A DNA stretch of 64,000 nucleotides from Armatimonadota bacterium (GTDB lineage: Bacteria; Armatimonadota; Hebobacteria; CAIYQO01). Below the pieces are notes generated by a model. The model did not search any database. It had not been told where the DNA came from and was given only the letters and a program-made list of their open reading frames with translations. The position numbers were made by a program, and so were the translations under genes. Below are positions 1-64,000 of this stretch, piece by piece. Each line of letters opens with the position of its first letter. Position 1 is the stretch's first letter. Where the stretch lies: contig JAKPKV010000028.1 in the NCBI GenBank assembly GCA_029553475.1, positions 186,001 through 250,000 of the forward strand, given 5' to 3'.

Positions 1-695
1 CGCGTGGCGTCTTCGGCGGAGAATTCCACGTCATCGCAGAGCGTTTTGGCCAGCTCGACGGCGCGCACCGCCATCGCCAGCACGTCCTCGCGCGACTTGC
101 GCAGCTTATACTGCATGTGGATGTCGGAGGTAGCGATGAAGGTGTGGATGCGCTTGCGCCGCGCGGGCGCCACCGCCTCCGCGGCCGCCAGGATGTCCTT
201 CTCGTTCGCGCGGCAGAGCCCGGCGACCACCGGCCCTTCCACGTCCTCGGCGATGCGATACACCGCCTCGAAATCGCGCTGCGAGGAGACGGGGAAGCCC
301 GCTTCGATGACGTCCACCCCCAGGCGCGCGAGCTGGCGGGCGACTTCCAGCTTCTCCTCGATATTCATGCTGGCGCCGGGCGATTGCTCGCCGTCGCGCA
401 GCGTGGTGTCGAATATGACGATCTTCTCCGGCATGAGGCTCTCCTCAGTCTGTTCGTGCGCGGTCGCGAACAGGTCGTCCCATTGCACCGGCGGCAGGTC
501 GCCGGCGACCGCGGGATCATTCAACACGGCCAGCATCCGCTCGCGCAATTCGGCGGAGGGCTGGTAGCGCCCCTGCAGCAGGTCGGACAGGTACCCGGCG
601 CTGCACGCGAGGCGGCGCGCGAATTTCGCCTGGCTCAGGTTGCGGCGGGCAAGGGCGGCCAGCAGCCCTTCCCGCCGGATAAGCACGAGCGCCAC
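1..695 (-). CDS. leuA: HTH-2-isopropylmalate synthase (LeuA) fusion, 3' end outside window
   Basis: From codon 88 (ATG at 434) the protein is the N-terminal catalytic barrel of 2-isopropylmalate synthase, the first step of leucine synthesis (acetyl-CoA plus 2-oxoisovalerate). It shows [12 protein letters not shown], the [13 protein letters not shown] stretch and [15 protein letters not shown]. Upstream of that ATG the frame stays open for 87 codons to a GTG at 695 preceded by AGGAGAGG. Those 87 residues form an XRE-type helix-turn-helix ([10 protein letters not shown]...[12 protein letters not shown]) with a WDDLF tail typical of small XRE regulators. The internal ATG has its own GAGGAG ribosome site, so both a fused protein and plain LeuA could be made. 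The gene is cut by the window edge. The LeuA call is firm; whether the fusion is made in vivo is not known. Confidence 0.9.
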
Positions 696-733
696 GGTCC
701 TCTCCTTCCGACACGCCGACGGCACTATCACCG

Positions 734-768
734 TGACCGAATGATACTATAATAATACCGAACGGTCA
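734..768. promoter_or_regulatory. Inverted repeat over the HTH-leuA promoter, candidate operator
   Basis: TGACCG (734-739) and its exact complement CGGTCA (763-768) flank an AT-rich core and cover the -35, spacer and -10. The position suits autoregulation by the HTH domain encoded immediately downstream. The role is inferred from position only. Confidence 0.4.
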
Positions 769-769
769 A
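741..769 (-). promoter_or_regulatory. Sigma-70-type promoter of the HTH-leuA gene
   Basis: On the minus strand TTGACC (769-764) is followed after exactly 17 nt by TATCAT (746-741). Transcription would start near 734, giving a leader of about 40 nt before the GTG at 695. Confidence 0.6.
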
Positions 770-807
770 GGGGCGTTCTGAGAAAAGTGGGGGCAGCAAT
801 ATCCGCG

Positions 808-994
808 TAACAGTTCAGTCCTGTCAGCATGTCGCCGAGTGATGGCACACCTACCCCCCCCACCCCCCTTCCCTGGCAGGGAAGGGGGGTGTGATGGGTG
901 TGCAGAGCCGGTGCTCCCCTCCCCGCTCTGGGGAGGGGCGGGGGGAGAGGTGGGTGGACAGACGCCACAGCATGCGGACAGGACTGAACGGTTA
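808..994. repeat. Inverted-repeat element with internal GC-rich hairpins
   Basis: Arms at 808-831 and 971-994 are inverted copies matching at 22 of 24 positions (core GTTCAGTCCTGTC). They enclose about 139 bp holding two further hairpins: CCCCCCTTCCCT/AGGGAAGGGGGG around 860-891, and CCCCTCCCC/GGGGAGGGG around 915-940. No coding sequence is credible here. It resembles a small non-coding MITE-like or dispersed intergenic repeat; no target-site duplication was found. Confidence 0.55.
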
Positions 995-1010
995 TATATC
1001 CGCGACCGAT

Positions 1011-1039
1011 TTGCCTTATCAAGCGGGGGGCGGTATAAT
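1011..1039 (+). promoter_or_regulatory. Promoter of the zinc-type operon
   Basis: TTGCCT (1011-1016), 17-nt spacer, perfect TATAAT (1034-1039). The -10 overlaps the first ATG of the next reading frame, so transcription would begin about 1046-1047, downstream of both ATGs. Initiation at GTG 1047 on a leaderless mRNA, or at a later TTG/GTG, is therefore possible. Confidence 0.6.
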
Positions 1040-1040
1040 G

Positions 1041-1370
1041 ATGTTCGTGCGCACGCGGAGCAGGACGGGCTGGTTGCTGGTGGCGCTGTCGGCGTACCTG
1101 GGGCTGGTGCTGCTGGGGAGTTATCCTCATCAGCACGCGCACGGGCACGCCCCCGCCGCGCACGCGTCGTCCCCCGCGCTCCTGGCCGCCGACGATGATT
1201 GCTCGCTGTGCGCCTGGCATGCCGCCGCGTCGTCCTGCGCCGCGCTGGCGCTGCCCACCGTCACCCCGCGCTTCAACGCCGCCGATCCCGCCCATCTGGC
1301 GGTCAGGATATCGTCGGCATCTCCCGCGCTGCTCCGCGCCACGCGCGCGCCGCCCACGCCCCGCGCCTGA
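1041..1370 (+). CDS. Small secreted/membrane protein with CxxCxWH motif
   Basis: About 109 residues. A short positively charged start and a hydrophobic stretch (WLLVALSAYLGLVLLG) look like a signal peptide or anchor. Then comes a His-rich piece (YPHQHAHGHAPAAH), the motif CSLCAWHAA, and a basic Pro/Ala tail. The family is not identified; the layout resembles small metal-related proteins of the DUF2946 kind. It heads a run of genes ending in a zinc-type ABC transporter and shares its Cys/His motif with the next gene, so a role in metal binding or delivery in the envelope is inferred. The start is uncertain because the promoter -10 overlaps ATG 1038/1041; GTG 1047 is the alternative. Confidence 0.6.
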   Translation: MFVRTRSRTGWLLVALSAYLGLVLLGSYPHQHAHGHAPAAHASSPALLAADDDCSLCAWHAAASSCAALALPTVTPRFNAADPAHLAVRISSASPALLRATRAPPTPRA

Positions 1371-1418
1371 CTTCGTGCCTTTCCTTTCCCTCCCGTAGTT
1401 TGACGCAAAGGACGACCC

Positions 1419-1754
1419 ATGACCGCGTGGCGTCGCCGGCCCTTGCTCCTGCTCTGGCTGGCGCTGATCATCAATCTGGCGTTGTCCGGGCTGGCGATGG
1501 CGCACTCGCATGGCGACCTCGACTGCCGGACACGCCATCATAGCAGCACTTGTACCGCGCCGACCGCTGCCTGCGCGCTGTGCGTCTGGCACGCGGCGGC
1601 CACCCCGCTCTTCCTGTTCGTTATGACGGTGGCCATCATCGCCATCGCCATGACGCGCTTCGCGCCTCCTGCCGCCCACTTCCGCGTGCCGGCGGCGCTG
1701 TGCTCCCCGGCGCGCGCTCCTCCACCTCTTTTTCAGTCCGATCACGCACCTTAA
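1419..1754 (+). CDS. Small membrane protein with CxxCxWH motif, paralogue of preceding gene
   Basis: 111 residues, started at ATG 1419 behind AAAGGA. It has an N-terminal hydrophobic segment (about residues 8-28), an HSHGDLDC...HHSSTC region, then CALCVWHAAATP, followed by a second hydrophobic segment (LFLFVMTVAIIAIAM) and a Pro-rich tail. The C-x2-C-x-W-H-A-A core matches the protein encoded just upstream, so the two are probably diverged tandem copies. Placed 37 nt before the outer-membrane barrel gene. Function unknown; zinc or other metal handling is inferred from Cys/His content and neighbours. Confidence 0.6.
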   Translation: MTAWRRRPLLLLWLALIINLALSGLAMAHSHGDLDCRTRHHSSTCTAPTAACALCVWHAAATPLFLFVMTVAIIAIAMTRFAPPAAHFRVPAALCSPARAPPPLFQSDHAP

Positions 1755-1791
1755 GCCATACATTCATACTGACTAGAACGGAGGATCATTC

Positions 1792-2988
1792 ATGAAACGG
1801 TTCGTATTTTCAGCGCTCGCGCTGTGCCTGCTCGCCTGGGCGACCAGGGCACAGGAGACGACGGCGCGGCCGGCGGCGAGCCTGCTGCCGGATATCAGCA
1901 TCATCGGCAACGTGGTCGGCACGCTCACCGACGCCGAGCATGCCGACATTGACGACCACCTGCAATTGAAAGAGGTGGAAGTGGTCTTCGGCGCGGGGGT
2001 GTACCCCGGCATTCGCGGCGACGTGGTGATCGCCCTGCATGACCCCGACTTCTCCGCCGAAGTGGAGGAGGGGTATGTCACCATCGAGCAACTTTCCCCC
2101 GGCGTGCCGGTCGGCGGGCGCCTGGGCATCCTGCGCATCCCGTTCGGCAAGGTGAATCCGGTGCACCCGCACCAGCTCCCCTACGCGGATACCCCTGCGG
2201 CCATCGAGAATCTGGTAGGCGACGAGTTCATCGGTAACGGCTTTGAGGCCGTGGGGCTCATCCCGCTGCCCGGCAAACTCTTCCTGCAAGCGCAAGTCGG
2301 CCGGTGGAATGCACGCGCGCATCATCACCATGACGACGAGGATTGGCAGGGTTCTGATGCGACGGGATGGTGGCTGCCGGAGGATGACGATCACCATGCG
2401 CACCGTTTGGATTTTACCGGCACATTTACGGTAGGCCGCCTCTGGTCCGGCATAGCCCTGCGGAACGGGAGCGAACTGGAATTGGGCATAAGCCGCGCCA
2501 TCGGAGGGAACGTCCATTATGACCCGGCTATCGATCCTGCGACAAATACGCAACGCCAGGATGCCGATGGCAATCTACTGTTCGAACGTCATGCGCCGGA
2601 CCTGCGCCTGCAGGGCTACGACGTGACGTGGCGCCACTGGCTGCCCGAAGGTCGGCGTATCCTGCTGCAGGGCGAGTATATCACCAACACGGTGGTCGGT
2701 AAGAGCAAGCGGAGCAGCGACGGCTACTATCTGCTTGGCGCCTATCGTCCGAGTCCGTTCTATGAGTTCGGCATGCGCTATGACTGGAGTCAGGCCGCCT
2801 GGCCTGCTCGGTCAAATCATCCGACTGCGGAGACGGCCATTACAGCCTTTGCCACGCGCCAGTTGAACGAAACGACCTACGCGCGCCTGCAACTGAAGCA
2901 TGGCAAGGATCTGGATGGTAAGGATTATAATGAAGCCACTCTCCAGGTGGTCTTCGGCTTCGGCCCGCACGCCCACGTGCTGCAATAA
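1792..2988 (+). CDS. Outer-membrane beta-barrel (porin-like) protein with His-rich loop
   Basis: 398 residues with a cleavable signal peptide (MKRFVFSALALCLLAWATRA). The body alternates polar and hydrophobic residues as in a beta-barrel, with recurring Gly-aromatic strand ends and a C-terminal strand ending FGFGPHAHVLQ. A long His/Asp loop lies around residues 173-206, including HHHHDDED and DDDHHAHR. It sits between the small Cys/His proteins and the ZnuA-like gene and has a strong GGAGG site. The best guess is a metal-selective porin that lets zinc (or a similar ion) through the outer membrane. It does not show a TonB box or plug domain, so a TonB-dependent receptor is unlikely. Confidence 0.7.
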   Translation: MKRFVFSALALCLLAWATRAQETTARPAASLLPDISIIGNVVGTLTDAEHADIDDHLQLKEVEVVFGAGVYPGIRGDVVIALHDPDFSAEVEEGYVTIEQLSPGVPVGGRLGILRIPFGKVNPVHPHQLPYADTPAAIENLVGDEFIGNGFEAVGLIPLPGKLFLQAQVGRWNARAHHHHDDEDWQGSDATGWWLPEDDDHHAHRLDFTGTFTVGRLWSGIALRNGSELELGISRAIGGNVHYDPAIDPATNTQRQDADGNLLFERHAPDLRLQGYDVTWRHWLPEGRRILLQGEYITNTVVGKSKRSSDGYYLLGAYRPSPFYEFGMRYDWSQAAWPARSNHPTAETAITAFATRQLNETTYARLQLKHGKDLDGKDYNEATLQVVFGFGPHAHVLQ

Positions 2989-3000
2989 CGGAGGATTCCC

Positions 3001-3894
3001 ATGCGATACGGATTACCGATAGTACTGCTCGGCCTGCTGGCGGTATGCGCCGCCGCGGCCGTTGACGTCGTCACCGCGACCACGGATCTCGCGTCCATCA
3101 CGCGCGCCGTGGGCGGGACGCGAGTGACGGTGGCGAGTCTGGCGCTGCCCGATCAGGACCTGCACCGGGTGGATCCGCGCCCGAGCTTCGTGGCCAAGCT
3201 GGCCCGCGCGAAGATGGTGGTGCGGGTGGGGATGGACCTGGACGCCTGGATGGATTCACTCATCCAGGCGTCGCGCAACGCGAAGATCCGCAAGGGCGCG
3301 GCGGGCTACGTGGATGCCTCGACGGGCATCACGCCGCTCGAGGTGCCGACCGGCAAGGTGGATGGCGCGCACGGCGACATTCACATCTACGGCAACCCGC
3401 ACTACTGGCTGGACCCGGAGAACGGCAAGGTCATCGCGCGGAGCATCGCCGCCGGGCTGTCGCGCGTGGACCCCGCCGGCGCGCCGACCTACCAGGCCAA
3501 CTGCGAGACCTTCGCCCGGCGCATTGACGCGCGCATGAAGGACTGGCAGGCGCAGGCGGCGCCGCTGAAGGGAAAACAGGTGGTCACCTACCACACCACG
3601 TGGAACTACTTCCTGCGGCGCTTCGGGATGACGCTGGCGAATACGGTGGAGCCGAAACCCGGCATCCCGCCGTCGGCGGCGCACCTGAACGCGCTCATCG
3701 CCGCGATGACGCGCGAGCGCGTGACGCTGGTGATGACGGCGGGGTACTACCCCACCCGCTTCACCGACCTGCTGGCGCGGGAGGCGAAGGCGACGGTGCT
3801 GACGCTGCCCACCAGCGTGGGCGGCGCGAAAGGGGCGGAGGACTACTTCGGCCTTTTCGACGTGACCATCACCAAACTGCGCGACGTGAAATGA
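3001..3894 (+). CDS. znuA: Zinc/manganese ABC transporter, periplasmic binding protein
   Basis: 297 residues. A signal peptide (about residues 1-21) precedes a cluster A-I metal-binding protein fold: VTATTDLASITRAVGG, LHRVDPRPS with the first His ligand, NPHYWLDPENG with the second His, and EPKPGIPPS plus the late GAEDYFGLFD acidic segment. The usual His-rich loop of ZnuA is almost absent, reduced to GAHGDIHIYG. Zinc versus manganese cannot be settled from sequence; the His-rich barrel upstream favours zinc. It delivers the ion to the permease encoded two genes downstream. Start at ATG 3001 behind GGAGG. Confidence 0.85.
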   Translation: MRYGLPIVLLGLLAVCAAAAVDVVTATTDLASITRAVGGTRVTVASLALPDQDLHRVDPRPSFVAKLARAKMVVRVGMDLDAWMDSLIQASRNAKIRKGAAGYVDASTGITPLEVPTGKVDGAHGDIHIYGNPHYWLDPENGKVIARSIAAGLSRVDPAGAPTYQANCETFARRIDARMKDWQAQAAPLKGKQVVTYHTTWNYFLRRFGMTLANTVEPKPGIPPSAAHLNALIAAMTRERVTLVMTAGYYPTRFTDLLAREAKATVLTLPTSVGGAKGAEDYFGLFDVTITKLRDVK

Positions 3895-3903
3895 CGCGCG
3901 AGA

Positions 3904-3932
3904 CCGGCGCCCGGCATGATGCCGGGCGCCGG
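3904..3932 (+). terminator. Strong hairpin between znuA and znuC
   Basis: A perfect 14-bp inverted repeat (3904-3917 with 3919-3932, CCGGCGCCCGGCAT and complement) stands just before the AGGAG site of the ATPase gene. No T-run follows, so it may protect the 3' end of the binding-protein message or reduce downstream expression rather than terminate outright. Confidence 0.55.
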
Positions 3933-3944
3933 CCAGGAGAGCAT

Positions 3945-4691
3945 ATGGCGAACATTCCATTGATGCAATGCCGGCAAACGGATATGGGGTACGGGCGAAA
4001 GGTGGTGTTACCGGACGTCTCGCTCGCGGTGGCGCCGGGCGAGGTGTTGGGGATACTGGGGCCGAACGGCGCGGGCAAGACGACGCTGCTGAAAACGCTG
4101 CTCGGCCTGCTGCCGCCGGTGCGCGGCGCGATCAGCGTTCCCGCGGGCCGCGCGCGCGTGCGGTTCGGGTACGTGCCGCAGCGGCAGGTGGTGGATGAGA
4201 CGTTCCCGCTGACCGCCGCCGACGTGGTGCTGATGGGCCGCTACGGCCTGCTGCGCCCGGGCCGGCGGCCGGGGCGGGACGACCACGCGGCCACGCTGCG
4301 CGCGTTGGCGGAGGTGGGCATGGCCGACCAGGCCCGGCGCCTGTACCGCGAGCTCTCCGGCGGGCAGAAGCAGCGCGTGCTCATCGCCCGCGCGCTGGCC
4401 GGCCAGCCGACGGTGCTGGTGCTGGATGAGCCCACCACCGATATGGACCTCGGCAGCGAACGCGCCATTCTCGAGTTGATCCAGCGCCTGCGCGCCGAGC
4501 ATGGCCTGACGGTGCTGGTGGTCAGCCACCTGCTCCACGTGGTGCTGACGCTGGCCACGCGGGTGGCGCTGGTGGACCGCCGCGTGGAGGTGCTGCCGGT
4601 GGAGGACGCGCGCGGCAGCGAAGTCTTGAGCGCGTTCTACGGCGTCCGGGTGCAGGTGCATGCCATCAACGGGATGCACGTGGTCGTCTGA
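3945..4691 (+). CDS. znuC: Zinc/manganese ABC transporter, ATP-binding protein
   Basis: 248 residues from ATG 3945 (AGGAG six bases upstream). Walker A GPNGAGKTT, signature LSGGQKQR, Walker B VLVLDEPTTDMD and the switch His (VVSHLLH) are all present. It energises the import of the metal delivered by the ZnuA-like protein. The open frame extends far upstream inside znuA, but only this start has a ribosome site and gives a family-typical length. The ZnuB-like permease follows after 11 nt. Confidence 0.9.
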   Translation: MANIPLMQCRQTDMGYGRKVVLPDVSLAVAPGEVLGILGPNGAGKTTLLKTLLGLLPPVRGAISVPAGRARVRFGYVPQRQVVDETFPLTAADVVLMGRYGLLRPGRRPGRDDHAATLRALAEVGMADQARRLYRELSGGQKQRVLIARALAGQPTVLVLDEPTTDMDLGSERAILELIQRLRAEHGLTVLVVSHLLHVVLTLATRVALVDRRVEVLPVEDARGSEVLSAFYGVRVQVHAINGMHVVV

Positions 4692-4702
4692 AAGGAGTCG
4701 TC

Positions 4703-5524
4703 ATGCTGCACGATCTGTTCAGCCCCTTCATGCTCACCAGCTATCTGGCATCGGCGCTGGTGGGGACGGCGTGCGGGTTTCTCTCCGTCTACGTCATCCT
4801 CAAGCGCCTGGTGTTTCTCGCGGTGGCGCTGGCGCAGCTCGTCTCGGCGGCGGTGGCGCTGGCGTTCTTCCTGCATCTCAACCCGACCGTGGCGGCGCTG
4901 GGCGGGGTGGTGCTGGGCGCGCTGCTGTTCTCCTGGCCGGCGCTGGGGAGCGTGCTGCCGCGCGAGAACGCCATCGGCACCTCCTACGCGCTGGCGTCGG
5001 CGGCGGGGGTGCTGCTCATCGCCAAGAACGCGCAGGGCGAAGAGCACCTGCTGAACCTGCTGTACGGCAGCGTGCTGACGGTGCCGCCAGGCGAGCTCTG
5101 GGTGATGGGCGGCGTCGTCATCCTCGCCGGCGCGGTCTACCTGCGCTATGCCAAGGAGTTCCTTTTCACCAGCTTCGACCCGGAGATGGCGCGCACGCTC
5201 GGGGTGCGAACCCGGCTGTGGGAGGCCGTCTTGTACGTCTCGCTGGGCCTCGTCATCGCGCTGGCCATCCATCTGGGCGGCATCATGCTGGTGTTCGCGC
5301 TGCTGGTGATGCCCGGCTACGCGGTGCTGCTGGCGCGCAGCCGCCTCCGCCCGGCATTCTGGGGGGCGGTGGTGCTCGCGCTCCTGGCGGCGGTCGCCGG
5401 GCCGGCGCTCTCGCTCATCTGGGATGTGCCGACCTCCGCCGTCTCCATCGGCCTCCTCGGCCTGTTCGTCATCGGCGGAGCGGGGATCGGGCACTGGCGA
5501 GGAGCGCTGGAGAGGGGGCGGTGA
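4703..5524 (+). CDS. znuB: Zinc/manganese ABC transporter, permease
   Basis: 273 residues with about eight hydrophobic helices, typical of the ABC-3 permease family. Features are the N-terminal LFSPFMLTSYLASALVG, YVILKRLVFLAVALAQ in the first loop, and the EEHLLNLLYGSVLTV and GGIMLVFALLVMPGYAVLL segments. It forms the membrane channel with the preceding ATPase. Start ATG 4703 behind AAAGGAG. It closes the metal-uptake operon; 147 nt with no evident feature separate it from the next gene. Confidence 0.9.
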   Translation: MLHDLFSPFMLTSYLASALVGTACGFLSVYVILKRLVFLAVALAQLVSAAVALAFFLHLNPTVAALGGVVLGALLFSWPALGSVLPRENAIGTSYALASAAGVLLIAKNAQGEEHLLNLLYGSVLTVPPGELWVMGGVVILAGAVYLRYAKEFLFTSFDPEMARTLGVRTRLWEAVLYVSLGLVIALAIHLGGIMLVFALLVMPGYAVLLARSRLRPAFWGAVVLALLAAVAGPALSLIWDVPTSAVSIGLLGLFVIGGAGIGHWRGALERGR

Positions 5525-5671
5525 TCGCGGCAGCCGCTGCGCACGCGTTTCGGCCATCGGCGCCGCCGGGGATAATGGGCGTGTTCCCGGCCCGTTCGGC
5601 AGGTGTCGGCGGGCGCGGGGACGAATGAGGGAACAGGCCCTGTCGGGTCAGGAGAGGACGGGACGCGCCCC

Positions 5672-7123
5672 ATGCCGCCGCGGCATCTTCCGCTGCTCCT
5701 ATTGCTGCTCTGCCTGTGCATCGCCGGCCGTCTCCCTGCCGAGGACGCGACGCCGGCGCTGCCGCCCGCCTGCCCCATCCAGGCGGAGACGTCGGCGGCG
5801 CGCGTGACGGTGGGGCCGTATGCCCTCGACGCGCAGACCATTCGCGTGAATCTGGCGGCGGGCGACCTCACCGCGGAGGGCGAGGTGGTGATGACCGGGC
5901 CGGACGGCGTCTTCACCGCGGACAGCCTGCGCTATAACATGGAGACGGAGGCCGGTCATCTGGATCGGGTGATGGGCTGCTTTGCGCCGTTCCGCTTCGC
6001 GGCGCAGAGCATGAGCCTGGACGCGCAGGGCACGAAGCAGATCCAACGCGCCCGGCTCACCACCTGCGCCCGCGCGCATCCCCATTACGAGCTGCGCGCG
6101 CGCAGTTTCGTGGTGCAGGACTCGGGGCAGTTCCGCGCCCGGCATACCGCCCTCGCCATGGCCGGCCACCGGATCGTCAACATCCCGTCCATACGCGGGA
6201 AAGTGGGCGGCGGTGGCGCGGAAATCGCCCAGCCGGCGCTGACCGGCGGCGTGAGCGGCATTGACGGCACCTACCTGGCCGTCAATTACGCGGCGCCCGT
6301 CGGCGATGACCGCGACCTGCGCATCACCGGGCGCGCCGGCACCGAAGGCCTCTTCCGCGGCCACGCCTCCTATACCCAGCCGTTTGCCGTGCGCGATACC
6401 CTCACCGACGGCACCGTCGCCCTGCATGTCAGCGTGAAAGAAGACGTGGAGAATCGGCTGGTCGCCGGCGACAGGCTGGTTGATGAACGGTTGGAGCGCC
6501 TCACCATCAGCCGGCTCCCCGCGCTGCAGGTCGCCTTCCCGGCCCTGCCGCTGCGCGGCGAGCTGGAGGGCTATGCCCTGCGGGTGGGCGGCGGACTCGG
6601 CCGCTATCGCGAAGAACCCACCGACGTCACCGCCAACCGCGCGCAGGCATGGGCGGTGCTGACCTCGCCCGCCGTCCAGGTGGGCGGCAACCTGCGGCTG
6701 CGCGGCGAGCTCGGCCTGCGCGGCGCCGTCTCCGGCGGGCAGCAGCACGGCACCTCCGTGCTGCAGCTCACGCTGGATACGCCGCCGGAGAAGGCGGGGT
6801 ACGTCAACCTGTCTTACCTGCGCCGCCGCGAAAGCGGCACGTCGCCCTTCCTCTTCGACCGCGTGGCGATGCCCGACGAGCTGTATACCGAATATGAATT
6901 CCCGCTGGGAAAGGACAGCCCGTGGTGGCTGAACGTGGCGAACCGGTTGGACCTGGAGACGCTCAAGTCCCGCGACTATTCCGTCACCGCCATCTATAAA
7001 CTCGACTGCATCTCCTACGGGCTCACGTACAACTATGCCGCAAAAAGCGTGGGCGTCGGGTTGGTGCTGAACGCCTTTGGCTCGTTTCATAAGGGCGTGG
7101 GCGGCGTCGGGTTCTCGCAGTAA
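5672..7123 (+). CDS. lptD: LPS-assembly protein LptD-like, short form
   Basis: 483 residues from ATG 5672. A signal peptide (PLLLLLLCLCIAGRLPA) precedes an OstA-type jelly-roll (residues about 45-190: NLAAGDLTAEGEVVMTG, DSLRYNMET). LTTCARAHPHYELRA matches the LptD motif (S/T-T-C...W/Y-x-L-R-A). The rest is a barrel. LptD inserts lipopolysaccharide in the outer leaflet of the outer membrane. It is much shorter than proteobacterial LptD (nearly 800 residues), and no lptA, lptC or lptE lies beside it. A frame extending upstream to 5603 is less likely because it would bury the signal peptide. Confidence 0.7.
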   Translation: MPPRHLPLLLLLLCLCIAGRLPAEDATPALPPACPIQAETSAARVTVGPYALDAQTIRVNLAAGDLTAEGEVVMTGPDGVFTADSLRYNMETEAGHLDRVMGCFAPFRFAAQSMSLDAQGTKQIQRARLTTCARAHPHYELRARSFVVQDSGQFRARHTALAMAGHRIVNIPSIRGKVGGGGAEIAQPALTGGVSGIDGTYLAVNYAAPVGDDRDLRITGRAGTEGLFRGHASYTQPFAVRDTLTDGTVALHVSVKEDVENRLVAGDRLVDERLERLTISRLPALQVAFPALPLRGELEGYALRVGGGLGRYREEPTDVTANRAQAWAVLTSPAVQVGGNLRLRGELGLRGAVSGGQQHGTSVLQLTLDTPPEKAGYVNLSYLRRRESGTSPFLFDRVAMPDELYTEYEFPLGKDSPWWLNVANRLDLETLKSRDYSVTAIYKLDCISYGLTYNYAAKSVGVGLVLNAFGSFHKGVGGVGFSQ

Positions 7124-7275
7124 GCCGGCGCGACGGCGCGTTTCCCGGCGCCGGACGTGCCGGTGGCGCTACGCGCCCGCCCGCAACGATGTGCGCCGCG
7201 CGCGGTCTAATGAAGGGGTACGAGACCGCTCGTACCGTTGCCGATGGCACTGACACCTGTTCACGGAGTTCCTGC

Positions 7276-9387
7276 ATGCGGTATTATCCTGTCGTCGTCC
7301 TCCTCGCCGTCCTCGTGGCGGCCTGTCCGGGCCGGGCGGCCGTGCCCGTGGTCCTCGAACCGCCGGCGGCGACCGCCGCGGCGGCGCATCCCGACGACAT
7401 CGTGGTGCTGCGCACGGATTTCGAGCAGGACCCGGCCGCGGCGGGCTGGACGGCGGCCGAGACGCCGAAAGGGGCGACCGAGCCGGCGCCGCTGCCGCTG
7501 GAGTGGACGACGGCGCAGGCGCACAGCGGCGCGCGCAGTCTCACCGCCGCGCGCGGCACCATCCTCTCCGCGCTCATGCCGGCCAAGCCCTGCGTCGTCT
7601 ACCGGCTCCGCTTCTGGGGACGGATCGCCCCGGCGCCGGAGAGCAAACCTTCCACGCGCATGCAGGGGAAATGGGGTCTGCGTTTCTATGACCAGCAGGG
7701 GCGAATCGCCTGGGAGACGATCTACTGCGGCGCGTTCGCCGCGGCGGACTGGCAGCGCTATGGCGCGAAGATCATGTGTCCATTCTGGACGAACCGCGTC
7801 CGCGTCGCCTTCTGGCCGGAGGGCGGCGCGCAGATGTACGTGGATGACGTCGAGCTGGTGGAAGATGCCGTCGCCAACGCCTTCGATAAAGAGACGCCCC
7901 CGCCCATCAGTTACCGGCCGGAGCCGGACCGCTGGCAGTACCTGCCGAAGACGATGGCGAAGCTGCGCGCGGGAGAACCGCTGAAAGTGGTGGTGCTGGG
8001 CGATTCCATCGCCAACGACCTGTCCACTTCCGGCTTCCACCTGATGCTGGAGCGCCTCTACCCCGGCGCGAAGATCACGTTGATCCGCAGCGTGCAGGGC
8101 AGCGTGGGCTGGGAGCATTTTTCCAAAGACGATCCCTTCAAGGAGGCCGTCGAGGCGCATCAGCCGGACCTGGTCATCGTCAGCGGGATGAGCGACCGCG
8201 ACGTGACATTCCTGCACGCCCTCGTCGCGCAGATTCGCGCGAAAACGCCGGCGGAGCCGCTGGTGTTGAACGGGCAGGTGTGCCAGACCTATCCACTGTC
8301 GCTGCTGCGCCCGCCGCCGGCGGGCCGGCGCATGCCGGTGCAGCAGCGCGAGCGCCTGCGCGCCGCGGTGATCGAGGCGGGACGCGACGGCCAATTCGCC
8401 GTCTTCAACCTGGGCGGCGTCTTCGATGAGTTCATCTACTACTCCGACATCCCCATGGAGTGGTGGCAGCGCGACACCTCGCACCTGAACGACCGCGGCA
8501 AGCAGTTGATCGGGCGCATGCTGGCGCTGTATTTCGACCCCGCCGTGCAGCCGGAGGCGGAGGCGGAGACGCTGCTGCTGCGCGCGGATTTCGAGACCGA
8601 TCCCGCGCCCTCCGGCTGGAGCGCGGGCGAGGAATTCACCGGCGGGTGGGACGACACGCAGTCGAACACCGGCCTGCGCAGCGTGAAAATCGGCAAGGGG
8701 AGCTATACCTCGCCGGCCTTTCCGCTGCAGCCGAAGAAGACGTACCGGGTGAGCTTCGCCGCGCTGGCGCGCGGCGGCGGACAGTGGTCGCTGATCGCCT
8801 ACGACAAGGGCGGCACAGTCTGCGACACGCGGGAGTTCGCGATTCCGGCCTACCACAGTTGGACGGCATACGAGGAGAGCGTCACCGGTCCCGCCGACGC
8901 GGTGACGGCGCGGCTGTGCTTCCACGCCGGCAAGTCGGAGCTCTACCTTGATGATGCGGCGGTAGCGCCGGGCGCCGCGCGGCCGGCGGCGCCCCCGGTC
9001 GGCGGTCCCGCGCCGACGCCGGCGCCGGCGCCCAAAACCGTCGTCGAGGTGATCGGCACCATCACGCGCACCTCCGCGCCGCTCGGTTATCAGGACATCA
9101 TCCCCTATACCGCGTCGTTGCGCACGGTGGAGTATCGCATTGACCGCGTGCTCTCCGGCACGCTGGCGTCGAAGAGCGTCATCGCGCTGCAACTGGCGAT
9201 GCGGGAGAAAACACTGCTGCCCGCGGCCGCCCACGCGCCGGGGATGTCTTTCCGCCTGCGGCTCGGCCTGTGGGATGAGACGGACGGCCTCGACACGCTG
9301 CCGGTCGCCGACGACCTGGAGATGCTGGACGTCACCTGGTACTACGTCCTCGCCTGCGAGCCGGTCCCGGACGCCGCGCGGCGGTGA
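7276..9387 (+). CDS. Secreted SGNH/GDSL hydrolase with flanking carbohydrate-binding-like modules
   Basis: 703 residues from ATG 7276, chosen because it begins the signal peptide MRYYPVVVLLAVLVAACPG. An SGNH esterase domain covers about residues 230-440: block I VVVLGDSIAND with the catalytic Ser, and DTSHLND with the Asp-x-x-His pair. Two similar beta-sandwich modules flank it, beginning LRTDFEQDPAAAGW and LLRADFETDPAPSGW; they look like carbohydrate-binding domains. A Pro-rich linker leads to a C-terminal domain of unknown type. A role in removing acyl groups from polysaccharides outside the cell is inferred. Confidence 0.7.
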   Translation: MRYYPVVVLLAVLVAACPGRAAVPVVLEPPAATAAAAHPDDIVVLRTDFEQDPAAAGWTAAETPKGATEPAPLPLEWTTAQAHSGARSLTAARGTILSALMPAKPCVVYRLRFWGRIAPAPESKPSTRMQGKWGLRFYDQQGRIAWETIYCGAFAAADWQRYGAKIMCPFWTNRVRVAFWPEGGAQMYVDDVELVEDAVANAFDKETPPPISYRPEPDRWQYLPKTMAKLRAGEPLKVVVLGDSIANDLSTSGFHLMLERLYPGAKITLIRSVQGSVGWEHFSKDDPFKEAVEAHQPDLVIVSGMSDRDVTFLHALVAQIRAKTPAEPLVLNGQVCQTYPLSLLRPPPAGRRMPVQQRERLRAAVIEAGRDGQFAVFNLGGVFDEFIYYSDIPMEWWQRDTSHLNDRGKQLIGRMLALYFDPAVQPEAEAETLLLRADFETDPAPSGWSAGEEFTGGWDDTQSNTGLRSVKIGKGSYTSPAFPLQPKKTYRVSFAALARGGGQWSLIAYDKGGTVCDTREFAIPAYHSWTAYEESVTGPADAVTARLCFHAGKSELYLDDAAVAPGAARPAAPPVGGPAPTPAPAPKTVVEVIGTITRTSAPLGYQDIIPYTASLRTVEYRIDRVLSGTLASKSVIALQLAMREKTLLPAAAHAPGMSFRLRLGLWDETDGLDTLPVADDLEMLDVTWYYVLACEPVPDAARR

Positions 9388-9499
9388 CGCCGCCGCCTCG
9401 CGATGGCTTTTCGTCCGTCGGCGAGGAAACCGGGCGCGCGCGGCGAATCAGTAGGTGAAACGGCGATCAACCGCCGCGTATCGTGGGAGGTATCGGTCT

Positions 9500-12400
9500 A
9501 TGGCTCGACAACGGCTTGCGTGGTGGCGGCGGCTGCCCATCATCGTCCTCGTCACCTGTCTGTGCGCGGCCGGGCAGGCGGCCCAGCGCGAGATTGTGCT
9601 CGCCGAGCAGTTGAACGTGAATTGGCAGCACGAACTCGTCACCTACCCGTTCACCGCGGAAAACGGCGCCTGCGTGGCGGAGTCCGTGCGGCTGACCGGG
9701 CCGGCCGGCCCGGTGCCGGTGCAGTTGGCGAATATCGCGTACTGGCCGGACACCAAGTTTGTGCAGTCCGCCACCCTGGCGTTCGTGGTGGAGGCCCTCG
9801 CCCCGCGGACGACCAATACCTACCAGGTCACGTTCGGCCCCGCGGCGGCGACGGACGCCATGCCCGCGCCCGATCTGACGGTCACGGCCACCGATGCCCA
9901 GGTGGAAGCCGCCACCAGCCGTTTCGGCGCCCGCCTGCTGCTGGGGAGGCACACCTATGATCCGCCCGTGCCGGCGAAAGAGGTGCCGGCGCCTGTGCTC
10001 GGCATGCGCCGCGCGAATGGCGCCTGGTTCGGCGGCAGCCGCCTGTACGGCGAAACGCCCGTCACCGCGTTGACCGCCACCCTCACCGATCGCGGCCCCG
10101 CCTTCGTGCGCGTGGCCTACCGCTATACCTACGCTGACGGCAATACGCTCGACCTCACTGCGCAGCTCCATGCGCAGGGCAACCAGCTCTACTTCGAAAC
10201 CCTGTCCGCCAAAGACAACCGGGGCAAGGATGGCTTCGACATCCTCCTCACCCCCGGTCTGCCCCCGTTGCTCTTCCAGTTCATGCCCGAGGTGCAGCAG
10301 GTGCAGGTCGGCGCCAGCGAGATCGGCAAGACCGGCTGGAAGGAAAAGGCTGTCGCCGCGTATCCCGCCGGCACGATCACCAATCTCGCCCCCTGGGGCG
10401 ACTGGTGGAATGAATTCACGCAGACGAAGTTTTATCTGCGCTACACCATCGCGCGCGCCGAGGCCGTGCCGGGCGAGGAGCTGACGATCCCGCCCGATGA
10501 CCCCGAGAAAGCCGAGCTGGTCATCGCCCGGCAGGATGCCGGCGCCTGGGTGAAGCCCGGCGAGCGCGGCGAAAAGCACATCCCGTTGATCAAAGGCGCC
10601 GATAACACCCTCTATCTGCGCGTCACCAACGCCCTCGGCGAGCGCAAGTGGAGCATCGGCGAGAATCCCTCCTGGGAGGCGAAACTGGCCAGGGTCTTCC
10701 GGCCGATCAATACCTTCCAGGATGAGGTAGACCCGCTCAATGTGGTGAAGGACATGGTGCTCGACTGGCCGGCCTCCGCCGAAAAGCACCCGCGCCTGAT
10801 CCTGAGCGCCGAGGAGATCGCCAAAGCGGCGGTGGAGAACCCGGCGGCCGTCAAACAGAATCAGGACGTCGCCCGCCTGCGCCAACTGCTCGGGCAACTG
10901 GCGTACTACGACACCATGCGCAATGCCGCCAACGCCATCTGCCTCTATGACGGCATCATTGATTCCGACCTGATCACCCCGGAGGAGCGGAAACTCTTCC
11001 GCGCGCAGATGGCGTTCCTCGCCTATCGCCTGGCCAGTCCCGCCAACTGGAGCGCCGAGCGGTGGGGATATGCCTCCGGCAATCCCAACATGACCGTCGC
11101 CCACGTGCTCAACCAGGGGTTGGCCGCCTGCACGCTGCGCGACCATCCGATGGCGAAAGCGTGGGTCGAGAAGCCGCAAACCTACATGGAAGCCTGGATG
11201 AACCGCCTGGATGCCAAAGGCTACTGGAACGAGAGCGGGCATTACGGGCGCGTGTCGGTCTCCAAGCTCATGCTTTTCGCCATCGCGCTCCAGCGCGCCG
11301 GCTTCACCGATTATTTTCAGGATCAGCGCCTGAAGAATATGGCGCTGTTCTACGAGAAATCGCTCACCCCGCCGGACCCGCAGAAGGTGCTCAGCAGCAG
11401 CCCGCGCAACGAGACGAAGCTCGGCCGCCTGTCGCCGCCCATCGGCCGCGGCTCGCACGGCAGCAACTGGGGCCTGGGCGGCCTGATGGCGAAAGGGTTT
11501 CTCACGAGCGATCCCGCGCTGTCACAGGTGCTGCAATGGAGCTTCCAGCAGACCAACTATAGCCAGCTGCTCGGCGAAGGGATGAGCGGCCTGGATATTC
11601 TCTATACGGATCGCACGCTGCCCGCGTCGGCGCCGACCGATTGGACCTCCGAGTTCATGCCCAGCGTCGGCCCGCTGCTCCGCAGCGGCGTCGGCTCGCC
11701 CGACGAGAACTATCTGTGGTTCGTCACCCAGGCGCCGACGAATCCCGACGGCCAGTTCTGGGCCTCGGAAATCGGCACGCTGCTCGCCTGGTGGGCGAAA
11801 GGGCGGCCCATCTCGCGCCGCTTCCCCTCGGTGCCCGACATGAACCACGATCACGGGCTGCTCTGCAACCGCGTGATGCTGGCGACGAACTGGAAAGCCG
11901 GACAAAAGGTCTCCGGCGGCTACTCCGCCACCGCCGAGCAGCAGGGATTCGCCGCCTTCCCGCGCATGAATGCCTTCGGCGCCGAATTCACCTGGAAAGG
12001 CAACTGGATGCAGGTGGTCACCCCCTCGGCGGTGCCCGATTTCCCGGCCGTGCCGAAAGTCGGGCAGCTTCCCCCCGCCAATCAGCCGCCGGCCCGCTGG
12101 CGGCGCCAGGGGCTGTGGGTGTATGACGATGCGGATCCCGGCGGCGTGCAATACCTGATACTGCGCGACACCGTCACCGGCGGGCAGCCCACGCAGTGGC
12201 AGTTCTGGACCACTTCCGAGAAGATCGGCACGCCGGAAGAGGCGGCGGATCGCGCGGCGTTCCTCGCCGACAAACCCGGCGCCACGTCCGCGCCCGCGCG
12301 CGAGTTGCACGGCGATCGCTTCACCGCGCCGGGGCAGCTCGGCGTGGATGTCGAATACTACATCGCCGCGCCGGCCGACACGCCGCGCCACACCCTGCGG

Positions 12401-12967
12401 TACGCGACCCGGTCGTCCGGCTACTGGGTGCGCGACTTCACCCAGGCGCAGGATTTGCTGCACCTGCAGTTGCCCGGCGACGGCGCCTATTTCGTCGCGC
12501 TCTTCCCGCGCACAGCGGAGGAGGCCGCGCCCACCTTCACCACACTGGGCGAGGGCACCGTCATCAAGATCGCCGGCGACTTCGGCACCGACTACGCGTT
12601 CCTGGCGGCGGCGGAGACCCGGACGACCGCGGAACAGGCCGCCTTCTCCGGCACCAGCGGCTCGGTGCAGGTGCGCCCCGGCCGCCTGCTGCTCGCGCTG
12701 GGCGCCCCCGGCACCGTGCGCTACGGTACCGCCGGATTGACCGCCCCCATGCCCGCCACCCTCACCGCCGGCGCGACCCAACTCATCCTGCGCTGCGCCC
12801 CCGATCACCCCGGCGGCCAGGTGACCATCACCGCCGCCTCGCCCTGGCAACTGGCGAAAGGGCAGCGCGCGACCATGACCGTGCAGGGCACTCAGTACCA
12901 GCTCACCTTGCCCGCCGGCGTCACCCAGGTCACCCTGGAGAAGCCACCCGCCAGACCGGCGAGATAA
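9500..12967 (+). CDS. Large secreted protein, heparinase/alginate-lyase-like fold
   Basis: 1155 residues with a signal peptide (RLPIIVLVTCLCAAGQA); ATG 9500 has GGGAGG upstream. An N-terminal beta region (about 30-400) precedes a helical region (about 425-780) with repeated helix pairs, WMNRLDAKGYWNESGHYG and ISRRFPSVPDMNHDHG, as in the alpha/alpha toroid of heparinase II/III and alginate lyases. A C-terminal beta-sheet region follows. Candidate catalytic Tyr/His residues sit in the toroid, but I cannot assign them. It follows the SGNH hydrolase, so breakdown of an acylated or uronic-acid polysaccharide is a reasonable guess. The exact family is uncertain. Confidence 0.5.
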   Translation: MARQRLAWWRRLPIIVLVTCLCAAGQAAQREIVLAEQLNVNWQHELVTYPFTAENGACVAESVRLTGPAGPVPVQLANIAYWPDTKFVQSATLAFVVEALAPRTTNTYQVTFGPAAATDAMPAPDLTVTATDAQVEAATSRFGARLLLGRHTYDPPVPAKEVPAPVLGMRRANGAWFGGSRLYGETPVTALTATLTDRGPAFVRVAYRYTYADGNTLDLTAQLHAQGNQLYFETLSAKDNRGKDGFDILLTPGLPPLLFQFMPEVQQVQVGASEIGKTGWKEKAVAAYPAGTITNLAPWGDWWNEFTQTKFYLRYTIARAEAVPGEELTIPPDDPEKAELVIARQDAGAWVKPGERGEKHIPLIKGADNTLYLRVTNALGERKWSIGENPSWEAKLARVFRPINTFQDEVDPLNVVKDMVLDWPASAEKHPRLILSAEEIAKAAVENPAAVKQNQDVARLRQLLGQLAYYDTMRNAANAICLYDGIIDSDLITPEERKLFRAQMAFLAYRLASPANWSAERWGYASGNPNMTVAHVLNQGLAACTLRDHPMAKAWVEKPQTYMEAWMNRLDAKGYWNESGHYGRVSVSKLMLFAIALQRAGFTDYFQDQRLKNMALFYEKSLTPPDPQKVLSSSPRNETKLGRLSPPIGRGSHGSNWGLGGLMAKGFLTSDPALSQVLQWSFQQTNYSQLLGEGMSGLDILYTDRTLPASAPTDWTSEFMPSVGPLLRSGVGSPDENYLWFVTQAPTNPDGQFWASEIGTLLAWWAKGRPISRRFPSVPDMNHDHGLLCNRVMLATNWKAGQKVSGGYSATAEQQGFAAFPRMNAFGAEFTWKGNWMQVVTPSAVPDFPAVPKVGQLPPANQPPARWRRQGLWVYDDADPGGVQYLILRDTVTGGQPTQWQFWTTSEKIGTPEEAADRAAFLADKPGATSAPARELHGDRFTAPGQLGVDVEYYIAAPADTPRHTLRYATRSSGYWVRDFTQAQDLLHLQLPGDGAYFVALFPRTAEEAAPTFTTLGEGTVIKIAGDFGTDYAFLAAAETRTTAEQAAFSGTSGSVQVRPGRLLLALGAPGTVRYGTAGLTAPMPATLTAGATQLILRCAPDHPGGQVTITAASPWQLAKGQRATMTVQGTQYQLTLPAGVTQVTLEKPPARPAR

Positions 12968-12980
12968 CCCCCTCCGGCAT

Positions 12981-13020
12981 CCCCTGCCCGGCCATGCTGT
13001 CCGCACCGGCCGGGCGGGGG
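12981..13020. terminator. GC-rich hairpin between convergent genes
   Basis: CTGCCCGGCC and GGCCGGGCGG can pair across a loop of about 14 nt, just after the large secreted-protein gene and before the end of rlmH. There is no clear T-tract. Confidence 0.5.
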
Positions 13021-13063
13021 ATTTCATCGCGCCCACCCTCCCCCATGCTCGCCCGCCGCGCCG

Positions 13064-13543
13064 TCACTTGTGGTAGGGATGTCTGGCGTTGATCGTCATC
13101 GCGCGGTAGAGCTGCTCGAGGAGGATGAGGCGGACGAGTTGGTGGGGATAGGTCAGCGGGCCGAGGGAGAGGCGGAGGTCGGCGCGGGCGAGGACGGCGG
13201 CGTCGAGGCCGAGGGAGCCGCCGATGAGGAGGGCGACGTCCGCGCGGCCGCCGACGGCGAGGGATTGCAGGTGGGCGGCGAAGGCTGCCGAGGAGAGCGG
13301 CGCGCCGGCGAGATCAAGGGCGATGACGTACGGCCCCTCGCGCACGGCATGCAGCAGGCGCGCGCCCTCGCGGGCTTTCACCCGCGCCTGCTCGGCGGCG
13401 GAAAGCGTCTCCGGCGCGGGATCTTCCGCCACCTCGACGATCGTCACCGCGGCGAAGCGGCCCAGGCGTTTCAGGTATTCGGCGATGCCGTCCCGGAGGT
13501 AGCGCTCGCGCACCTTGCCGACGGCCACAATCGTCATGCGCAT
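13064..13543 (-). CDS. rlmH: 23S rRNA (pseudouridine1915-N3)-methyltransferase RlmH
   Basis: 159 residues, a SPOUT-class methyltransferase that modifies helix 69 of 23S rRNA. Diagnostic pieces are the start MRMTIVAVGKVRE, YLKRL, VIALDLAGAPLSS, the knot sequence LLIGGSLGL (family IGGxxG), LSLGPLTYPHQLVRLILLEQLYRA and the end HPYHK. Length is family-typical. ATG 13543 was chosen because AAGGGA precedes it; ATG 13537 is a close alternative. A single gene facing the large secreted-protein gene. Confidence 0.95.
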   Translation of the reverse strand: MRMTIVAVGKVRERYLRDGIAEYLKRLGRFAAVTIVEVAEDPAPETLSAAEQARVKAREGARLLHAVREGPYVIALDLAGAPLSSAAFAAHLQSLAVGGRADVALLIGGSLGLDAAVLARADLRLSLGPLTYPHQLVRLILLEQLYRAMTINARHPYHK

Positions 13544-13653
13544 ACGTTTCCCTTTCTGGCGGACCACGCCCCTTCCTTTTTGCGTGAAAAAAGAGGATAT
13601 CCCGCCACCGGCGCGAATCAGTGCTCCATCACACTTTCCCAGGGAGGGAGACG

Positions 13654-14250
13654 ATGGACGACCGCACCGACATCACCCCCGAGCAGTTCGAGCAGGGCGT
13701 GGCGAACCTGCTGCAGACCGTTGATTCCGGCGCCAAATGGTTCTACTGGATCGTCGGCCTCTCGCTGATCAACGCCGTCATCGCCGCGTTCAAGGGCGGC
13801 GTGTCGTTCGTCATCGGGCTGAACAGCGCGCTCATCATCAGTGCCGCCGCCGGCGAAGCGACGGATGCAACCCTGAAAGGCGTGCTCTTCACCATCAGCC
13901 TCGTGTTCATCGCCGTGTTCGGCATCATCGGCTATCTGGCGGTGAAACGCCGCCATTGGGCACTGCTCACCGGCTTCGTACTCTACGTCATTGACACGCT
14001 GTTCATCTTGATTATGATACCGGGCGGGGTAGACTTGGGCCTGATCCTCAACGCCGGCTTCCACCTCTTCGCGCTCTGGGGCATCTTCCAGGCCATCCGC
14101 GCGAACAGCCTGCTCATCAAGCTGGAGCGCCTGGTCGCGGAGGCGAAGCGGGAGACCGCGCTGGCCGGCGCGACGCCGGGGGTGCCGCCGCCGCCCTACA
14201 ACCCGATCGAAGGGCAGCTTCGCAACGAGCCGCCGATGCCGAAGGAGTAG
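13654..14250 (+). CDS. Five-helix membrane protein of unknown function
   Basis: 198 residues with about five transmembrane helices (roughly 28-48, 52-70, 84-104, 110-130, 135-155), a cytoplasmic-looking helical tail (LERLVAEAKRE) and a Pro-rich end (GVPPPPYNP). ATG 13654 follows GGGAGGGAG. The next gene encodes a paralogue: both share an SGxxWxY entry to helix 1, a GYxxxRRxxW turn and a DLGLxLNxxxHLF segment. I do not recognise a characterised family. Confidence 0.75.
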   Translation: MDDRTDITPEQFEQGVANLLQTVDSGAKWFYWIVGLSLINAVIAAFKGGVSFVIGLNSALIISAAAGEATDATLKGVLFTISLVFIAVFGIIGYLAVKRRHWALLTGFVLYVIDTLFILIMIPGGVDLGLILNAGFHLFALWGIFQAIRANSLLIKLERLVAEAKRETALAGATPGVPPPPYNPIEGQLRNEPPMPKE

Positions 14251-14265
14251 GCGCGGAGGAACGGC

Positions 14266-14826
14266 ATGGCGGATTCGGTGGATCGGGGGGAGATTCAGGG
14301 ACAGTACGACGCGGTTGCCAGCGGCAGCCGGTGGCTGTACCTGCTGGCGGGGGTCGGGGTATTCAATCTCATCATCCGCGCCCTGCGCCTGGACTTCATC
14401 ATTTACTCCATCTACTTCACTGACCTACTCACCATCGCGGCCATGCTGCCGCGGTTTGCCGCGAGCCGGATCGGCCTGTTCAGCTTTTGCCTGGTCATCA
14501 TCGGCCTCTTCGCGCTCTGCGGTTATTTCGCCCGGCGCCGCCACCGCTGGGCATTCATCGCCGGGATCGCGCTGTATGGCCTGGATACCATGCTGCTCTT
14601 TTCCCACCTCTTCGCGGGGTTCGATTTGGGCCTGGCGCTGAACATCCTCGTGCACCTTTTCATCCTCTACCGCGTCGTGGTGGGCGCGGTCGCCGCCTGG
14701 ACGCTCGCGCGCATTGACCGCGAGGACCGCCTGCTGGAGCAGTCATTGGCGCGCAGCCGCGCGCAGGTCAAGCACGTGATGGCGGGCTATGACCCGTTCG
14801 ACGACGACTCGTCGCCGCGAGCGTGA
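14266..14826 (+). CDS. Membrane protein, tandem paralogue of preceding gene
   Basis: 186 residues, the same five-helix plan as the protein before it: SGSRWLYLLAGVGVFN, GYFARRRHRWAFIAGIALYGLDTMLL, DLGLALNILVHLFILY. A charged tail follows (IDREDRLLEQSLARSR). Only 15 nt separate the genes, with a GGAGG site before ATG 14266, so they are co-transcribed and may form a hetero-oligomer. Function unknown. Confidence 0.75.
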   Translation: MADSVDRGEIQGQYDAVASGSRWLYLLAGVGVFNLIIRALRLDFIIYSIYFTDLLTIAAMLPRFAASRIGLFSFCLVIIGLFALCGYFARRRHRWAFIAGIALYGLDTMLLFSHLFAGFDLGLALNILVHLFILYRVVVGAVAAWTLARIDREDRLLEQSLARSRAQVKHVMAGYDPFDDDSSPRA

Positions 14827-14908
14827 GGGGGATGTGGTCCGCAGCCCTGGGTCCCAGCGCGAAGGGGGATGCGGGGATGGCGCGGAATGGTAGGGGTGAG
14901 GTGGTGCT

Positions 14909-15178
14909 ATGAAAGCGGTGATTACCGTCGTGGGCAAAGATCGGGTGGGCATTATTGCCGGGGTGAGCACCGCGCTGGCGGAGCAGGGCGTGAACATCCT
15001 GGACATCAGCCAGACGATTCTGCAGGAGTATTTCACGATGATCATGCTGGTGGAGCTGGACCCGGAGCGCCGCGCCATCGGCGAGGTGGCGGAGCAGTTG
15101 AACGCGGTGGGCGAGGCGCTGGGGGTGCAGGTGCGCGTGCAGCATGACGCGATCTTCACGGCGATGCATCGGGTGTGA
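14909..15178 (+). CDS. ACT-domain protein, UPF0237 type
   Basis: 89 residues, a single ACT domain: AVITVVGKDRVGIIAGVSTALAEQGVNILDISQTI is typical of the UPF0237/GcvR-like group, usually a regulatory amino-acid-binding fold. The length is right for the family. The next gene on the same strand is a PFL/UPF0210 protein, the usual genomic partner of this ACT protein, although here a 223-bp palindrome has come to lie between them. The small-molecule ligand is unknown. Confidence 0.9.
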   Translation: MKAVITVVGKDRVGIIAGVSTALAEQGVNILDISQTILQEYFTMIMLVELDPERRAIGEVAEQLNAVGEALGVQVRVQHDAIFTAMHRV

Positions 15179-15282
15179 GAAGGCGGGGAAGAGTCCTCAA
15201 CCGCGGCTGAAACTACGGCCGGCGCGGCGCCACTCCCCCCTTCGCTCACGCTATGGGGGACAAGCCGCTCCGCTGCGTGGCG

Positions 15283-15505
15283 TGTAGTGGTCGTTCACGC
15301 TGTACCGTGCGCTGTAGTCCGCGCCCTCCGCGGCGCGTGTGACCGACATGCGCACCCGTGTCCGACACCACCGTCATCGGGCACCAGCCTTCGCGAAAGC
15401 TTCGGCTGGCAAACGGTGGAGCAATGCGTCACCACGCGCCGCGGAGGGCGCTCCACTACCGGTGGCTCGGCGACGGGACACGGTACAGCGTGAACGACCA
15501 CTACA
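15283..15505. repeat. Large interrupted palindrome, MITE-like
   Basis: A perfect 27-bp inverted repeat (15283-15309 and 15479-15505) encloses a second near-perfect pair of about 21 bp (15322-15342 and 15429-15450, GCCCTCCGCGGCGCGTG). At the centre stands CCAGCC...GGCTGG (15384-15409) built on TTCGCGAAAGCTTCGG, a motif I recognise from dispersed intergenic repeats in several phyla. Mirror-image open frames on both strands are products of the symmetry. It carries no gene. It accounts for most of the 397-nt gap between the ACT and PFL genes. Confidence 0.75.
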
Positions 15506-15575
15506 GCTCCGCTGCGCGGCGCACGACCAACGGCCGGGGCAACAGCGCGGGGAACGCTCCGGAAGGTAGACGACG

Positions 15576-16940
15576 ATGCCGATTATGAACCCATTTGAGA
15601 TTTTGGAAACGCTGCATATGATCGAGGCGGAGCGGTTGGACATCCGCACGATCACTATGGGTATTTCGCTGCGCGACTGCGCGGACCATGACGGCGCCAC
15701 CGCGCGGCGGCGCATCTTCGGCAAGATCACCCGCTGCGCGGACCGGCTGGTGGCGGTGGCAGACGAGATTCAGCAGGAGTTCGGCATTCCGATCATCAAC
15801 AAGCGCATCGCGGTGACGCCCATCGCGCTGGTGGCGGAGGCGTGCGCCGACGAGCGCTACGTGGCTTTCGCCGAGACGCTGGACCGCGCGGCGGAGGCGG
15901 TGGGGGTGAATTTCATCGGCGGCTTCTCCGCGCTGGTGCACAAGGGCTACACGGCGGGCGACCACCGGCTCATCCAGTCCATCCCCGCCGCGCTGGCGGC
16001 GACGGCGCGGGTGTGCGCGTCGGTGAACGTCGCGAGCACGCGGGCGGGCATCAACATGGACGCCGTGCGCGAGATGGGCGAGATCATCCGGCAGACGGCG
16101 GCGCTCACCGCCGACCGCGACGCCATCGGCTGCGCGAAGCTGGTGGTCTTCGCCAACGCGGTGGAGGACAACCCCTTCATGGCCGGCGCCTTCCACGGCG
16201 ACGGGGAGCCGGAGTGCGTGATCAACGTGGGGGTGAGCGGCCCGGGGGTGGTGAAGAGCGCGCTGGAAGGGGTGCGCGGCGCCGACCTGGGCGTGGTGGC
16301 GGAGACGATCAAGCGCACCGCCTTCAAAATCACCCGCATGGGGCAACTGGTCGCGCAGGAGGCCAGCCGGCGGCTGGGCGTCTCCTTCGGCATCGTGGAC
16401 CTGTCGCTGGCCCCCACCCCGGCGGTGGGCGACAGCGTGGCGGAGATCCTCGAGGAGATGGGGCTGGAGCGCTGCGGCGCGGCGGGCAGCACGGCGGCGC
16501 TGGCCCTGCTGAACGACGCGGTGAAGAAGGGCGGCACCATGGCGTCCTCGTATGTGGGGGGCTTGAGCGGCGCCTTTATCCCGTTGAGCGAGGACGCGGC
16601 GATGATCGCCGCCGCCGAAGAAGGCGTGCTCTCGCTGGAGACGCTGGAGGCGATGACGGCGGTGTGCTCGGTGGGCCTGGACATGATCGCCGTGCCCGGC
16701 GACACCCCGGCGGAGACGCTGGCGGGCATCATCGCCGACGAGGCGGCCATCGGGGTGGTGAACGGCAAGACCACCGGCGTGCGCATCATCCCCGTGCCGG
16801 GCAAGACGGTGGGCGACCGCGTGGAATTCGGCGGCCTGCTGGGCCGCGCGCCCGTCATCGCCGTGAGCCGGCTGGACAGCGCGCCGTTCATCCGGCGCGG
16901 CGGGCGGATGCCGGCGCCGGTGCAGGGGATGAAGAATTAG
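15576..16940 (+). CDS. PFL family protein (UPF0210/DUF711)
   Basis: 454 residues. Highly characteristic of UPF0210: [32 protein letters not shown] at the start, [51 protein letters not shown], and [17 protein letters not shown]. Members are related in fold to pyruvate formate-lyase-type barrels, but no reaction is established, and the glycyl-radical loop is not apparent to me. It is normally co-encoded with the small ACT protein found just upstream. ATG 15576 follows GGAAGG; ATG 15585 is possible. Confidence 0.92.
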
Positions 16941-16968
16941 GGCGCTGCCGGCGAAGGCGGCGGCGCCC
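16940..16968. terminator. Hairpin after the PFL gene
   Basis: GGGCGCTGCCG (16940-16950) pairs with CGGCGGCGCCC (16958-16968), one G-U pair, loop 7 nt. It begins at the stop codon and lies between two convergent genes. Confidence 0.5.
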
Positions 16969-17018
16969 TGATGCCCTATCGTCCGGATGCGCTTGCCGCG
17001 GCCGATGCGCCGCGGCCC

Positions 17019-18365
17019 CTACCGCCAGCCGCCCTGGTAGATGCTGTCAGCCGCCGTGTTGTCCGTCAGCCGGATCTGTCCCGTGCCGTCGGCGTGCATC
17101 ACGTAGATCTCATAATTGCCGTCGCGGTCCGAGGAGAAGGCGATCCGGCTCCCGTCCGGGCTCCAGGCGGGAGTGAGGTCATACGCCGCGTTGTCCGTCA
17201 GCCGGGTCTGCCCCGTGCCATCGGCGTGCATCACGTAGATCTCATAATTGCCGTCGCGGTCCGAGTAGAAGGCGATCCGGCTCCCGTCCGGGCTCCAGGC
17301 GGGATGGTAGTCACCCGCCGTGTGGTTAGTCAGCCGGATCGGCCCCGTGCCGTCGGCGTTTATCACGTAGATCTCATAGTTGCCGTCGCGGTCCGAGTGG
17401 AAGGCGATCCGGCTCCCGTCCGGGCTCCAGGCGGGAGCGGTATCAGCCGCCGTGTGGTTGGTCAGCCGGGTCTGCCCCGTGCCGTCGGCGTGCATCACGT
17501 AGATCTCAGGGTTGCCGTCGCGGTACAAGGTAAAAGCGATCCGACTGCCGTCCGGGCTCCAGGCGGGAGAGGCATCAGTCGCCGTGTGGTTGGTCAGCCG
17601 GGTCACCCCACTGCCGTCGGCGTGCATCACGTAGATCTCAGGGTTGCCGTCGCGGTACGAGGTAAAAGCGATCCGGCTCCCGTCCGGGCTCCAGGCGGGA
17701 GAGACCTCATCCGTCGCGTTGTCCGTCAGCCGGGTCTGCCCCGTGCCATCGGCGTGCATCACGTAAATTTGATACTTGCCGTCGCGCCTCGAGACAAAGG
17801 CGATCTCGTTCAGTATCACGATGCCGCCGGGCAGGCCGTCGGCCGGGCGGGTCTCCACGTGGCCGTCTACGAAGGCGGCCACCGTCTTGCCCAGGTGACG
17901 TTCATGGATGTCTCGCGAGGAACTCATCACGGTGACACCGCTTTTCGCGTCGGCGGTGACCGCCCAGATCTCCGGGGCCGTCACCTCGCCCAGCGCCCGG
18001 CCGAACAGCGTGTTCGAGAAGGCGTATTCCGGGGCGGTGTTGGTGCCCCGTCCAGTCTTGGAGGGGCAGTCGTAAATCTGCGGCCCGTTGTAGGCGCCGA
18101 GTTTCGCGGACCACACGGCCGCGTCCCGCGGGGGAAAGGCTTCGTCGTGGTCCTGCACGTACATCAGCACGGCGAGGGCGATCTGGCGCTGGTTATTGAG
18201 GCAGGTGTTGGTGCGCGCTTTTTCGCGCGCCTTCGCAAAGACGGGGAAGAGGATGGCCGCCAGGATGGCGATGATCGCGATCACCACCAGCAATTCAATG
18301 AGGGTGAAGCCTACCCTAACACAAAATTTTGTTTGTATTCTCCGCGTACTCACGAATCGTCGCAT
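17019..18365 (-). CDS. Type II pseudopilin-like protein fused to a six-blade TolB/PD40 propeller
   Basis: 448 residues. Residues 1-45 are a type IV prepilin N-terminus: basic leader, Gly19 then FTLIE with Glu at +5, a hydrophobic helix, and [49 protein letters not shown] around residue 170 is the H-x9-DG signature of DUF1559-type pseudopilins. From about 190 to the end there are six copies of a roughly 42-residue unit ([11 protein letters not shown], [21 protein letters not shown]), a TolB-like propeller. Prepilin peptidase would cut after Gly19, leaving the propeller outside the inner membrane. ATG 18365 has AGGAGG at six bases; GTG 18368 is nearer. A role in a secretion pilus or in binding partners is inferred. 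Confidence 0.85.
17036..17800 (-). repeat. Tandem 126-bp coding repeats of the PD40 propeller
   Basis: About six in-frame copies of a 126-bp unit encode the propeller blades. The DNA is nearly identical between copies, for example CGATCCGGCTCCCGTCCGGG recurring at 126-bp spacing. That points to recent duplication or gene-conversion between blades. Confidence 0.85.
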
Positions 18366-18394
18366 CACGGGCCTCCTGGCACGATGGATTTTTC

Positions 18395-18423
18395 ATGGTA
18401 CTGCGCTCTTCCCGGGATGTCAA
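18395..18423 (-). promoter_or_regulatory. Promoter of the pseudopilin-propeller gene
   Basis: Perfect TTGACA (18423-18418), 17-nt spacer, TACCAT (18400-18395). It lies about 30 nt upstream of the start codon. Confidence 0.6.
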
Positions 18424-18529
18424 GCGGTTGCTTTGCGGTCTGCCGGGTTTCACGGATTCTTCATGCGCGCGGCGCATCCCATGCTCTTTGACGGATTGTT
18501 TCCGCTTTGGTGGGCTGTTCAGCGGTAGG

Positions 18530-18600
18530 TTTGCGTCCCCCGGATTCAAATCCGGGGCTGGAGAAACGAAGTCCGCCCCCGCGGACTGGCCGGAGCGGAC
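18530..18600. repeat. Double-hairpin intergenic repeat
   Basis: CCCCGGATT-CA-AATCCGGGG (18538-18557, 9-bp stem) is followed by GCTGGAGAAACGAAG and then AGTCCGC-CCCC-GCGGACT (18570-18587, 7-bp stem). The combination resembles dispersed intergenic repeats I associate with GC-rich PVC/Armatimonadota-like genomes. The 502-nt gap 18369-18870 otherwise holds the pseudopilin promoter and the long hairpin at 18721; no gene is seen in it. Confidence 0.55.
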
Positions 18601-18720
18601 CGAGCAACCGGATACCGCGCACAGCGGGAGTCATTTATCAAAAAGTATGCATCGGGATCGCCCGCCCATGATGGCTCGCGAGGACGCTCGCCCGCCCAGA
18701 GTGCGGATGCAGGCCAGGTC

Positions 18721-18777
18721 ACCAAACCCCGTTCGTAGTGAGCCCTGCTGCGTGCCTCACGACGAACGGGGTTTGGT
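18721..18777. terminator. Long perfect hairpin downstream of the UroD-like gene
   Basis: ACCAAACCCCGTTCGT (18721-18736) pairs perfectly with 18762-18777; after a one-base mismatch GTGAG/CTCAC extends the stem around a 13-nt loop. It lies some 95 nt past the 3' end of the UroD-like gene. A terminator, an RNA-stability element or a dispersed palindromic repeat are all possible. Confidence 0.5.
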
Positions 18778-18870
18778 GTTACCGGGGGCAAAGGCGACGG
18801 CGCTCCGCGTTCTGTCGAAGGATGAGGAGCGCACGGCTTACGCGCACCGCGACCGGCGGCGGCGTGATCG

Positions 18871-20025
18871 TTATCCGAACACCGCGCGCAAGCGGTCACA
18901 ATAGTAGCAGACGGTGTCCCATTCGGCGTCGGGGGGGATGCGGTGATCGGGGCAGGGGACGAAGCCGCCGAGCTCGACGAGGGGTTTGAGGCGCTCGACT
19001 TCGGCGTCAACGGCGGCGCGGTCGCGGGCGAAAACCACTTTATTCATGCCGCCCACGCCGCGGATCTCCCGGCCGTACCGCGCGCGCCAGGGGGCGATGC
19101 TGGCATCCCAGGTGCCCACCTCGATGGGGAACATGGTATTGACGCCGTTGTGCAGCCAGGTGGGGATGAGGGCGTCAATCATGCCGTCGCAATCCAGGCT
19201 GATGATCTCGATGCCGTAGCCCTTCACCAGGTCGGTGATGCGCTTATACTGCGGCCCCACCTTCTCCGCGAAGACGGCGGGGGAGATCAGCGGGCCGTTT
19301 TTGAAGCAGATATCCTCCCAAAAGTGGGCGAAGTCGAACTTCGCGCCTGACTCCAGCGCGGCCTTCGTGCACTGGTAGCAGAGCTCGCCTACCGTTGCGA
19401 TGATCTCGTCGAACAGCTCCTCGTCATCGGCCTGCAGGTAGCAGGAATTTTCCACCCCCATGAAGTCGCGAATCTGGCCGTAGAGACTGCCGCAGTGCAG
19501 GCCGTAGTAGTAATCGCGGTCGTCGCGGCGGAGGAACTCACAGCCGCCTTCATCGAAGGGGACCATGATATCGTGCACGCGCACCAGCGCCTTCGTCACG
19601 CGCTCGCCGTCGAACTGGAAGCGGTGCCGGTATTCTTCTTCCCACTCCGTGCGCCCCTTGAAGAGGTGGTCAATCTCCGCCGGGATGCCCTGCGCGCCGG
19701 GGACGTGCAGCACGATGGCGCCGTTGCCGTCCAGGATGTGGCGGGAGCCGTCGGGGAATGCGCGCACCACGCGTGAGGCGAACGCCGGTTTTAGCCGCGT
19801 GTGCGGGTGATAGCAGGCGTAGTAGTTGAAATCGAAGCCCAGCTTCGCGCTGATGGCGGCGTCGGTGGGGTTGCCGTCCGCCCAGGAGCGCGCGTCGTCC
19901 GCGGTGAGGTGGCCCTGCGCCGCCCATTTGTGCAGCGTGTCCGGCCAGAAGCCGAAATGCACCACCGGCAGGCGATCATACGGCTGATAGGTCAACACGG
20001 CGAGACAGCGCTGGCGGTCGTTCAT
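18871..20025 (-). CDS. Uroporphyrinogen decarboxylase-like (UroD/MtaA family) protein
   Basis: 384 residues. It has the UroD-type barrel: NDRQRCLAVLTYQPYDRLPVVHFGFWPDTL at the start, FDFAHFWEDICFKNGPLISPAVF, EIISLDCDGMIDALIPTWLHNGVNTMFPIEV, and CPDHRIPPDAEWDTVCYYCDRLR at the end. Members of this branch are usually not heme-pathway enzymes but relatives of corrinoid-dependent methyltransferases, widespread in Armatimonadota- and Planctomycete-like genomes. The HxD/Cys pattern could bind a metal. No corrinoid protein is adjacent, and the substrate is unknown. Start ATG 20025 follows AAGGAG. Confidence 0.8.
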   Translation of the reverse strand: MNDRQRCLAVLTYQPYDRLPVVHFGFWPDTLHKWAAQGHLTADDARSWADGNPTDAAISAKLGFDFNYYACYHPHTRLKPAFASRVVRAFPDGSRHILDGNGAIVLHVPGAQGIPAEIDHLFKGRTEWEEEYRHRFQFDGERVTKALVRVHDIMVPFDEGGCEFLRRDDRDYYYGLHCGSLYGQIRDFMGVENSCYLQADDEELFDEIIATVGELCYQCTKAALESGAKFDFAHFWEDICFKNGPLISPAVFAEKVGPQYKRITDLVKGYGIEIISLDCDGMIDALIPTWLHNGVNTMFPIEVGTWDASIAPWRARYGREIRGVGGMNKVVFARDRAAVDAEVERLKPLVELGGFVPCPDHRIPPDAEWDTVCYYCDRLRAVFG

Positions 20026-20056
20026 GCGGGCACTCCTTGGACGGGTGGTCGGGGGT

Positions 20057-20065
20057 ATTGTAGCA
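20057..20065 (-). promoter_or_regulatory. Extended -10 promoter element of the UroD-like gene
   Basis: TGCTACAAT on the minus strand (20065-20057) is an extended -10 (TGn plus a 5/6 match to TATAAT). No good -35 is visible. Transcription would begin about 20050, giving a leader of about 25 nt. Confidence 0.45.
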
Positions 20066-20326
20066 GATACGCCGCAGGGAGGTGAAGAGGGAAGAGGTGA
20101 CGGGGTGACGGGGTGACGTATACTGCTACAACGCTAGGTGGAGGGGTGGAGGGGGATGAACGATTACGATGACGATGACGATTATTGAGGGTAACCCGGT
20201 TGGGCGCGGAGGCAAGGTCTCCTATTCTGAAAGGCCCACATGTCTGTCGTCGGGCATCGTGTAGCGGGGAAGGCGGTATGGAACACTCATACCGCGGAAT
20301 TCCGCGGAAAGGAGGGGAGTCGCAAA
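20066..20326. other. Intergenic region with short sequence repeats
   Basis: This non-coding stretch between divergent genes holds a triple TGACGGGG-type run near 20099-20118 and a GATGAC-rich run near 20158-20185. No gene or strong hairpin is seen. Part of it must hold the promoter of the small membrane-protein gene at 20327. Confidence 0.4.
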
Positions 20327-20719
20327 ATGTTTTCACGATGGTATGCGCTCTTCCTGGGATTTTTGCTGGTCGTGCTCGGCATTGCCGGGTTCGTGGCGGC
20401 GGGGAGCATCCCGGCTGCGCAGGGTGGGTTGGTGACGATTTCTGTCATCTGGCTCATCACGGGCATCGTCGGGTTGTGGGTGGGCTTCGCCGTGCGGAAT
20501 CTGGGCACGCTGCGCTGGTTCGCGGGGATCGTCGGCGGCCTCTACTTCCTGTGGGGGATCGTCATGGCGTTCTCGGCGCCGGCGGCGGACGTGGCGACGA
20601 CGATGAGCACGCTGGCGACCGCGGGCGGTCTGAACCTGCTCCTCGGCGCGCTGGGCCTGTCGGCGGCGCTGGTGCCGGCGACGTGGCTGCAGGAACCGTC
20701 GCCGACGATGGCCCGCTAA
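20327..20719 (+). CDS. Small four-helix membrane protein, DUF4383-like
   Basis: 130 residues from ATG 20327 (GGAGGGGA upstream). Four hydrophobic helices at about 5-27, 36-58, 66-86 and 97-118: ALFLGFLLVVLGIAGFV, ISVIWLITGIVGLWVGF, WFAGIVGGLYFLWGIVMAF. The pattern is close to DUF4383-type proteins, but the match is by eye. Stand-alone gene with a terminator behind it. Function unknown. Confidence 0.65.
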   Translation: MFSRWYALFLGFLLVVLGIAGFVAAGSIPAAQGGLVTISVIWLITGIVGLWVGFAVRNLGTLRWFAGIVGGLYFLWGIVMAFSAPAADVATTMSTLATAGGLNLLLGALGLSAALVPATWLQEPSPTMAR

Positions 20720-20779
20720 GGCCGTCCTCCGCCGCGGCGGATGTCAACTTCGATCACACGCAGACCGTGCGTCCCCGCA

Positions 20780-20805
20780 GCGCCCCCCGTGAAAGCGGGG
20801 GGCGC
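20780..20805. terminator. Bidirectional terminator hairpin
   Basis: GCGCCCCCCG pairs with CGGGGGGCGC across a 6-nt loop, between the convergent membrane-protein and hydrolase genes. GGTTTCGCGTT follows on the plus strand. Confidence 0.7.
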
Positions 20806-20814
20806 GGTTTCGCG

Positions 20815-21471
20815 TTAGTCGGGGCGCCGGTCCGCCAGGTGGCGCTGGAACCAGTCGAGGGCGAGTCGGGCGACGTCATCGAGGGCGCCGGGTTCCTCGA
20901 AGAGATGGGTGGCGCCGGGGATGATGGCCAGCGCTTTTTCCGCGGTGAGCGCCGCCAGCGCGCGGCGATTGAGATCAATGACGATGTCGTCTTCCCCGCC
21001 GACGATGAGGAGCGTGGGCGCCGCCACGCGCGCCAGCGCGGACAGCGCCAGGTCGGGCCGGCCGCCGCGGGAGACCACGGCACGGACGAGATGGCCGAGT
21101 TCCGCCGCCGCGCGCAGCGCCGCCGCCGCGCCGGTGCTGGCGCCAAAAAAACCGATCGCGAGCCGCGCCGCGCGCGGGTCGGCCAACGCCCAGCGCGTGA
21201 CGGCGATGAGGCGCTCGGTGAGCAGCGCGATATCGAACCGCCGCGCATACACGCGGCCTTCGTCCGGGGTCAGCAGGTCGAAGAGGAGCGTGGCCATGCC
21301 GCCGGCGCGCAGCGCGCGGGCGACGGCGACATGGCGCGGGCTGCGGCGGCTGCTGCCGCTGCCGTGCGCGAAGATGACCAATCCGCGCGCGCCCGCCGGC
21401 ACGCCCAGGTCACCCGGCAAGCGTATATCATGCAGGGGAATCGTCACGGTGACGGGTTCAGTCTCCGACAT
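20815..21471 (-). CDS. Alpha/beta hydrolase, dienelactone-hydrolase-like
   Basis: 218 residues. An alpha/beta-hydrolase fold with VIFAHGSGSS (oxyanion turn), the nucleophile elbow GFFGASTGAAAA with Ser, then the acid GGEDDIV and His in PGATHLFEEPGALDD. This branch is commonly encoded beside, or fused to, a phosphoribosyltransferase. Here the ATG overlaps the stop of the phosphoribosyltransferase-PRPP synthetase gene by one base (TGATG), so the two are translationally coupled. The substrate is unknown. Confidence 0.85.
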   Translation of the reverse strand: MSETEPVTVTIPLHDIRLPGDLGVPAGARGLVIFAHGSGSSRRSPRHVAVARALRAGGMATLLFDLLTPDEGRVYARRFDIALLTERLIAVTRWALADPRAARLAIGFFGASTGAAAALRAAAELGHLVRAVVSRGGRPDLALSALARVAAPTLLIVGGEDDIVIDLNRRALAALTAEKALAIIPGATHLFEEPGALDDVARLALDWFQRHLADRRPD

Positions 21472-23003
21472 CAGCCTCCTCCCGCGCCATGCGCGATGAG
21501 CAGCGGCGCGGCGCGCAGCACGTGGATACGGTCATCCAGGCGCGGCTCGCCCACCGGCACGGTATCGAGGCAGACGAGTTTCGTCACGCCTTCGTCCCAC
21601 AGGCGCGGCCAGGCGTCGCCGGTGAAGAGGGCGTGGCTGACCATCACCAGCATCTCGCGCGCGCCCACCCGGCGCAGCGCCCGCGCGCAGGCGATGAGGG
21701 TGCCGCCGGTATCGAGGATGTCGTCCACGATCACCGCGCGGCGGCCGACCGCGCCGTGCAGCACGCCGGTGACGCCCGCCGGCTCGCGCGTCTTTTCCAT
21801 CCACGCCAGCGGTGCGGCGATGCCGGCGGCGGCGCGCACCGCGTCCGCGCGCGCCATCGCGCCGGCGTCCGGGGCGACGACGACGGCATCCTGAAAGGCG
21901 AACCGCAGCACCGCTTCAGCGAAGAGGCGGGCCGGCGAGAGCGAGGCCAGCGGGATCGGGAAGAGCTCCCCCACCCGCGCGCTGTGCACGTCAATGGTGA
22001 CGACGCGCGCGACCCCCGACGCCTGCAGCAGCGCGCCGAGCCACGCCGTCGCCCGGCTGCGGCCGGCTTCCTCGCGATCCTGGCGCGTGTAGGCGAGATA
22101 CGGCGCGAGCAGCGTCACCGCCGCCGCGCCCTGACGGCGCAGGGTATCACACAGCAGCAGCGCTGCGAGGAGTTGCTCGTCGGGCGGCGCGAGCGAGGCC
22201 AGCACCGCGCAGTCGCCCGCGGCCGGCGCGTGGAGATCAATCCCCAACTCGCCGTTCGGGAAGCGGATGATCCCCCACGCTCCGGCCTCCATCGGCACGG
22301 CCTCCCGCAGCTCCCGCGCGAGGTCGCCATACCCGGGCAGGTGGAAGAGGCGCACGGTGTCGCCCGCGAGCAGGCCCATCACCTCCTCATCCGTCACCTG
22401 GTGAAAATCGTCGTAATAGCTGCCGACGGCGCCGAAGACGCCGGCGGGAATCTCCACCGCCACCACGTCATCTACTTCCTCCGCCAACACCGCCGCCGTT
22501 TCGCGTGGCACGATGGGCACGGCGACGACGATGCGGCGGGGGTGACGGCCGCGCACCTCGCGAATCGCCGCGCGCATGGTCAGGCCGGTGGCGATGCCGT
22601 CATCCACGAGGATAGCGGTCTTCCCTTCCGGTGATCGCGGCGCGCGCACGCCCAGGTAGCGCTCGCGCCGGCGCGCGGCTTCGCGGCGCGCGGTCTCCAC
22701 CGCCGCCCCCAGCCAGTGAGGGTCGAGGACGGCTTCCTCGCGCGGATTGCACACCGGATCGCCGGTCTCCGTCACCGCGCAGACGGCATATTCCGGGTTG
22801 GCCGGGTGACCGACCTTGCGGGCGATGAGCACGTCCAGCGGCGCCTGCAGGGCGCGCGCCACCGCCGCCCCTAGCGCCACCCCGCCGCGCGGCAGCGCGT
22901 AGACCACCGCGTCCGTCCCGGCATACGCCGCCAGCCGGGCGGCCAGTTGCCGCCCGGCGTCCTCGCGGTCGCGAAAGCGTCGCTGATCGCCCCCTGCGCG
23001 CAT
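21471..23003 (-). CDS. Phosphoribosyltransferase fused to PRPP synthetase-like domain
   Basis: 510 residues. N-terminal half (about 1-220): a type I phosphoribosyltransferase with YALPRGGVALGAAVA and the PRPP loop ILVDDGIATGLTMRAA. C-terminal half (about 240-505): a ribose-phosphate pyrophosphokinase-like domain with IIRFPNGELGIDL, PYLAYTRQDREE, VVTIDVHSARV, and VIVDDILDTGGTLIACARAL. The PRPP-making and PRPP-using folds in one chain suggest channelling, or a salvage or repair function of unknown substrate. ATG 23003 sits seven bases after TACAAT, so a leaderless message is likely. An upstream start at 23099 is possible but would contain the promoter. Confidence 0.85.
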   Translation of the reverse strand: MRAGGDQRRFRDREDAGRQLAARLAAYAGTDAVVYALPRGGVALGAAVARALQAPLDVLIARKVGHPANPEYAVCAVTETGDPVCNPREEAVLDPHWLGAAVETARREAARRRERYLGVRAPRSPEGKTAILVDDGIATGLTMRAAIREVRGRHPRRIVVAVPIVPRETAAVLAEEVDDVVAVEIPAGVFGAVGSYYDDFHQVTDEEVMGLLAGDTVRLFHLPGYGDLARELREAVPMEAGAWGIIRFPNGELGIDLHAPAAGDCAVLASLAPPDEQLLAALLLCDTLRRQGAAAVTLLAPYLAYTRQDREEAGRSRATAWLGALLQASGVARVVTIDVHSARVGELFPIPLASLSPARLFAEAVLRFAFQDAVVVAPDAGAMARADAVRAAAGIAAPLAWMEKTREPAGVTGVLHGAVGRRAVIVDDILDTGGTLIACARALRRVGAREMLVMVSHALFTGDAWPRLWDEGVTKLVCLDTVPVGEPRLDDRIHVLRAAPLLIAHGAGGG

Positions 23004-23009
23004 ATCGCC

Positions 23010-23015
23010 ATTGTA
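23010..23015 (-). promoter_or_regulatory. -10 element placing transcription start at the ATG
   Basis: TACAAT (23015-23010, minus strand) lies six bases from ATG 23003, which would make the A of ATG the transcript's first base. No convincing -35 is seen. Confidence 0.45.
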
Positions 23016-23222
23016 TACCGGCCCGCGCCGGCGTGGGTAGCATCCCCCGCCCACAGATGTCTGCTGTTGTCGCGCGATGGCCACGGGATATCGGCGCACC
23101 GCGAATGATGGCCAGGAGCAGGGAATCCGCGATACAAGCGGAAGTATTGGTGAAGCCCGGTTCAGGCGCCGGCTTTCCGGTGATGTGTGGGAAGTCGCAC
23201 CGGCGGGCGAGGGGATTTCCGG

Positions 23223-23228
23223 TAGAAT
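23223..23228 (+). promoter_or_regulatory. -10-like element before the nuo operon
   Basis: TAGAAT (23223-23228) is a 5/6 match to the -10 consensus, 30 nt upstream of nuoA. No -35 of good fit was found at the right distance. Confidence 0.35.
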
Positions 23229-23258
23229 ACAGCATCACCCGACGGAAAGGTCGTCGTC

Positions 23259-23678
23259 GTGCCGTTGCTCTGGCCGCTGCTGGTCTACATTATCGTGGTG
23301 TGCATCCTGGTGGCGGGGATGCTGGGCGCGTCCTACGTGCTCGGCCAGCGCCACCGGGAGGCGTCCACGGACGTGCCGTATGAATCAGGGATGACGCCGA
23401 CCGGCTCCGCGCGCCTGCGCTTCCCGGCGGAGTTTTACCTGGTCGGCATGTTCTTCGTGATCTTTGACCTGGAGCTGGTGTTCACCTTCGCCTGGGCCAT
23501 CGCGGCGCGGGCGCTGCCGCGTGAGCTGCGGTGGATCGGCTATGCCGAGATCGCCATCTTCATCGCCGTGCTGCTGGCGGGATTGGTCTACCTCTGGCGG
23601 GCGGGCGCGCTGGACTGGGGCAGATCGCGCCGCGCGACGGCGGAGAAAGGGGAGCGCCGGCATGCCGCTCTTCCGTAA
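23259..23678 (+). CDS. nuoA: NADH-quinone oxidoreductase subunit A
   Basis: 139 residues, GTG start with GAAAGG upstream. Three transmembrane helices and the conserved loop [32 protein letters not shown] identify subunit A (ND3), part of the quinone-site region of complex I in the inner membrane. It opens a 13-gene operon in the standard order. The last 17 bases overlap nuoB. Confidence 0.95.
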
Positions 23679-24291
23679 GCCCCCCGCTCCCCCGGTCGCG
23701 ACGGCGTCCCCCGTTGACGAGAGCGTGCGGCGCAGCGTGCTGCTCACTCGCCTGCAGGACGTGCTGGCGTGGGGCCGCAAGAACTCGTTGTGGCCATTCA
23801 ATTTCGGCCTCTCCTGCTGTTTCGTGGAGATGGCCACCAGCATCACCAGCCGGTATGACATCGCGCGCTTCGGCGCGGAGGTCATTCGCGGCACCCCGCG
23901 CGAGGCGGACGTGATGGTCATCGCCGGCACCGTCTTCATCAAGATGGCGCCGGTCATCAAGCACCTCTACGCGCAGATGATGGAGCCGCGCTGGGTGATC
24001 AGCATGGGCTCCTGCGCGAACTCCGGCGGGATGTATGACATCTACAGCGTGGTGCAGGGGGTGGACAGCATCCTGCCGGTGGATGTCTACATCCAGGGCT
24101 GCCCGCCCAGCCCGGACGCCTTCATGCACGGGCTGCTGCTGCTGCGCGACGCGGTGGGCCGCGAACAGCGCCCGCTGAGCTGGCTCGTCGGGTCGCAGGG
24201 GGTGGTGAAGGCGGAGCGGCCGGTCCGGCGCGACCTGCGGCGGGAGGAGCGGATGCGGGAGACGGTGCTGCGGCCGCCGGATACGGTGTGA
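23662..24291 (+). CDS. nuoB: NADH-quinone oxidoreductase subunit B
   Basis: 209 residues. It carries the N2 [4Fe-4S] cluster: the tandem Cys in LSCCFVEMA, then [10 protein letters not shown] and the [12 protein letters not shown] Cys. It passes electrons to quinone next to subunit D. It starts inside the end of nuoA. The C-terminal tail after residue 175 is strongly basic. Confidence 0.95.
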
Positions 24292-24330
24292 GGGGGGGCG
24301 AGTTAGGGATTGGGGATTAGGGGTGGCGGG
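24292..24330 (+). other. G-quadruplex-type G-run motif between nuoB and nuoCD
   Basis: Five G-tracts (24292-24298, 24306-24308, 24312-24315, 24320-24323, 24328-24330) with loops of 3-7 nt satisfy the G3+N1-7 rule on the coding strand. The core GGGGATTAGGGG resembles GGGGATT-type intergenic repeats of other bacteria. Confidence 0.55.
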
Positions 24331-24435
24331 TTGTCACGTCGTATCTGCCATGCCAACGGTAGCGTGTGCCCGCCTGCCTGCCCCGACGTGGGTGGCGCGC
24401 GGGGGCGCTGTTCGGCGGAGGAGAGGGCATTTTTC

Positions 24436-26184
24436 GTGGTCGTTGAGGCGCAGACGGATATCATCGCGGAGCTGCGGGGGCGTTTTCCCGGCGTGACGGC
24501 GCAAGAGACGGCGGACGGGGTGCCGACGGCGTGGGCGGCGCCGGCGGCGGTGCGTGACGTGCTGCGCTACCTGCATCGCGACGCGCCGCGGCCCTTCCGC
24601 ATGCTGTACGACCTGACGGCGATAGACGAGCGGACGCGGACGCATCGCGACGGGCAGCCGGCGGGCGACTTTTCGGTGGTCTATCACCTGCTCTCGCCGG
24701 AGCGCAACGCCGACGTGCGGGTGAAGACGGCGCTGGACGGCGACGCCCCGTCGCTGCCGACCATCACCGATCTCTGTCCCGCCGCCGACTGGTACGAGCG
24801 CGAGGCATGGGACATGTTCGGCATCACCTTCGCCGGGCACCCGCGCCCGCGGCGCCTCCTGCTGCCGCCGTGGTGGGAGGGACACGCGCTGCGCAAGGAG
24901 CATCCCGCCCGGCGCACGGAGATGGGGCCGTTTCCGCTGCCGGATGACGCGCACCTGGCGTATGAAGAACAGATGCGCTTCCGCCCGGAGGAGTGGGGGC
25001 TGGCGACCGAGGGCGAGGACTTTGACTACCTATTCCTCAACATCGGCCCGAACCACCCCGCCACGCATGGCGTGCTGCGGCTGGCCGTGCAGCTCGATGG
25101 GCAGGAAGTGGTGGAGGTGATACCGGATATCGGCTTCCATCACCGCGGCGCGGAGAAGATGGGCGAGCGGCAGAGCTGGCACACGTACATCCCGTATACC
25201 GACCGCATTGACTACCTGTCCGGCGTGCTGAACGAGTTCCCCTACGTGCTGGCGGTGGAGGCGCTGGCGGGCATCGCCGTGCCCGACCGGGCGCGGGTGA
25301 TCCGCATCATGCTGGCGGAGCTGTTCCGCGTCATCAGCCACCTGGTCTTTTTTGGCACCTTCGTGCAGGATCTCGGCATGATGTCGCCGGTGTTTTACTT
25401 TTTCACCGACCGCGAGCGCGCGCTGAGCATCATCTCGGCGATCACCGGCGGGCGCATGCATCCCAGTTATTTCCGCATCGGCGGCGTCGCCCTCGACCTG
25501 CCGGGGGGGTGGGAGCCGATGGTGCGCGACTTCCTCGCGCATATGCGGCGACAGCTTGACGAATATCTGGCCTCGGTGGTGCGCAACGGCATCTACCGCC
25601 TGCGCACGGTGGGCATCAGCGAGCTGACCAGCGCGCAGGCGATAGCCTGGGGGGCGTCGGGACCGGTGCTGCGCGCGACGGGGCTGGCGTGGGACCTGCG
25701 CAAGCAGCAGCCCTACGGGGGGTATGACCAGTTCGACTTCGAGGTGCCGGTGGGCACGCGCGGCGACACCTATGACCGCGCGCTGGTGCACCTGGAGGAG
25801 ATGCGGCAGAGCCTGCGCATCATCGAGCAATGCGCCGACGCCATGCCCGCCGGCCCCTATATCGCGGAGCATCCGCTGGCCACGCCGCCGCCCAAGGCGC
25901 GCACGCTGCACGATATCGAAACGCTCATTGACCACTTCCTCGGCGTCAGCTGGGGACCGGTGATCCCCCCCGGGGAGGCGATGGGACGGGTGGAAGGCGC
26001 GAAGGGGATGTACAGCTACTACCTAGTGAGCGACAGCAGCACGATGTCTTACCGCACGCGCATCCGCACGCCATCTTTCGCGCACATCCAGCTGCTGCCG
26101 CATATCTCACGGGGGCTGATGGTGCCGGATTTGATCGCCGCGCTGGCGAGCCTGGATTTCGTACTGGGGGAGATTGATCGGTAA
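24436..26184 (+). CDS. nuoCD: NADH-quinone oxidoreductase subunits C and D, fused
   Basis: 582 residues. Residues about 1-175 are subunit C ([38 protein letters not shown]). The rest is subunit D ([52 protein letters not shown], ending [10 protein letters not shown]), which forms the quinone pocket with NuoB. The fusion is known in other bacteria. GTG 24436 was chosen because it fits the subunit C start and has GAGGAGAGG upstream. The open frame runs on to 24310 but contains the G-run region. Confidence 0.95.
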
Positions 26185-26187
26185 TGG

Positions 26188-26267
26188 CGCTGACGCGCAA
26201 CCCCTCCCCAATCCCCTCCCCCAAAGGGAGAGGGGAGAGCATTAATATAACCAATACGCTGACGCGC
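26188..26267. repeat. Direct repeats flanking a short hairpin, between nuoCD and nuoE
   Basis: CGCTGACGCGC occurs at 26188-26198 and again at 26257-26267, bracketing CCCCTCCCC...GGGAGAGGGGAG and a short AT-rich stretch. The arrangement looks like a small insertion with a duplicated flank. Confidence 0.45.
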
Positions 26268-26319
26268 CTTGCTAAAGCTGCGGCGCTACTACGAACGATT
26301 TGCGACTGGAACGGCGTGC

Positions 26320-26787
26320 ATGTTAACGGAACAGGAACGGCACGAGATAGACGAAGAGGTTGCCGCGGTGCGGGGGCATGCGCGGGCGGCGGTGGTGGAG
26401 GCGCTGAAGGTGGTGCAGCGCCGGCGCGGCTGGGTGTCCGACGACGACCTGCGCGACGTGGCCGCCTGCCTGGGGATGACGCCGGCGGAGGTGGACGCCG
26501 TCGCCACCTTTTACAATAAAATTTTCCGCCGCCGGGTTGGCCGGCACGTGCTGCTGATCTGCGACAGCGTGAGCTGTTGGATCGTGGGGTATCACGCGCT
26601 GCTGGAGCACCTGCGGGCGCGGTGGGGCCTGGAGCTGGGGGCTACCACGGCGGACGATCGTTTCACGCTGCTGCCGGTGGCATGCCTGGGGCTGTGCGAG
26701 CAGGCGCCGGCGATGCTGCTGGACGGCGAACTCTACGGGAACCTGACCCCGGCGCGACTGGACGCGATACTGGCGACGCATGAGTGA
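26320..26787 (+). CDS. nuoE: NADH-quinone oxidoreductase subunit E
   Basis: 155 residues from ATG 26320 (MLTEQERHEIDEEVA matches the family start; a TTG at 26269 is possible). Thioredoxin-like [2Fe-2S] protein with the four ligands as CDSVSC (Cx4C) and CLGLC (Cx3C). It carries the N1a cluster of the NADH-oxidising arm, beside NuoF. It overlaps nuoF by 8 nt. Confidence 0.93.
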   Translation: MLTEQERHEIDEEVAAVRGHARAAVVEALKVVQRRRGWVSDDDLRDVAACLGMTPAEVDAVATFYNKIFRRRVGRHVLLICDSVSCWIVGYHALLEHLRARWGLELGATTADDRFTLLPVACLGLCEQAPAMLLDGELYGNLTPARLDAILATHE

Positions 26788-28069
26788 ACGGCCACTGACG
26801 AGCGGCATACGGGCGGACGGCGCCATGCCCGACCTGCGGGAGTACGCGGGGGCGGGCGGCTACGCGGGGCTGCGCGCGGCGCTGAAGATGACACCGACGG
26901 AAGTGCAGGGCATGGTGAAGGCGGCCAACCTGCGCGGGCGCGGCGGCGCGGGCTTTCCCACCGGCGTGAAGTGGGGCGCTGTGCCGCTGGGCCCGGCGGC
27001 GCGGCGGCCGAAATACCTGGTGGTGAATGCCGACGAGATGGAGCCCGGAGTGATGAAGGATCGCCTCCTCATGGAGGGCAATCCGCACCAGCTCATCGAG
27101 GGGATCATCATCGCCGCGCACGCCATCGAGGCGGAGCACGCCTTCATCTTCATCCGCCTGGCCTACCGGGAAGCGGCGGAGCGGCTGCGGCGGGCCATCG
27201 CGGAGGCGACGGCGCACGGATACCTCGGCGAGAATATCCTCGGCAGCGGATTCAGCCTGGACATCCGGGTGCACCGCAGCGCCGGGCGCTATATCTGCGG
27301 CGAGGAGACGGCGCTGTTGAACGCGCTGGAGGGCAAGCGTCCCATCCCGCGCGCCAAGCCGCCCTTCCCACAGACCGTGGGCCTGTGGGGCCAGCCGACG
27401 GTGGTGAACAACGTCGAGACGCTGTGCAACGTGCCGCACATCCTGCGCAACGGGCCGGAGTGGTTCCGGGGATTGAGCCGCTCGGCGGACGGCGGGACAA
27501 AGCTGTATGGCGCCAGCGGGCGGGTGCGGCGGCCGGGCGCCTGGGAGCTGCCGATGGGCACGCCGCTGCGCGAGATCCTCGAAGCGCACGCCGGCGGCAT
27601 GGAGGAGGGCTACCAATTGCGCGGCCTGCTGCCCGGCGGCGCCTCGACGGATTTTCTGACGCCGGCGCACCTGGACCTGCCGATGGATTTCGCCTCGGTG
27701 ATGGGGGCGGGCAGCCGGTTAGGCACCGGCACCATCGTGGTGCTGGATGACCGCACCTGCCCGGTGAGCCTGCTCATCAGCCTGGAGCAGTTTTTCGCGC
27801 GGGAGTCCTGCGGCTGGTGTACCCCCTGCCGGGAGGGCCTGCCGTGGGTGGTGCGCCTGCTGCGCGCGCTGGAGGACGGGGACGGCCGCCAGGAGGACAT
27901 CGCGCGGCTGGAGGAGCATACGCGCCTGCTGGGGCCGGGCCGCACTTTCTGCGCGCTGGCGCCGGGGGCGATGGAGCCGCTGCAGAGCGCGCTGCACTAT
28001 TTTCGCGAGGATTTTACGCGACACGTGACGGAGCGGGGGTGCCCGTGGCGGAAGGAGCTGGTGGTATAA
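26780..28069 (+). CDS. nuoF: NADH-quinone oxidoreductase subunit F
   Basis: 429 residues. FMN and NADH site RGRGGAGFPTGVKW, NADEMEPGVMKDR and ICGEETALLNALEG; N3 [4Fe-4S] ligands in ESCGWCTPCREG plus a later Cys (RTFCALAPGA). It oxidises NADH and feeds electrons into complex I. It lacks the N-terminal thioredoxin-like and C-terminal ferredoxin domains present in the second NuoF-type protein encoded at 52190. Confidence 0.95.
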   Translation: MSERPLTSGIRADGAMPDLREYAGAGGYAGLRAALKMTPTEVQGMVKAANLRGRGGAGFPTGVKWGAVPLGPAARRPKYLVVNADEMEPGVMKDRLLMEGNPHQLIEGIIIAAHAIEAEHAFIFIRLAYREAAERLRRAIAEATAHGYLGENILGSGFSLDIRVHRSAGRYICGEETALLNALEGKRPIPRAKPPFPQTVGLWGQPTVVNNVETLCNVPHILRNGPEWFRGLSRSADGGTKLYGASGRVRRPGAWELPMGTPLREILEAHAGGMEEGYQLRGLLPGGASTDFLTPAHLDLPMDFASVMGAGSRLGTGTIVVLDDRTCPVSLLISLEQFFARESCGWCTPCREGLPWVVRLLRALEDGDGRQEDIARLEEHTRLLGPGRTFCALAPGAMEPLQSALHYFREDFTRHVTERGCPWRKELVV

Positions 28070-28242
28070 GCGAAGCTGCGGGGTTTGACACGAAGAAGGG
28101 AAGTTGGGAAGACACAAAGGTTGGGGGAAAAGGGCGGAGGCTACGCTCCGAAGGAATGTGAAATTCCGTATTCGGCCACTCCGCGCGCGGCTCGACGGAG
28201 TCTCGCCCTCCAGCGACGATTTTTCAGTGAAGGGTACATCGG
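28070..28242. other. Purine-rich spacer between nuoF and nuoG
   Basis: A 173-nt gap inside an otherwise tightly packed operon. Bases about 28085-28140 are unusually purine-rich and lower in GC (runs such as GAAGAAGGGAAGTTGGGAAG). No gene or perfect hairpin was seen. Confidence 0.4.
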
Positions 28243-30888
28243 TTGCCAGCGATTATTATTGACGGCAAAGAATATCGGTACGAGGGCGAAGGCCGGAACC
28301 TGCTGGAGGTGTGCCTCTCGCTGGGCTTTGCCGTGCCGTACTTCTGCTGGCATCCGGCGATGCACGCGGTGGGGGCGTGCCGGCAGTGCGCGGTGAAGGT
28401 GTTCACAGATGAGACGGATACCCGCGGCAAGATCGTCATGTCGTGCATGACGGCGGCGGCGGATGGGATGCGCGTCGCCATCCACGATCCGGAGGTCGCG
28501 GATTTCCGCGCGCGGGTGATCGAGTGGCTGATGGTGAACCACCCGCACGATTGCGCGGTGTGCGACGAGGGCGGTGAGTGCCACCTGCAGGATATGACGG
28601 TGATGACCGGGCACGTCTCCCGGCGCTACCGCTTCGACAAGCGCACCTATCGTAACCAGGAGCTGGGACCGTTCGTCCACCACGAGATGAACCGCTGCAT
28701 CCAGTGCTATCGCTGCGTGCGCTTCTACCGCGACTACGCGGGCGGGCGCGACCTGGAGGTCTTCGGCGCGCATGACCACGTCTACTTCGGGCGTTTTGCG
28801 GACGGCGTGCTGGAAAGCCCGTTCAGCGGCAACCTGGTGGAGGTGTGCCCCACCGGCGTCTTCACCGACAAAGTGTTCAAGGAGCAGTACGCGCGCAAGT
28901 GGGATCTGGCCACCGCGCCGTCGGTCTGCACGCTGTGCGGGCACGGGTGCAATATCCTGCCCGGCGCGCGCGACGGCACGCTGCGGCGGGTGCGCAACCG
29001 CTACCATCACGCGGTGAACGGCTACTTCATTTGCGACCGGGGGCGCTACGGCTTCCAGTTCGTCAACAGCGAGTTCCGCGTGCGCACACCGCTGCTGCGC
29101 GACGGAGGGACGCTCCGCGCGGCGAGCGCCGACGAGGCGCTGGCGCGGGTGCGGACGGTGCTCGCGGAGGGGACGGTCGCCGGCATCGGCTCCCCGCGGG
29201 CCTCGGTGGAAGCGAACTACGCGCTGCGGGCGCTGGTGGGCGCGGAGCGCTTCTGTCACGGCCTGCCGGAGAAGGAATTCACACTGCTGGAGGCGCTCGT
29301 TGCACTGATGCGGTCAGCGCGGACGCCCTTCCCCACCCTGCCGGAGGTTGAACGGGCGGACGCGGTCATCATTCTCGGGGAAGACCTGGCGAACACGGCG
29401 CCGCGGCTGGAGCTGGCCCTGCGGCAGGCGGCACGCATCGTTCCGGATGAGTTGGAAGCCGCCGCGCTGGGCGTCCTCCCCTTCGACGACGCCGCGCTGC
29501 GCGCGGCCACGCAGGGGGGCACGCACCCGCTCTTCCTCGCCGTGACCGGGGCGACATCGCTGGATGCGATGGCGACGGCGCGCTGCCGCGCGGTGCCGGA
29601 CGAGCTGGCGCGGCTGGCGCTGGCGGTGGCGCACCGGCTCGACCCCTCCGCGCCGGCGGTGACGGACCTTGGAGCGGACGCGGCGGCGCTGGCCGACCGG
29701 ATCGCCGACGCGCTGCGGACCGCGAAGCGCCCGCTGCTGATCTGCGGCGCGAGCGCGGGCAGCCCGGCGCTCATCGCGGCGGCGGGGCAGCTCCTCCGCG
29801 CGCTCGACACGGCCGGGACCGCGCCGATGCTGCGCGTCGTCGCGCCGGCGTGCGACAGCATGGGGGTGGCGCTGCTCGGCGGCATCAGCCTGGAGGAGGC
29901 GGCGCGCGCCGACACGCTCATCATCCTGGACAGCGAGCAGCTTTCCGCGGCGCAGGTGGCGGGAGCGACGCACATCATCTGCCTGGACAGTCTGCTGACG
30001 GAGATCGGAGAGCGCGCCGAGGTGGTGCTGCCGGCGGCGACGTTCGCCGAGTCGGGCGGCACGCTGGTGAACAGCGACGGGCTGGCGCAGCGCTTTTTCC
30101 AGGTGTTCGTGCCCGAAGGAGATATTCGGGAGAGCTGGCGGTGGATCGCCGAAATACTGGGGCAGCCGTGGGCGAATCTGGACGCGCTGCTCGCGGAGAT
30201 CGCCGCCGAACTGCCGGTTTTCGCGCCGATGCGCGAAGCGGCGCCGCCGGCGGATTACCGGCTCGACGGGCAGAAAATCCCGCGGCAATCGCCCCGTTGC
30301 AGCGGGCGCACGGCGATGACGGCGCACGTGAGCGTCCACGAACCCGTGCCGCCCGATGATCCGGATTCGCCGCTGGCGTTCTCGATGGAGGGCGCGTCCG
30401 GGCAGCCACCGGCGCCGCTGGTGCCGCGCTTTTGGGCGCCGGGGTGGAATTCGGTGCAGGCGGTCAACACATTCCAAGAAGAGGTGGGCGGGCCGCTGCG
30501 GGAGGGCGTGCTGTGCCGGGTGATCGTCCCCGCCGGCAGCGCGCCGCCGGCCGCGCCCGTGCCGCCGGCGTTCGTCCCGCGTGAAGACGCGCTGCTCATC
30601 CTGCCGGCGTATCACCTCTTCGGCTCCGAGCCGTTGAGCCTGTTGACGCCGGGCATCGCGGCGCTGGCGCCGGCGCCATACCTGGCGCTGCACCCCGCGG
30701 ACGCGGCGCGCCTGGGCGTCACGGTCGGGAGCATGGTGACGGTGACGCTGGGCGAGACGGCGCTCACGCTGCCGGTCGTCCCGCGCGAGGACGTGCCGCG
30801 CGGCGCCGGCCTGCTGTCGGTGGGTCTCGTGGAGACGCCGGACGCGCTCCCCGCCTGGGGCGCGGTGCGGGGAGGCGCCCATGCCTGA
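28243..30888 (+). CDS. nuoG: NADH-quinone oxidoreductase subunit G
   Basis: 881 residues, TTG start behind GAAGGG. The N-terminus is a [2Fe-2S] ferredoxin (YFCWHPAMHAVGACRQCAVKV...SC), then the His/Cys N5 site (HPHDCAVCDEGGEC), N4 ligands (CIQCYRCVRF, EVCPTGVF) and a molybdopterin-oxidoreductase-like body with its own CTLCGHGC cluster. It continues electron flow from NuoF towards NuoI. It overlaps nuoH by 8 nt. Length and layout are normal for bacterial NuoG. Confidence 0.95.
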   Translation: MPAIIIDGKEYRYEGEGRNLLEVCLSLGFAVPYFCWHPAMHAVGACRQCAVKVFTDETDTRGKIVMSCMTAAADGMRVAIHDPEVADFRARVIEWLMVNHPHDCAVCDEGGECHLQDMTVMTGHVSRRYRFDKRTYRNQELGPFVHHEMNRCIQCYRCVRFYRDYAGGRDLEVFGAHDHVYFGRFADGVLESPFSGNLVEVCPTGVFTDKVFKEQYARKWDLATAPSVCTLCGHGCNILPGARDGTLRRVRNRYHHAVNGYFICDRGRYGFQFVNSEFRVRTPLLRDGGTLRAASADEALARVRTVLAEGTVAGIGSPRASVEANYALRALVGAERFCHGLPEKEFTLLEALVALMRSARTPFPTLPEVERADAVIILGEDLANTAPRLELALRQAARIVPDELEAAALGVLPFDDAALRAATQGGTHPLFLAVTGATSLDAMATARCRAVPDELARLALAVAHRLDPSAPAVTDLGADAAALADRIADALRTAKRPLLICGASAGSPALIAAAGQLLRALDTAGTAPMLRVVAPACDSMGVALLGGISLEEAARADTLIILDSEQLSAAQVAGATHIICLDSLLTEIGERAEVVLPAATFAESGGTLVNSDGLAQRFFQVFVPEGDIRESWRWIAEILGQPWANLDALLAEIAAELPVFAPMREAAPPADYRLDGQKIPRQSPRCSGRTAMTAHVSVHEPVPPDDPDSPLAFSMEGASGQPPAPLVPRFWAPGWNSVQAVNTFQEEVGGPLREGVLCRVIVPAGSAPPAAPVPPAFVPREDALLILPAYHLFGSEPLSLLTPGIAALAPAPYLALHPADAARLGVTVGSMVTVTLGETALTLPVVPREDVPRGAGLLSVGLVETPDALPAWGAVRGGAHA

Positions 30889-31846
30889 GCTCCTCCGCTA
30901 CCTGCTGGTCATCCTCGGCGTGGTGCTGGCGCCGCTGACCATCGCCGCCGGCCTCACCTGGGGCGAGCGGCGGCTGCTGGCGCTCTTCCAGGACCGCTAC
31001 GGCCCGAACCGCGTGGGCCCGGCGGGCGTGCTGCAGGTGCTGGCGGATATGATCAAGATCCTCACGAAAGAGGACTGGGTGCCGCCCTTCGCCGACCGCC
31101 CGGTCTTCGTGCTGGCGCCGGCGATCATCATCATCGCGACGTATCTCTCCTTCGCGGTCATCGTCTTCGCGCCGGGCATCGCGGTGGCGGAGCTGAACAT
31201 CGGCCTGCTGTTTTTCCTGGCGATGTCCTCGCTGTCCGTCTACAGCGTGGCGCTGGCGGGATGGGCGTCGAACAGCAAGTACGCGCTGCTCGGCAGCCTG
31301 CGCTCCATCGGGCAGATGCTCAGCTACGAAGTCTTCATGGGGCTGTCGCTGATGGGCGTGGTGGTGATGGCGGGCACCTTCGACCTGGGGGCGATCGTGC
31401 GGGCGCAGGCGGGGCTGTGGTACATCGTGCCGCAGTTCATCGGCTTTTTCATCTTCTTCATCGCCGGGCTGGCGGAGACGCGGCGCATCCCCTTTGACCT
31501 GCCGGAGGCGGAGAGCGAGCTGGTGGCCGGCTTCCACACGGAGTATTCCGGCATGAAGTTCGCCATGTTCTTCCTGGGCGAATACGTCGCCATCACGCTA
31601 TTCGCGGCCATGCTCACCGTGCTCTTCCTGGGCGGCTGGCACGGGCCGGGATCGCAGTCTACGCTTGTCGCGCTGGGCTGGTTCCTGCTGAAAACGCTGG
31701 CGCTCATCGCCGTCTTCATCCTCATTCGCGCGTCGCTGCCGCGCCTGCGCTACGACCAGTTGATGGAGTTCGGCTGGAAGGTGATGCTGCCGCTGTCGCT
31801 GGTGAACCTGCTGGTGACCGGCGCGGTGGTCTTGTGGAGGGGATAA
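30881..31846 (+). CDS. nuoH: NADH-quinone oxidoreductase subunit H
   Basis: 321 residues, eight transmembrane helices. Conserved [37 protein letters not shown], and [30 protein letters not shown] identify the subunit joining the quinone chamber to the proton path. Its TAA stop overlaps the ATG of nuoI by one base. Confidence 0.96.
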
Positions 31847-32361
31847 TGCTGAGCCTGCTGCGCACAATCTGGTCGGTCTTCCTCCACGCGTTTGCCAGGC
31901 GCGCCACCGTGCAGTACCCGGAGCAGCGGCCGTACCTGGCGCCGCGTTGGCGCGGGCGTATCGTGCTCACCCGCTCGCCGGACGGGCGCGAGCGCTGCGT
32001 GGCGTGCTATCTGTGCGCGGTGGCCTGCCCGGTGGATTGCATCGCCCTGCAGCGCGCGGTGGACGCGGAGGGACGCCACTACCCGGCGTTCTTCCGGATC
32101 AATTTCTCGCGCTGCATCTTCTGCGGCTTCTGCGAGGAGGCGTGCCCGACCTGCGCGATTCAGCTCACGCCCGATTTCGAGATGGCCGAATACCACCGCG
32201 AGGGGCTGGTATACGAGAAGGAGGACCTGCTGATCAGCGGCCCCGGCAAGTATCACGCGTACGACTACTATCACGTCGCCGGCATCGCCGCCGCCGACAA
32301 GGACAAGGGGGAGGCGGAAGGCGAGCGGCCGCCGGTGGATACGCGGGGGTTGCTGCCATGA
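31846..32361 (+). CDS. nuoI: NADH-quinone oxidoreductase subunit I
   Basis: 171 residues. Two [4Fe-4S] ferredoxin motifs ([15 protein letters not shown] and [16 protein letters not shown]) carry clusters N6a and N6b. A GGAGGGGA site precedes ATG 31846. A charged tail follows the family-typical ending. It overlaps nuoJ by 4 nt. Confidence 0.96.
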
Positions 32362-32885
32362 CCATCGTCTTCTACCTCTCCGCCGCGGTGGCGGTGATCG
32401 CCACCGTGCTGGTCATCACGCGGTTGAACGCGGTACATGCGCTGCTGCATCTCATCGTGTCGCTGCTGGCGATCGCGGTGATCTTTTTCACGCTGGGGGC
32501 GCCCTTCGTGGCGGCGCTGGAGGTGATCATCTACGCGGGCGCCATCATGGTGCTCTTCGTCTTCGTCATCATGATGCTGAACCTGGGGCCGCACGCGGCG
32601 GAGGCGGAGCGGCGCTGGCTCGACCCCGCCATCTGGGTGGGGCCGGGGATACTCGCGCTCATCCTCGCCGGCGAGGTGGGGTATCTCATCCTGCGCGGCG
32701 CCGCCGGCACTACCGGCGCGGCGATCGTCGGCCCGCAGACGGTGGGGGTGTCGCTTTTCACGACGTATATGCTGGGCGTGGAGCTCGCCTCGCTGGTGCT
32801 GCTGGCGGGGCTGGTGGGCGCGTATCACCTGGGACGGCGCCGCGGGGCGGGGGAAGACGGGGAAGGAGAACGGACGAATGGCTGA
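32358..32885 (+). CDS. nuoJ: NADH-quinone oxidoreductase subunit J
   Basis: 175 residues, about five helices, with the conserved [20 protein letters not shown] and the pi-bulge helix [24 protein letters not shown]. Membrane-arm subunit next to NuoK. It starts within the end of nuoI and overlaps nuoK by 8 nt. Confidence 0.95.
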
Positions 32886-33186
32886 AGTGCCCATCGAGCA
32901 TGGCCTGCTCCTTGCCGCCGTCCTCTTTCTGCTCGGCTTGATCGGGGTGATGGTGCGGCGGAATATCATCTTCATCCTGCTCTGCCTGGAGATCATGCTG
33001 AACGCGGCGGGGCTGGCGTTCATCGTCGCCGGCTCGCGCTGGGGACAGCCGGACGGCCAGGTGATGTTCCTCTTCATCCTCACCGTCACCGCCGCCGAGG
33101 TGTCGGTGGGGCTGGCGCTGGTGCTGCACCTGCACCACCGGTTCAAGACGCTGGACGCGGACGCGATGAGCGGGATGAAGGGGTAG
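32878..33186 (+). CDS. nuoK: NADH-quinone oxidoreductase subunit K
   Basis: 102 residues, three helices. Glu in [15 protein letters not shown] and Glu in [15 protein letters not shown] are the conserved proton-path residues of subunit K (ND4L). Confidence 0.96.
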
Positions 33187-33259
33187 GAATTGGCCATTGA
33201 AAATTGCAAATTGACAATTGTTAATTTTCCGGTTATGGGGTGGGAGATTCGCTGTTTTG
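33187..33259. repeat. AT-rich hairpin spacer before nuoL
   Basis: The segment 33200-33228 begins AAAATT and ends AATTTT, with CAATTG inside, forming an imperfect AT hairpin in DNA that is otherwise about 70% GC. It resembles dispersed AATTGACAATTG-type intergenic repeats and breaks the tight gene spacing of the operon. Confidence 0.5.
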
Positions 33260-35149
33260 ATGTATAGCCTGATATGGCTGGTGCCGATAGTGCCGTTCGC
33301 GGGGTTTCTGCTCCTGGCGTTCGCCGGGCGATACCTGCCGCGGCGGGCGGTGGCGATCATCGGGCCGGGGGCGGTGGGGCTGTCGGCGGCGGTGATGCTG
33401 CTCATCAGCGGGCAATTTCTCGCCGCGCCGCCGGCGGGATACGCGTATGAGCAGACGCTGTGGTCGTGGATCGCGACCGGCGGGCTGGAGGTCGGCTTCA
33501 CGCTGTACCTGGACCCGTTATCGGTGGTGATGGGCTGCGTCATCACCGTCGTCGGCTTCCTCATTCACGTCTACGCGACCGCGTATATGGCGGAGGACGA
33601 GGGCTACAGCAAGTTCTTCGCCTACATGAACCTGTTCGTCGGCGCCATGCTGCTGCTGGTGCTGGGACAAAACTTGCTGGTGCTCTACCTGGGCTGGGAA
33701 GGCGTGGGACTGTGCAGCTACCTGCTCATCGGCTTCTGGTACAAAAAACCGGAGAACGGCGCGGCGGCGATGAAGGCGTTCATCGTCACGCGCATCGGCG
33801 ACGTGGCGCTGCTCATCGGGCTCTTCCTGCTCGTCGTCCAGTTCGGCACGCTGGACATCCCGGCGATCCTCGCGGCCGCGCCCGGCGCGTGGGCGGTGGG
33901 CGCGCCGGCGGCGGTCGCGGCGGCGCTGCTGCTGCTGGGCGGCGCGGTGGGGAAATCGGCGCAGCTCCCCTTGCAGACCTGGCTGCCCGACGCCATGGCC
34001 GGCCCCACCCCGGTGAGCGCGCTCATTCACGCCGCCACCATGGTGACCGCCGGCGTCTACCTCATCGCGCGCCTGCACGCCCTTTTTGCGCTGGCGCCCG
34101 GCGCGCTGCTGCTGGTGGGCATCATCGGCGCCGCCACGCTGCTGCTGGCCGCCTTCAGCGCGCTGGCCCAGCATGATTTGAAGCGCATCCTCGCCTATTC
34201 CACCATCAGCCAGCTCGGCTACATGTTCCTGGCGCTGGGGGTGGGCGCGTGGACGGCGGCGCTGTTCCATTTCATGACGCACGCCTTCTTCAAGGCGCTG
34301 CTGTTTCTCGGCGCGGGGGCGATCATCCACAGCCTGCGCGACGAGCAAAATATCTTTCGGATGGGCGGACTGCGCCGGCGGCTGCCGGCGGTCTACTGGA
34401 CCTTCCTCGCCGGGGCGCTGGCGCTGGCCGCCGCGCCGCTCATCACCGCCGGCTTCTACAGCAAAGACCTCATCCTGTTCGCGGCCTGGGTCTCGCCCGT
34501 GGGGAATCGCTGGCTGTGGGGGGCGGGGCTGCTCGGGGCGTTCCTCACCGCCCTGTATACGTTCCGCATGGTCTTTTTGGTCTTCCACGGCCCGGAGCGG
34601 ACGGCGCCGCACGGGCGGCCCGGCCCGGCGATGACCGTGCCGCTGATGATCCTCGCCCTCCTCTCCCTGCTCGGCGGGTTCGTGGAGACGCCGGCGGACC
34701 TGGGCGGCGTGCACCTCTTCTCCAGCTTCCTGGGACACGCGCTGCCCGGCCTGGCGGCGCATGGGTCGCCGGCGCTGGAAGCGGCGCTGCAACTCCTTTC
34801 TACCGTGGCGGTGCTCGGGGGCATCGCCCTCGCGTATCAGCTCTACCTGCGCCGGCGGGAGGCGACCGCCCGCTGGCTGGCACGGCCGGCGCCGGACGCC
34901 GCGCGCCGCCTCCTGCTGGCGGGCTGGGGCTTCGACTGGCTGTATGATCGCCTGTTCGTCCGGCCCTTCGTCTGGCTGGCGACGGTGAACAAGGACGATA
35001 GCGTGGATGCGTTCTTCCGCGGGCTGGCGCGGGCCAGCCTGCTGTTGCACGGCGCCCTCAGCCGCGCGCAGACCGGCAACCTGCGCTGGTACGCGGTCGG
35101 CTTCGCGCTGGGCGTGATGGCGCTGCTGGCCATCGTGGTGTTCCGATGA
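33260..35149 (+). CDS. nuoL: NADH-quinone oxidoreductase subunit L
   Basis: 629 residues from ATG 33260. Antiporter-like subunit: YLGWEGVGLCSYLLIGFWY, LPLQTWLPDAMAGPTPVSALIHAATMVTAGVYLIAR, and the long lateral helix region near the C-terminus. It pumps protons at the distal end of the membrane arm. Length is normal. It overlaps nuoM by 4 nt. Confidence 0.95.
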   Translation: MYSLIWLVPIVPFAGFLLLAFAGRYLPRRAVAIIGPGAVGLSAAVMLLISGQFLAAPPAGYAYEQTLWSWIATGGLEVGFTLYLDPLSVVMGCVITVVGFLIHVYATAYMAEDEGYSKFFAYMNLFVGAMLLLVLGQNLLVLYLGWEGVGLCSYLLIGFWYKKPENGAAAMKAFIVTRIGDVALLIGLFLLVVQFGTLDIPAILAAAPGAWAVGAPAAVAAALLLLGGAVGKSAQLPLQTWLPDAMAGPTPVSALIHAATMVTAGVYLIARLHALFALAPGALLLVGIIGAATLLLAAFSALAQHDLKRILAYSTISQLGYMFLALGVGAWTAALFHFMTHAFFKALLFLGAGAIIHSLRDEQNIFRMGGLRRRLPAVYWTFLAGALALAAAPLITAGFYSKDLILFAAWVSPVGNRWLWGAGLLGAFLTALYTFRMVFLVFHGPERTAPHGRPGPAMTVPLMILALLSLLGGFVETPADLGGVHLFSSFLGHALPGLAAHGSPALEAALQLLSTVAVLGGIALAYQLYLRRREATARWLARPAPDAARRLLLAGWGFDWLYDRLFVRPFVWLATVNKDDSVDAFFRGLARASLLLHGALSRAQTGNLRWYAVGFALGVMALLAIVVFR

Positions 35150-36825
35150 TATTGGTGCTGCTCATCCTGAATCTGCTCCTCGGCGGCGGGCTGGCCTGGC
35201 TGGCCGGCCGGTGGTCGGCCAGCGCCGCCCGCTGGACGGCGCTGGTGGTGACGCTGTTCGAGCTGCTCTTCGTCGGCTTGCTCTGGCTGCGGCTGGAGCC
35301 GGCGGAGGGCAGCCCGTGGCTCGCGGGCATCGTCGCCGACTGGATCCCGAACTTCAGCGTGAAGCTCATCCTGTTGATGGATGGGGTGAGTCTGCTGCTC
35401 ATCACCCTCACCGCGGTGCTGGGCGTGCTGGCGGTGCTGGTGTCCTGGCGGGAGATTCAGGAGAACGTCGGCTTCTATTACTTCAACCTGCTCTGCGTGC
35501 TGGCGGGGGTGATCGGCGTCTTCACGGCGCTGGATCTGTTCCTTTTCTACGTCTGCTGGGAGCTGATGCTCATCCCGATGTTCCTGCTCATCGCCAACTG
35601 GGGGCACGCGCACCGGAAAGCGGCCGCCATCAAGTTCTTCCTCTTCACCCAGCTCAGCGGCCTGCTCATGCTGGTGGCGATCCTCGGATTGGCGCTGACG
35701 CATTTCCAGGCGACGGGCGCCATCACCTTCGACTACCGCGCGCTGCTGGGCACGGCACCGGGTTCGCTATGGCTCATGCTCGGTTTCTTCGTCGCCTTCG
35801 CGGTGAAGCTGCCCGCCTTCCCGCTGCACACCTGGCTGCCGGACGCGCACACCGAGGCGCCCACCGCGGGCAGCCTGCTCCTCGCCGGGCTGCTGCTGAA
35901 GACGGGGGCTTACGGGCTGATCCGCTTCATCCTGCCGCTGTTCCCGGAGGCGGCGGCGGCCTTCGCGCCCATCGCCATGACGCTGGGGGTGATCGGCATC
36001 CTCTACGGCGCGGTCCTCGCCTTCGCGCAGACGGATTTCAAGCGCATGGTGGCCTACACCAGCGTGAGCCATCTCGGCTTCGTGCTGCTGGCGGTCTTCG
36101 CGATGAACCTGCTGGCGCTGCAGGGGGCGGTGGTACAGATGCTCGCGCACGGCTTCAGCACCGGCGCGCTTTTTGTGCTGGCGGGCGCGCTGCAGGAGCG
36201 GCTGCACACCCGCGACCTGCGCCGCATGGGCGGCCTGTGGACGCTGATGCCGCGCATGGGGGCGGTGGCGCTCTTTTTCGCCATGGCCGCGCTGGGGCTG
36301 CCGGGGCTGGGCAATTTCGTCGCCGAGTTCCTCATCCTGCTCGGCGCGTATCGGGCGAACATGCCGCTGGCGGCGCTCGCCGCCGTCGGGCTGGTCTTCG
36401 CCACGATTTACGCGCTGTGGCTGCTGCAGCGCGCCTTTTACGGACCGGTGGCGAGCGAAGGGGCGCCCCGCGACCTGCGCCCGCGCGAGACGCTCATCTT
36501 CGCGGTGATGATGGCGGCGCTGCTCTGGCTCGGGCTGTTCCCGCAGCCGGTGCTGGACGCCGCCGCGCCGGCGCTGCACCGCGTGCCGGGGGTGTCGCTG
36601 CACGTGGGGGCGTACGTGCGGGGACCCCGCTCTCCGGCACGGGTGCGGGAGAGTGCGCATAGCGTCGCCCGCCCGGAGACGGCGCCGTTGGCGGAACACG
36701 TGCGAAACGGGGACGGGTCTGTGTGGGGTGACGCGAAGGCAGGACGAGGGGAGGCGCCGGCGCCGTGGGGGCGCGCGGGCACGGGTACGAGCACGATTGA
36801 CGATAGACGGGGAGGGGCGCGATGA
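35146..36825 (+). CDS. nuoM: NADH-quinone oxidoreductase subunit M with C-terminal extension
   Basis: 559 residues. Antiporter-like core: FYVCWELMLIPMFLLIANWG, KLPAFPLHTWLPDAHTEAPTAGS, TDFKRMVAYTSVSHLGFVLLA. The family normally ends shortly after the last helix, near LFPQPVLDAAAPALHRV (about residue 480). Here 79 further residues follow, hydrophilic and rich in Arg, Gly, Pro and Ala, with no recognisable domain. The tail may be read-through into a former spacer. It overlaps nuoN by 4 nt. Confidence 0.94.
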   Translation: MILVLLILNLLLGGGLAWLAGRWSASAARWTALVVTLFELLFVGLLWLRLEPAEGSPWLAGIVADWIPNFSVKLILLMDGVSLLLITLTAVLGVLAVLVSWREIQENVGFYYFNLLCVLAGVIGVFTALDLFLFYVCWELMLIPMFLLIANWGHAHRKAAAIKFFLFTQLSGLLMLVAILGLALTHFQATGAITFDYRALLGTAPGSLWLMLGFFVAFAVKLPAFPLHTWLPDAHTEAPTAGSLLLAGLLLKTGAYGLIRFILPLFPEAAAAFAPIAMTLGVIGILYGAVLAFAQTDFKRMVAYTSVSHLGFVLLAVFAMNLLALQGAVVQMLAHGFSTGALFVLAGALQERLHTRDLRRMGGLWTLMPRMGAVALFFAMAALGLPGLGNFVAEFLILLGAYRANMPLAALAAVGLVFATIYALWLLQRAFYGPVASEGAPRDLRPRETLIFAVMMAALLWLGLFPQPVLDAAAPALHRVPGVSLHVGAYVRGPRSPARVRESAHSVARPETAPLAEHVRNGDGSVWGDAKAGRGEAPAPWGRAGTGTSTIDDRRGGAR

Positions 36826-38282
36826 CGCATGCGCAACTGACGGCGCTGCTTCCCGTGATCTTGCTGGCCGGGACGGCGGTGGCGCTGCTGCTGGTACAGG
36901 CCATCACGCGCAGCCATCGGGTGACGGCGGGGGTGACGCTGGCCGGGCTGGCGGCGGCGCTGGTCGCCGTGACGCGCGCGCTGCCGCAGGGCGCGACGCC
37001 GGTGACGGCGCTGCTGACCATTGACCGCTTCGCGCTGCTGTATACCGGCCTGCTGGCGCTCATCGGCATCGGACTGACGCTGCTCTCCTTCCTCTACCTG
37101 GCGGGGCGGACGCGCCTGACGGGCGCGTATTACATCCTCTTCACCCTGGCGCTGGCCGGCGGGGCGGTGCTGGCGAGCAGCGCGCATTTCGCCGCCTTCT
37201 TCCTGGGGCTGGAGATGATCAGCGTGTCGCTCTTCGCGCTGGCAGCGTATCGGCGTGATGACCCGGCGGGCATCGAGGCAGGCATGAAGTACCTGGTGCT
37301 GGCCGGCGTGGCCACGGCGGTGCTGCTCTTCGGGGCGGCGCTGCTGTACGCGCGCTACGGCACCATGGCGTTCGCCGCGCTGGGGACGGCCATCGCGCCG
37401 GGCGCGGGCGACCCGCTCACCCTCGCCGGGATAGCGCTGGTGGTGGCCGGCATCGGCTTCAAGCTGACGCTGGCGCCCTTCCACCTGTGGGCGCCGGACG
37501 TCTACGAAGGCGCGCCGGCGCCGGTGACCGGGTTCATCGCCACCATCAGCAAGGCGGCGGTCTTCGCGCTGCTGCTGCGGCTCTTCACCCAGGTGCACCT
37601 GCGCGAGCATCCGGCGCTCTTTGCCATCTTCGCCACGCTGGCCATCGCCTCCATCTTCGCCGGCAATCTCCTCGGCCTGCGGCAGATGAACCTGAAGCGG
37701 GTGCTGGCGTATTCGTCGGTCGCCAACATGGGCTACCTGCTGATCGCCTTCCTGGCGGGCGGACCGGCGGGCGCCATCGCCGCGACGTTCTACCTGACGG
37801 CGTACCTGCCGGCGCTGCTGGGCATCTTCACCCTGCTGACCGCGCTGTCCGGCCGGGAGCGGGACGCCGACGCCATCGCGGACTACGCCGGGCTGGCCTG
37901 GCGGCGGCCGGTGCTGGCGGCGGCGTTCACCGTGCTGCTGCTGTCGCTGGCGGGCATCCCGCTCACCGGCGGCTTCATCGGGAAATTTTACGTCGCGCTG
38001 ACCGGCGTCAGCGCGGCGCTGGCGGGCAGCCCGGCGTTCTGGGCGCTGGTGGGAGCGCTGGTGGTGGGCAGCGTCATCGGCCTATATTATTACCTGCGCA
38101 TCGTGCTGGCGTTCTTCCAGCGGACGCCGGCGGGCGAGGAGCCCGCCGCCATCACCCGACGGGTGCCGGACGCCGCCGCCATCGTGCTCACGCTCTCCAC
38201 GCTGGCCGTGCTCTGGCTCGGTGTCCTCCCGGGCAACACGCTGACGCTCATCAGCCTGCTCGTGGAGGAGTGGTTCAGATAG
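36822..38282 (+). CDS. nuoN: NADH-quinone oxidoreductase subunit N
   Basis: 486 residues, about 14 helices. GLEMISVSLFALAAY, GIEAGMKYLVLAGVATA, KLTLAPFHLWAPDVYEGAPAPVTGFIATISK and NLKRVLAYSSVANMGYLLIA are typical of subunit N. It is the last gene of the complex I operon. Its stop overlaps the convergent msrA 3' end by 8 bp, so no terminator space exists between them. Confidence 0.95.
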   Translation: MTHAQLTALLPVILLAGTAVALLLVQAITRSHRVTAGVTLAGLAAALVAVTRALPQGATPVTALLTIDRFALLYTGLLALIGIGLTLLSFLYLAGRTRLTGAYYILFTLALAGGAVLASSAHFAAFFLGLEMISVSLFALAAYRRDDPAGIEAGMKYLVLAGVATAVLLFGAALLYARYGTMAFAALGTAIAPGAGDPLTLAGIALVVAGIGFKLTLAPFHLWAPDVYEGAPAPVTGFIATISKAAVFALLLRLFTQVHLREHPALFAIFATLAIASIFAGNLLGLRQMNLKRVLAYSSVANMGYLLIAFLAGGPAGAIAATFYLTAYLPALLGIFTLLTALSGRERDADAIADYAGLAWRRPVLAAAFTVLLLSLAGIPLTGGFIGKFYVALTGVSAALAGSPAFWALVGALVVGSVIGLYYYLRIVLAFFQRTPAGEEPAAITRRVPDAAAIVLTLSTLAVLWLGVLPGNTLTLISLLVEEWFR

Positions 38283-38727
38283 GACACGCCCCGCCGCCGT
38301 GCTTTTTGTAGTACTGCTGGTGATATCCCTCGGCGGGCCAGAACGGCCTCGCGGGGAGGATTGCCGTCTCGACGTTCCCCCGGTATGTCCCAGATGCCTC
38401 CAGCGCGGCTTTCGCGGCCTCCGCGGCGTCTTTTTGCGTGCGGGTGACGAAAAAAATGACCGAGGCATACTGCGTCTTCTGCTGGCGGGTCGGATCGTGC
38501 GTCTCCCAGAAGACGCACAGTAATTCGTCGTACGTCACGCGCGCGGGATCATACGTCACCTCCACCGCTTCGGTGTGGCCGGTCACGCCCGCGCAAACCT
38601 GTGCATACGTGGGATGCTGCGCCAGCCCACCGGTATAGCCGGCGCGCGTCGCCGTCACTCCCGGCAGCGTGCGAAACGCCTCTTCCACCCCCCAGAAACA
38701 CCCCGCGCCGAAAATGGCCTTCTCCAT
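38275..38727 (-). CDS. msrA: Peptide-methionine (S)-S-oxide reductase MsrA
   Basis: 150 residues. Catalytic GCFWGVEE (Cys10), GYTGG, HTEAVEVTYDP, FWETHDPTRQ and EGYHQQYY are all conserved. A single late Cys (CPI end) may act in recycling. It repairs oxidised methionine using thioredoxin. It is slightly short but complete. Start ATG 38727 lies in a family-typical position. No msrB is adjacent. Confidence 0.95.
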   Translation of the reverse strand: MEKAIFGAGCFWGVEEAFRTLPGVTATRAGYTGGLAQHPTYAQVCAGVTGHTEAVEVTYDPARVTYDELLCVFWETHDPTRQQKTQYASVIFFVTRTQKDAAEAAKAALEASGTYRGNVETAILPARPFWPAEGYHQQYYKKHGGGACPI

Positions 38728-39155
38728 TGTCGCCCCCTCCCCCTGGCATCGCCGTCATCGGGACGTTCACCAGCACGCGCCACGCGAGAAAAGTGACCCC
38801 ATGCTGGTCAGCCGGCCCTCCGCCGCTCTCCCGCGGCGCCGCACATAATTGCCACCTTCGCGATGCATTTTCTCCTGTATAGTTATCTCCCCGGCGGCGC
38901 GCGGAAAAACCCCACCCTCACCGGAACAGCGGAGCGCGCAAAAACGTTGACTGCTCTACGAAGCTGTACGCAACGTCCCGGTGTAGGCCTGCGGAGGGGA
39001 TGCCGGCTTGGATCACGGCGGACCGTCCGAGGCGCTATCGGGAGAGAGAGGGTGAGGACGGCCAACGCCGAGCCCTGCGGCAAGCCACCAGCAGGCACAC
39101 GCCGAGACTTTTCGGACAGTTTCTAAGGTCAGTGTGCCCACCCCCGCCGGCGTCG
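38728..39155. other. 428-nt intergenic region, nothing recognised
   Basis: The short open frames here lack ribosome sites and family resemblance. No strong hairpin or promoter was found. The msrA promoter and the end of the terpenoid operon must lie within it. Confidence 0.4.
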
Positions 39156-40016
39156 TCACGCGAGACACAGCGCGAGCAGCGCCAGCGTCCCCAGGCCGTA
39201 AAAGGTATACTCGCTATCCGCCTCCGCGTCCCCGGGGGCGCCGCGAAATCCGCCATCCGGGCAGGCCAGGCCGCGCGTGAACCGCCCCACCTCCCCCAGG
39301 CGCAGCGCCGCCATGTCACCCAGCGTCGCCAGCGTCAACAGGCCGGTGAAGGTGGAGAGCAGATCACCGGCGGCGAGGGCCGCGTGCGCGCGCAGGCCGC
39401 CGTCCTCCGCCTGCATGCCGGCGAGAAAAACCGTCGCCGCCGTATCCTCCTCCCCCAGGCGCGCCCACAGCGCCAGCGCGCCCAGCGCGGCGGCGGTGGC
39501 GTTCGTCTGCCCGCATGCTTCCCCCGGCTGCCCGGCGAAGCCGCCATCGCCGCCGCGCAGCGCGCGCAGCCGGCGCACCGCCGTCTCCTGATGGGGAAAC
39601 GGCTCTCCGCGCAGCGCGCAACACAGCGCGGCGAGGAAGATCCGGTAGGCGCTATCGAGCGGGGGGAACGGGGGGAGCACGCCGGGCACGTCACGCCCCA
39701 CGTGGTATCCGCACCGCCGCAGCAGGCGCCGGCTATGCAGCGCCGCGCAGACGTGGACGAGATCGGTGGGAGCCGGGCACGCGGCCAGGTAGCGGGCGGC
39801 GCGGGGCACGGCGGGGCTGTCCGGGGCGCAGAGGGTGAGCACGCGCAGCGCGAAATCGGTATAGTAGAGGTCAGCGCCGCCCTGGCGGCCGGGGAAGCCA
39901 CCGTCGGCGCCTTGCCGGCGTTCGATGAAACGCACCTGGCGGGCGACGAACGGCCGCGGCAGCCGCGTCACCCCATCCGCCAGCAGGCGATCCAGCGTGG
40001 CGAGGTAGGCGCTCAT
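39156..40016 (-). CDS. Prenyltransferase/squalene-oxidase-repeat protein
   Basis: 286 residues forming an alpha/alpha toroid. Repeats centre on DGGFPGRQGG, DGGFAGQPGEACGQTNATAAALGALALW, DGGLRAHAALAAGD and CPDGGFRGAPGDAEADSEYTFYGLG. The pattern is like the beta subunit of protein prenyltransferases and like terpene cyclases. The Asp-x-Cys zinc ligands of protein prenyltransferases are not evident and there is no DxDD, so the activity is open. As the last gene of the five-gene isoprenoid operon, joined to the polyprenyl synthetase gene by an ATGA overlap, it likely acts on the same product. Confidence 0.75.
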   Translation of the reverse strand: MSAYLATLDRLLADGVTRLPRPFVARQVRFIERRQGADGGFPGRQGGADLYYTDFALRVLTLCAPDSPAVPRAARYLAACPAPTDLVHVCAALHSRRLLRRCGYHVGRDVPGVLPPFPPLDSAYRIFLAALCCALRGEPFPHQETAVRRLRALRGGDGGFAGQPGEACGQTNATAAALGALALWARLGEEDTAATVFLAGMQAEDGGLRAHAALAAGDLLSTFTGLLTLATLGDMAALRLGEVGRFTRGLACPDGGFRGAPGDAEADSEYTFYGLGTLALLALCLA

Positions 40017-41698
40017 CCGCGCGACTCCGCCGTCCAGCGCTCTTCCGGGAGGATCACCCGCGTCAGGAAGGTGAGCAGCGCCGCCAGTGCCGGATCAGCG
40101 CAGTCCGCCAGCAGCGCCAGTGCCCGCGCGCGCAGGCGGTCGCGCAGCCGCTCGGCCTGCGCGAAGACGCCAAGCTCGGTATACAGCTCCCGCACGCGCG
40201 CCACCCGCGCCGGCGGGTCATCCCCGGCCAGTTCCCGCGCCAGCCGCCCGTCGTCGCGCTCGCGGGCGAACGCCCAGAGGATGGTGGGCACGCCCGCCGC
40301 CAGCTCCCGCGCCAGCCGCCCGTCGTCGCGCTCGCCGCGCCACTCCCGCAGGTCGTCGGCGATCTGATAGCCTTCGCCCAGGTACAGCGCGAACCGCTTC
40401 AGCAGCGCGGCGTCCGGCGTCAGGCCGGCGGCGCGCAGCCCGAGCGAGAGCGCCGCCTCAAACGCCGGGGCGGTTTTCATCGCGTAGATGGCCAGCACGT
40501 CCACCGGTGTGGCGGCGCGCCCGCGCTGGAGCAGCTCCGCGCCCTGCCCGCGGCACAGGTCCAGGTGCGCGGCGGCCAGCGCCGCCAGCATCTCGCGCAC
40601 GGCCTCCACGCCGAACGCCGCCGCGTCACCGGCCACCAGGCGGTACCCCAGCCCGACCAGATAATCGCCGATATTGATGGCCGGACCGACGCCATAGCGC
40701 CGGTGCAGCGTCGGCGCGCCATAGCGCTCGGCCTCGCCATCTTCGATGTCGTCATGCGCCAGCGACGCCTTGTGCAGCGCTTCGATGGCCACCGCCAGCC
40801 GGCGGACGGCGGGCGGCGCCAGCAGGGCCATCGGGGCATCCGGCTCCAGCGCGTCCCGGCCGTGCCTGCCCACCGCGCAGGCCGCCACCGTCACGAAGGG
40901 GCGCAGCCGCTTGCCGCCGGCGCGCAGCCAGGCGCGCGCGATGGCCTCCGTCGCCGTGAGGGGATCGTCTTCCGGCGGCGCCGGGCCGAGCAGCGCGGCG
41001 AGCGAGGCTTCGGAGAAGATGGCCGTCGTCTCGCGCAGCAGCGGGACATAGCCGCGGATGCGCGGCGCGGGCTCGTCGGTAGCGGCAGACAACCAGGCGC
41101 GCACGTCATCCCACTCCGCTTCGGTCGCCAGGCAGCCGTCGTTGAGCAGCGGCACGGCCACGTTGGGTATGCCGAGGTCGGCCACGCGCGCGTACGATTT
41201 CTCCAGCGCGTCGAGACAGGCGACGCCGAGAATGGCATCCGCCGCGCCCTCGAGCACCCGCGTCAGCACCGCGGAGACGCCTTCCGCGACGACCACCTGA
41301 TACCCCAGCGCCTCCGCGTCCGCCTGAATACCGGCAATGTCGCAGCGCCGGCAGCCGGCGCATTGCAGACCGACGCTGTCAGCGCGCCCGGCGCAGCCGG
41401 CGGCGTCGCGCAGGCAGCGCGGCAGCAGCAACAGCCGGCGCGCGAAGGGGACAGCGGAAAACGCCCGCTGCCAGAAGGCGTTATTCGCCGCTACCATGGC
41501 GAAGCCGAGGTACGATGCGGGCAGTGCCAGCGCCGCCAGCGCCGCGCGCCCCCACCCTTCCAGCGCCGCGCGCGCGGGAATTTCCGGCGGGGCGTCCGCC
41601 GTCACCGCCACGGCGGCGCGCCGTATCGCCGCCCGCCGAACGGGGTCGGCCGGAACCTGCTTCATATCAGCCCGCGCCGCGCGCGCCTCACTGGTCAT
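40013..41698 (-). CDS. DUF116 domain-polyprenyl synthetase fusion
   Basis: 561 residues. Residues about 85-215 are DUF116: LPRCLRD, GLQCAGCRRCDIAGI, AILGVACLDALEK, VPLLNDGCLATEAEWDDV, with six or more Cys that could hold an Fe-S cluster. From about 245 comes a trans-prenyl synthase with GGKRLRP and the first Asp-rich motif HDDIED. The second motif reads ADDLRE instead of the usual DDxxD. ERDDGRLAREL occurs twice 24 residues apart, from a 37-bp direct repeat. It should make a polyprenyl diphosphate for the cyclase encoded upstream; the altered second motif may change or weaken this. Confidence 0.85.
   Translation of the reverse strand: MTSEARAARADMKQVPADPVRRAAIRRAAVAVTADAPPEIPARAALEGWGRAALAALALPASYLGFAMVAANNAFWQRAFSAVPFARRLLLLPRCLRDAAGCAGRADSVGLQCAGCRRCDIAGIQADAEALGYQVVVAEGVSAVLTRVLEGAADAILGVACLDALEKSYARVADLGIPNVAVPLLNDGCLATEAEWDDVRAWLSAATDEPAPRIRGYVPLLRETTAIFSEASLAALLGPAPPEDDPLTATEAIARAWLRAGGKRLRPFVTVAACAVGRHGRDALEPDAPMALLAPPAVRRLAVAIEALHKASLAHDDIEDGEAERYGAPTLHRRYGVGPAINIGDYLVGLGYRLVAGDAAAFGVEAVREMLAALAAAHLDLCRGQGAELLQRGRAATPVDVLAIYAMKTAPAFEAALSLGLRAAGLTPDAALLKRFALYLGEGYQIADDLREWRGERDDGRLARELAAGVPTILWAFARERDDGRLARELAGDDPPARVARVRELYTELGVFAQAERLRDRLRARALALLADCADPALAALLTFLTRVILPEERWTAESRG
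40227..40335. repeat. 37-bp direct repeat inside the polyprenyl synthetase gene
   Basis: 40227-40263 and 40299-40335 match at 36 of 37 positions, offset 72 bp (24 codons), so the reading frame is kept. The duplication falls just after the second Asp-rich motif. Confidence 0.85.
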
Positions 41699-43416
41699 CG
41701 GTCAACTGCTTCCCCGAAAATGTGCCGCATACGCCCCAGCGCCTCCACCGTCCAGACGACGGGGTAGAGCGCTTCATCATACCATAAGCGCGCAAAATAG
41801 AGACCGATAGGCGCGCTGATCGTCCAGCTTCCCGCCTCGATCCGCCGCAGCAGATAGGCCGTGCCGCGCGTCAGCGCCTCGGCGACACCGGGGGCCTGCG
41901 GCCAATCCGCCAGCGCGGAGAGCGCCAACGCCGTCTCTTCTATCGTCGAGGGGGCCTCCACGCCGCCGCCCCAGCCGCCGTCCTCGCGCTGGGCGCCGAC
42001 CAGCCAGGCGACGCCGCGGTGCGCGGCAAGGGCGTCCGGCGCGAGGACGGCGTAGGCGCGCAACACGCGGGCGGTGCCGTAGGTGCGATTCGTCCCGTCG
42101 GCCGTCGCCTGATTGCCGAACCACAGCGGCGTCCAGGCGCCGTCCGCCCCCTGCGCGGCCTCGAGATACGCCATCCCCCGCCGCCGGGCGGCGTCTCCCA
42201 CGCCGGCGGCCCGCAGCGCGCGCACCGCGTGGGCGGTGACATCCGGCGCGCTGGTATCGAACGGCAGCCGCCCCCACCCCCGGCAGAAGGTGGGCCAGCC
42301 CCCGTCGCGATTCTGCAGTCCGCGCAGCCAGCGCGCGCCCGCCGCCAGCGGCGCCGTCTCGCCCAGCCGCGCCAGCGCCAGCATGGCGCCCGCGGTGTCA
42401 TCCGCGTCCGGCACGCCGCCGGGACGGTGCGTCCATCCCCAGCCGCCGGGCGCCGCGCCGGTGTAGGGGTGCTCCGCCGTATACTGCCGCGCCGCCACCC
42501 AGCGCCGCATGGCGGGCACATCAATCGCTTCCAGCGCGCCCGCCGCCCCCAGCGCGGTGAGGGCGTTCGTCGTCACCCAGACGGAGAGGTCGGTATCAAT
42601 GGGCCAACTGCCGTCCGCCCGCACGCCATCCCGCAGGAAGGCCAGGCAGCGCCGCGCCACCGGATGCGCCGCGCCGAAGCGGCCGATGAGCGCCATCGCC
42701 ACGAAGGCGGTGAGCGGCGCCGCCTCCAGAAAGCCCCCATGCTCCGGCTGGATGCGCGCCAGCGTGTCCAGCACGCGCGGGGCCGCCAGCCGCCGGGCCG
42801 CGCGCAGAAGCGGATGGCGCGGCGGGCGCCGGTCATCGAGCAGCAGCCCCACGGCGATGAGCGCCGGCAGCGCGTAGCTGACCACCCGCAGCCGCAGCGC
42901 GGGATACCATGCGCGCGGCACCGCCGCCAGCTCGAACGGCAGGTCGGGGATGCCCGCCCACGGGGTCAACCCGGCCAGCGCGCCGTGCATGAGGATGGGC
43001 ACGGCGAAGGTGCGGTCGGCGCCATAGCTGCGCAGGATCGCCGCGCGCCACTCGGCCGGCGTCCTCCCCGCCCGCGCCACCGCGTAGCGCCGATCCGCCG
43101 CGCTGTCCGGCTCACCCGCCAGCCGGAACGCGGCGAGCACCAGCAGCGTGGTGGGCAGATTGCTCGGACTCTCCGGCGTGTCGCCCCAGCCGCCGTCGGC
43201 CCGTTGCGCGGCGCGCAGCCAGGCGATGCCGGCGCGTATCAGCGGCCGATCCGCCGCCTCCCCGCCGAGGAGGAGCGCGCTCACCGCCGTGGCCGTCGCT
43301 AGCGCCGAGGCGGAGAGCCGCCCGCGCCAAAAACCTTCCGGCTCGCGGCGGGAGAGGAGGTGCGCGACGGCCGTCTCCAGCGCGGAGGCGAGATGCGGTA
43401 TCGCGCGCTGCGTCAT
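41695..43416 (-). CDS. shc: Squalene-hopene cyclase-like triterpene cyclase, short form
   Basis: 573 residues. Class II terpene cyclase fold with the protonating motif PDADDTAGA (DxDDTA) near residue 370, and many QW-type repeats (ADGGWGDTPESPSN, QNRDGGWPTF, QGADGAWTPLWFG, QREDGGWGGGVE, ending YPVVWTVEALGRM). It cyclises squalene or another polyprene at the membrane surface. It is shorter than typical SHC (about 630-700). The start is set at ATG 43416, which overlaps the upstream stop as ATGA; the open frame continues upstream inside that gene. Confidence 0.85.
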   Translation of the reverse strand: MTQRAIPHLASALETAVAHLLSRREPEGFWRGRLSASALATATAVSALLLGGEAADRPLIRAGIAWLRAAQRADGGWGDTPESPSNLPTTLLVLAAFRLAGEPDSAADRRYAVARAGRTPAEWRAAILRSYGADRTFAVPILMHGALAGLTPWAGIPDLPFELAAVPRAWYPALRLRVVSYALPALIAVGLLLDDRRPPRHPLLRAARRLAAPRVLDTLARIQPEHGGFLEAAPLTAFVAMALIGRFGAAHPVARRCLAFLRDGVRADGSWPIDTDLSVWVTTNALTALGAAGALEAIDVPAMRRWVAARQYTAEHPYTGAAPGGWGWTHRPGGVPDADDTAGAMLALARLGETAPLAAGARWLRGLQNRDGGWPTFCRGWGRLPFDTSAPDVTAHAVRALRAAGVGDAARRRGMAYLEAAQGADGAWTPLWFGNQATADGTNRTYGTARVLRAYAVLAPDALAAHRGVAWLVGAQREDGGWGGGVEAPSTIEETALALSALADWPQAPGVAEALTRGTAYLLRRIEAGSWTISAPIGLYFARLWYDEALYPVVWTVEALGRMRHIFGEAVDR

Positions 43417-44927
43417 CCCCGCGCCCTCCCGGCGTGCAGCGCGAAGCGCGCGCGCCATTGCATCGCCTGGCCCCACCCCATCATCTGGAAGAGCAGCCGT
43501 TTCCACGGCGGCACACCGACGGCCGCCTGGTTATCGCGATACAGGCGCGGAATCCAGCGGAAGTTATACGTGTAGGCGGCGCGGATGAGCTGCCAGTGCC
43601 GGCGGGTGAGCGCGCGCACGGTGAGTGGCGCGCCGCCGTCCACCGGCGCGTACAGCACCGGGAAGATGGTGATCGGTTCGCCGCGAAAGCCTTCCACCCA
43701 GCGCAGCGTCGCCTCGACGTCCTCCGGCGTTTCGCCGGGCAGGCCGAGGATGAGGCTGACCATGGGCAGGAAGCCGGCGCGGATGAGGCGGCGAAGCTGC
43801 ACGGCGCAAAAACTCCCCCACTCGTCATCCATCACCCCGCCCATCTTCGGGCCGCCGCCGTTGCGGCGCAGCAGCGCGCCGGACGCGGTTTCCACCCCCA
43901 TATTGACCCACGGCAGCTCCGCCCCGGTTTCCCCGACGAGCAGGCGCGTCACCCGCGCCAGCTCGTCCGCGCTGAACCCGGCGACGCTGCGCGCGTTGGC
44001 GTGGTCAATTTGCAGCAATCCAACGCCATGCAGGCCGCGCAGCCACTGCAGCAGCCCCAACACGCGCTCCGGCTGCACCGAGGCCCCGATGGCGCCATAG
44101 CGGAAGAAATCCTCGCTCAACACCGCGATATCGGCCATCCCCGCGCGCAGATTCGTCTGCACGTCGGCGACGATGAGCTCTTCCGGCAGGTGCCGCATGG
44201 GCACGCGCGCCAGCGTGCAGAACGCGCAGCCCCACCCGCAGCCGCGGCTGATCTCCACCACGCCCATCGTGGTGCCGTCCACGATGGGGGGAATCGCCTC
44301 CGCCGGCACGGCTTCGCCGGGGATGACCGCCGGCAGCGGATCGCGCAGGCGCAGCGCCCGGAACAGCTCCAGCGCGTTGCCTTCCGCGTAGCCGGTCACC
44401 ACGTGGTCAATCCCCAGCGCCGCGCGGCGCGCGGCGTCCCCCGCGAGCTGCCAGCTTCCCGGCCCGCCGAGGATGATCTTCGCTTTCGGCGCGGCGGCGG
44501 TGCGGCAGGCGCGCACCGTCGCCATCAGCCGCGTGAAGTGCGCGTGCGGATAGCTGATCCCGCCGGCGATGCCCGCCATCGTGGTGGAATTCATGCCGTG
44601 GCCAGTCGGCTCTCCCGCGCAGATGCCCACCGCGCAGGTGCGGGGGCCAATGGCGCGCGGCAGCTCCTCTTCGGGCACGACCGCCACCTCGTCCCGCGTG
44701 AACCCGCCTTCCCGCAACGCCGCCTCGATGCGCCGTATACCGAGCGGCGCCACGGTCGCCCGCCCATCAGTCAGCGGGGCCGGCGGCATCACCAGGCGGC
44801 CGACGAGGCCGGGCGGGGCGGCCGTGGTCAGGCTGGAAGCGAGCATGCCGTCGAAGAGCAGCGAATAGCCCGCCATCAGCGTGCGATCGGCGGTGAGCAC
44901 GATGGGGTAGCCGGGAAACGCGGTCAC
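43413..44927 (-). CDS. Radical SAM protein with B12-binding-type N-terminal domain
   Basis: 504 residues. Radical SAM cluster motif RGCGWGCAFC (Cx3Cx2C) near residue 230. The N-terminal part (about 60-200) resembles a cobalamin-binding Rossmann domain (GICAGEPTGHGMNSTTMAG, KIILGGPGSWQLAG, GIDHVVTGYAEGNALE), although the classical DxHxxG is not clear. Between a ferredoxin-like gene and the cyclase, it most likely performs a methylation or ring/side-chain modification of the polycyclic isoprenoid, comparable to the radical SAM enzymes of hopanoid clusters. The substrate is inferred. Confidence 0.85.
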   Translation of the reverse strand: MTAFPGYPIVLTADRTLMAGYSLLFDGMLASSLTTAAPPGLVGRLVMPPAPLTDGRATVAPLGIRRIEAALREGGFTRDEVAVVPEEELPRAIGPRTCAVGICAGEPTGHGMNSTTMAGIAGGISYPHAHFTRLMATVRACRTAAAPKAKIILGGPGSWQLAGDAARRAALGIDHVVTGYAEGNALELFRALRLRDPLPAVIPGEAVPAEAIPPIVDGTTMGVVEISRGCGWGCAFCTLARVPMRHLPEELIVADVQTNLRAGMADIAVLSEDFFRYGAIGASVQPERVLGLLQWLRGLHGVGLLQIDHANARSVAGFSADELARVTRLLVGETGAELPWVNMGVETASGALLRRNGGGPKMGGVMDDEWGSFCAVQLRRLIRAGFLPMVSLILGLPGETPEDVEATLRWVEGFRGEPITIFPVLYAPVDGGAPLTVRALTRRHWQLIRAAYTYNFRWIPRLYRDNQAAVGVPPWKRLLFQMMGWGQAMQWRARFALHAGRARG

Positions 44928-45685
44928 GGGCGCCTCCCCGGCAGCGCGTCCAGCGCGGCGATCAGCGCGTCCAGCTCATCCGTCTCGACCGGCGCGCCCG
45001 TCGCCCGCCCGCACTCCGGACAGTTGTCGCCCCCCACGCCGGCTTCCGTACGGCCGCAGACGGGACACGGGCGCCCGGTACGGGCGTAGAACATGCGCCG
45101 CGCGGCGGCGTCAGGACTCATCTCCCGCCCGGGGGCGCCGGCAATCGCCGGGTCCTGGCAGAGCGGAAAGATGATCGCCCCGCGCGGGCAGATACGGCTG
45201 CACGCCGGACAGCCCGCCTTGCAGGCGTCGGGATGTTCGACCGTCACCCGGCCGTCGGCGTCCAGCGCGTAGACGCCGAAGAGGCAGAATTGCAGGCAGT
45301 GGTGACAATCGCCGCAGCGGTCGCGGTCAATCACCGGATACCAGCGGGCGACGGTCTCGCCCTCCAGCGTTTCGCACGACGCGGCGGATACGGGGTGCAC
45401 CGCGCGGATCGCCGCCAGCGCTCCCGCGTCACCGGCGACCTCGCGCCGCGAGACCACGGTCGCGGTGATGCCGTGCCGGCGCAGCAGCCACGCCGCCGGA
45501 CGCGCGTGCAGGCCGGTGACGTAGACCAGCGGCGCCGGCAGCGCCGCCAGCCGCGTCCAGAGCGGGCTGTCTTCTGGCAGGTGATAGAGCTCGGGCACGC
45601 GCAGCACCGGGAAGCCGGCGCCGGTGATCGCCCGCGCCACCACATCGCTGTCCGCGCCGGCATTGTTTCGCGCGAGGATAATCAT
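44924..45685 (-). CDS. Dicluster ferredoxin-like protein with C-terminal zinc-ribbon
   Basis: 253 residues. The N-terminal half is a Rossmann-like region without cofactor motif. Then come IDRDRCGDCHHCLQFCLFGVY and CKAGCPACSRICPRGAI, two [4Fe-4S] ligand sets with irregular spacing. After residue 205, CPVCGRT...CPECGRA is a zinc-ribbon-like Cx2C pair. As first gene of the isoprenoid operon it is a plausible electron donor to the radical SAM enzyme that overlaps it by 4 nt. Start ATG 45685 behind GGAAG. Confidence 0.75.
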   Translation of the reverse strand: MIILARNNAGADSDVVARAITGAGFPVLRVPELYHLPEDSPLWTRLAALPAPLVYVTGLHARPAAWLLRRHGITATVVSRREVAGDAGALAAIRAVHPVSAASCETLEGETVARWYPVIDRDRCGDCHHCLQFCLFGVYALDADGRVTVEHPDACKAGCPACSRICPRGAIIFPLCQDPAIAGAPGREMSPDAAARRMFYARTGRPCPVCGRTEAGVGGDNCPECGRATGAPVETDELDALIAALDALPGRRP

Positions 45686-45699
45686 GGCGGTCTTCCGCG

Positions 45700-45729
45700 T
45701 ATCAAAACATCCGGCCCGGGTTTTGTCAA
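45700..45729 (-). promoter_or_regulatory. Candidate promoter of the isoprenoid operon
   Basis: Perfect TTGACA (45729-45724) but only a weak -10 (TTGATA, 18-nt spacer). It lies in the 169-nt divergent control region shared with the redox operon. Confidence 0.35.
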
Positions 45730-45764
45730 TCCCCGTACCGGCGGGCCACGCCCCCCATTACCCC

Positions 45765-45794
45765 TTCACCTCTTTCGCCGATAATGGGTATAAT
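45765..45794 (+). promoter_or_regulatory. Promoter of the envelope redox operon
   Basis: TTCACC (45765-45770), 18-nt spacer, perfect TATAAT (45789-45794). Transcription would start about 45801, leaving a leader of some 54 nt before ATG 45855. Confidence 0.6.
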
Positions 45795-45854
45795 TCCCGT
45801 ATCGGGCATCGGTTGAACGTTGTCCGCCAGCTTGTCTCGCCTTACGGTAGGGGT

Positions 45855-47297
45855 ATGCGCTATTCGCTCATCGAAATCGGGCTGCCGCTCTTCGTCGTCA
45901 TCGTCGGCGCGCTCGCCTTCGGGCGGTGGCTGGCGGACGGCCGACGGGCGCTGACGGCGACGCCCCGTGTGCCTATCGCCCAGGCGCAGGATTCCGGCCC
46001 ACGCCCGGAAGACGTAATTCCCCCGACAACCACGCCGACGCCGGTGCCCGCTACGGCGGTGACGCCTCCGACCACGCCGCCAGACGACACCACGCCCGCC
46101 ATCCCCGTCAGCGGCGCCTGGCCGCGCTTCCGCGGGGCCTACAGCGACGGCATCAGCTACGACCGCACGCCGCTGGCAACCCGCTGGACGGCGGACGGGC
46201 CGCCACGCCTGTGGACGGCCCCGCTGGGCGAGGGCTACGCCGGTCCGGCGGTGCTGAACGGCCGCGTGTACCTGCTCGATTATGACGCATCAGCGAAGCA
46301 GGACGTGCTGCGCTGCTTCGCGCTGCACGATGGCCGCGAGCTCTGGCGCTCCGGCTATGCCTCCCCCACCGGCAAGCAGCACGGGTATTCGCGCACCGTG
46401 CCGGCGGTGACGGAGCACTACGTCGTCACCCTCGGCCCGCGCTGCATCGTCTCGTGCGCCGACGCCGCCACCGGGAAACAGCGGTGGATGCACGACCTGG
46501 TGGCGGAGTACGGCACCGCCGTTCCGGAGTGGAACGCCGGGCAGTGCCCGCTGATCGAGGATGGCCGCGCCATCATCGCCCCCGGCGGGTCGGCGCTGCT
46601 GGTCGCCTTCGACTGCGCCACCGGGGAGGAAATCTGGCGCACGCCGAACCCCGACGGCTGGAAGATGACCCACTCCTCCATCCTGCCGCTCACCTGGAAG
46701 GGCCGGCGCCTGTACGTGTACTGCGCCAGCGGCGGGGTGGTGGGGGTGGACGCCGCCGACGGGCGGGTGCTGTGGAAGACGGCTGACTGGGTGGTGCGTA
46801 CCGCCAACATCCCCACCCCCGTCTCGCTGGGCGATGGCCGCCTGTTCCTCTCCGGCGGCTACGGCGCGGGGAGTAAGATGATCCGGCTGGTGGACAAGGA
46901 GGGGGATATCGCCGTCGAGGAGCTCTTTCACAAACGCGAGGCGGAATTCGGCGCCTACCAGCAGACGCCCATCTACTATAACGGCCACATCTACAGCGTC
47001 ATTCCGAACGGCCAGCTCGCCTGCATGAGTCCTGATGGTGAGATCCGCTGGAAAAGCGGCACGGCGCACCGTTATGCCTGGAACGCCTACACCCTGGCCG
47101 GCGGGATGCTCTACCTGCTGAACGACCGCGGTGAGTTGAGCCTTGTCACCGCCACGCCGAGGGGATTTTCGCTGCGCGGCAAGGCGAAAGTGCTCGACGG
47201 CACGGAGCTCTGGGGTCCCATCGCCATCGCCGGCCGCCGCCTGCTGGCGCGCGATCTGACGACGATGGTCTGCCTGGATATCGGAGCACAGCCATGA
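45855..47297 (+). CDS. Membrane-anchored PQQ-like (BamB-type) beta-propeller protein
   Basis: 480 residues. One N-terminal transmembrane helix (IGLPLFVVIVGALAFG), a Pro/Thr-rich linker (about 45-85) and then an eight-blade-type propeller beginning WPRFRGAYSDGIS, with repeated AxTGExxWRT-type turns (ATGEEIWRTPN, DAADGRVLWKT). No heme or PQQ ligand set is seen, so it is probably a binding or scaffold protein facing the periplasm. First gene of the eleven-gene redox operon. Start ATG 45855 behind a weak GGTAGGGG; it overlaps the next gene by 4 nt. Confidence 0.8.
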   Translation: MRYSLIEIGLPLFVVIVGALAFGRWLADGRRALTATPRVPIAQAQDSGPRPEDVIPPTTTPTPVPATAVTPPTTPPDDTTPAIPVSGAWPRFRGAYSDGISYDRTPLATRWTADGPPRLWTAPLGEGYAGPAVLNGRVYLLDYDASAKQDVLRCFALHDGRELWRSGYASPTGKQHGYSRTVPAVTEHYVVTLGPRCIVSCADAATGKQRWMHDLVAEYGTAVPEWNAGQCPLIEDGRAIIAPGGSALLVAFDCATGEEIWRTPNPDGWKMTHSSILPLTWKGRRLYVYCASGGVVGVDAADGRVLWKTADWVVRTANIPTPVSLGDGRLFLSGGYGAGSKMIRLVDKEGDIAVEELFHKREAEFGAYQQTPIYYNGHIYSVIPNGQLACMSPDGEIRWKSGTAHRYAWNAYTLAGGMLYLLNDRGELSLVTATPRGFSLRGKAKVLDGTELWGPIAIAGRRLLARDLTTMVCLDIGAQP

Positions 47298-48244
47298 CGC
47301 GCCGGACGGTGGATCGCTGGCTGGGCGCGGGGGTGCTGCTGGTGATCGCGGTCACCGCGATCACCGCGTGGCGGGTGCAGCAGCAGGTCCAGCGCGCGCC
47401 GGCGATGGCGGGCATCCCGGCGGCGGCGCAGGCGACCGCGTACCGCGAAGTCGAGACGATTCCCGTCACCGTACAGCAGCCGACCGCGCTGACAACCGGC
47501 TTCGGCATGGTGTATATTGCAGGGCAGCATGCCATCCAGCGGCACAGGCGCACAGGCCGGCGGATGGCAGCGGATCACGATCGAGCGGAAGCGCGGGGGG
47601 GGATCACCGCCATCACGTATGGCCACGCCGCCGGCGAGGCATACCTCGCCACCCGTGATGAAATTACCCGCTGGCAGGACGGCGTCACCCAGGAACGCTG
47701 GCCCGCGCGTCCCGGCATGGTGGTCACCGGACTGGCTGTCTATCGGGATACCCTGTGGGCGGCGGACGCGGGGAACACGCAGGTGGTCGGCTTCAGCCTC
47801 GATGGCACATGCATCGGCACCCTGGCCGGGCAAGACGAGCGGCACGGCGTCCCCGGCTTGCTGCTGCCGGGAGGACAGTTTGACATCGCGGTGAACCAGC
47901 GGGGCGAGATCTTCATCACCAATCCCGGGCGGCATCGCATCGAAGTGTATGACCGCAATGGGACGCTGCTGCGGAGCTGGGGCGTGCCGTCCGCGCAGCC
48001 GGGCGGGTTCAGCGGCTGCTGCAATCCCGTCGCGCTGGCGGTGATGCCCGACGGCTCAATCATCACCGCCGAGAAGGGGCGCGGGCGATTGCAGCGGTTC
48101 AGCGATTGCGGCGCCTTCCAGGAAGTGGTGGCCGACCTGGGCCACGGTGATGGATTCGATCTCGCGGTGGATGGCGATGATATTGTGCTGCTCGATATAC
48201 AAGCACGGCTCGTGCGGGTATATCAACGGACGGTGAGTGAATGA
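47294..48244 (+). CDS. Membrane-anchored NHL-type beta-propeller protein
   Basis: 316 residues. N-terminal helix (WLGAGVLLVIAVTAITAW), then NHL-like blades: TGLAVYRDTLWAADAGNTQVVGF, FDIAVNQRGEIFITNPGRHRIEVYDRNGTLLRSWG, ALAVMPDGSIITAEKGRGRLQRF. The PGGFSGCCNPVALAV loop between blades has an adjacent Cys pair. It probably recognises a protein or polymer in the periplasm. It is coupled by 4-nt overlaps to both neighbours in the redox operon. Function unknown. Confidence 0.75.
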   Translation: MTRRTVDRWLGAGVLLVIAVTAITAWRVQQQVQRAPAMAGIPAAAQATAYREVETIPVTVQQPTALTTGFGMVYIAGQHAIQRHRRTGRRMAADHDRAEARGGITAITYGHAAGEAYLATRDEITRWQDGVTQERWPARPGMVVTGLAVYRDTLWAADAGNTQVVGFSLDGTCIGTLAGQDERHGVPGLLLPGGQFDIAVNQRGEIFITNPGRHRIEVYDRNGTLLRSWGVPSAQPGGFSGCCNPVALAVMPDGSIITAEKGRGRLQRFSDCGAFQEVVADLGHGDGFDLAVDGDDIVLLDIQARLVRVYQRTVSE

Positions 48245-48468
48245 CCGACCAGCCGCATAGCCGCCGCGCCTTCCTGCGCTCCCTGGCCCGCTTCGCCGCG
48301 GCCGGGGCGCTGGCGCTCGGCGCGGGGGCGCTGATGGCGAAGCGGACGGGGGAGACGTGCGTGAGCGACGGCATCTGCACGCGTTGTGACACGCTGCCCG
48401 CGTGCAAGCTGCCGCAGGCGCTTTCGGCCAGAGACGCGTTGAACCGGGGGAATCATGGCGGACGATAA
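48241..48468 (+). CDS. Tiny Tat-exported four-cysteine protein
   Basis: 75 residues. A twin-arginine signal (SRRAFLRSLARFAAAGALALGAG) is followed by only about 40 mature residues holding Cys40, 46, 49 and 55 in C-x5-C-x2-C-x5-C (CVSDGICTRCDTLPAC). Four Cys behind a Tat signal suggest one Fe-S cluster loaded before export, or a cluster carrier. It stands directly before the NapG-like ferredoxin gene, which it overlaps by 14 nt. I cannot name a family. Confidence 0.75.
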   Translation: MTDQPHSRRAFLRSLARFAAAGALALGAGALMAKRTGETCVSDGICTRCDTLPACKLPQALSARDALNRGNHGGR

Positions 48469-49027
48469 CGCTACAACCCGGCGCGCGTTCCTCACCCACG
48501 CGCTGCGCGGCCTGGGCCTGCTGGCCGTCGGCGGCGCGGCGGCGGCCCTCGCGCAGGCGGGCGCGGCGGGCACCGTCTGGCAGATTGATCCCGACGCGTG
48601 CATCCAGTGCGGCCAGTGCGCCACCCACTGCGTGCTGCGCCCTTCGGCGGTGAAGTGCGTGCATACCCACGCGCTCTGCGGCTACTGCAAGCTCTGCTTC
48701 GGCTATTTTGAGAGCGAGTCCATCCCCGACGAGTTGACCGGCACCGGCGCGGAATTCCAGCGCTGCCCCACCGACGCCATCCGGCGCCGCTTCGTGGAAG
48801 ACCCCTTCTACGAATACGTCATTGACGAGTCGCGCTGCATCGGCTGCGGGACATGCGTGAAGGGGTGCGCCGCCTACGGCAACGGCTCGCTCTTTTTGCA
48901 GATTCGCCACGACCGCTGCGTGCACTGCAACGCGTGCGCCATCGCCGCCGCCTGCCCGGCGCGGGCGATTCGCCGCGTGCCGGCCGACCGCCCCTACCTG
49001 TTGAAACAGACGAGGGCGCCCGCATGA
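48455..49027 (+). CDS. Tat-exported polyferredoxin, NapG-like
   Basis: 190 residues. Tat signal (TRRAFLTHALRGLGLLAVGG) then about four [4Fe-4S] sites: CIQCGQCATHC, CVHTHALCGYCKLC, CIGCGTCVKGC, CVHCNACAIAAACP. The arrangement is close to NapG and related periplasmic ferredoxins that take electrons from a NapH-type membrane partner, which is exactly the next gene (ATGATG overlap). It would shuttle electrons on the outer face of the inner membrane. Confidence 0.85.
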   Translation: MADDNATTRRAFLTHALRGLGLLAVGGAAAALAQAGAAGTVWQIDPDACIQCGQCATHCVLRPSAVKCVHTHALCGYCKLCFGYFESESIPDELTGTGAEFQRCPTDAIRRRFVEDPFYEYVIDESRCIGCGTCVKGCAAYGNGSLFLQIRHDRCVHCNACAIAAACPARAIRRVPADRPYLLKQTRAPA

Positions 49028-50316
49028 TGCGACGCCGCGCCGCGCAATTCGCTCTCCTCTTCCTCGCGCTGGCGGCCGGTGCGCAGGTCTTCCAGCCGCC
49101 CACCGAGTTCCAGTCCGGCTACACGCTGCCGGCCACGCCGGTGCCGCCGCCGCGCGCCGACTGGCTCGGTTGGCTGGACGTCGGCCTGCTCGCGCTGGCG
49201 CTGATCCTCGCCGCCTGGCTGGCGCTGCGCAAACGGTCGCGGCCGGGCGTGCTGCTGCTCGCGGTCGGCTCGCTGCTCTACTTCGGTTTCTACCGCCACG
49301 GCTGCATCTGCCCGGTGGGCTCGGTGCAGAACGTCGCGCTGGCGATGGCCGACCCGGGCTACGCGCTGCCGGTCACCGTCGGCCTCTTCTTCCTGCTGCC
49401 GCTGCTCTGCGCGCTCGTCGTCGGGCGCGTCTTCTGCGCGGCGGTCTGCCCACTGGGGGTGGCGCAGGAGGTGGTGCTGCTGCGCCCCATCACCGTGCCG
49501 AGCTGGCTGGCGCACGCGCTCGGCGTGCTGCCCTTCGTCTATCTGGGAGCTGCCGTCCTCTTTGCCGCGACCGGCAGCGCCTTTCTCATCTGCCAATACG
49601 ATCCCTTCGTGCTCTTCTTCCGCTTCAGCGGCAGCGCCGCGATGCTCGTCATCGGCATCGGCATGCTGCTGGTCGCGACCGTCATCGGCCGGCCCTACTG
49701 CCGCTTCCTCTGTCCCTACGGCGCGCTGCTGCGGCTGCTGGCGCCGCTCACCCGCTGGCCGGTGCGCATCACGCCCCGTACCTGCGTCAACTGCACGCTC
49801 TGCCACGACGCCTGCCCGCACGGCGCCATCCATCCCCCCACGCCGGAGGAGCCGCGGCCGCGCGGCGAGGGCAAAGCCCGCCTCGTGGGCCTGCTCCTGC
49901 TGCTGCCCGTCCTCGTCGCCGCCGGCGCGTTCCTCGCTCGCCAGACCAGCCCGGCCTTAGCGCGCCTGCACCCCACCGTGCGCACCGCCGAGCAGGTAAG
50001 CCTGCACGGCGCCGGCCTGCTGGCGGGTGAATCGAATGCCGTCATCGCTTTCGAGCACGCCGCCGGCGAAACGGGTATACTGTACGCGCACGCGCGCGCC
50101 ATCCAGCGGCGCTTTGACCGCGCTTCATGGTATTGGGGAGGGTGGATCGGGTTGGTCATCGGGATAAAGCTGCTCACCCTGGCGCTGCGGCGGCGGCGGA
50201 CGGAATACACGATTGATCAGGGCGCCTGCCTGGCCTGCGCGCGCTGCTACCCCTCCTGCCCCGTGCCCGCCGACGGCCCGCCGGAGGTCGCGGCGCCGGA
50301 AGGGAGCGCGCGATGA
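49024..50316 (+). CDS. Membrane polyferredoxin, NapH/NosR-like
   Basis: 430 residues. Signal or anchor, then QPPTEFQSGYTLPATPVPPPR, and about six helices. The transmembrane Cys motifs are HGCICPVGS, FCAAVCPLGVAQE and CRFLCPYGALLRL (CxxxCP class), followed by a [4Fe-4S] site CVNCTLCHDACP. After one more helix, a second Cys set CLACARCYPSCP ends the chain. The family exchanges electrons between quinol or cytoplasmic donors and periplasmic ferredoxins. The NosR-type N-terminal FMN domain is absent. It is coupled to the NapG-like gene before and the propeller gene after. Confidence 0.85.
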   Translation: MMRRRAAQFALLFLALAAGAQVFQPPTEFQSGYTLPATPVPPPRADWLGWLDVGLLALALILAAWLALRKRSRPGVLLLAVGSLLYFGFYRHGCICPVGSVQNVALAMADPGYALPVTVGLFFLLPLLCALVVGRVFCAAVCPLGVAQEVVLLRPITVPSWLAHALGVLPFVYLGAAVLFAATGSAFLICQYDPFVLFFRFSGSAAMLVIGIGMLLVATVIGRPYCRFLCPYGALLRLLAPLTRWPVRITPRTCVNCTLCHDACPHGAIHPPTPEEPRPRGEGKARLVGLLLLLPVLVAAGAFLARQTSPALARLHPTVRTAEQVSLHGAGLLAGESNAVIAFEHAAGETGILYAHARAIQRRFDRASWYWGGWIGLVIGIKLLTLALRRRRTEYTIDQGACLACARCYPSCPVPADGPPEVAAPEGSAR

Positions 50317-52189
50317 CGCCGTCTCGCCTCGTGCAAGCCTGGCAGCGCGCCCTCACCCGCATCGCGGTGGCGGCGGCGCTGCTCGCGCTGCTGCTGGGCG
50401 GCATGCTGATCGCCCACGCCGTGCGCCTGCGCGCGGCGAATCCCTGGACCGCGCCGGCCCTCGTCGCGTTGAAAGCGCGGATCACGCGGGACGGCGCGCG
50501 CGAGCTGGCGGAGACTTACCGCCGGCTGGACGCCGCCTACAACGCCCGCTACTTCGCCGCGCAGGCGCAGATCGCCCGCGGCCTTCCGCTCCTCGGCGGG
50601 GCGCTGGCCGTCTGCCTGCTCGCCGCGCTGCTCGCCCGGCTGCCGCGCCGGGGGGCGATTGACCCGCGCGACCTGCCCGCGCCACCCCCCATGAAACTGG
50701 CGATGGCCGGCCGCTACGCCGTGGGGGTGATGGGCCTCCTCCTCGCCGGCACGCTCATCGGCCTCGCCACGATTCCGGCGCCGATGATCCCCCTCAGCGC
50801 CGGCGCCGGCCCGCGCGCGACCGTGCCCGACGAGCCTACCCTCGCCAGCGCGCCGCCGGGTGAGCCGGACACGCTGCCGGGGCTTGCTCCGCCACCGCCG
50901 CTGCCCGCGCCGCCGGTGAATCCCGCGCCGCTCTCGCCCGGCCCGGTGAAGCCCTCACCCGCGGCCGCGCAAGCGGGCGCCGGTCTCACGGACGTGCTCG
51001 CCCATATCCCGGACGCGTATAAGCCGCACTGGCCTTTCTTCCGCGGCCCGGCGGGCGTCGGCCTCGCGGCGGTGGCGGACGCCCCGCTGGGGTGGGACGT
51101 CACGAGCGGCAAGGGCGTGCGCTGGCACGCCACCATCCCGCTGCCGGGCAACAGCTCGCCCATCGTCTGGGGCGACCGCGTTTTCGTCTCCGGCGCGGAC
51201 GCCGAGCAGCGGGAGATTTACTGCTTTGACGCCGATACCGGCAAGCTGCGCTGGACGGGCCATACGCGGGGCATCACCGGCTCGGAAGCGGTGGAGGTGC
51301 ATCAAGCGGATACCGGCTACGCCGCGCCGACGATGGCCACCGACGGCGCGCGCGTCTTCGCCATCTTCGCCAACGGCGACATCATCGGCTACGATATCGC
51401 CGGCACGCGCCGCTGGGGGCGCAGCCTCGGTCCCATTGACAGCATGTACGGGTACGCGTCGTCGCTGACGGTCTACAAGGAGCTGGTCATCGCGCAGATT
51501 GACCAGGCCGGCGCCGACGACGGCATCTCGGAGCTGCTGGCGCTCAACGCCGCCACCGGCGAGACGGTCTGGCGGGTGAAGAGCCGCCCGGTGCCCGCCT
51601 CGTGGAGTTCGCCCATCATCATCCCAACGCACACGCGCGACGAGCTCATCACCTGCGGCAATCCGTGGGTCATCGCCTACGACCCCGCCACCGGCGCGGA
51701 GCTCTGGCGCGCGGCGGTGCTGGAAGGCGATGTCGCGCCCACGCCGGCCTACGGCGGCGGGCTGCTCATCCTCTGCAAGCCCTACTCCGCGATCATCGCG
51801 CTGCATCCCGGCGGCACCGGCGACGTGACGAAGACGGCGGTGGCGTGGATCGCCGAAGACGGCGCGCCCGACACCACCAGCCCCGCCGCGACCGACGAGC
51901 TGCTCTTCATCCCCAACAACTCCTCGCTCTACTGTCACGACGTGAAGACCGGCACGAAGCTGTGGGAGCACGAGCTGGAGGCGAACGTCTACGCCTCGCC
52001 CGTCATCGCCGCGGGCCGCGTCTACGTGCTCGATGTGCAGGGGGTGATGCATATCGTCTCCGCCGCGCGCACGCTCAGGCCGCTGGGGAAAATCGTCATG
52101 GGCGGGGGTGGGATGGCGACGCCGGCCTTCGTCGGCGGCGAGCTGTACCTGCGCCTGGACTCCGACCTCTACCGCATCGGAGGTGGCGC

Positions 52190-52193
<4 letters not shown>
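50313..52193 (+). CDS. Multi-helix membrane protein with periplasmic PQQ-like propeller
   Basis: 626 residues. Three N-terminal helices (about 17-37, 90-110, 135-158) with a loop ITRDGARELAETYRRLDAAYNARYF, then a long Pro-rich linker (about 170-220), then a propeller (WPFFRGPAGVGLA, ATGETVWRVKS, ATGAELWRAAV, KTGTKLWEHE). It is related to the first propeller of the operon but with a larger membrane part. No heme motif. Overlaps of 4 nt link it to the polyferredoxin gene and to the NuoE-NuoF gene. Confidence 0.8.
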
Positions 52194-54568
<2,375 letters not shown>

Positions 54569-54613
54569 CGAAAGAAAAAATGGGGGCACGCAACCGCGCG
54601 CGTTGGTAAGTAT

Positions 54614-56101
54614 ATGCCGACCATCACCATTGACAACCAGACGATTACCGTCCCCGCCGGCGCTACGCTGTTGGCAGCGGCGGCTGAGCTCGGCATCCGC
54701 ATCCCGACGCTGTGCCACCTGGAGGGGAAGAGGCCCTGCACCTCCTGCATGGTGTGCGTGGTGCGGGTGCGGGGCGGGGCGCGGCTGCTGCCGGCGTGCG
54801 CGACTGTGGCGACTGACGGCATGGTGGTGGAGAGCGAGACGGAAGAGATGCACATGGCGCGGCGGACGGCGCTGGAGCTGCTGCTGAGCGATCACCGCGG
54901 CGATTGCGAAGGGCCGTGCCGGCTGGCCTGCCCCGCGCACCTGGATATCCCGACGATGCTGCGGCAGATCGCCGCCGGGGCGTTGCGCGCGGCCATCGCC
55001 ACCGTGAAGGCGCACATGCCGCTGCCAGCGACGCTGGGGCGCATCTGCCCGGCGCTCTGCGAGCGGGGATGCCGGCGCGGGCAGCATGACGCGCCGGTCT
55101 CCATCTGCAAGCTGACGCGGTACGTCGCCGACGCGGACCTGGCCGCGGGCGATCCCTACCGACCGCCCTGCGCGCCGCCCAGCGGGAAGCGGGTGGCCAT
55201 CATCGGCAGTGGCCCCGCCGGCCTCTCCGCCGCCTATTACCTGCTGACCTTCGGGCACGCCGTCACCCTGCACGATGCCCATGACACGCCCGGCGGCCGG
55301 CTGCGCGCCGACGTGGACCCGGCGAAGCTGCCCGCCGCCGTGCTGGACGCCGAGATTGCTCTCATCCACGCACTGGGCGCGGAGTTCCGGCTGGGTACGC
55401 GGATTGATGACCCCGCCGCGCTGCGCAGCGCGTATGATGCCGTGCTGCTGGCAACCGGTGAGACCGGGACGGCGGCGTATCCCCAGGAGCGCGGCATCTT
55501 CGCCTGCCGGGCGCCGCGCCCGCGCCCCGCGGTGCGCGCGGTGGGGGATGGCCGGGCGGCGGCGCTGGCGCTGCACGCCTGGCTGGGGGGGCCGTCCCTC
55601 GCGGAGCCGGCGCGGTTATTCTCCACCCATCTGGGGCATATCACCCCTGACGGGATGGCGCTAATGCTGCGGCACGCCAGCGCGGCGGCGCGCATCGAAG
55701 CGGCCGGTGCGTTCAGCGATGCCGAGGCGGTGGCGGAGGCCGCCCGCTGCCTGCATTGCGACTGCCGGAAAAAGGATGCCTGCCGTTTGCGCGACCGGGC
55801 CATGGCGCTGGACGCCCGCGTACACGCTTTTCGGGGCGAGAGGCGGGAGTTTGCCCAGCAGGCGACGCCGGAAGGGCTGCTCTACGAATCGGGCAAGTGC
55901 ATCGCCTGCGGCCTGTGCGTGCAGATCGCCGAGGGCGCGCGGGAGGAACTGGGGCTGGCCTTCGTCGGCCGCGGTTTCACCGTGCGCGTGGCCGTGCCGT
56001 TCACCGACGAGCTGGCCGCCGGCCTGCGCCGGGTGGCCGGGGCATGCGTGGCGGCGTGCCCCACCGGGGCGTTCTGCTGGACAGGATCAACGGCCCCGTG
56101 A
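54614..56101 (+). CDS. 2Fe-2S/FAD oxidoreductase, shortened GltD-like
   Basis: 495 residues. N-terminal [2Fe-2S] ferredoxin like the NuoG start (PTLCHLEGKRPCTSCMVCVV...AC), then a Cys set CEGPCRLACP and CPALCERGC as in GltD, then the FAD site AIIGSGPAGLSAAYYL near residue 195. The normal second Rossmann domain that binds NAD(P)H is apparently missing: VLLATGETG is followed within about 30 residues by VRAVGDGRAA. A C-terminal Cys-rich part (CLHCDCRKKDAC, CIACGLC, ACPTGAF) closes it. It probably receives electrons from the NuoEF-like protein 45 nt upstream rather than directly from NAD(P)H. Confidence 0.85.
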   Translation: MPTITIDNQTITVPAGATLLAAAAELGIRIPTLCHLEGKRPCTSCMVCVVRVRGGARLLPACATVATDGMVVESETEEMHMARRTALELLLSDHRGDCEGPCRLACPAHLDIPTMLRQIAAGALRAAIATVKAHMPLPATLGRICPALCERGCRRGQHDAPVSICKLTRYVADADLAAGDPYRPPCAPPSGKRVAIIGSGPAGLSAAYYLLTFGHAVTLHDAHDTPGGRLRADVDPAKLPAAVLDAEIALIHALGAEFRLGTRIDDPAALRSAYDAVLLATGETGTAAYPQERGIFACRAPRPRPAVRAVGDGRAAALALHAWLGGPSLAEPARLFSTHLGHITPDGMALMLRHASAAARIEAAGAFSDAEAVAEAARCLHCDCRKKDACRLRDRAMALDARVHAFRGERREFAQQATPEGLLYESGKCIACGLCVQIAEGAREELGLAFVGRGFTVRVAVPFTDELAAGLRRVAGACVAACPTGAFCWTGSTAP

Positions 56102-56167
56102 TGTGCCGCGCGTGCAGGATGCCCGTGATGGCGGGAGTGCCGGGGGCGGATGACGGGAGGAATGCTG

Positions 56168-56851
56168 ATGGCGGTGCTCACCCTCGATGGCGTGGTGAAG
56201 GACTTCGCGGGCCCGCGCGGCGTGCTGCGGGTGCTGGACGGCGTGTCGCTGACGCTCTCGTCCGGCGAGACCGCCGCCATCGTCGGGCCGTCCGGGTCCG
56301 GCAAGAGTACGCTGCTCAACTGCATCGGCGCGCTGGACCGGCCGACGCTCGGCACCGTTCGCCTGGATGATGGTGAGGTGACGACGCTCGGCGGCGCGGC
56401 GCTGGCCGCCTACCGCGCGACGCACGTCGGCTTCATCTTTCAGGACCACCACCTGCTGCCGCAGCTCACCGCATGGGAAAACGTGCTGCTGCCCACGCTG
56501 GCCGCCGGGACGCGGGAGGGCGCGGCAGCGCGGGCGCGGCAGTTGCTCGAACGCATGGGTATCGCCGAGCGGGCGGACGCCTTTCCGGCGCAGATGTCCG
56601 GCGGCGAGCGCCAGCGGGCGGCGGTGGCGCGGGCGCTCGTCAACGGCGCCGACCTGCTGCTCTGCGACGAGCCCACCGGCAACCTGGACCGCGCCGCCGG
56701 CGAGGCGGTCGTGGACCTGCTGCTGCCGCTCGCCGTCGAGGGCGTCATCATCATCATGGTCACCCACAACCGGGAACTCGCCGCCCGCTTCGGCCGCGTG
56801 CTGGAGCTGCGCGCCGGCAGGCTTTCGCCCCTCCAGGAGGACCCGACGTGA
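56168..56851 (+). CDS. ABC transporter ATPase, LolD/MacB type
   Basis: 227 residues. Walker A GPSGSGKST, Q-loop FIFQDHHLLPQ, signature MSGGERQR, Walker B LLLCDEPTGNLD and switch VTHNREL place it in the LolD/FtsE/MacB group. ATG 56168 lies seven bases behind GGGAGGA; ATG 56162 is too close to that site. Its stop overlaps the GTG of the FtsX-like permease. It powers that permease in extracting or moving an envelope substrate, possibly a lipoprotein. Confidence 0.92.
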   Translation: MAVLTLDGVVKDFAGPRGVLRVLDGVSLTLSSGETAAIVGPSGSGKSTLLNCIGALDRPTLGTVRLDDGEVTTLGGAALAAYRATHVGFIFQDHHLLPQLTAWENVLLPTLAAGTREGAAARARQLLERMGIAERADAFPAQMSGGERQRAAVARALVNGADLLLCDEPTGNLDRAAGEAVVDLLLPLAVEGVIIIMVTHNRELAARFGRVLELRAGRLSPLQEDPT

Positions 56852-59800
56852 CCCTTTTTCGCCTCATCACCCGCGGCCTGCGCCACTACCGCCGCACCGG
56901 CCTCGCCATCGTCTTCGGCGTGGCGACTGCCGCCGCCGCCCTCACCGGCTCGCTGCTCGTCGGGCATTCGGTGAGCGGAAGCTTGCGGGAGACGGCGCTG
57001 GCGCGGTTGGGGAATGTTTCGTATGCCGTGATGGCGCCGCGGGAGTTTCGCGCGCAGCTGGCCGGTGATGTGAAGGCGGGACGGCAATGCTCTGGATTCT
57101 CAGCGCTGTTTCTCGCGGCTGGCGCCGCCACCAATACCGAAACCCATGCCGGCGTTCCGCACGTCAACATCATTGGCGTAGACGGCAGCTTCTGGGAAAA
57201 TAGTGCCACGGAGAAGACGCTCGAAGGCCGCGAGGCCCTCATCAACACCGCGCTCGCCCGCGACCTCGGCCTCGAAAAGGGCGATTCCTGCCTCATCAAC
57301 CTTGTGCGCGGCGGCGCGATGAGCAGCGGCAACCTCTTTGCCCAGCGCAGCCTCGATGCCACCCAGCGCACGCTGCGCGTCACTATCGCCGAGGTGCTCC
57401 CCGACCGCGGCCCTGGGGGCTTGACCCTGGCCGCCGGCAGCGCGGTCCCGCGCAATATCCTGCTGGCGCGCGCGTGGCTGCTTGAGATGCTGCACAAGGG
57501 GGATGTCGCCAATACGCTGCTGGCCCACAGCCCATCATTGCGTGTCCCTGATCAGGAAAAGCTTCAAGCGCGTTTAGCCGCGGCCTGCACGCTGCGGGAC
57601 TACGGCCTCTCCCTCGTCCCCGCTCCACAGCGCAACTGCCTGCTGCTGCGGAGCGATGGGATGGTACTGCCGCATGTCGTGGTGAAGGCGGGGCGTGATG
57701 CCGCGGCAGCGCACGCGGCGACGGCGCGGCGCACGTCCGTCTATCTGGCGGAACGCATGTATCGGCCGTCTTCACGCTTCAACGGCTCCCGGCTTTACCA
57801 GCCACAGCCGGAGTCGGCAATCGGGACATCCATCTCCTACGTGCTGCTGGCCGCCGTCGAACGGCCGCCCGGCGGCGATGTCCCCGCCAAAGACCCGGTG
57901 TTGCTGAACGCCTGGGCGGCTGACGACCTCGGCCTGAGGCGGTTCAGCGCGGACACCAGTCTCATCCTGGAATATCTCGTTCCGTCACTGGATGGGCGGT
58001 ACACGACGCAACCGCTCCGACTGCGGTACGCCGGCACGGTGCCCATCACCCCCGCCGACGCCGCCCTCGTGCCGCCCATTGACGGCGTCTCCGATGCTGA
58101 CCGCATTGATGCCTGGCAGGCGCCGTTTCCGGTGGATCTGCAGCGCGTGACCGACCGGGATGAGGCGTATTGGGAGCAGTATCAGGCGACGCCGAAGGCG
58201 TACGTGGACCTGGAGACTATCCGGACGATGTGGGCCAGCGGGCCGCGGGGCGAGCATGCCGACTGGGTCACGGCGCTGATGGTGACGCCGCCGGCGGGGC
58301 AGACGCTGGAGGGGTTCGCGAAGGAGTATGACGCGGCGCTGCTGAAGCGGCTGGATCCCGCCGATTTCGGCCTGGTGTTCCGCCCCGTGCGCGCACAGGC
58401 GCTGGCGGCGGCGACGAGCGCCACCGATTTCGGGCAGTTGTTCATCGCCATGAGCCTCTTCCTTATCGCCGCCGCCGCCGGGCTGGCGGGGATGCTGATG
58501 CGGCTGATGGCGGAGGGACGCGCGGCGCAGGCGGGGGTGATGCTGGCGCAGGGGTTCACGCCCGCGCAGGTGATGCGCGCGCTGTGGCTGGAGGGGGCGA
58601 TCCTTTCCGCCGCGGGCACGCTGCTCGGGGTGCCGCTGGGCATCCTCTACGCGTGGGCGCTCATCCGCGGCCTCACCTCCTGGTGGCAGGGCGCGGTGGG
58701 CGAGGCGGCGCTGTGGCTGCACCTCGGCGCCGGACCGCTTCTGCTCGGCATCGTCGCCGGCCTGCTCGTCGGGCTGGGCGCCGTCGCCTGGGGCGCGCGC
58801 GGCCTCATCGGCCGCGCGGTGCCGGCGCTCCTCGGCGGCTGGCAATCGCTGGCCATGCTGCCGGGGCGGCGCGCGCCGATCGCGCTCACCAGCGCCAGCG
58901 CGCTCGCGCTCATCGCCCTCATCCTCGTCGGGCTGGGCATCGGCCAGCTCCTCACCCCCGCCGTCGCCTTCTTCACCGGCGGCGCGGCGCTGCTCGCCGG
59001 CGGGCTGTGCGCCGGCGCGGCGCTGCTCGCGCGCGGCGCCGCCCTCCCCATCCTGCCGGTGTCGCTGCCGCGGCTGGCGCTGCGCAACGCCGCCGCCAAC
59101 CGCGGACGCAGCCTGCTGGTGGTGGGCCTGCTCGCCAGCGCCACCTTCGTGGTCGTCACCGTGGCGGCCAACGCGCGCGACTTCACCCGCCTCGATACCG
59201 GCGACCGCGCCGCCGGCACCGGCGGCTTCGCGCTGCGGGCCATCGCTACCGCGCCCCTGCCGTACGACCTCAGCACCCCCGCCGGCCGCGCCAACCTCGG
59301 CTTCAGCGCGGCGGATGAAGCGTCGTGCACCGGCGTCACCGTCTACCCCTTCCTGATGAGTCCCGGCGATGACATCAGTTGCCGCAATCTCAACCGCCCG
59401 GCCGCTCCGCGCGTCATCGGCGTGCCGCCGGCGATGGTGCGGCGCGGCGGCTTCACCCTGCGGGGCGCGGAGTGGCCCGCGCTGTGGAAAACAGGCGATC
59501 CCGTCCCCGCCTTCGGCGACGCGGAGAGCGTGGTGTGGTCGCTGCACAGCGGGCTCGCGCGGACGCTCCCCCTGCCGCTGCCGGACGGCAAAACGGCGGC
59601 GCTCCGCGTTGACGGCCTGGTCGCCGCCAGCATCTTCGGCAGCGAGCTGCTGGTGTCCGAGGAGAATTTCACAACGCTCTTCCCCGGCATCACCATGCCG
59701 CGCTATTTCCTCATCGAGACGCCGCCGGGCCGCGAACGCGCCGTCGCGGAGGCGCTGCGGCGCAACCTGGGGGAGCTGGGGCTGGAGGTGCGCGACACCC

Positions 59801-60216
59801 GCGAGGTACTGAACGGCTACCTCCGCGTGCAGAATACCTATCTCTCCATGTTCCTCGCCATCGGCGGGCTGGGTATGCTGTTGGGGACGGTAGGCCTGCT
59901 CCTCGCGCTGCTGCGCAACGCGCAGGAACGCCGCCGGGAGTTCGCGCTGATGCTGGCGACCGGCTTCCGCACGGAGGACCTGTCGCGGCTGCTGGTGCTG
60001 GAAAATGGCGGGCTGCTCATCGCCGGGCTGCTGCTCGGCACGGGCGCGGCGCTGATCGCCGTGGCTCCGCGGTTCATCGCCGCCGATGCCCGCATCCACT
60101 GGCCGGGGATCGTGAGCCTGCTGCTCGCCCTCCTCGCCGTGGGACTGTTGAGCACGCTGGCGGCAGCGCGGGCAGCGGTGCGCGGGCGCCTGCTGGAGGC
60201 GCTGCGCGGAGAATAA
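56848..60216 (+). CDS. FtsX/LolE-like ABC permease
   Basis: 1122 residues, GTG start with AGGAGG upstream. One N-terminal helix, a very large periplasmic domain (about 40-520), FtsX-type helices (about 525-690), further helices, a second periplasmic part (about 780-990) and three C-terminal helices with the FtsX signature around LRNAQERRREFALMLATGFR. About twice the size of LolC/E, so it is a fused or double FtsX protein. Together with the ATPase it forms a mechanotransmission-type transporter, which may mature or position the exported proteins of this operon; that is inference. Confidence 0.85.
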   Translation: MTLFRLITRGLRHYRRTGLAIVFGVATAAAALTGSLLVGHSVSGSLRETALARLGNVSYAVMAPREFRAQLAGDVKAGRQCSGFSALFLAAGAATNTETHAGVPHVNIIGVDGSFWENSATEKTLEGREALINTALARDLGLEKGDSCLINLVRGGAMSSGNLFAQRSLDATQRTLRVTIAEVLPDRGPGGLTLAAGSAVPRNILLARAWLLEMLHKGDVANTLLAHSPSLRVPDQEKLQARLAAACTLRDYGLSLVPAPQRNCLLLRSDGMVLPHVVVKAGRDAAAAHAATARRTSVYLAERMYRPSSRFNGSRLYQPQPESAIGTSISYVLLAAVERPPGGDVPAKDPVLLNAWAADDLGLRRFSADTSLILEYLVPSLDGRYTTQPLRLRYAGTVPITPADAALVPPIDGVSDADRIDAWQAPFPVDLQRVTDRDEAYWEQYQATPKAYVDLETIRTMWASGPRGEHADWVTALMVTPPAGQTLEGFAKEYDAALLKRLDPADFGLVFRPVRAQALAAATSATDFGQLFIAMSLFLIAAAAGLAGMLMRLMAEGRAAQAGVMLAQGFTPAQVMRALWLEGAILSAAGTLLGVPLGILYAWALIRGLTSWWQGAVGEAALWLHLGAGPLLLGIVAGLLVGLGAVAWGARGLIGRAVPALLGGWQSLAMLPGRRAPIALTSASALALIALILVGLGIGQLLTPAVAFFTGGAALLAGGLCAGAALLARGAALPILPVSLPRLALRNAAANRGRSLLVVGLLASATFVVVTVAANARDFTRLDTGDRAAGTGGFALRAIATAPLPYDLSTPAGRANLGFSAADEASCTGVTVYPFLMSPGDDISCRNLNRPAAPRVIGVPPAMVRRGGFTLRGAEWPALWKTGDPVPAFGDAESVVWSLHSGLARTLPLPLPDGKTAALRVDGLVAASIFGSELLVSEENFTTLFPGITMPRYFLIETPPGRERAVAEALRRNLGELGLEVRDTREVLNGYLRVQNTYLSMFLAIGGLGMLLGTVGLLLALLRNAQERRREFALMLATGFRTEDLSRLLVLENGGLLIAGLLLGTGAALIAVAPRFIAADARIHWPGIVSLLLALLAVGLLSTLAAARAAVRGRLLEALRGE

Positions 60217-60217
60217 G

Positions 60218-61294
60218 ATGCGTTACCTGTTGTTGCTTCCGCTATGCTGTATGGCCGTCGCGCAGAGCGCCTGGCCGAGTTTTCGCGGCAATCCGCAGAT
60301 GACCGGCACCGCCGCGTCGCTGCCCGCGGTGCCCGCGCTGCTGTGGACCTACGAGGCGAAAGCCCCCATCTCCTCCACCGCCGCCATCGTGGACGGCGTG
60401 GTCTACGTCGGCACCGAAGAGGGCGCGCTGCTGGCGCTGAGCCTCAGCGACGGCACACTCCAGTGGCGGTATGACGCCGGCAATACCCTCAACGCCTCGC
60501 CCTGCGTGGCGAACGGCCTCGTGTATCTCGGCGACGCGGTGGGCACCTTCCACGCGGTGAACGCCGCCACCGGCAAGAAGGTCTGGACCTACGCCACCGC
60601 GGGGCAGATCATCTCCTCGGCGGTGGCGGTGAACGGCCGCGTGCTGGTCGGCTCGTATGACCGCAACCTCTACTGCTTCGACGGAACCAGCGGCGCGGTG
60701 CAATGGGCCTTCACCGCCGACGCCCAGGTGCACTGCGCGCCCTGCATCGCCGAGGGGATGGCGATCATTGCCGGATGCGACGGGCTGGTGCGCGGCATTG
60801 ACCTCGCCACCGGCAAGCAGCGTGTCGCCGTCAAGATCGGCGGCAACATCGGCGCCACTCCCGCCTACAGCGGCGGCGCCGTCTTCCTGGGCACCATGAA
60901 CGGCGAGTACCTGGCCATTCGCGTCAAGGACATGAAGGTGCTCTGGCGCGTCAAGGACGACGGTGACCCTATTGTCAGCTCCGCCGCGGTGGGCGCCAAC
61001 GCCGTGGTCTTCTCCACGAAAAACAACGCCATCTTCTGCGTGGAGCGCGGCACCGGCAGGCACCGCTGGTCGGTGAGCACCCGCAAGCGCGTCGAATCCT
61101 CGCCGGTCATCGTCGGCGGGCGCGCCTACGTCGGCACCGGCGACGGCATCCTCTACGGCCTCGATCTCGCGGCCGGCAGGAAGGCCTGGCAGTTCCGCGC
61201 CGGCGCCGAACTCACCGCCTCCCCCGCCATCGCCGGCAACCGGCTGGTCATCGGCGCGCAGGATGGGGCGGTGTATTGCTTTGGGCAGCGGTGA
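60218..61294 (+). CDS. Secreted PQQ-like (BamB-type) beta-propeller protein
   Basis: 358 residues. Signal peptide (MRYLLLLPLCCMAVAQS), then eight-blade-type repeats: WPSFRGNPQMTG, DGVVYVGTEEGALLALSLSDGTLQWRYD, NAATGKKVWTY, YDRNLYCFDGTSGAVQWAF and so on to the end. The Cys pair in the signal (LLLPLCC) could be a lipobox, making it a lipoprotein. That would fit the Lol-type transporter encoded just before it (2 nt after its stop). Last gene of the redox operon. Confidence 0.85.
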   Translation: MRYLLLLPLCCMAVAQSAWPSFRGNPQMTGTAASLPAVPALLWTYEAKAPISSTAAIVDGVVYVGTEEGALLALSLSDGTLQWRYDAGNTLNASPCVANGLVYLGDAVGTFHAVNAATGKKVWTYATAGQIISSAVAVNGRVLVGSYDRNLYCFDGTSGAVQWAFTADAQVHCAPCIAEGMAIIAGCDGLVRGIDLATGKQRVAVKIGGNIGATPAYSGGAVFLGTMNGEYLAIRVKDMKVLWRVKDDGDPIVSSAAVGANAVVFSTKNNAIFCVERGTGRHRWSVSTRKRVESSPVIVGGRAYVGTGDGILYGLDLAAGRKAWQFRAGAELTASPAIAGNRLVIGAQDGAVYCFGQR

Positions 61295-61602
61295 GGGGCT
61301 GACGCGACGGCCTTCCGCGCACGTTGCGCCCACGGCGCCGCGGCGTGCGGACAGCAACGCCCTCCCCTATCTCGTCTCTTTCGTTACAGGCGGCTGCAAG
61401 ACCCGTCCACGTGTGCCCGCTCTGCGCACAACACGGGTCGTCGCGTCGGAAATCAACACGCGGCGGCGGGGCCAACGCGGGTATGGTGATGGCGGGGCGT
61501 CTCGGAGACGGGAGGGCCTGGAGGACGAATCATGACATCACATCCTCATGCGCGTGGTCAGCGACAGACCGGCCGTCCCGCGGCGTCCCCCCAGTGGTGA
61601 AG
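61295..61602. other. Intergenic region, nothing recognised
   Basis: 308 nt between the redox operon and the P-type ATPase gene. Base use is mixed and no gene, clear hairpin or convincing promoter is seen. The ATPase promoter should lie here. Confidence 0.4.
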
Positions 61603-64000
61603 ATGGCGCATGATGTCTGGTATCAGCAATCATCTGATGAGGTGTTTGCCCATCTGCAGGCGCCGCGCGAAGGCTTGACCTGTGAGGACGCTGAAGCGCG
61701 TTTGCGCCAGGTCGGCTACAATCAGCTGGAGGATGTCAAAGCCTTGCCGCTGTGGCGGATCTTCCTCGGGGAATTCAAAAGTCCGCTGATCTACATCCTG
61801 CTCGTGGCCGCCGCCATCGCGTTTTTGCTGGGCAAATTCGTTGACATGGTGGTGATTCTCGCCTCGGTGACGATCAACAGCATCATCGGCACCATCCAGC
61901 AAGCCCGCGCGGAACGCGCCATCGGCTCGTTGAAAGCGCTACAGGCCCTAGTGGCCATCGTGCGGCGCGATGGCGTGGACCAGGAGATTGACGCGCGCTT
62001 GCTGGCGCCGGGCGATCTGGTGCTGCTGCGGGCCGGCGCGCAGGTGCCGGCTGATCTCCGGCTGCTCGAAGTGGTGGAGCTGACCATTGACGAATCCTCG
62101 CTGACCGGGGAGTCCATGCCGGCACGCAAGACCGTCGAGCCGATTCTCACGCCGTATCTGACGCCGGGCGATCAAACGAATATGGCCTTCATGGGCACGG
62201 TCATCACCGATGGGACCGGCGCGGGGATCGTGGTCGCCACCGGGGCGCACACGCAATTCGGGCGCATTGCCAGCGCCGTCAAAGCGGTGCATCGGGAACC
62301 CTCGCCGCTGGAAACACGCATTGCGCGCTTCGGACGCTTCATCGCCCTCTCCGTCATCGCGCTGGCCGGTGTGGTGGTGCTCCTCGGCGTGCTGCTGCGG
62401 GAGGCGTTCACGGCTATCGTCTTCATCGCCATCTCGGTGGCCGTCGCCGCCGTGCCGGAAAGCCTGCCGGTCGTCGTCACCATCGCCCTGGCCATCGGCG
62501 TGCGCCGGATGGCGCACCGGCAGGCGATCATTCGCAAACTCGCGGCGGTCGAAACGCTGGGCAGCTGCACCATCATCTGCTCCGACAAAACGGGCACCCT
62601 GACGGAAAACCAGATGACGGTGCAGCGGCTCTGGGTGCGCGATCACGCCTTCACCTTTTCCGGCGTCGGCTATACGCCGGAGGGGGAGATCAGCGATCCG
62701 CGCGCGTTCGCCGCGCGGCGCGACGAAGTCGAGATGGCGCTGCGCGTCGGCGCGCTCTGCAACGATACGCAAGTGTACCGCGAGGAGGGCAACTGGCGCG
62801 TGCAGGGCGATCCGACGGAAGCCGCGTTGCTGGTCGCGGCGGAAAAAGTCGGCATCACGCGGGTCGCACAACTCGAGCGCTTCCCGTGGCGCGACACCAT
62901 TCCGTTCAAGTCGGAACGGCAGTTCATGGCGACGCTGCATCAACGCGATGGCGGCAGCCTGATCTGCGTGAAAGGGTCGGTGGAACGGATTCTCGCCATC
63001 GCCGACACCTGTTATCACGGCTGTGCGCTGACGCCGTCGGCCATCCATCAGGTGGCCGAGCGCTTCGCGGAGGAAGGGCTGCGCGTCCTGGCGTTGGCGG
63101 TCAAAGAACTCCCCATCCCCCTGGAAGGCATCGGCCCGGAGGATATCGAAGCCGGCGGCTTCGCGGTCGCCGGATTGGTCGGCATCCTGGACCCGCCGCG
63201 CGCGGAAGCCGCGGAAGCCGTCGCCCATGCGCACCAGGCCGGCGTCCACGTGGCGATGATCACCGGGGATCACGCGCTCACCGCCGTGGCCGTCGCCCGC
63301 CAGTTGCACATTGGCGGGCCGGACCCGGAAGTCTTGACGGGCCGGCAGATCGAACAGTTCACGGATGAGGAATTGCAGGCGGTGCTGCCCCACATCGCGG
63401 TCTACGCGCGCACGGCGCCCCAGCATAAGTTCCGGCTGGTGCGCATGCTGCGCGCGACCGGAGAAGTGGTGGCCGTCACGGGAGACGGCGTGAACGATGC
63501 CCCGGCGTTGCGCGCGGCGGATATCGGCGTGGCCATGGGGCGCGAGGGCACCGACGTCGCCAAAGACGCCGCGGACATGATCCTGGCCGACGACAATTTC
63601 GCCACCATCATCAACGCGGTGGAAGAAGGGCGTATCGTCTTTGAAAATATTCGGAAAGTGCTGCTCTTCCTGGCGGCGTCCGCCGTGGGTCTGGTCAGTG
63701 CGATGCTGTTTGAGATGGTGTGGGGGCGCCACTATCTCTTCCTGCCGTCGCAAATCCTCTGGATGAACCTGGCGATCACCGCCTTGACGGATGTGGCGTT
63801 GGCGACGGAGCCGGGAGAACACGATATCTTGGGGCGCCCCCCGCGGCCGGTGCACACCCCGATCATCACCCGGCGCATGTGGCAACAGATCATCCTGGTC
63901 GCCCTGTATCGGGCGGTGGTGACCGTGCTGATCTTCCGCCTGGCGTTGGCCGAGTCGGGCAGCGTGCCGTACGCGCAGAGCATGGCGATCAATGTGATGG
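61603..64000 (+). CDS. Cation-transporting P-type ATPase (P2-type, Ca2+/monovalent), 3' end outside window
   Basis: At least 799 residues from ATG 61603, open to the window end. N-terminal cation-ATPase domain ([18 protein letters not shown]), [10 protein letters not shown] actuator loop (TGES), VPESLP in helix M4, phosphorylation site [11 protein letters not shown], nucleotide-domain KGSVERI, hinge [14 protein letters not shown] and [11 protein letters not shown], and the M5/M6 start. PESLP rather than PEGLP in M4 is the main variation from SERCA/PMR1-type pumps. It expels calcium or another cation using ATP. Slightly lower GC than its neighbours and an isolated position could reflect transfer, but this is weak evidence. 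Confidence 0.92.

Follow-up and report, generated by a model that had tools for sequence, protein, structure and literature searches.

The protein encoded at 54614-56101 of the window (here meaning the whole 64,000-nucleotide stretch of DNA that was analysed) raises a simple question: if an oxidoreductase built like the NADPH-linked subunit StnC has no domain for NAD(P)H, with what would it exchange electrons instead? The first-pass annotation, made from the sequence, had described a GltD-like protein with a NuoG-like 2Fe-2S front end and an FAD Rossmann motif, from which the second nucleotide-binding domain seemed to have been deleted. The chain divides as follows:

54614..56101, + strand: truncated BfuA (StnC/NfnA-like) subunit, 495 aa (Pfam, homology to solved structures, model)
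54614..54892, + strand: NuoG-type 2Fe-2S domain, residues 1-93 (C34, C45, C48, C62; Pfam Fer2_4; ligands kept in 16/16 truncated proteins)
54893..55183, + strand: His94/Cys98 half of the NuoG-type His-Cys3 site and GltD Fe-S domain, residues 94-190 (Fer4_20)
55184..55462, + strand: FAD Rossmann domain, first half, residues 191-283 (GSGPAG 198-203, GG 227-228)
55463..55495, + strand: excision scar, residues 284-294, at the site of the NAD(P)H Rossmann domain of StnC/GltD (alignment; low-confidence model segment)
55496..55591, + strand: FAD domain, second half, residues 295-326, with the clade-specific Arg308
55745..56083, + strand: NuoG-like Fe-S domain, residues 378-490 (C379, C382, C384, C390; one 4Fe-4S site, C429/C432/C435/C482)

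We confirm the clean loss of the NAD(P)H Rossmann domain from this NuoG/GltD-type protein. Pfam matches comprise Fer2_4 (residues 3-76), Fer4_20 (98-176), and Pyr_redox_2 (193-282), the last covering only the first third of its model; the annotated FAD motif is the GSGPAG within that part. Between VLLATGETG (residues 277-285) and VRAVGDGRAA (307-316) lie 21 residues, where the same two points in solved StnC/NfnA proteins stand about 175-190 residues apart (288 to 464 in 9bov, 287 to 475 in 8oh5). Within the truncated family, the window's genus has lost a further ~15-20 residues, among them the FAD-domain return strand, which reads FAAGSAV in relatives.

An AlphaFold2 model built from a 27-sequence alignment (mean pLDDT 85.7; weakest internal segments at residues 284-290, within the excision scar, and 453-463) gave its best structural matches, by VIA-align, to 9bov_A (Z 35.2, 477 residues, 3.3 Å), 8oh5_C (Z 34.1), and 9n5u_A (Z 33.2), each of which is the A subunit of an NfnABC or the C subunit of StnABC; matches of the predicted structure to NfnABC/StnC span 475-479 model residues. 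NfnL (5jfc_L) aligns with model residues 97-326 over its residues 46-472 (230 residues, rmsd 1.9 Å, Z 26.3), an alignment that, like that to GltD, takes in the Fe-S and FAD domains of the predicted structure and not the NADPH domain, and NuoG chains align to both ends of the model with Z of about 19. Structure prediction and alignment, the check that the first-pass annotation had itself named, thus came out in its favour, the second Rossmann fold being absent where model residues 97-326 are laid on NfnL. An intact NAD(P)H fold hidden elsewhere in the chain was also considered and rejected, as neither Pfam nor the structural alignments gave a second Rossmann match. The chain thus has the architecture of StnC/NfnA, from which two parts are missing, the NADPH domain and the FdhF-like domain at the C-terminus.

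The 2Fe-2S front end is present as annotated, yet it belongs to the usual StnC architecture and is no novelty. Like Sporomusa ovata StnC (8oh5_C) and the A subunits of NfnABC (9bov_A, 9n5u_A), the window protein joins a NuoG 2Fe-2S domain to a GltD Fe-S/FAD insert, keeps the NuoG-like order of 4Fe-4S sites, and has a BfuB/BfuC core as partner; unlike them, it lacks the NADPH Rossmann domain, the FdhF-like C-terminal domain, and the Arg of NADPH turnover, and it has one C-terminal 4Fe-4S site rather than two (the second is also missing in 9n5u). Also close in plan are the 660-aa 2Fe-2S GltD proteins of the PRK12814 / NF009454 type (for example at loci L047, L048, L055, and L068), which share its N- and C-terminal domains, have no FdhF-like part, and stand alongside BfuB/BfuC; they retain the NADPH domain, however, and the window protein scores 379 bits against a cut-off of 916.

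A pseudogene or an assembly artefact would account for the loss of one domain from an otherwise standard enzyme, but the same deletion is found in 16 aligned homologs from two phyla that form one clade, with open frames and invariant ligands; we discarded this reading on those grounds and give it practically no weight. Sequencing error was likewise ruled out: the reading frame is open and free of stops, a genome of the same genus encodes a protein at 79% identity, and the short form appears as a single continuous match in 43 of the 291 genomes searched in the phylum. Truncated homologs also occur on named Planctomycetota and Bacteroidota contigs, and judged by such named relatives the phylum of the window is probably Planctomycetota. 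Across 296 genomes from the phylum of the Sunxiuqinia seed, the short form was found in the seed genome only, and many others carried full-length forms of ~660 aa. A tree of 16 truncated and 19 full-length proteins, calculated from columns outside the deleted domain, split the two groups with 100/100 support and one change on the tree; as read from these sequences, the deletion is ancestral and a single event.

Residue comparison of the same 16 truncated and 19 full-length homologs indicates what was kept, lost, and gained. All truncated proteins retain the four 2Fe-2S cysteines, His94/Cys98/Cys384/Cys390, Cys102/106/145/149/153/379/382 (the first five being the invariant cysteines of the GltD Fe-S domain), and Cys429/432/435; Cys482 is present in 15, and the remaining row stops at a contig end before that position. 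Losses fall elsewhere. The equivalent of StnC R239, the Arg in the NfnB-type N5 region, is found in 19/19 full-length proteins and 1/16 truncated ones (Lys in the window), and it is this residue, lost from the truncated proteins, that StnC needs for NADPH-linked activity (PMC10482914). The FAD-binding Asp of the GGD motif is retained by a single truncated protein, and the Cys at position 475, present in 18/19 full-length proteins, is Ala in 15/16 truncated ones, consistent with the loss of one C-terminal 4Fe-4S cluster. Among the gains, Arg308, which sits in the C-terminal helix of the FAD domain, is found in 16/16 truncated against 2/19 full-length proteins, and P113, M115 (where StnC has Tyr117), and R117 are invariant, clade-specific, and close to the FAD-proximal cluster; there are other gained invariants besides. 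Judged by these residues, the wire is intact and its output end re-specialised, which is not the pattern of decay.

The GxGxxG, the following acid, and the GG of the FAD site are retained in 16/16 truncated proteins at 41-79% identity to the window protein, and together with the newly invariant Arg308 they speak against the reading in which the FAD half-domain is a flavinless remnant or docking surface and electrons leave the GltD-type cluster pair directly to a partner. In favour of that reading are the loss of the FAD-binding Asp and of the N5-region Arg in 15 of 16 proteins each, the missing part of the return strand in the window's genus, and the precedent of StnC, whose branch clusters lie off the electron path and are needed for assembly only (PMC10482914). 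We regard it as a real possibility, albeit the lesser one, and consider it reasonably likely that truncated BfuA still binds FAD. Flavin binding is less certain in the window's own genus because the return strand is trimmed further there; moreover, at residue 168, where StnC/NfnB use a Lys to ligate the FAD-proximal cluster, 15/16 truncated homologs have Lys or Glu and the window protein has Thr, and on these two sequence features FAD may be absent there. Another nucleotide or small molecule, such as F420 or a quinone, might instead have taken over from NADPH at the exposed face of the FAD, and P113, M115, R117, and R308 could be read in that light; the lost domain, however, has not been replaced by any extra domain, and the linked genes encode electron-transfer proteins and no cofactor-specific dehydrogenase, which makes this proposal improbable.

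The gene lies within a conserved cluster (45624-61294), whose other members are:

45624..47297, + strand: BamB/PQQ_2-type beta-propeller, opening the conserved cluster (homologs in relatives)
47294..48244, + strand: membrane-anchored NHL beta-propeller with invariant GCCNP
48455..49027, + strand: NapG-like polyferredoxin with a twin-arginine (RRxF) export signal and 17 invariant Cys
49018..50316, + strand: NapH/NosR-like membrane Fe-S protein, probable electron-transfer partner (co-occurrence)
50313..52193, + strand: membrane-anchored BamB/PQQ_2-type beta-propeller
52190..54568, + strand: BfuC-BfuB fusion with NuoE-like 2Fe-2S domain, thioredoxin-like region, NuoF FMN/NADH domain, and two C-terminal 4Fe-4S sites
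56150..56851, + strand: LolD/MacB-type ABC ATPase
56848..60216, + strand: FtsX-like permease, 10 predicted TM segments
60218..61294, + strand: BamB/PQQ_2-type beta-propeller

The NuoEF-type neighbour of the earlier description is the BfuC-BfuB fusion. Among solved structures it matches 9bov_B, 9n5u_B, and 8oh5_B best (NfnB/StnB; E 1e-196 to 1e-203); BfuC, the NuoE-like 2Fe-2S domain, is fused to the N-terminus of BfuB (E 7e-51, Pfam), which itself has the NuoF FMN domain, the NADH_4Fe-4S domain, and a C-terminal 4Fe-4S pair (B3, B4). In the sequence alignment, an H-x4-C-x4-C following the NuoF 4Fe-4S site (the B2 or zinc site) lines up with the same three structures, and GSCC...GCVGMC in the thioredoxin-like part of BfuB lines up with the region of the B5 2Fe-2S cluster of StnB/NfnB, an alignment that leaves ligation itself undecided. 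Like the BfuABC/HydABC enzymes in the main text of PMC9304861, the locus pairs a Bfu core with a BfuA carrying 2Fe-2S and 4Fe-4S ferredoxin-type domains and, on the sequence features examined, window BfuA and BfuCB belong to the Bfu family; unlike those enzymes, its BfuA has no catalytic third-substrate domain. The GltD domain is inserted in the NuoG N-terminal domain as in Stn and Nfn-type Bfu proteins, but the NADPH Rossmann domain and the R239 equivalent are both absent, so the complex should not be called a transhydrogenase. Similarity to NfnB/NfnL and GltD extends to the GltD-type Fe-S and FAD folds (about 30-34% identity), whereas the NADPH domain common to both, the bifurcating FAD with its N5-region Arg that characterises NfnB/NfnL, and an adjacent NfnA/NfnS or GltB partner are lacking, no GltB being recognised among the neighbouring genes. 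Further BfuB/NuoG/GltD-type genes occur in the window genome (G000:C79:1598-3427 and G000:C57:159703-161435), which thus has more than one Bfu-like system; elsewhere in the phylum, BfuB-like matches fall inside open frames of ~1000-1280 aa (for example G004:C163, G032:C40, and G276:C130), some of which overlap GltD-type matches as BfuB-GltD fusions.

These assignments bear on the suggestion that Fe-S clusters reduce the FAD of the truncated subunit and that this FAD is itself the flavin at which electrons branch (bifurcate). Every Fe-S ligand needed to reduce such an FAD is present. However, the Arg implicated in formation of the NfnB anionic semiquinone is gone from nearly all truncated proteins, a complete bifurcating BfuCB core already adjoins, and in StnABC the corresponding StnC FAD does not bifurcate, StnAB being the bifurcating module, at its FMN/Fe-S core (PMC10482914). 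Likewise, the main text of PMC9304861 assigns bifurcation to the BfuBC core, and to BfuA only the delivery of electrons from a third substrate. A branching role for this FAD is accordingly very improbable, and that part of the first-pass interpretation is not supported. Its other part, reduction through Fe-S clusters, is plausible, since the full ligand set between BfuCB and the FAD domain would let electrons reach any bound FAD by that route, the presence of FAD itself being presumed.

What, then, takes the place of NADPH? The most probable partner is the NapH-like protein, which has 15 invariant Cys and 4Fe-4S segments at residues 251-272 and 390-420 and matches the NapH model weakly (37.9 bits against a cut-off of 213). 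The module resembles NapGH of nitrate reduction (systems treated in PMC6195509) in combining a putatively Tat-exported polyferredoxin, its RRxF and 17 Cys conserved in homologs, with a membrane Fe-S protein putatively of the NapH type. Unlike NapH, this membrane protein has an extra TM/periplasmic segment and a C-terminal 4Fe-4S motif and, unlike NapGH systems of nitrate reduction, the cluster contains no Nap reductase. By hydropathy, both C-terminal 4Fe-4S motifs of the NapH-like protein fall on the same side of the membrane, most likely the cytoplasmic one, with a positively charged flank. A cytochrome partner was discarded: the sole CxxCH in the cluster ORFs is a CTLCH inside an Fe-S motif of the NapH-like protein, and the cluster thus has no multihaem cytochrome. 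Two of the three BamB-like propellers are membrane-anchored, as is the NHL propeller through its N-terminus; the vicinal Cys pair in the GCCNP of the latter is kept in 9/9 homologs from two phyla and is a candidate periplasmic redox site, and its model gave generic NHL/propeller matches only, with no catalytic lead. Upstream of the cluster, at 39156-45685 (-) and 36822-38282 (+), inspection by eye picked out prenyl/terpene cyclase-like repeat proteins and polyprenyl synthase-like, radical SAM-like, and ferredoxin-like ORFs, as well as a NuoN-like gene ending at 38282.

Inheritance ties the membrane module to the truncated form. Among the 291 genomes of the phylum, truncated BfuA and the NapH-like protein occur together in 40, BfuA alone in 3, NapH alone in 4, and neither in 244 (Fisher p 6e-41, shared ancestry ignored). 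Where the two share a contig, they lie 5.5-8.5 kb apart in 24 of 25 pairs and 450 kb apart in one, and the NapH-like protein was found in 7/7 genomes of named truncated loci, in some on another contig. It was absent from every examined locus of full-length homologs, and NapGH-like and beta-propeller genes linked to BfuA set these loci apart from those of StnC/NfnA. The two genes usually belong to a single conserved operon, whose gene order is common to Planctomycetota and Prolixibacteraceae. In four genomes in which the cluster is split (G038, G057, G256, and G259), BfuCB stays with the NapH-like gene and BfuA lies elsewhere, and in three of the loci (G038, G057, and L044) the neighbours of BfuA are ABC/FtsX/propeller genes. 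This arrangement hints at a pair of sub-modules, and the direct partner of BfuA could therefore be another protein. Co-inheritance of the Fe-S module of membrane and periplasm suggests that the enzyme would now exchange electrons with the membrane and not with NADPH.

We consider it probable that the window protein is the BfuA of a bifurcating or confurcating complex of the HydABC/StnABC type, descended from an NADPH-linked Stn/NfnABC ancestor, in which a NapH-like partner replaces NADPH. As judged from conserved cofactor sites, BfuCB would handle NAD(H) and ferredoxin, NADH at the FMN of BfuB and ferredoxin at the C-terminal clusters. Mid-potential electrons would pass through the 2Fe-2S and 4Fe-4S clusters of BfuA to the GltD-type cluster pair and on to the remodelled FAD domain, perhaps to FAD, at whose end a protein partner, most likely the NapH-like protein, would give or take electrons in NADPH's stead. 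That protein could hand them on either to the membrane or, in the periplasm, to the exported NapG-like polyferredoxin. NapGH is a quinol dehydrogenase in nitrate respiration, which makes quinone a possible end point. The favoured direction would be confurcating, from NADH and reduced ferredoxin to the membrane or periplasm; we infer this direction, as we do the physical contact between BfuA and the NapH-like protein and the occupancy of the FAD site. A simpler arrangement, a plain conduit from NADH or ferredoxin to the membrane with bifurcation abandoned, would agree with a membrane module standing in place of the third-substrate site, with which tight coupling would be unnecessary for quinone reduction. 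BfuB, however, retains both the 4Fe-4S pair on the ferredoxin side and the H/C/C motif at the C-terminus, features whose absence marks non-bifurcating NuoF homologs in the main text of PMC9304861, and we think a plain conduit unlikely.

More tentatively, and a little short of an even chance, the truncated proteins may represent a Bfu subfamily whose NADPH site has become a docking site for a NapGH-like conduit, through which NADH and ferredoxin would be confurcated outward or the reverse reaction would make reduced ferredoxin. In the outward direction, low-potential electrons would reach proteins of the membrane or periplasm, a possible receiver being the GCCNP propeller; in reverse, ferredoxin would be reduced by periplasmic electrons. 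The main text of PMC9304861, in which 17 of 57 Bfu clades have no assignable function and the third substrate is unknown for many, does not list a NapGH-like module among the third-substrate partners that it describes. None of the papers searched described a Bfu enzyme linked to NapGH or a GltD-like subunit lacking the NADPH domain, and GltD and NADPH go unmentioned in the main text of a paper on Hydrogenedentota Bfu enzymes (PMC11406978).

A single loss of the third-substrate domain, with every Fe-S ligand kept and a membrane Fe-S module gained, would offer a testable example of how a soluble transhydrogenase might become a membrane-linked one. The proposal predicts that Planctomycetota and some Prolixibacteraceae move electrons over the cytoplasmic membrane by a bifurcation-linked route.
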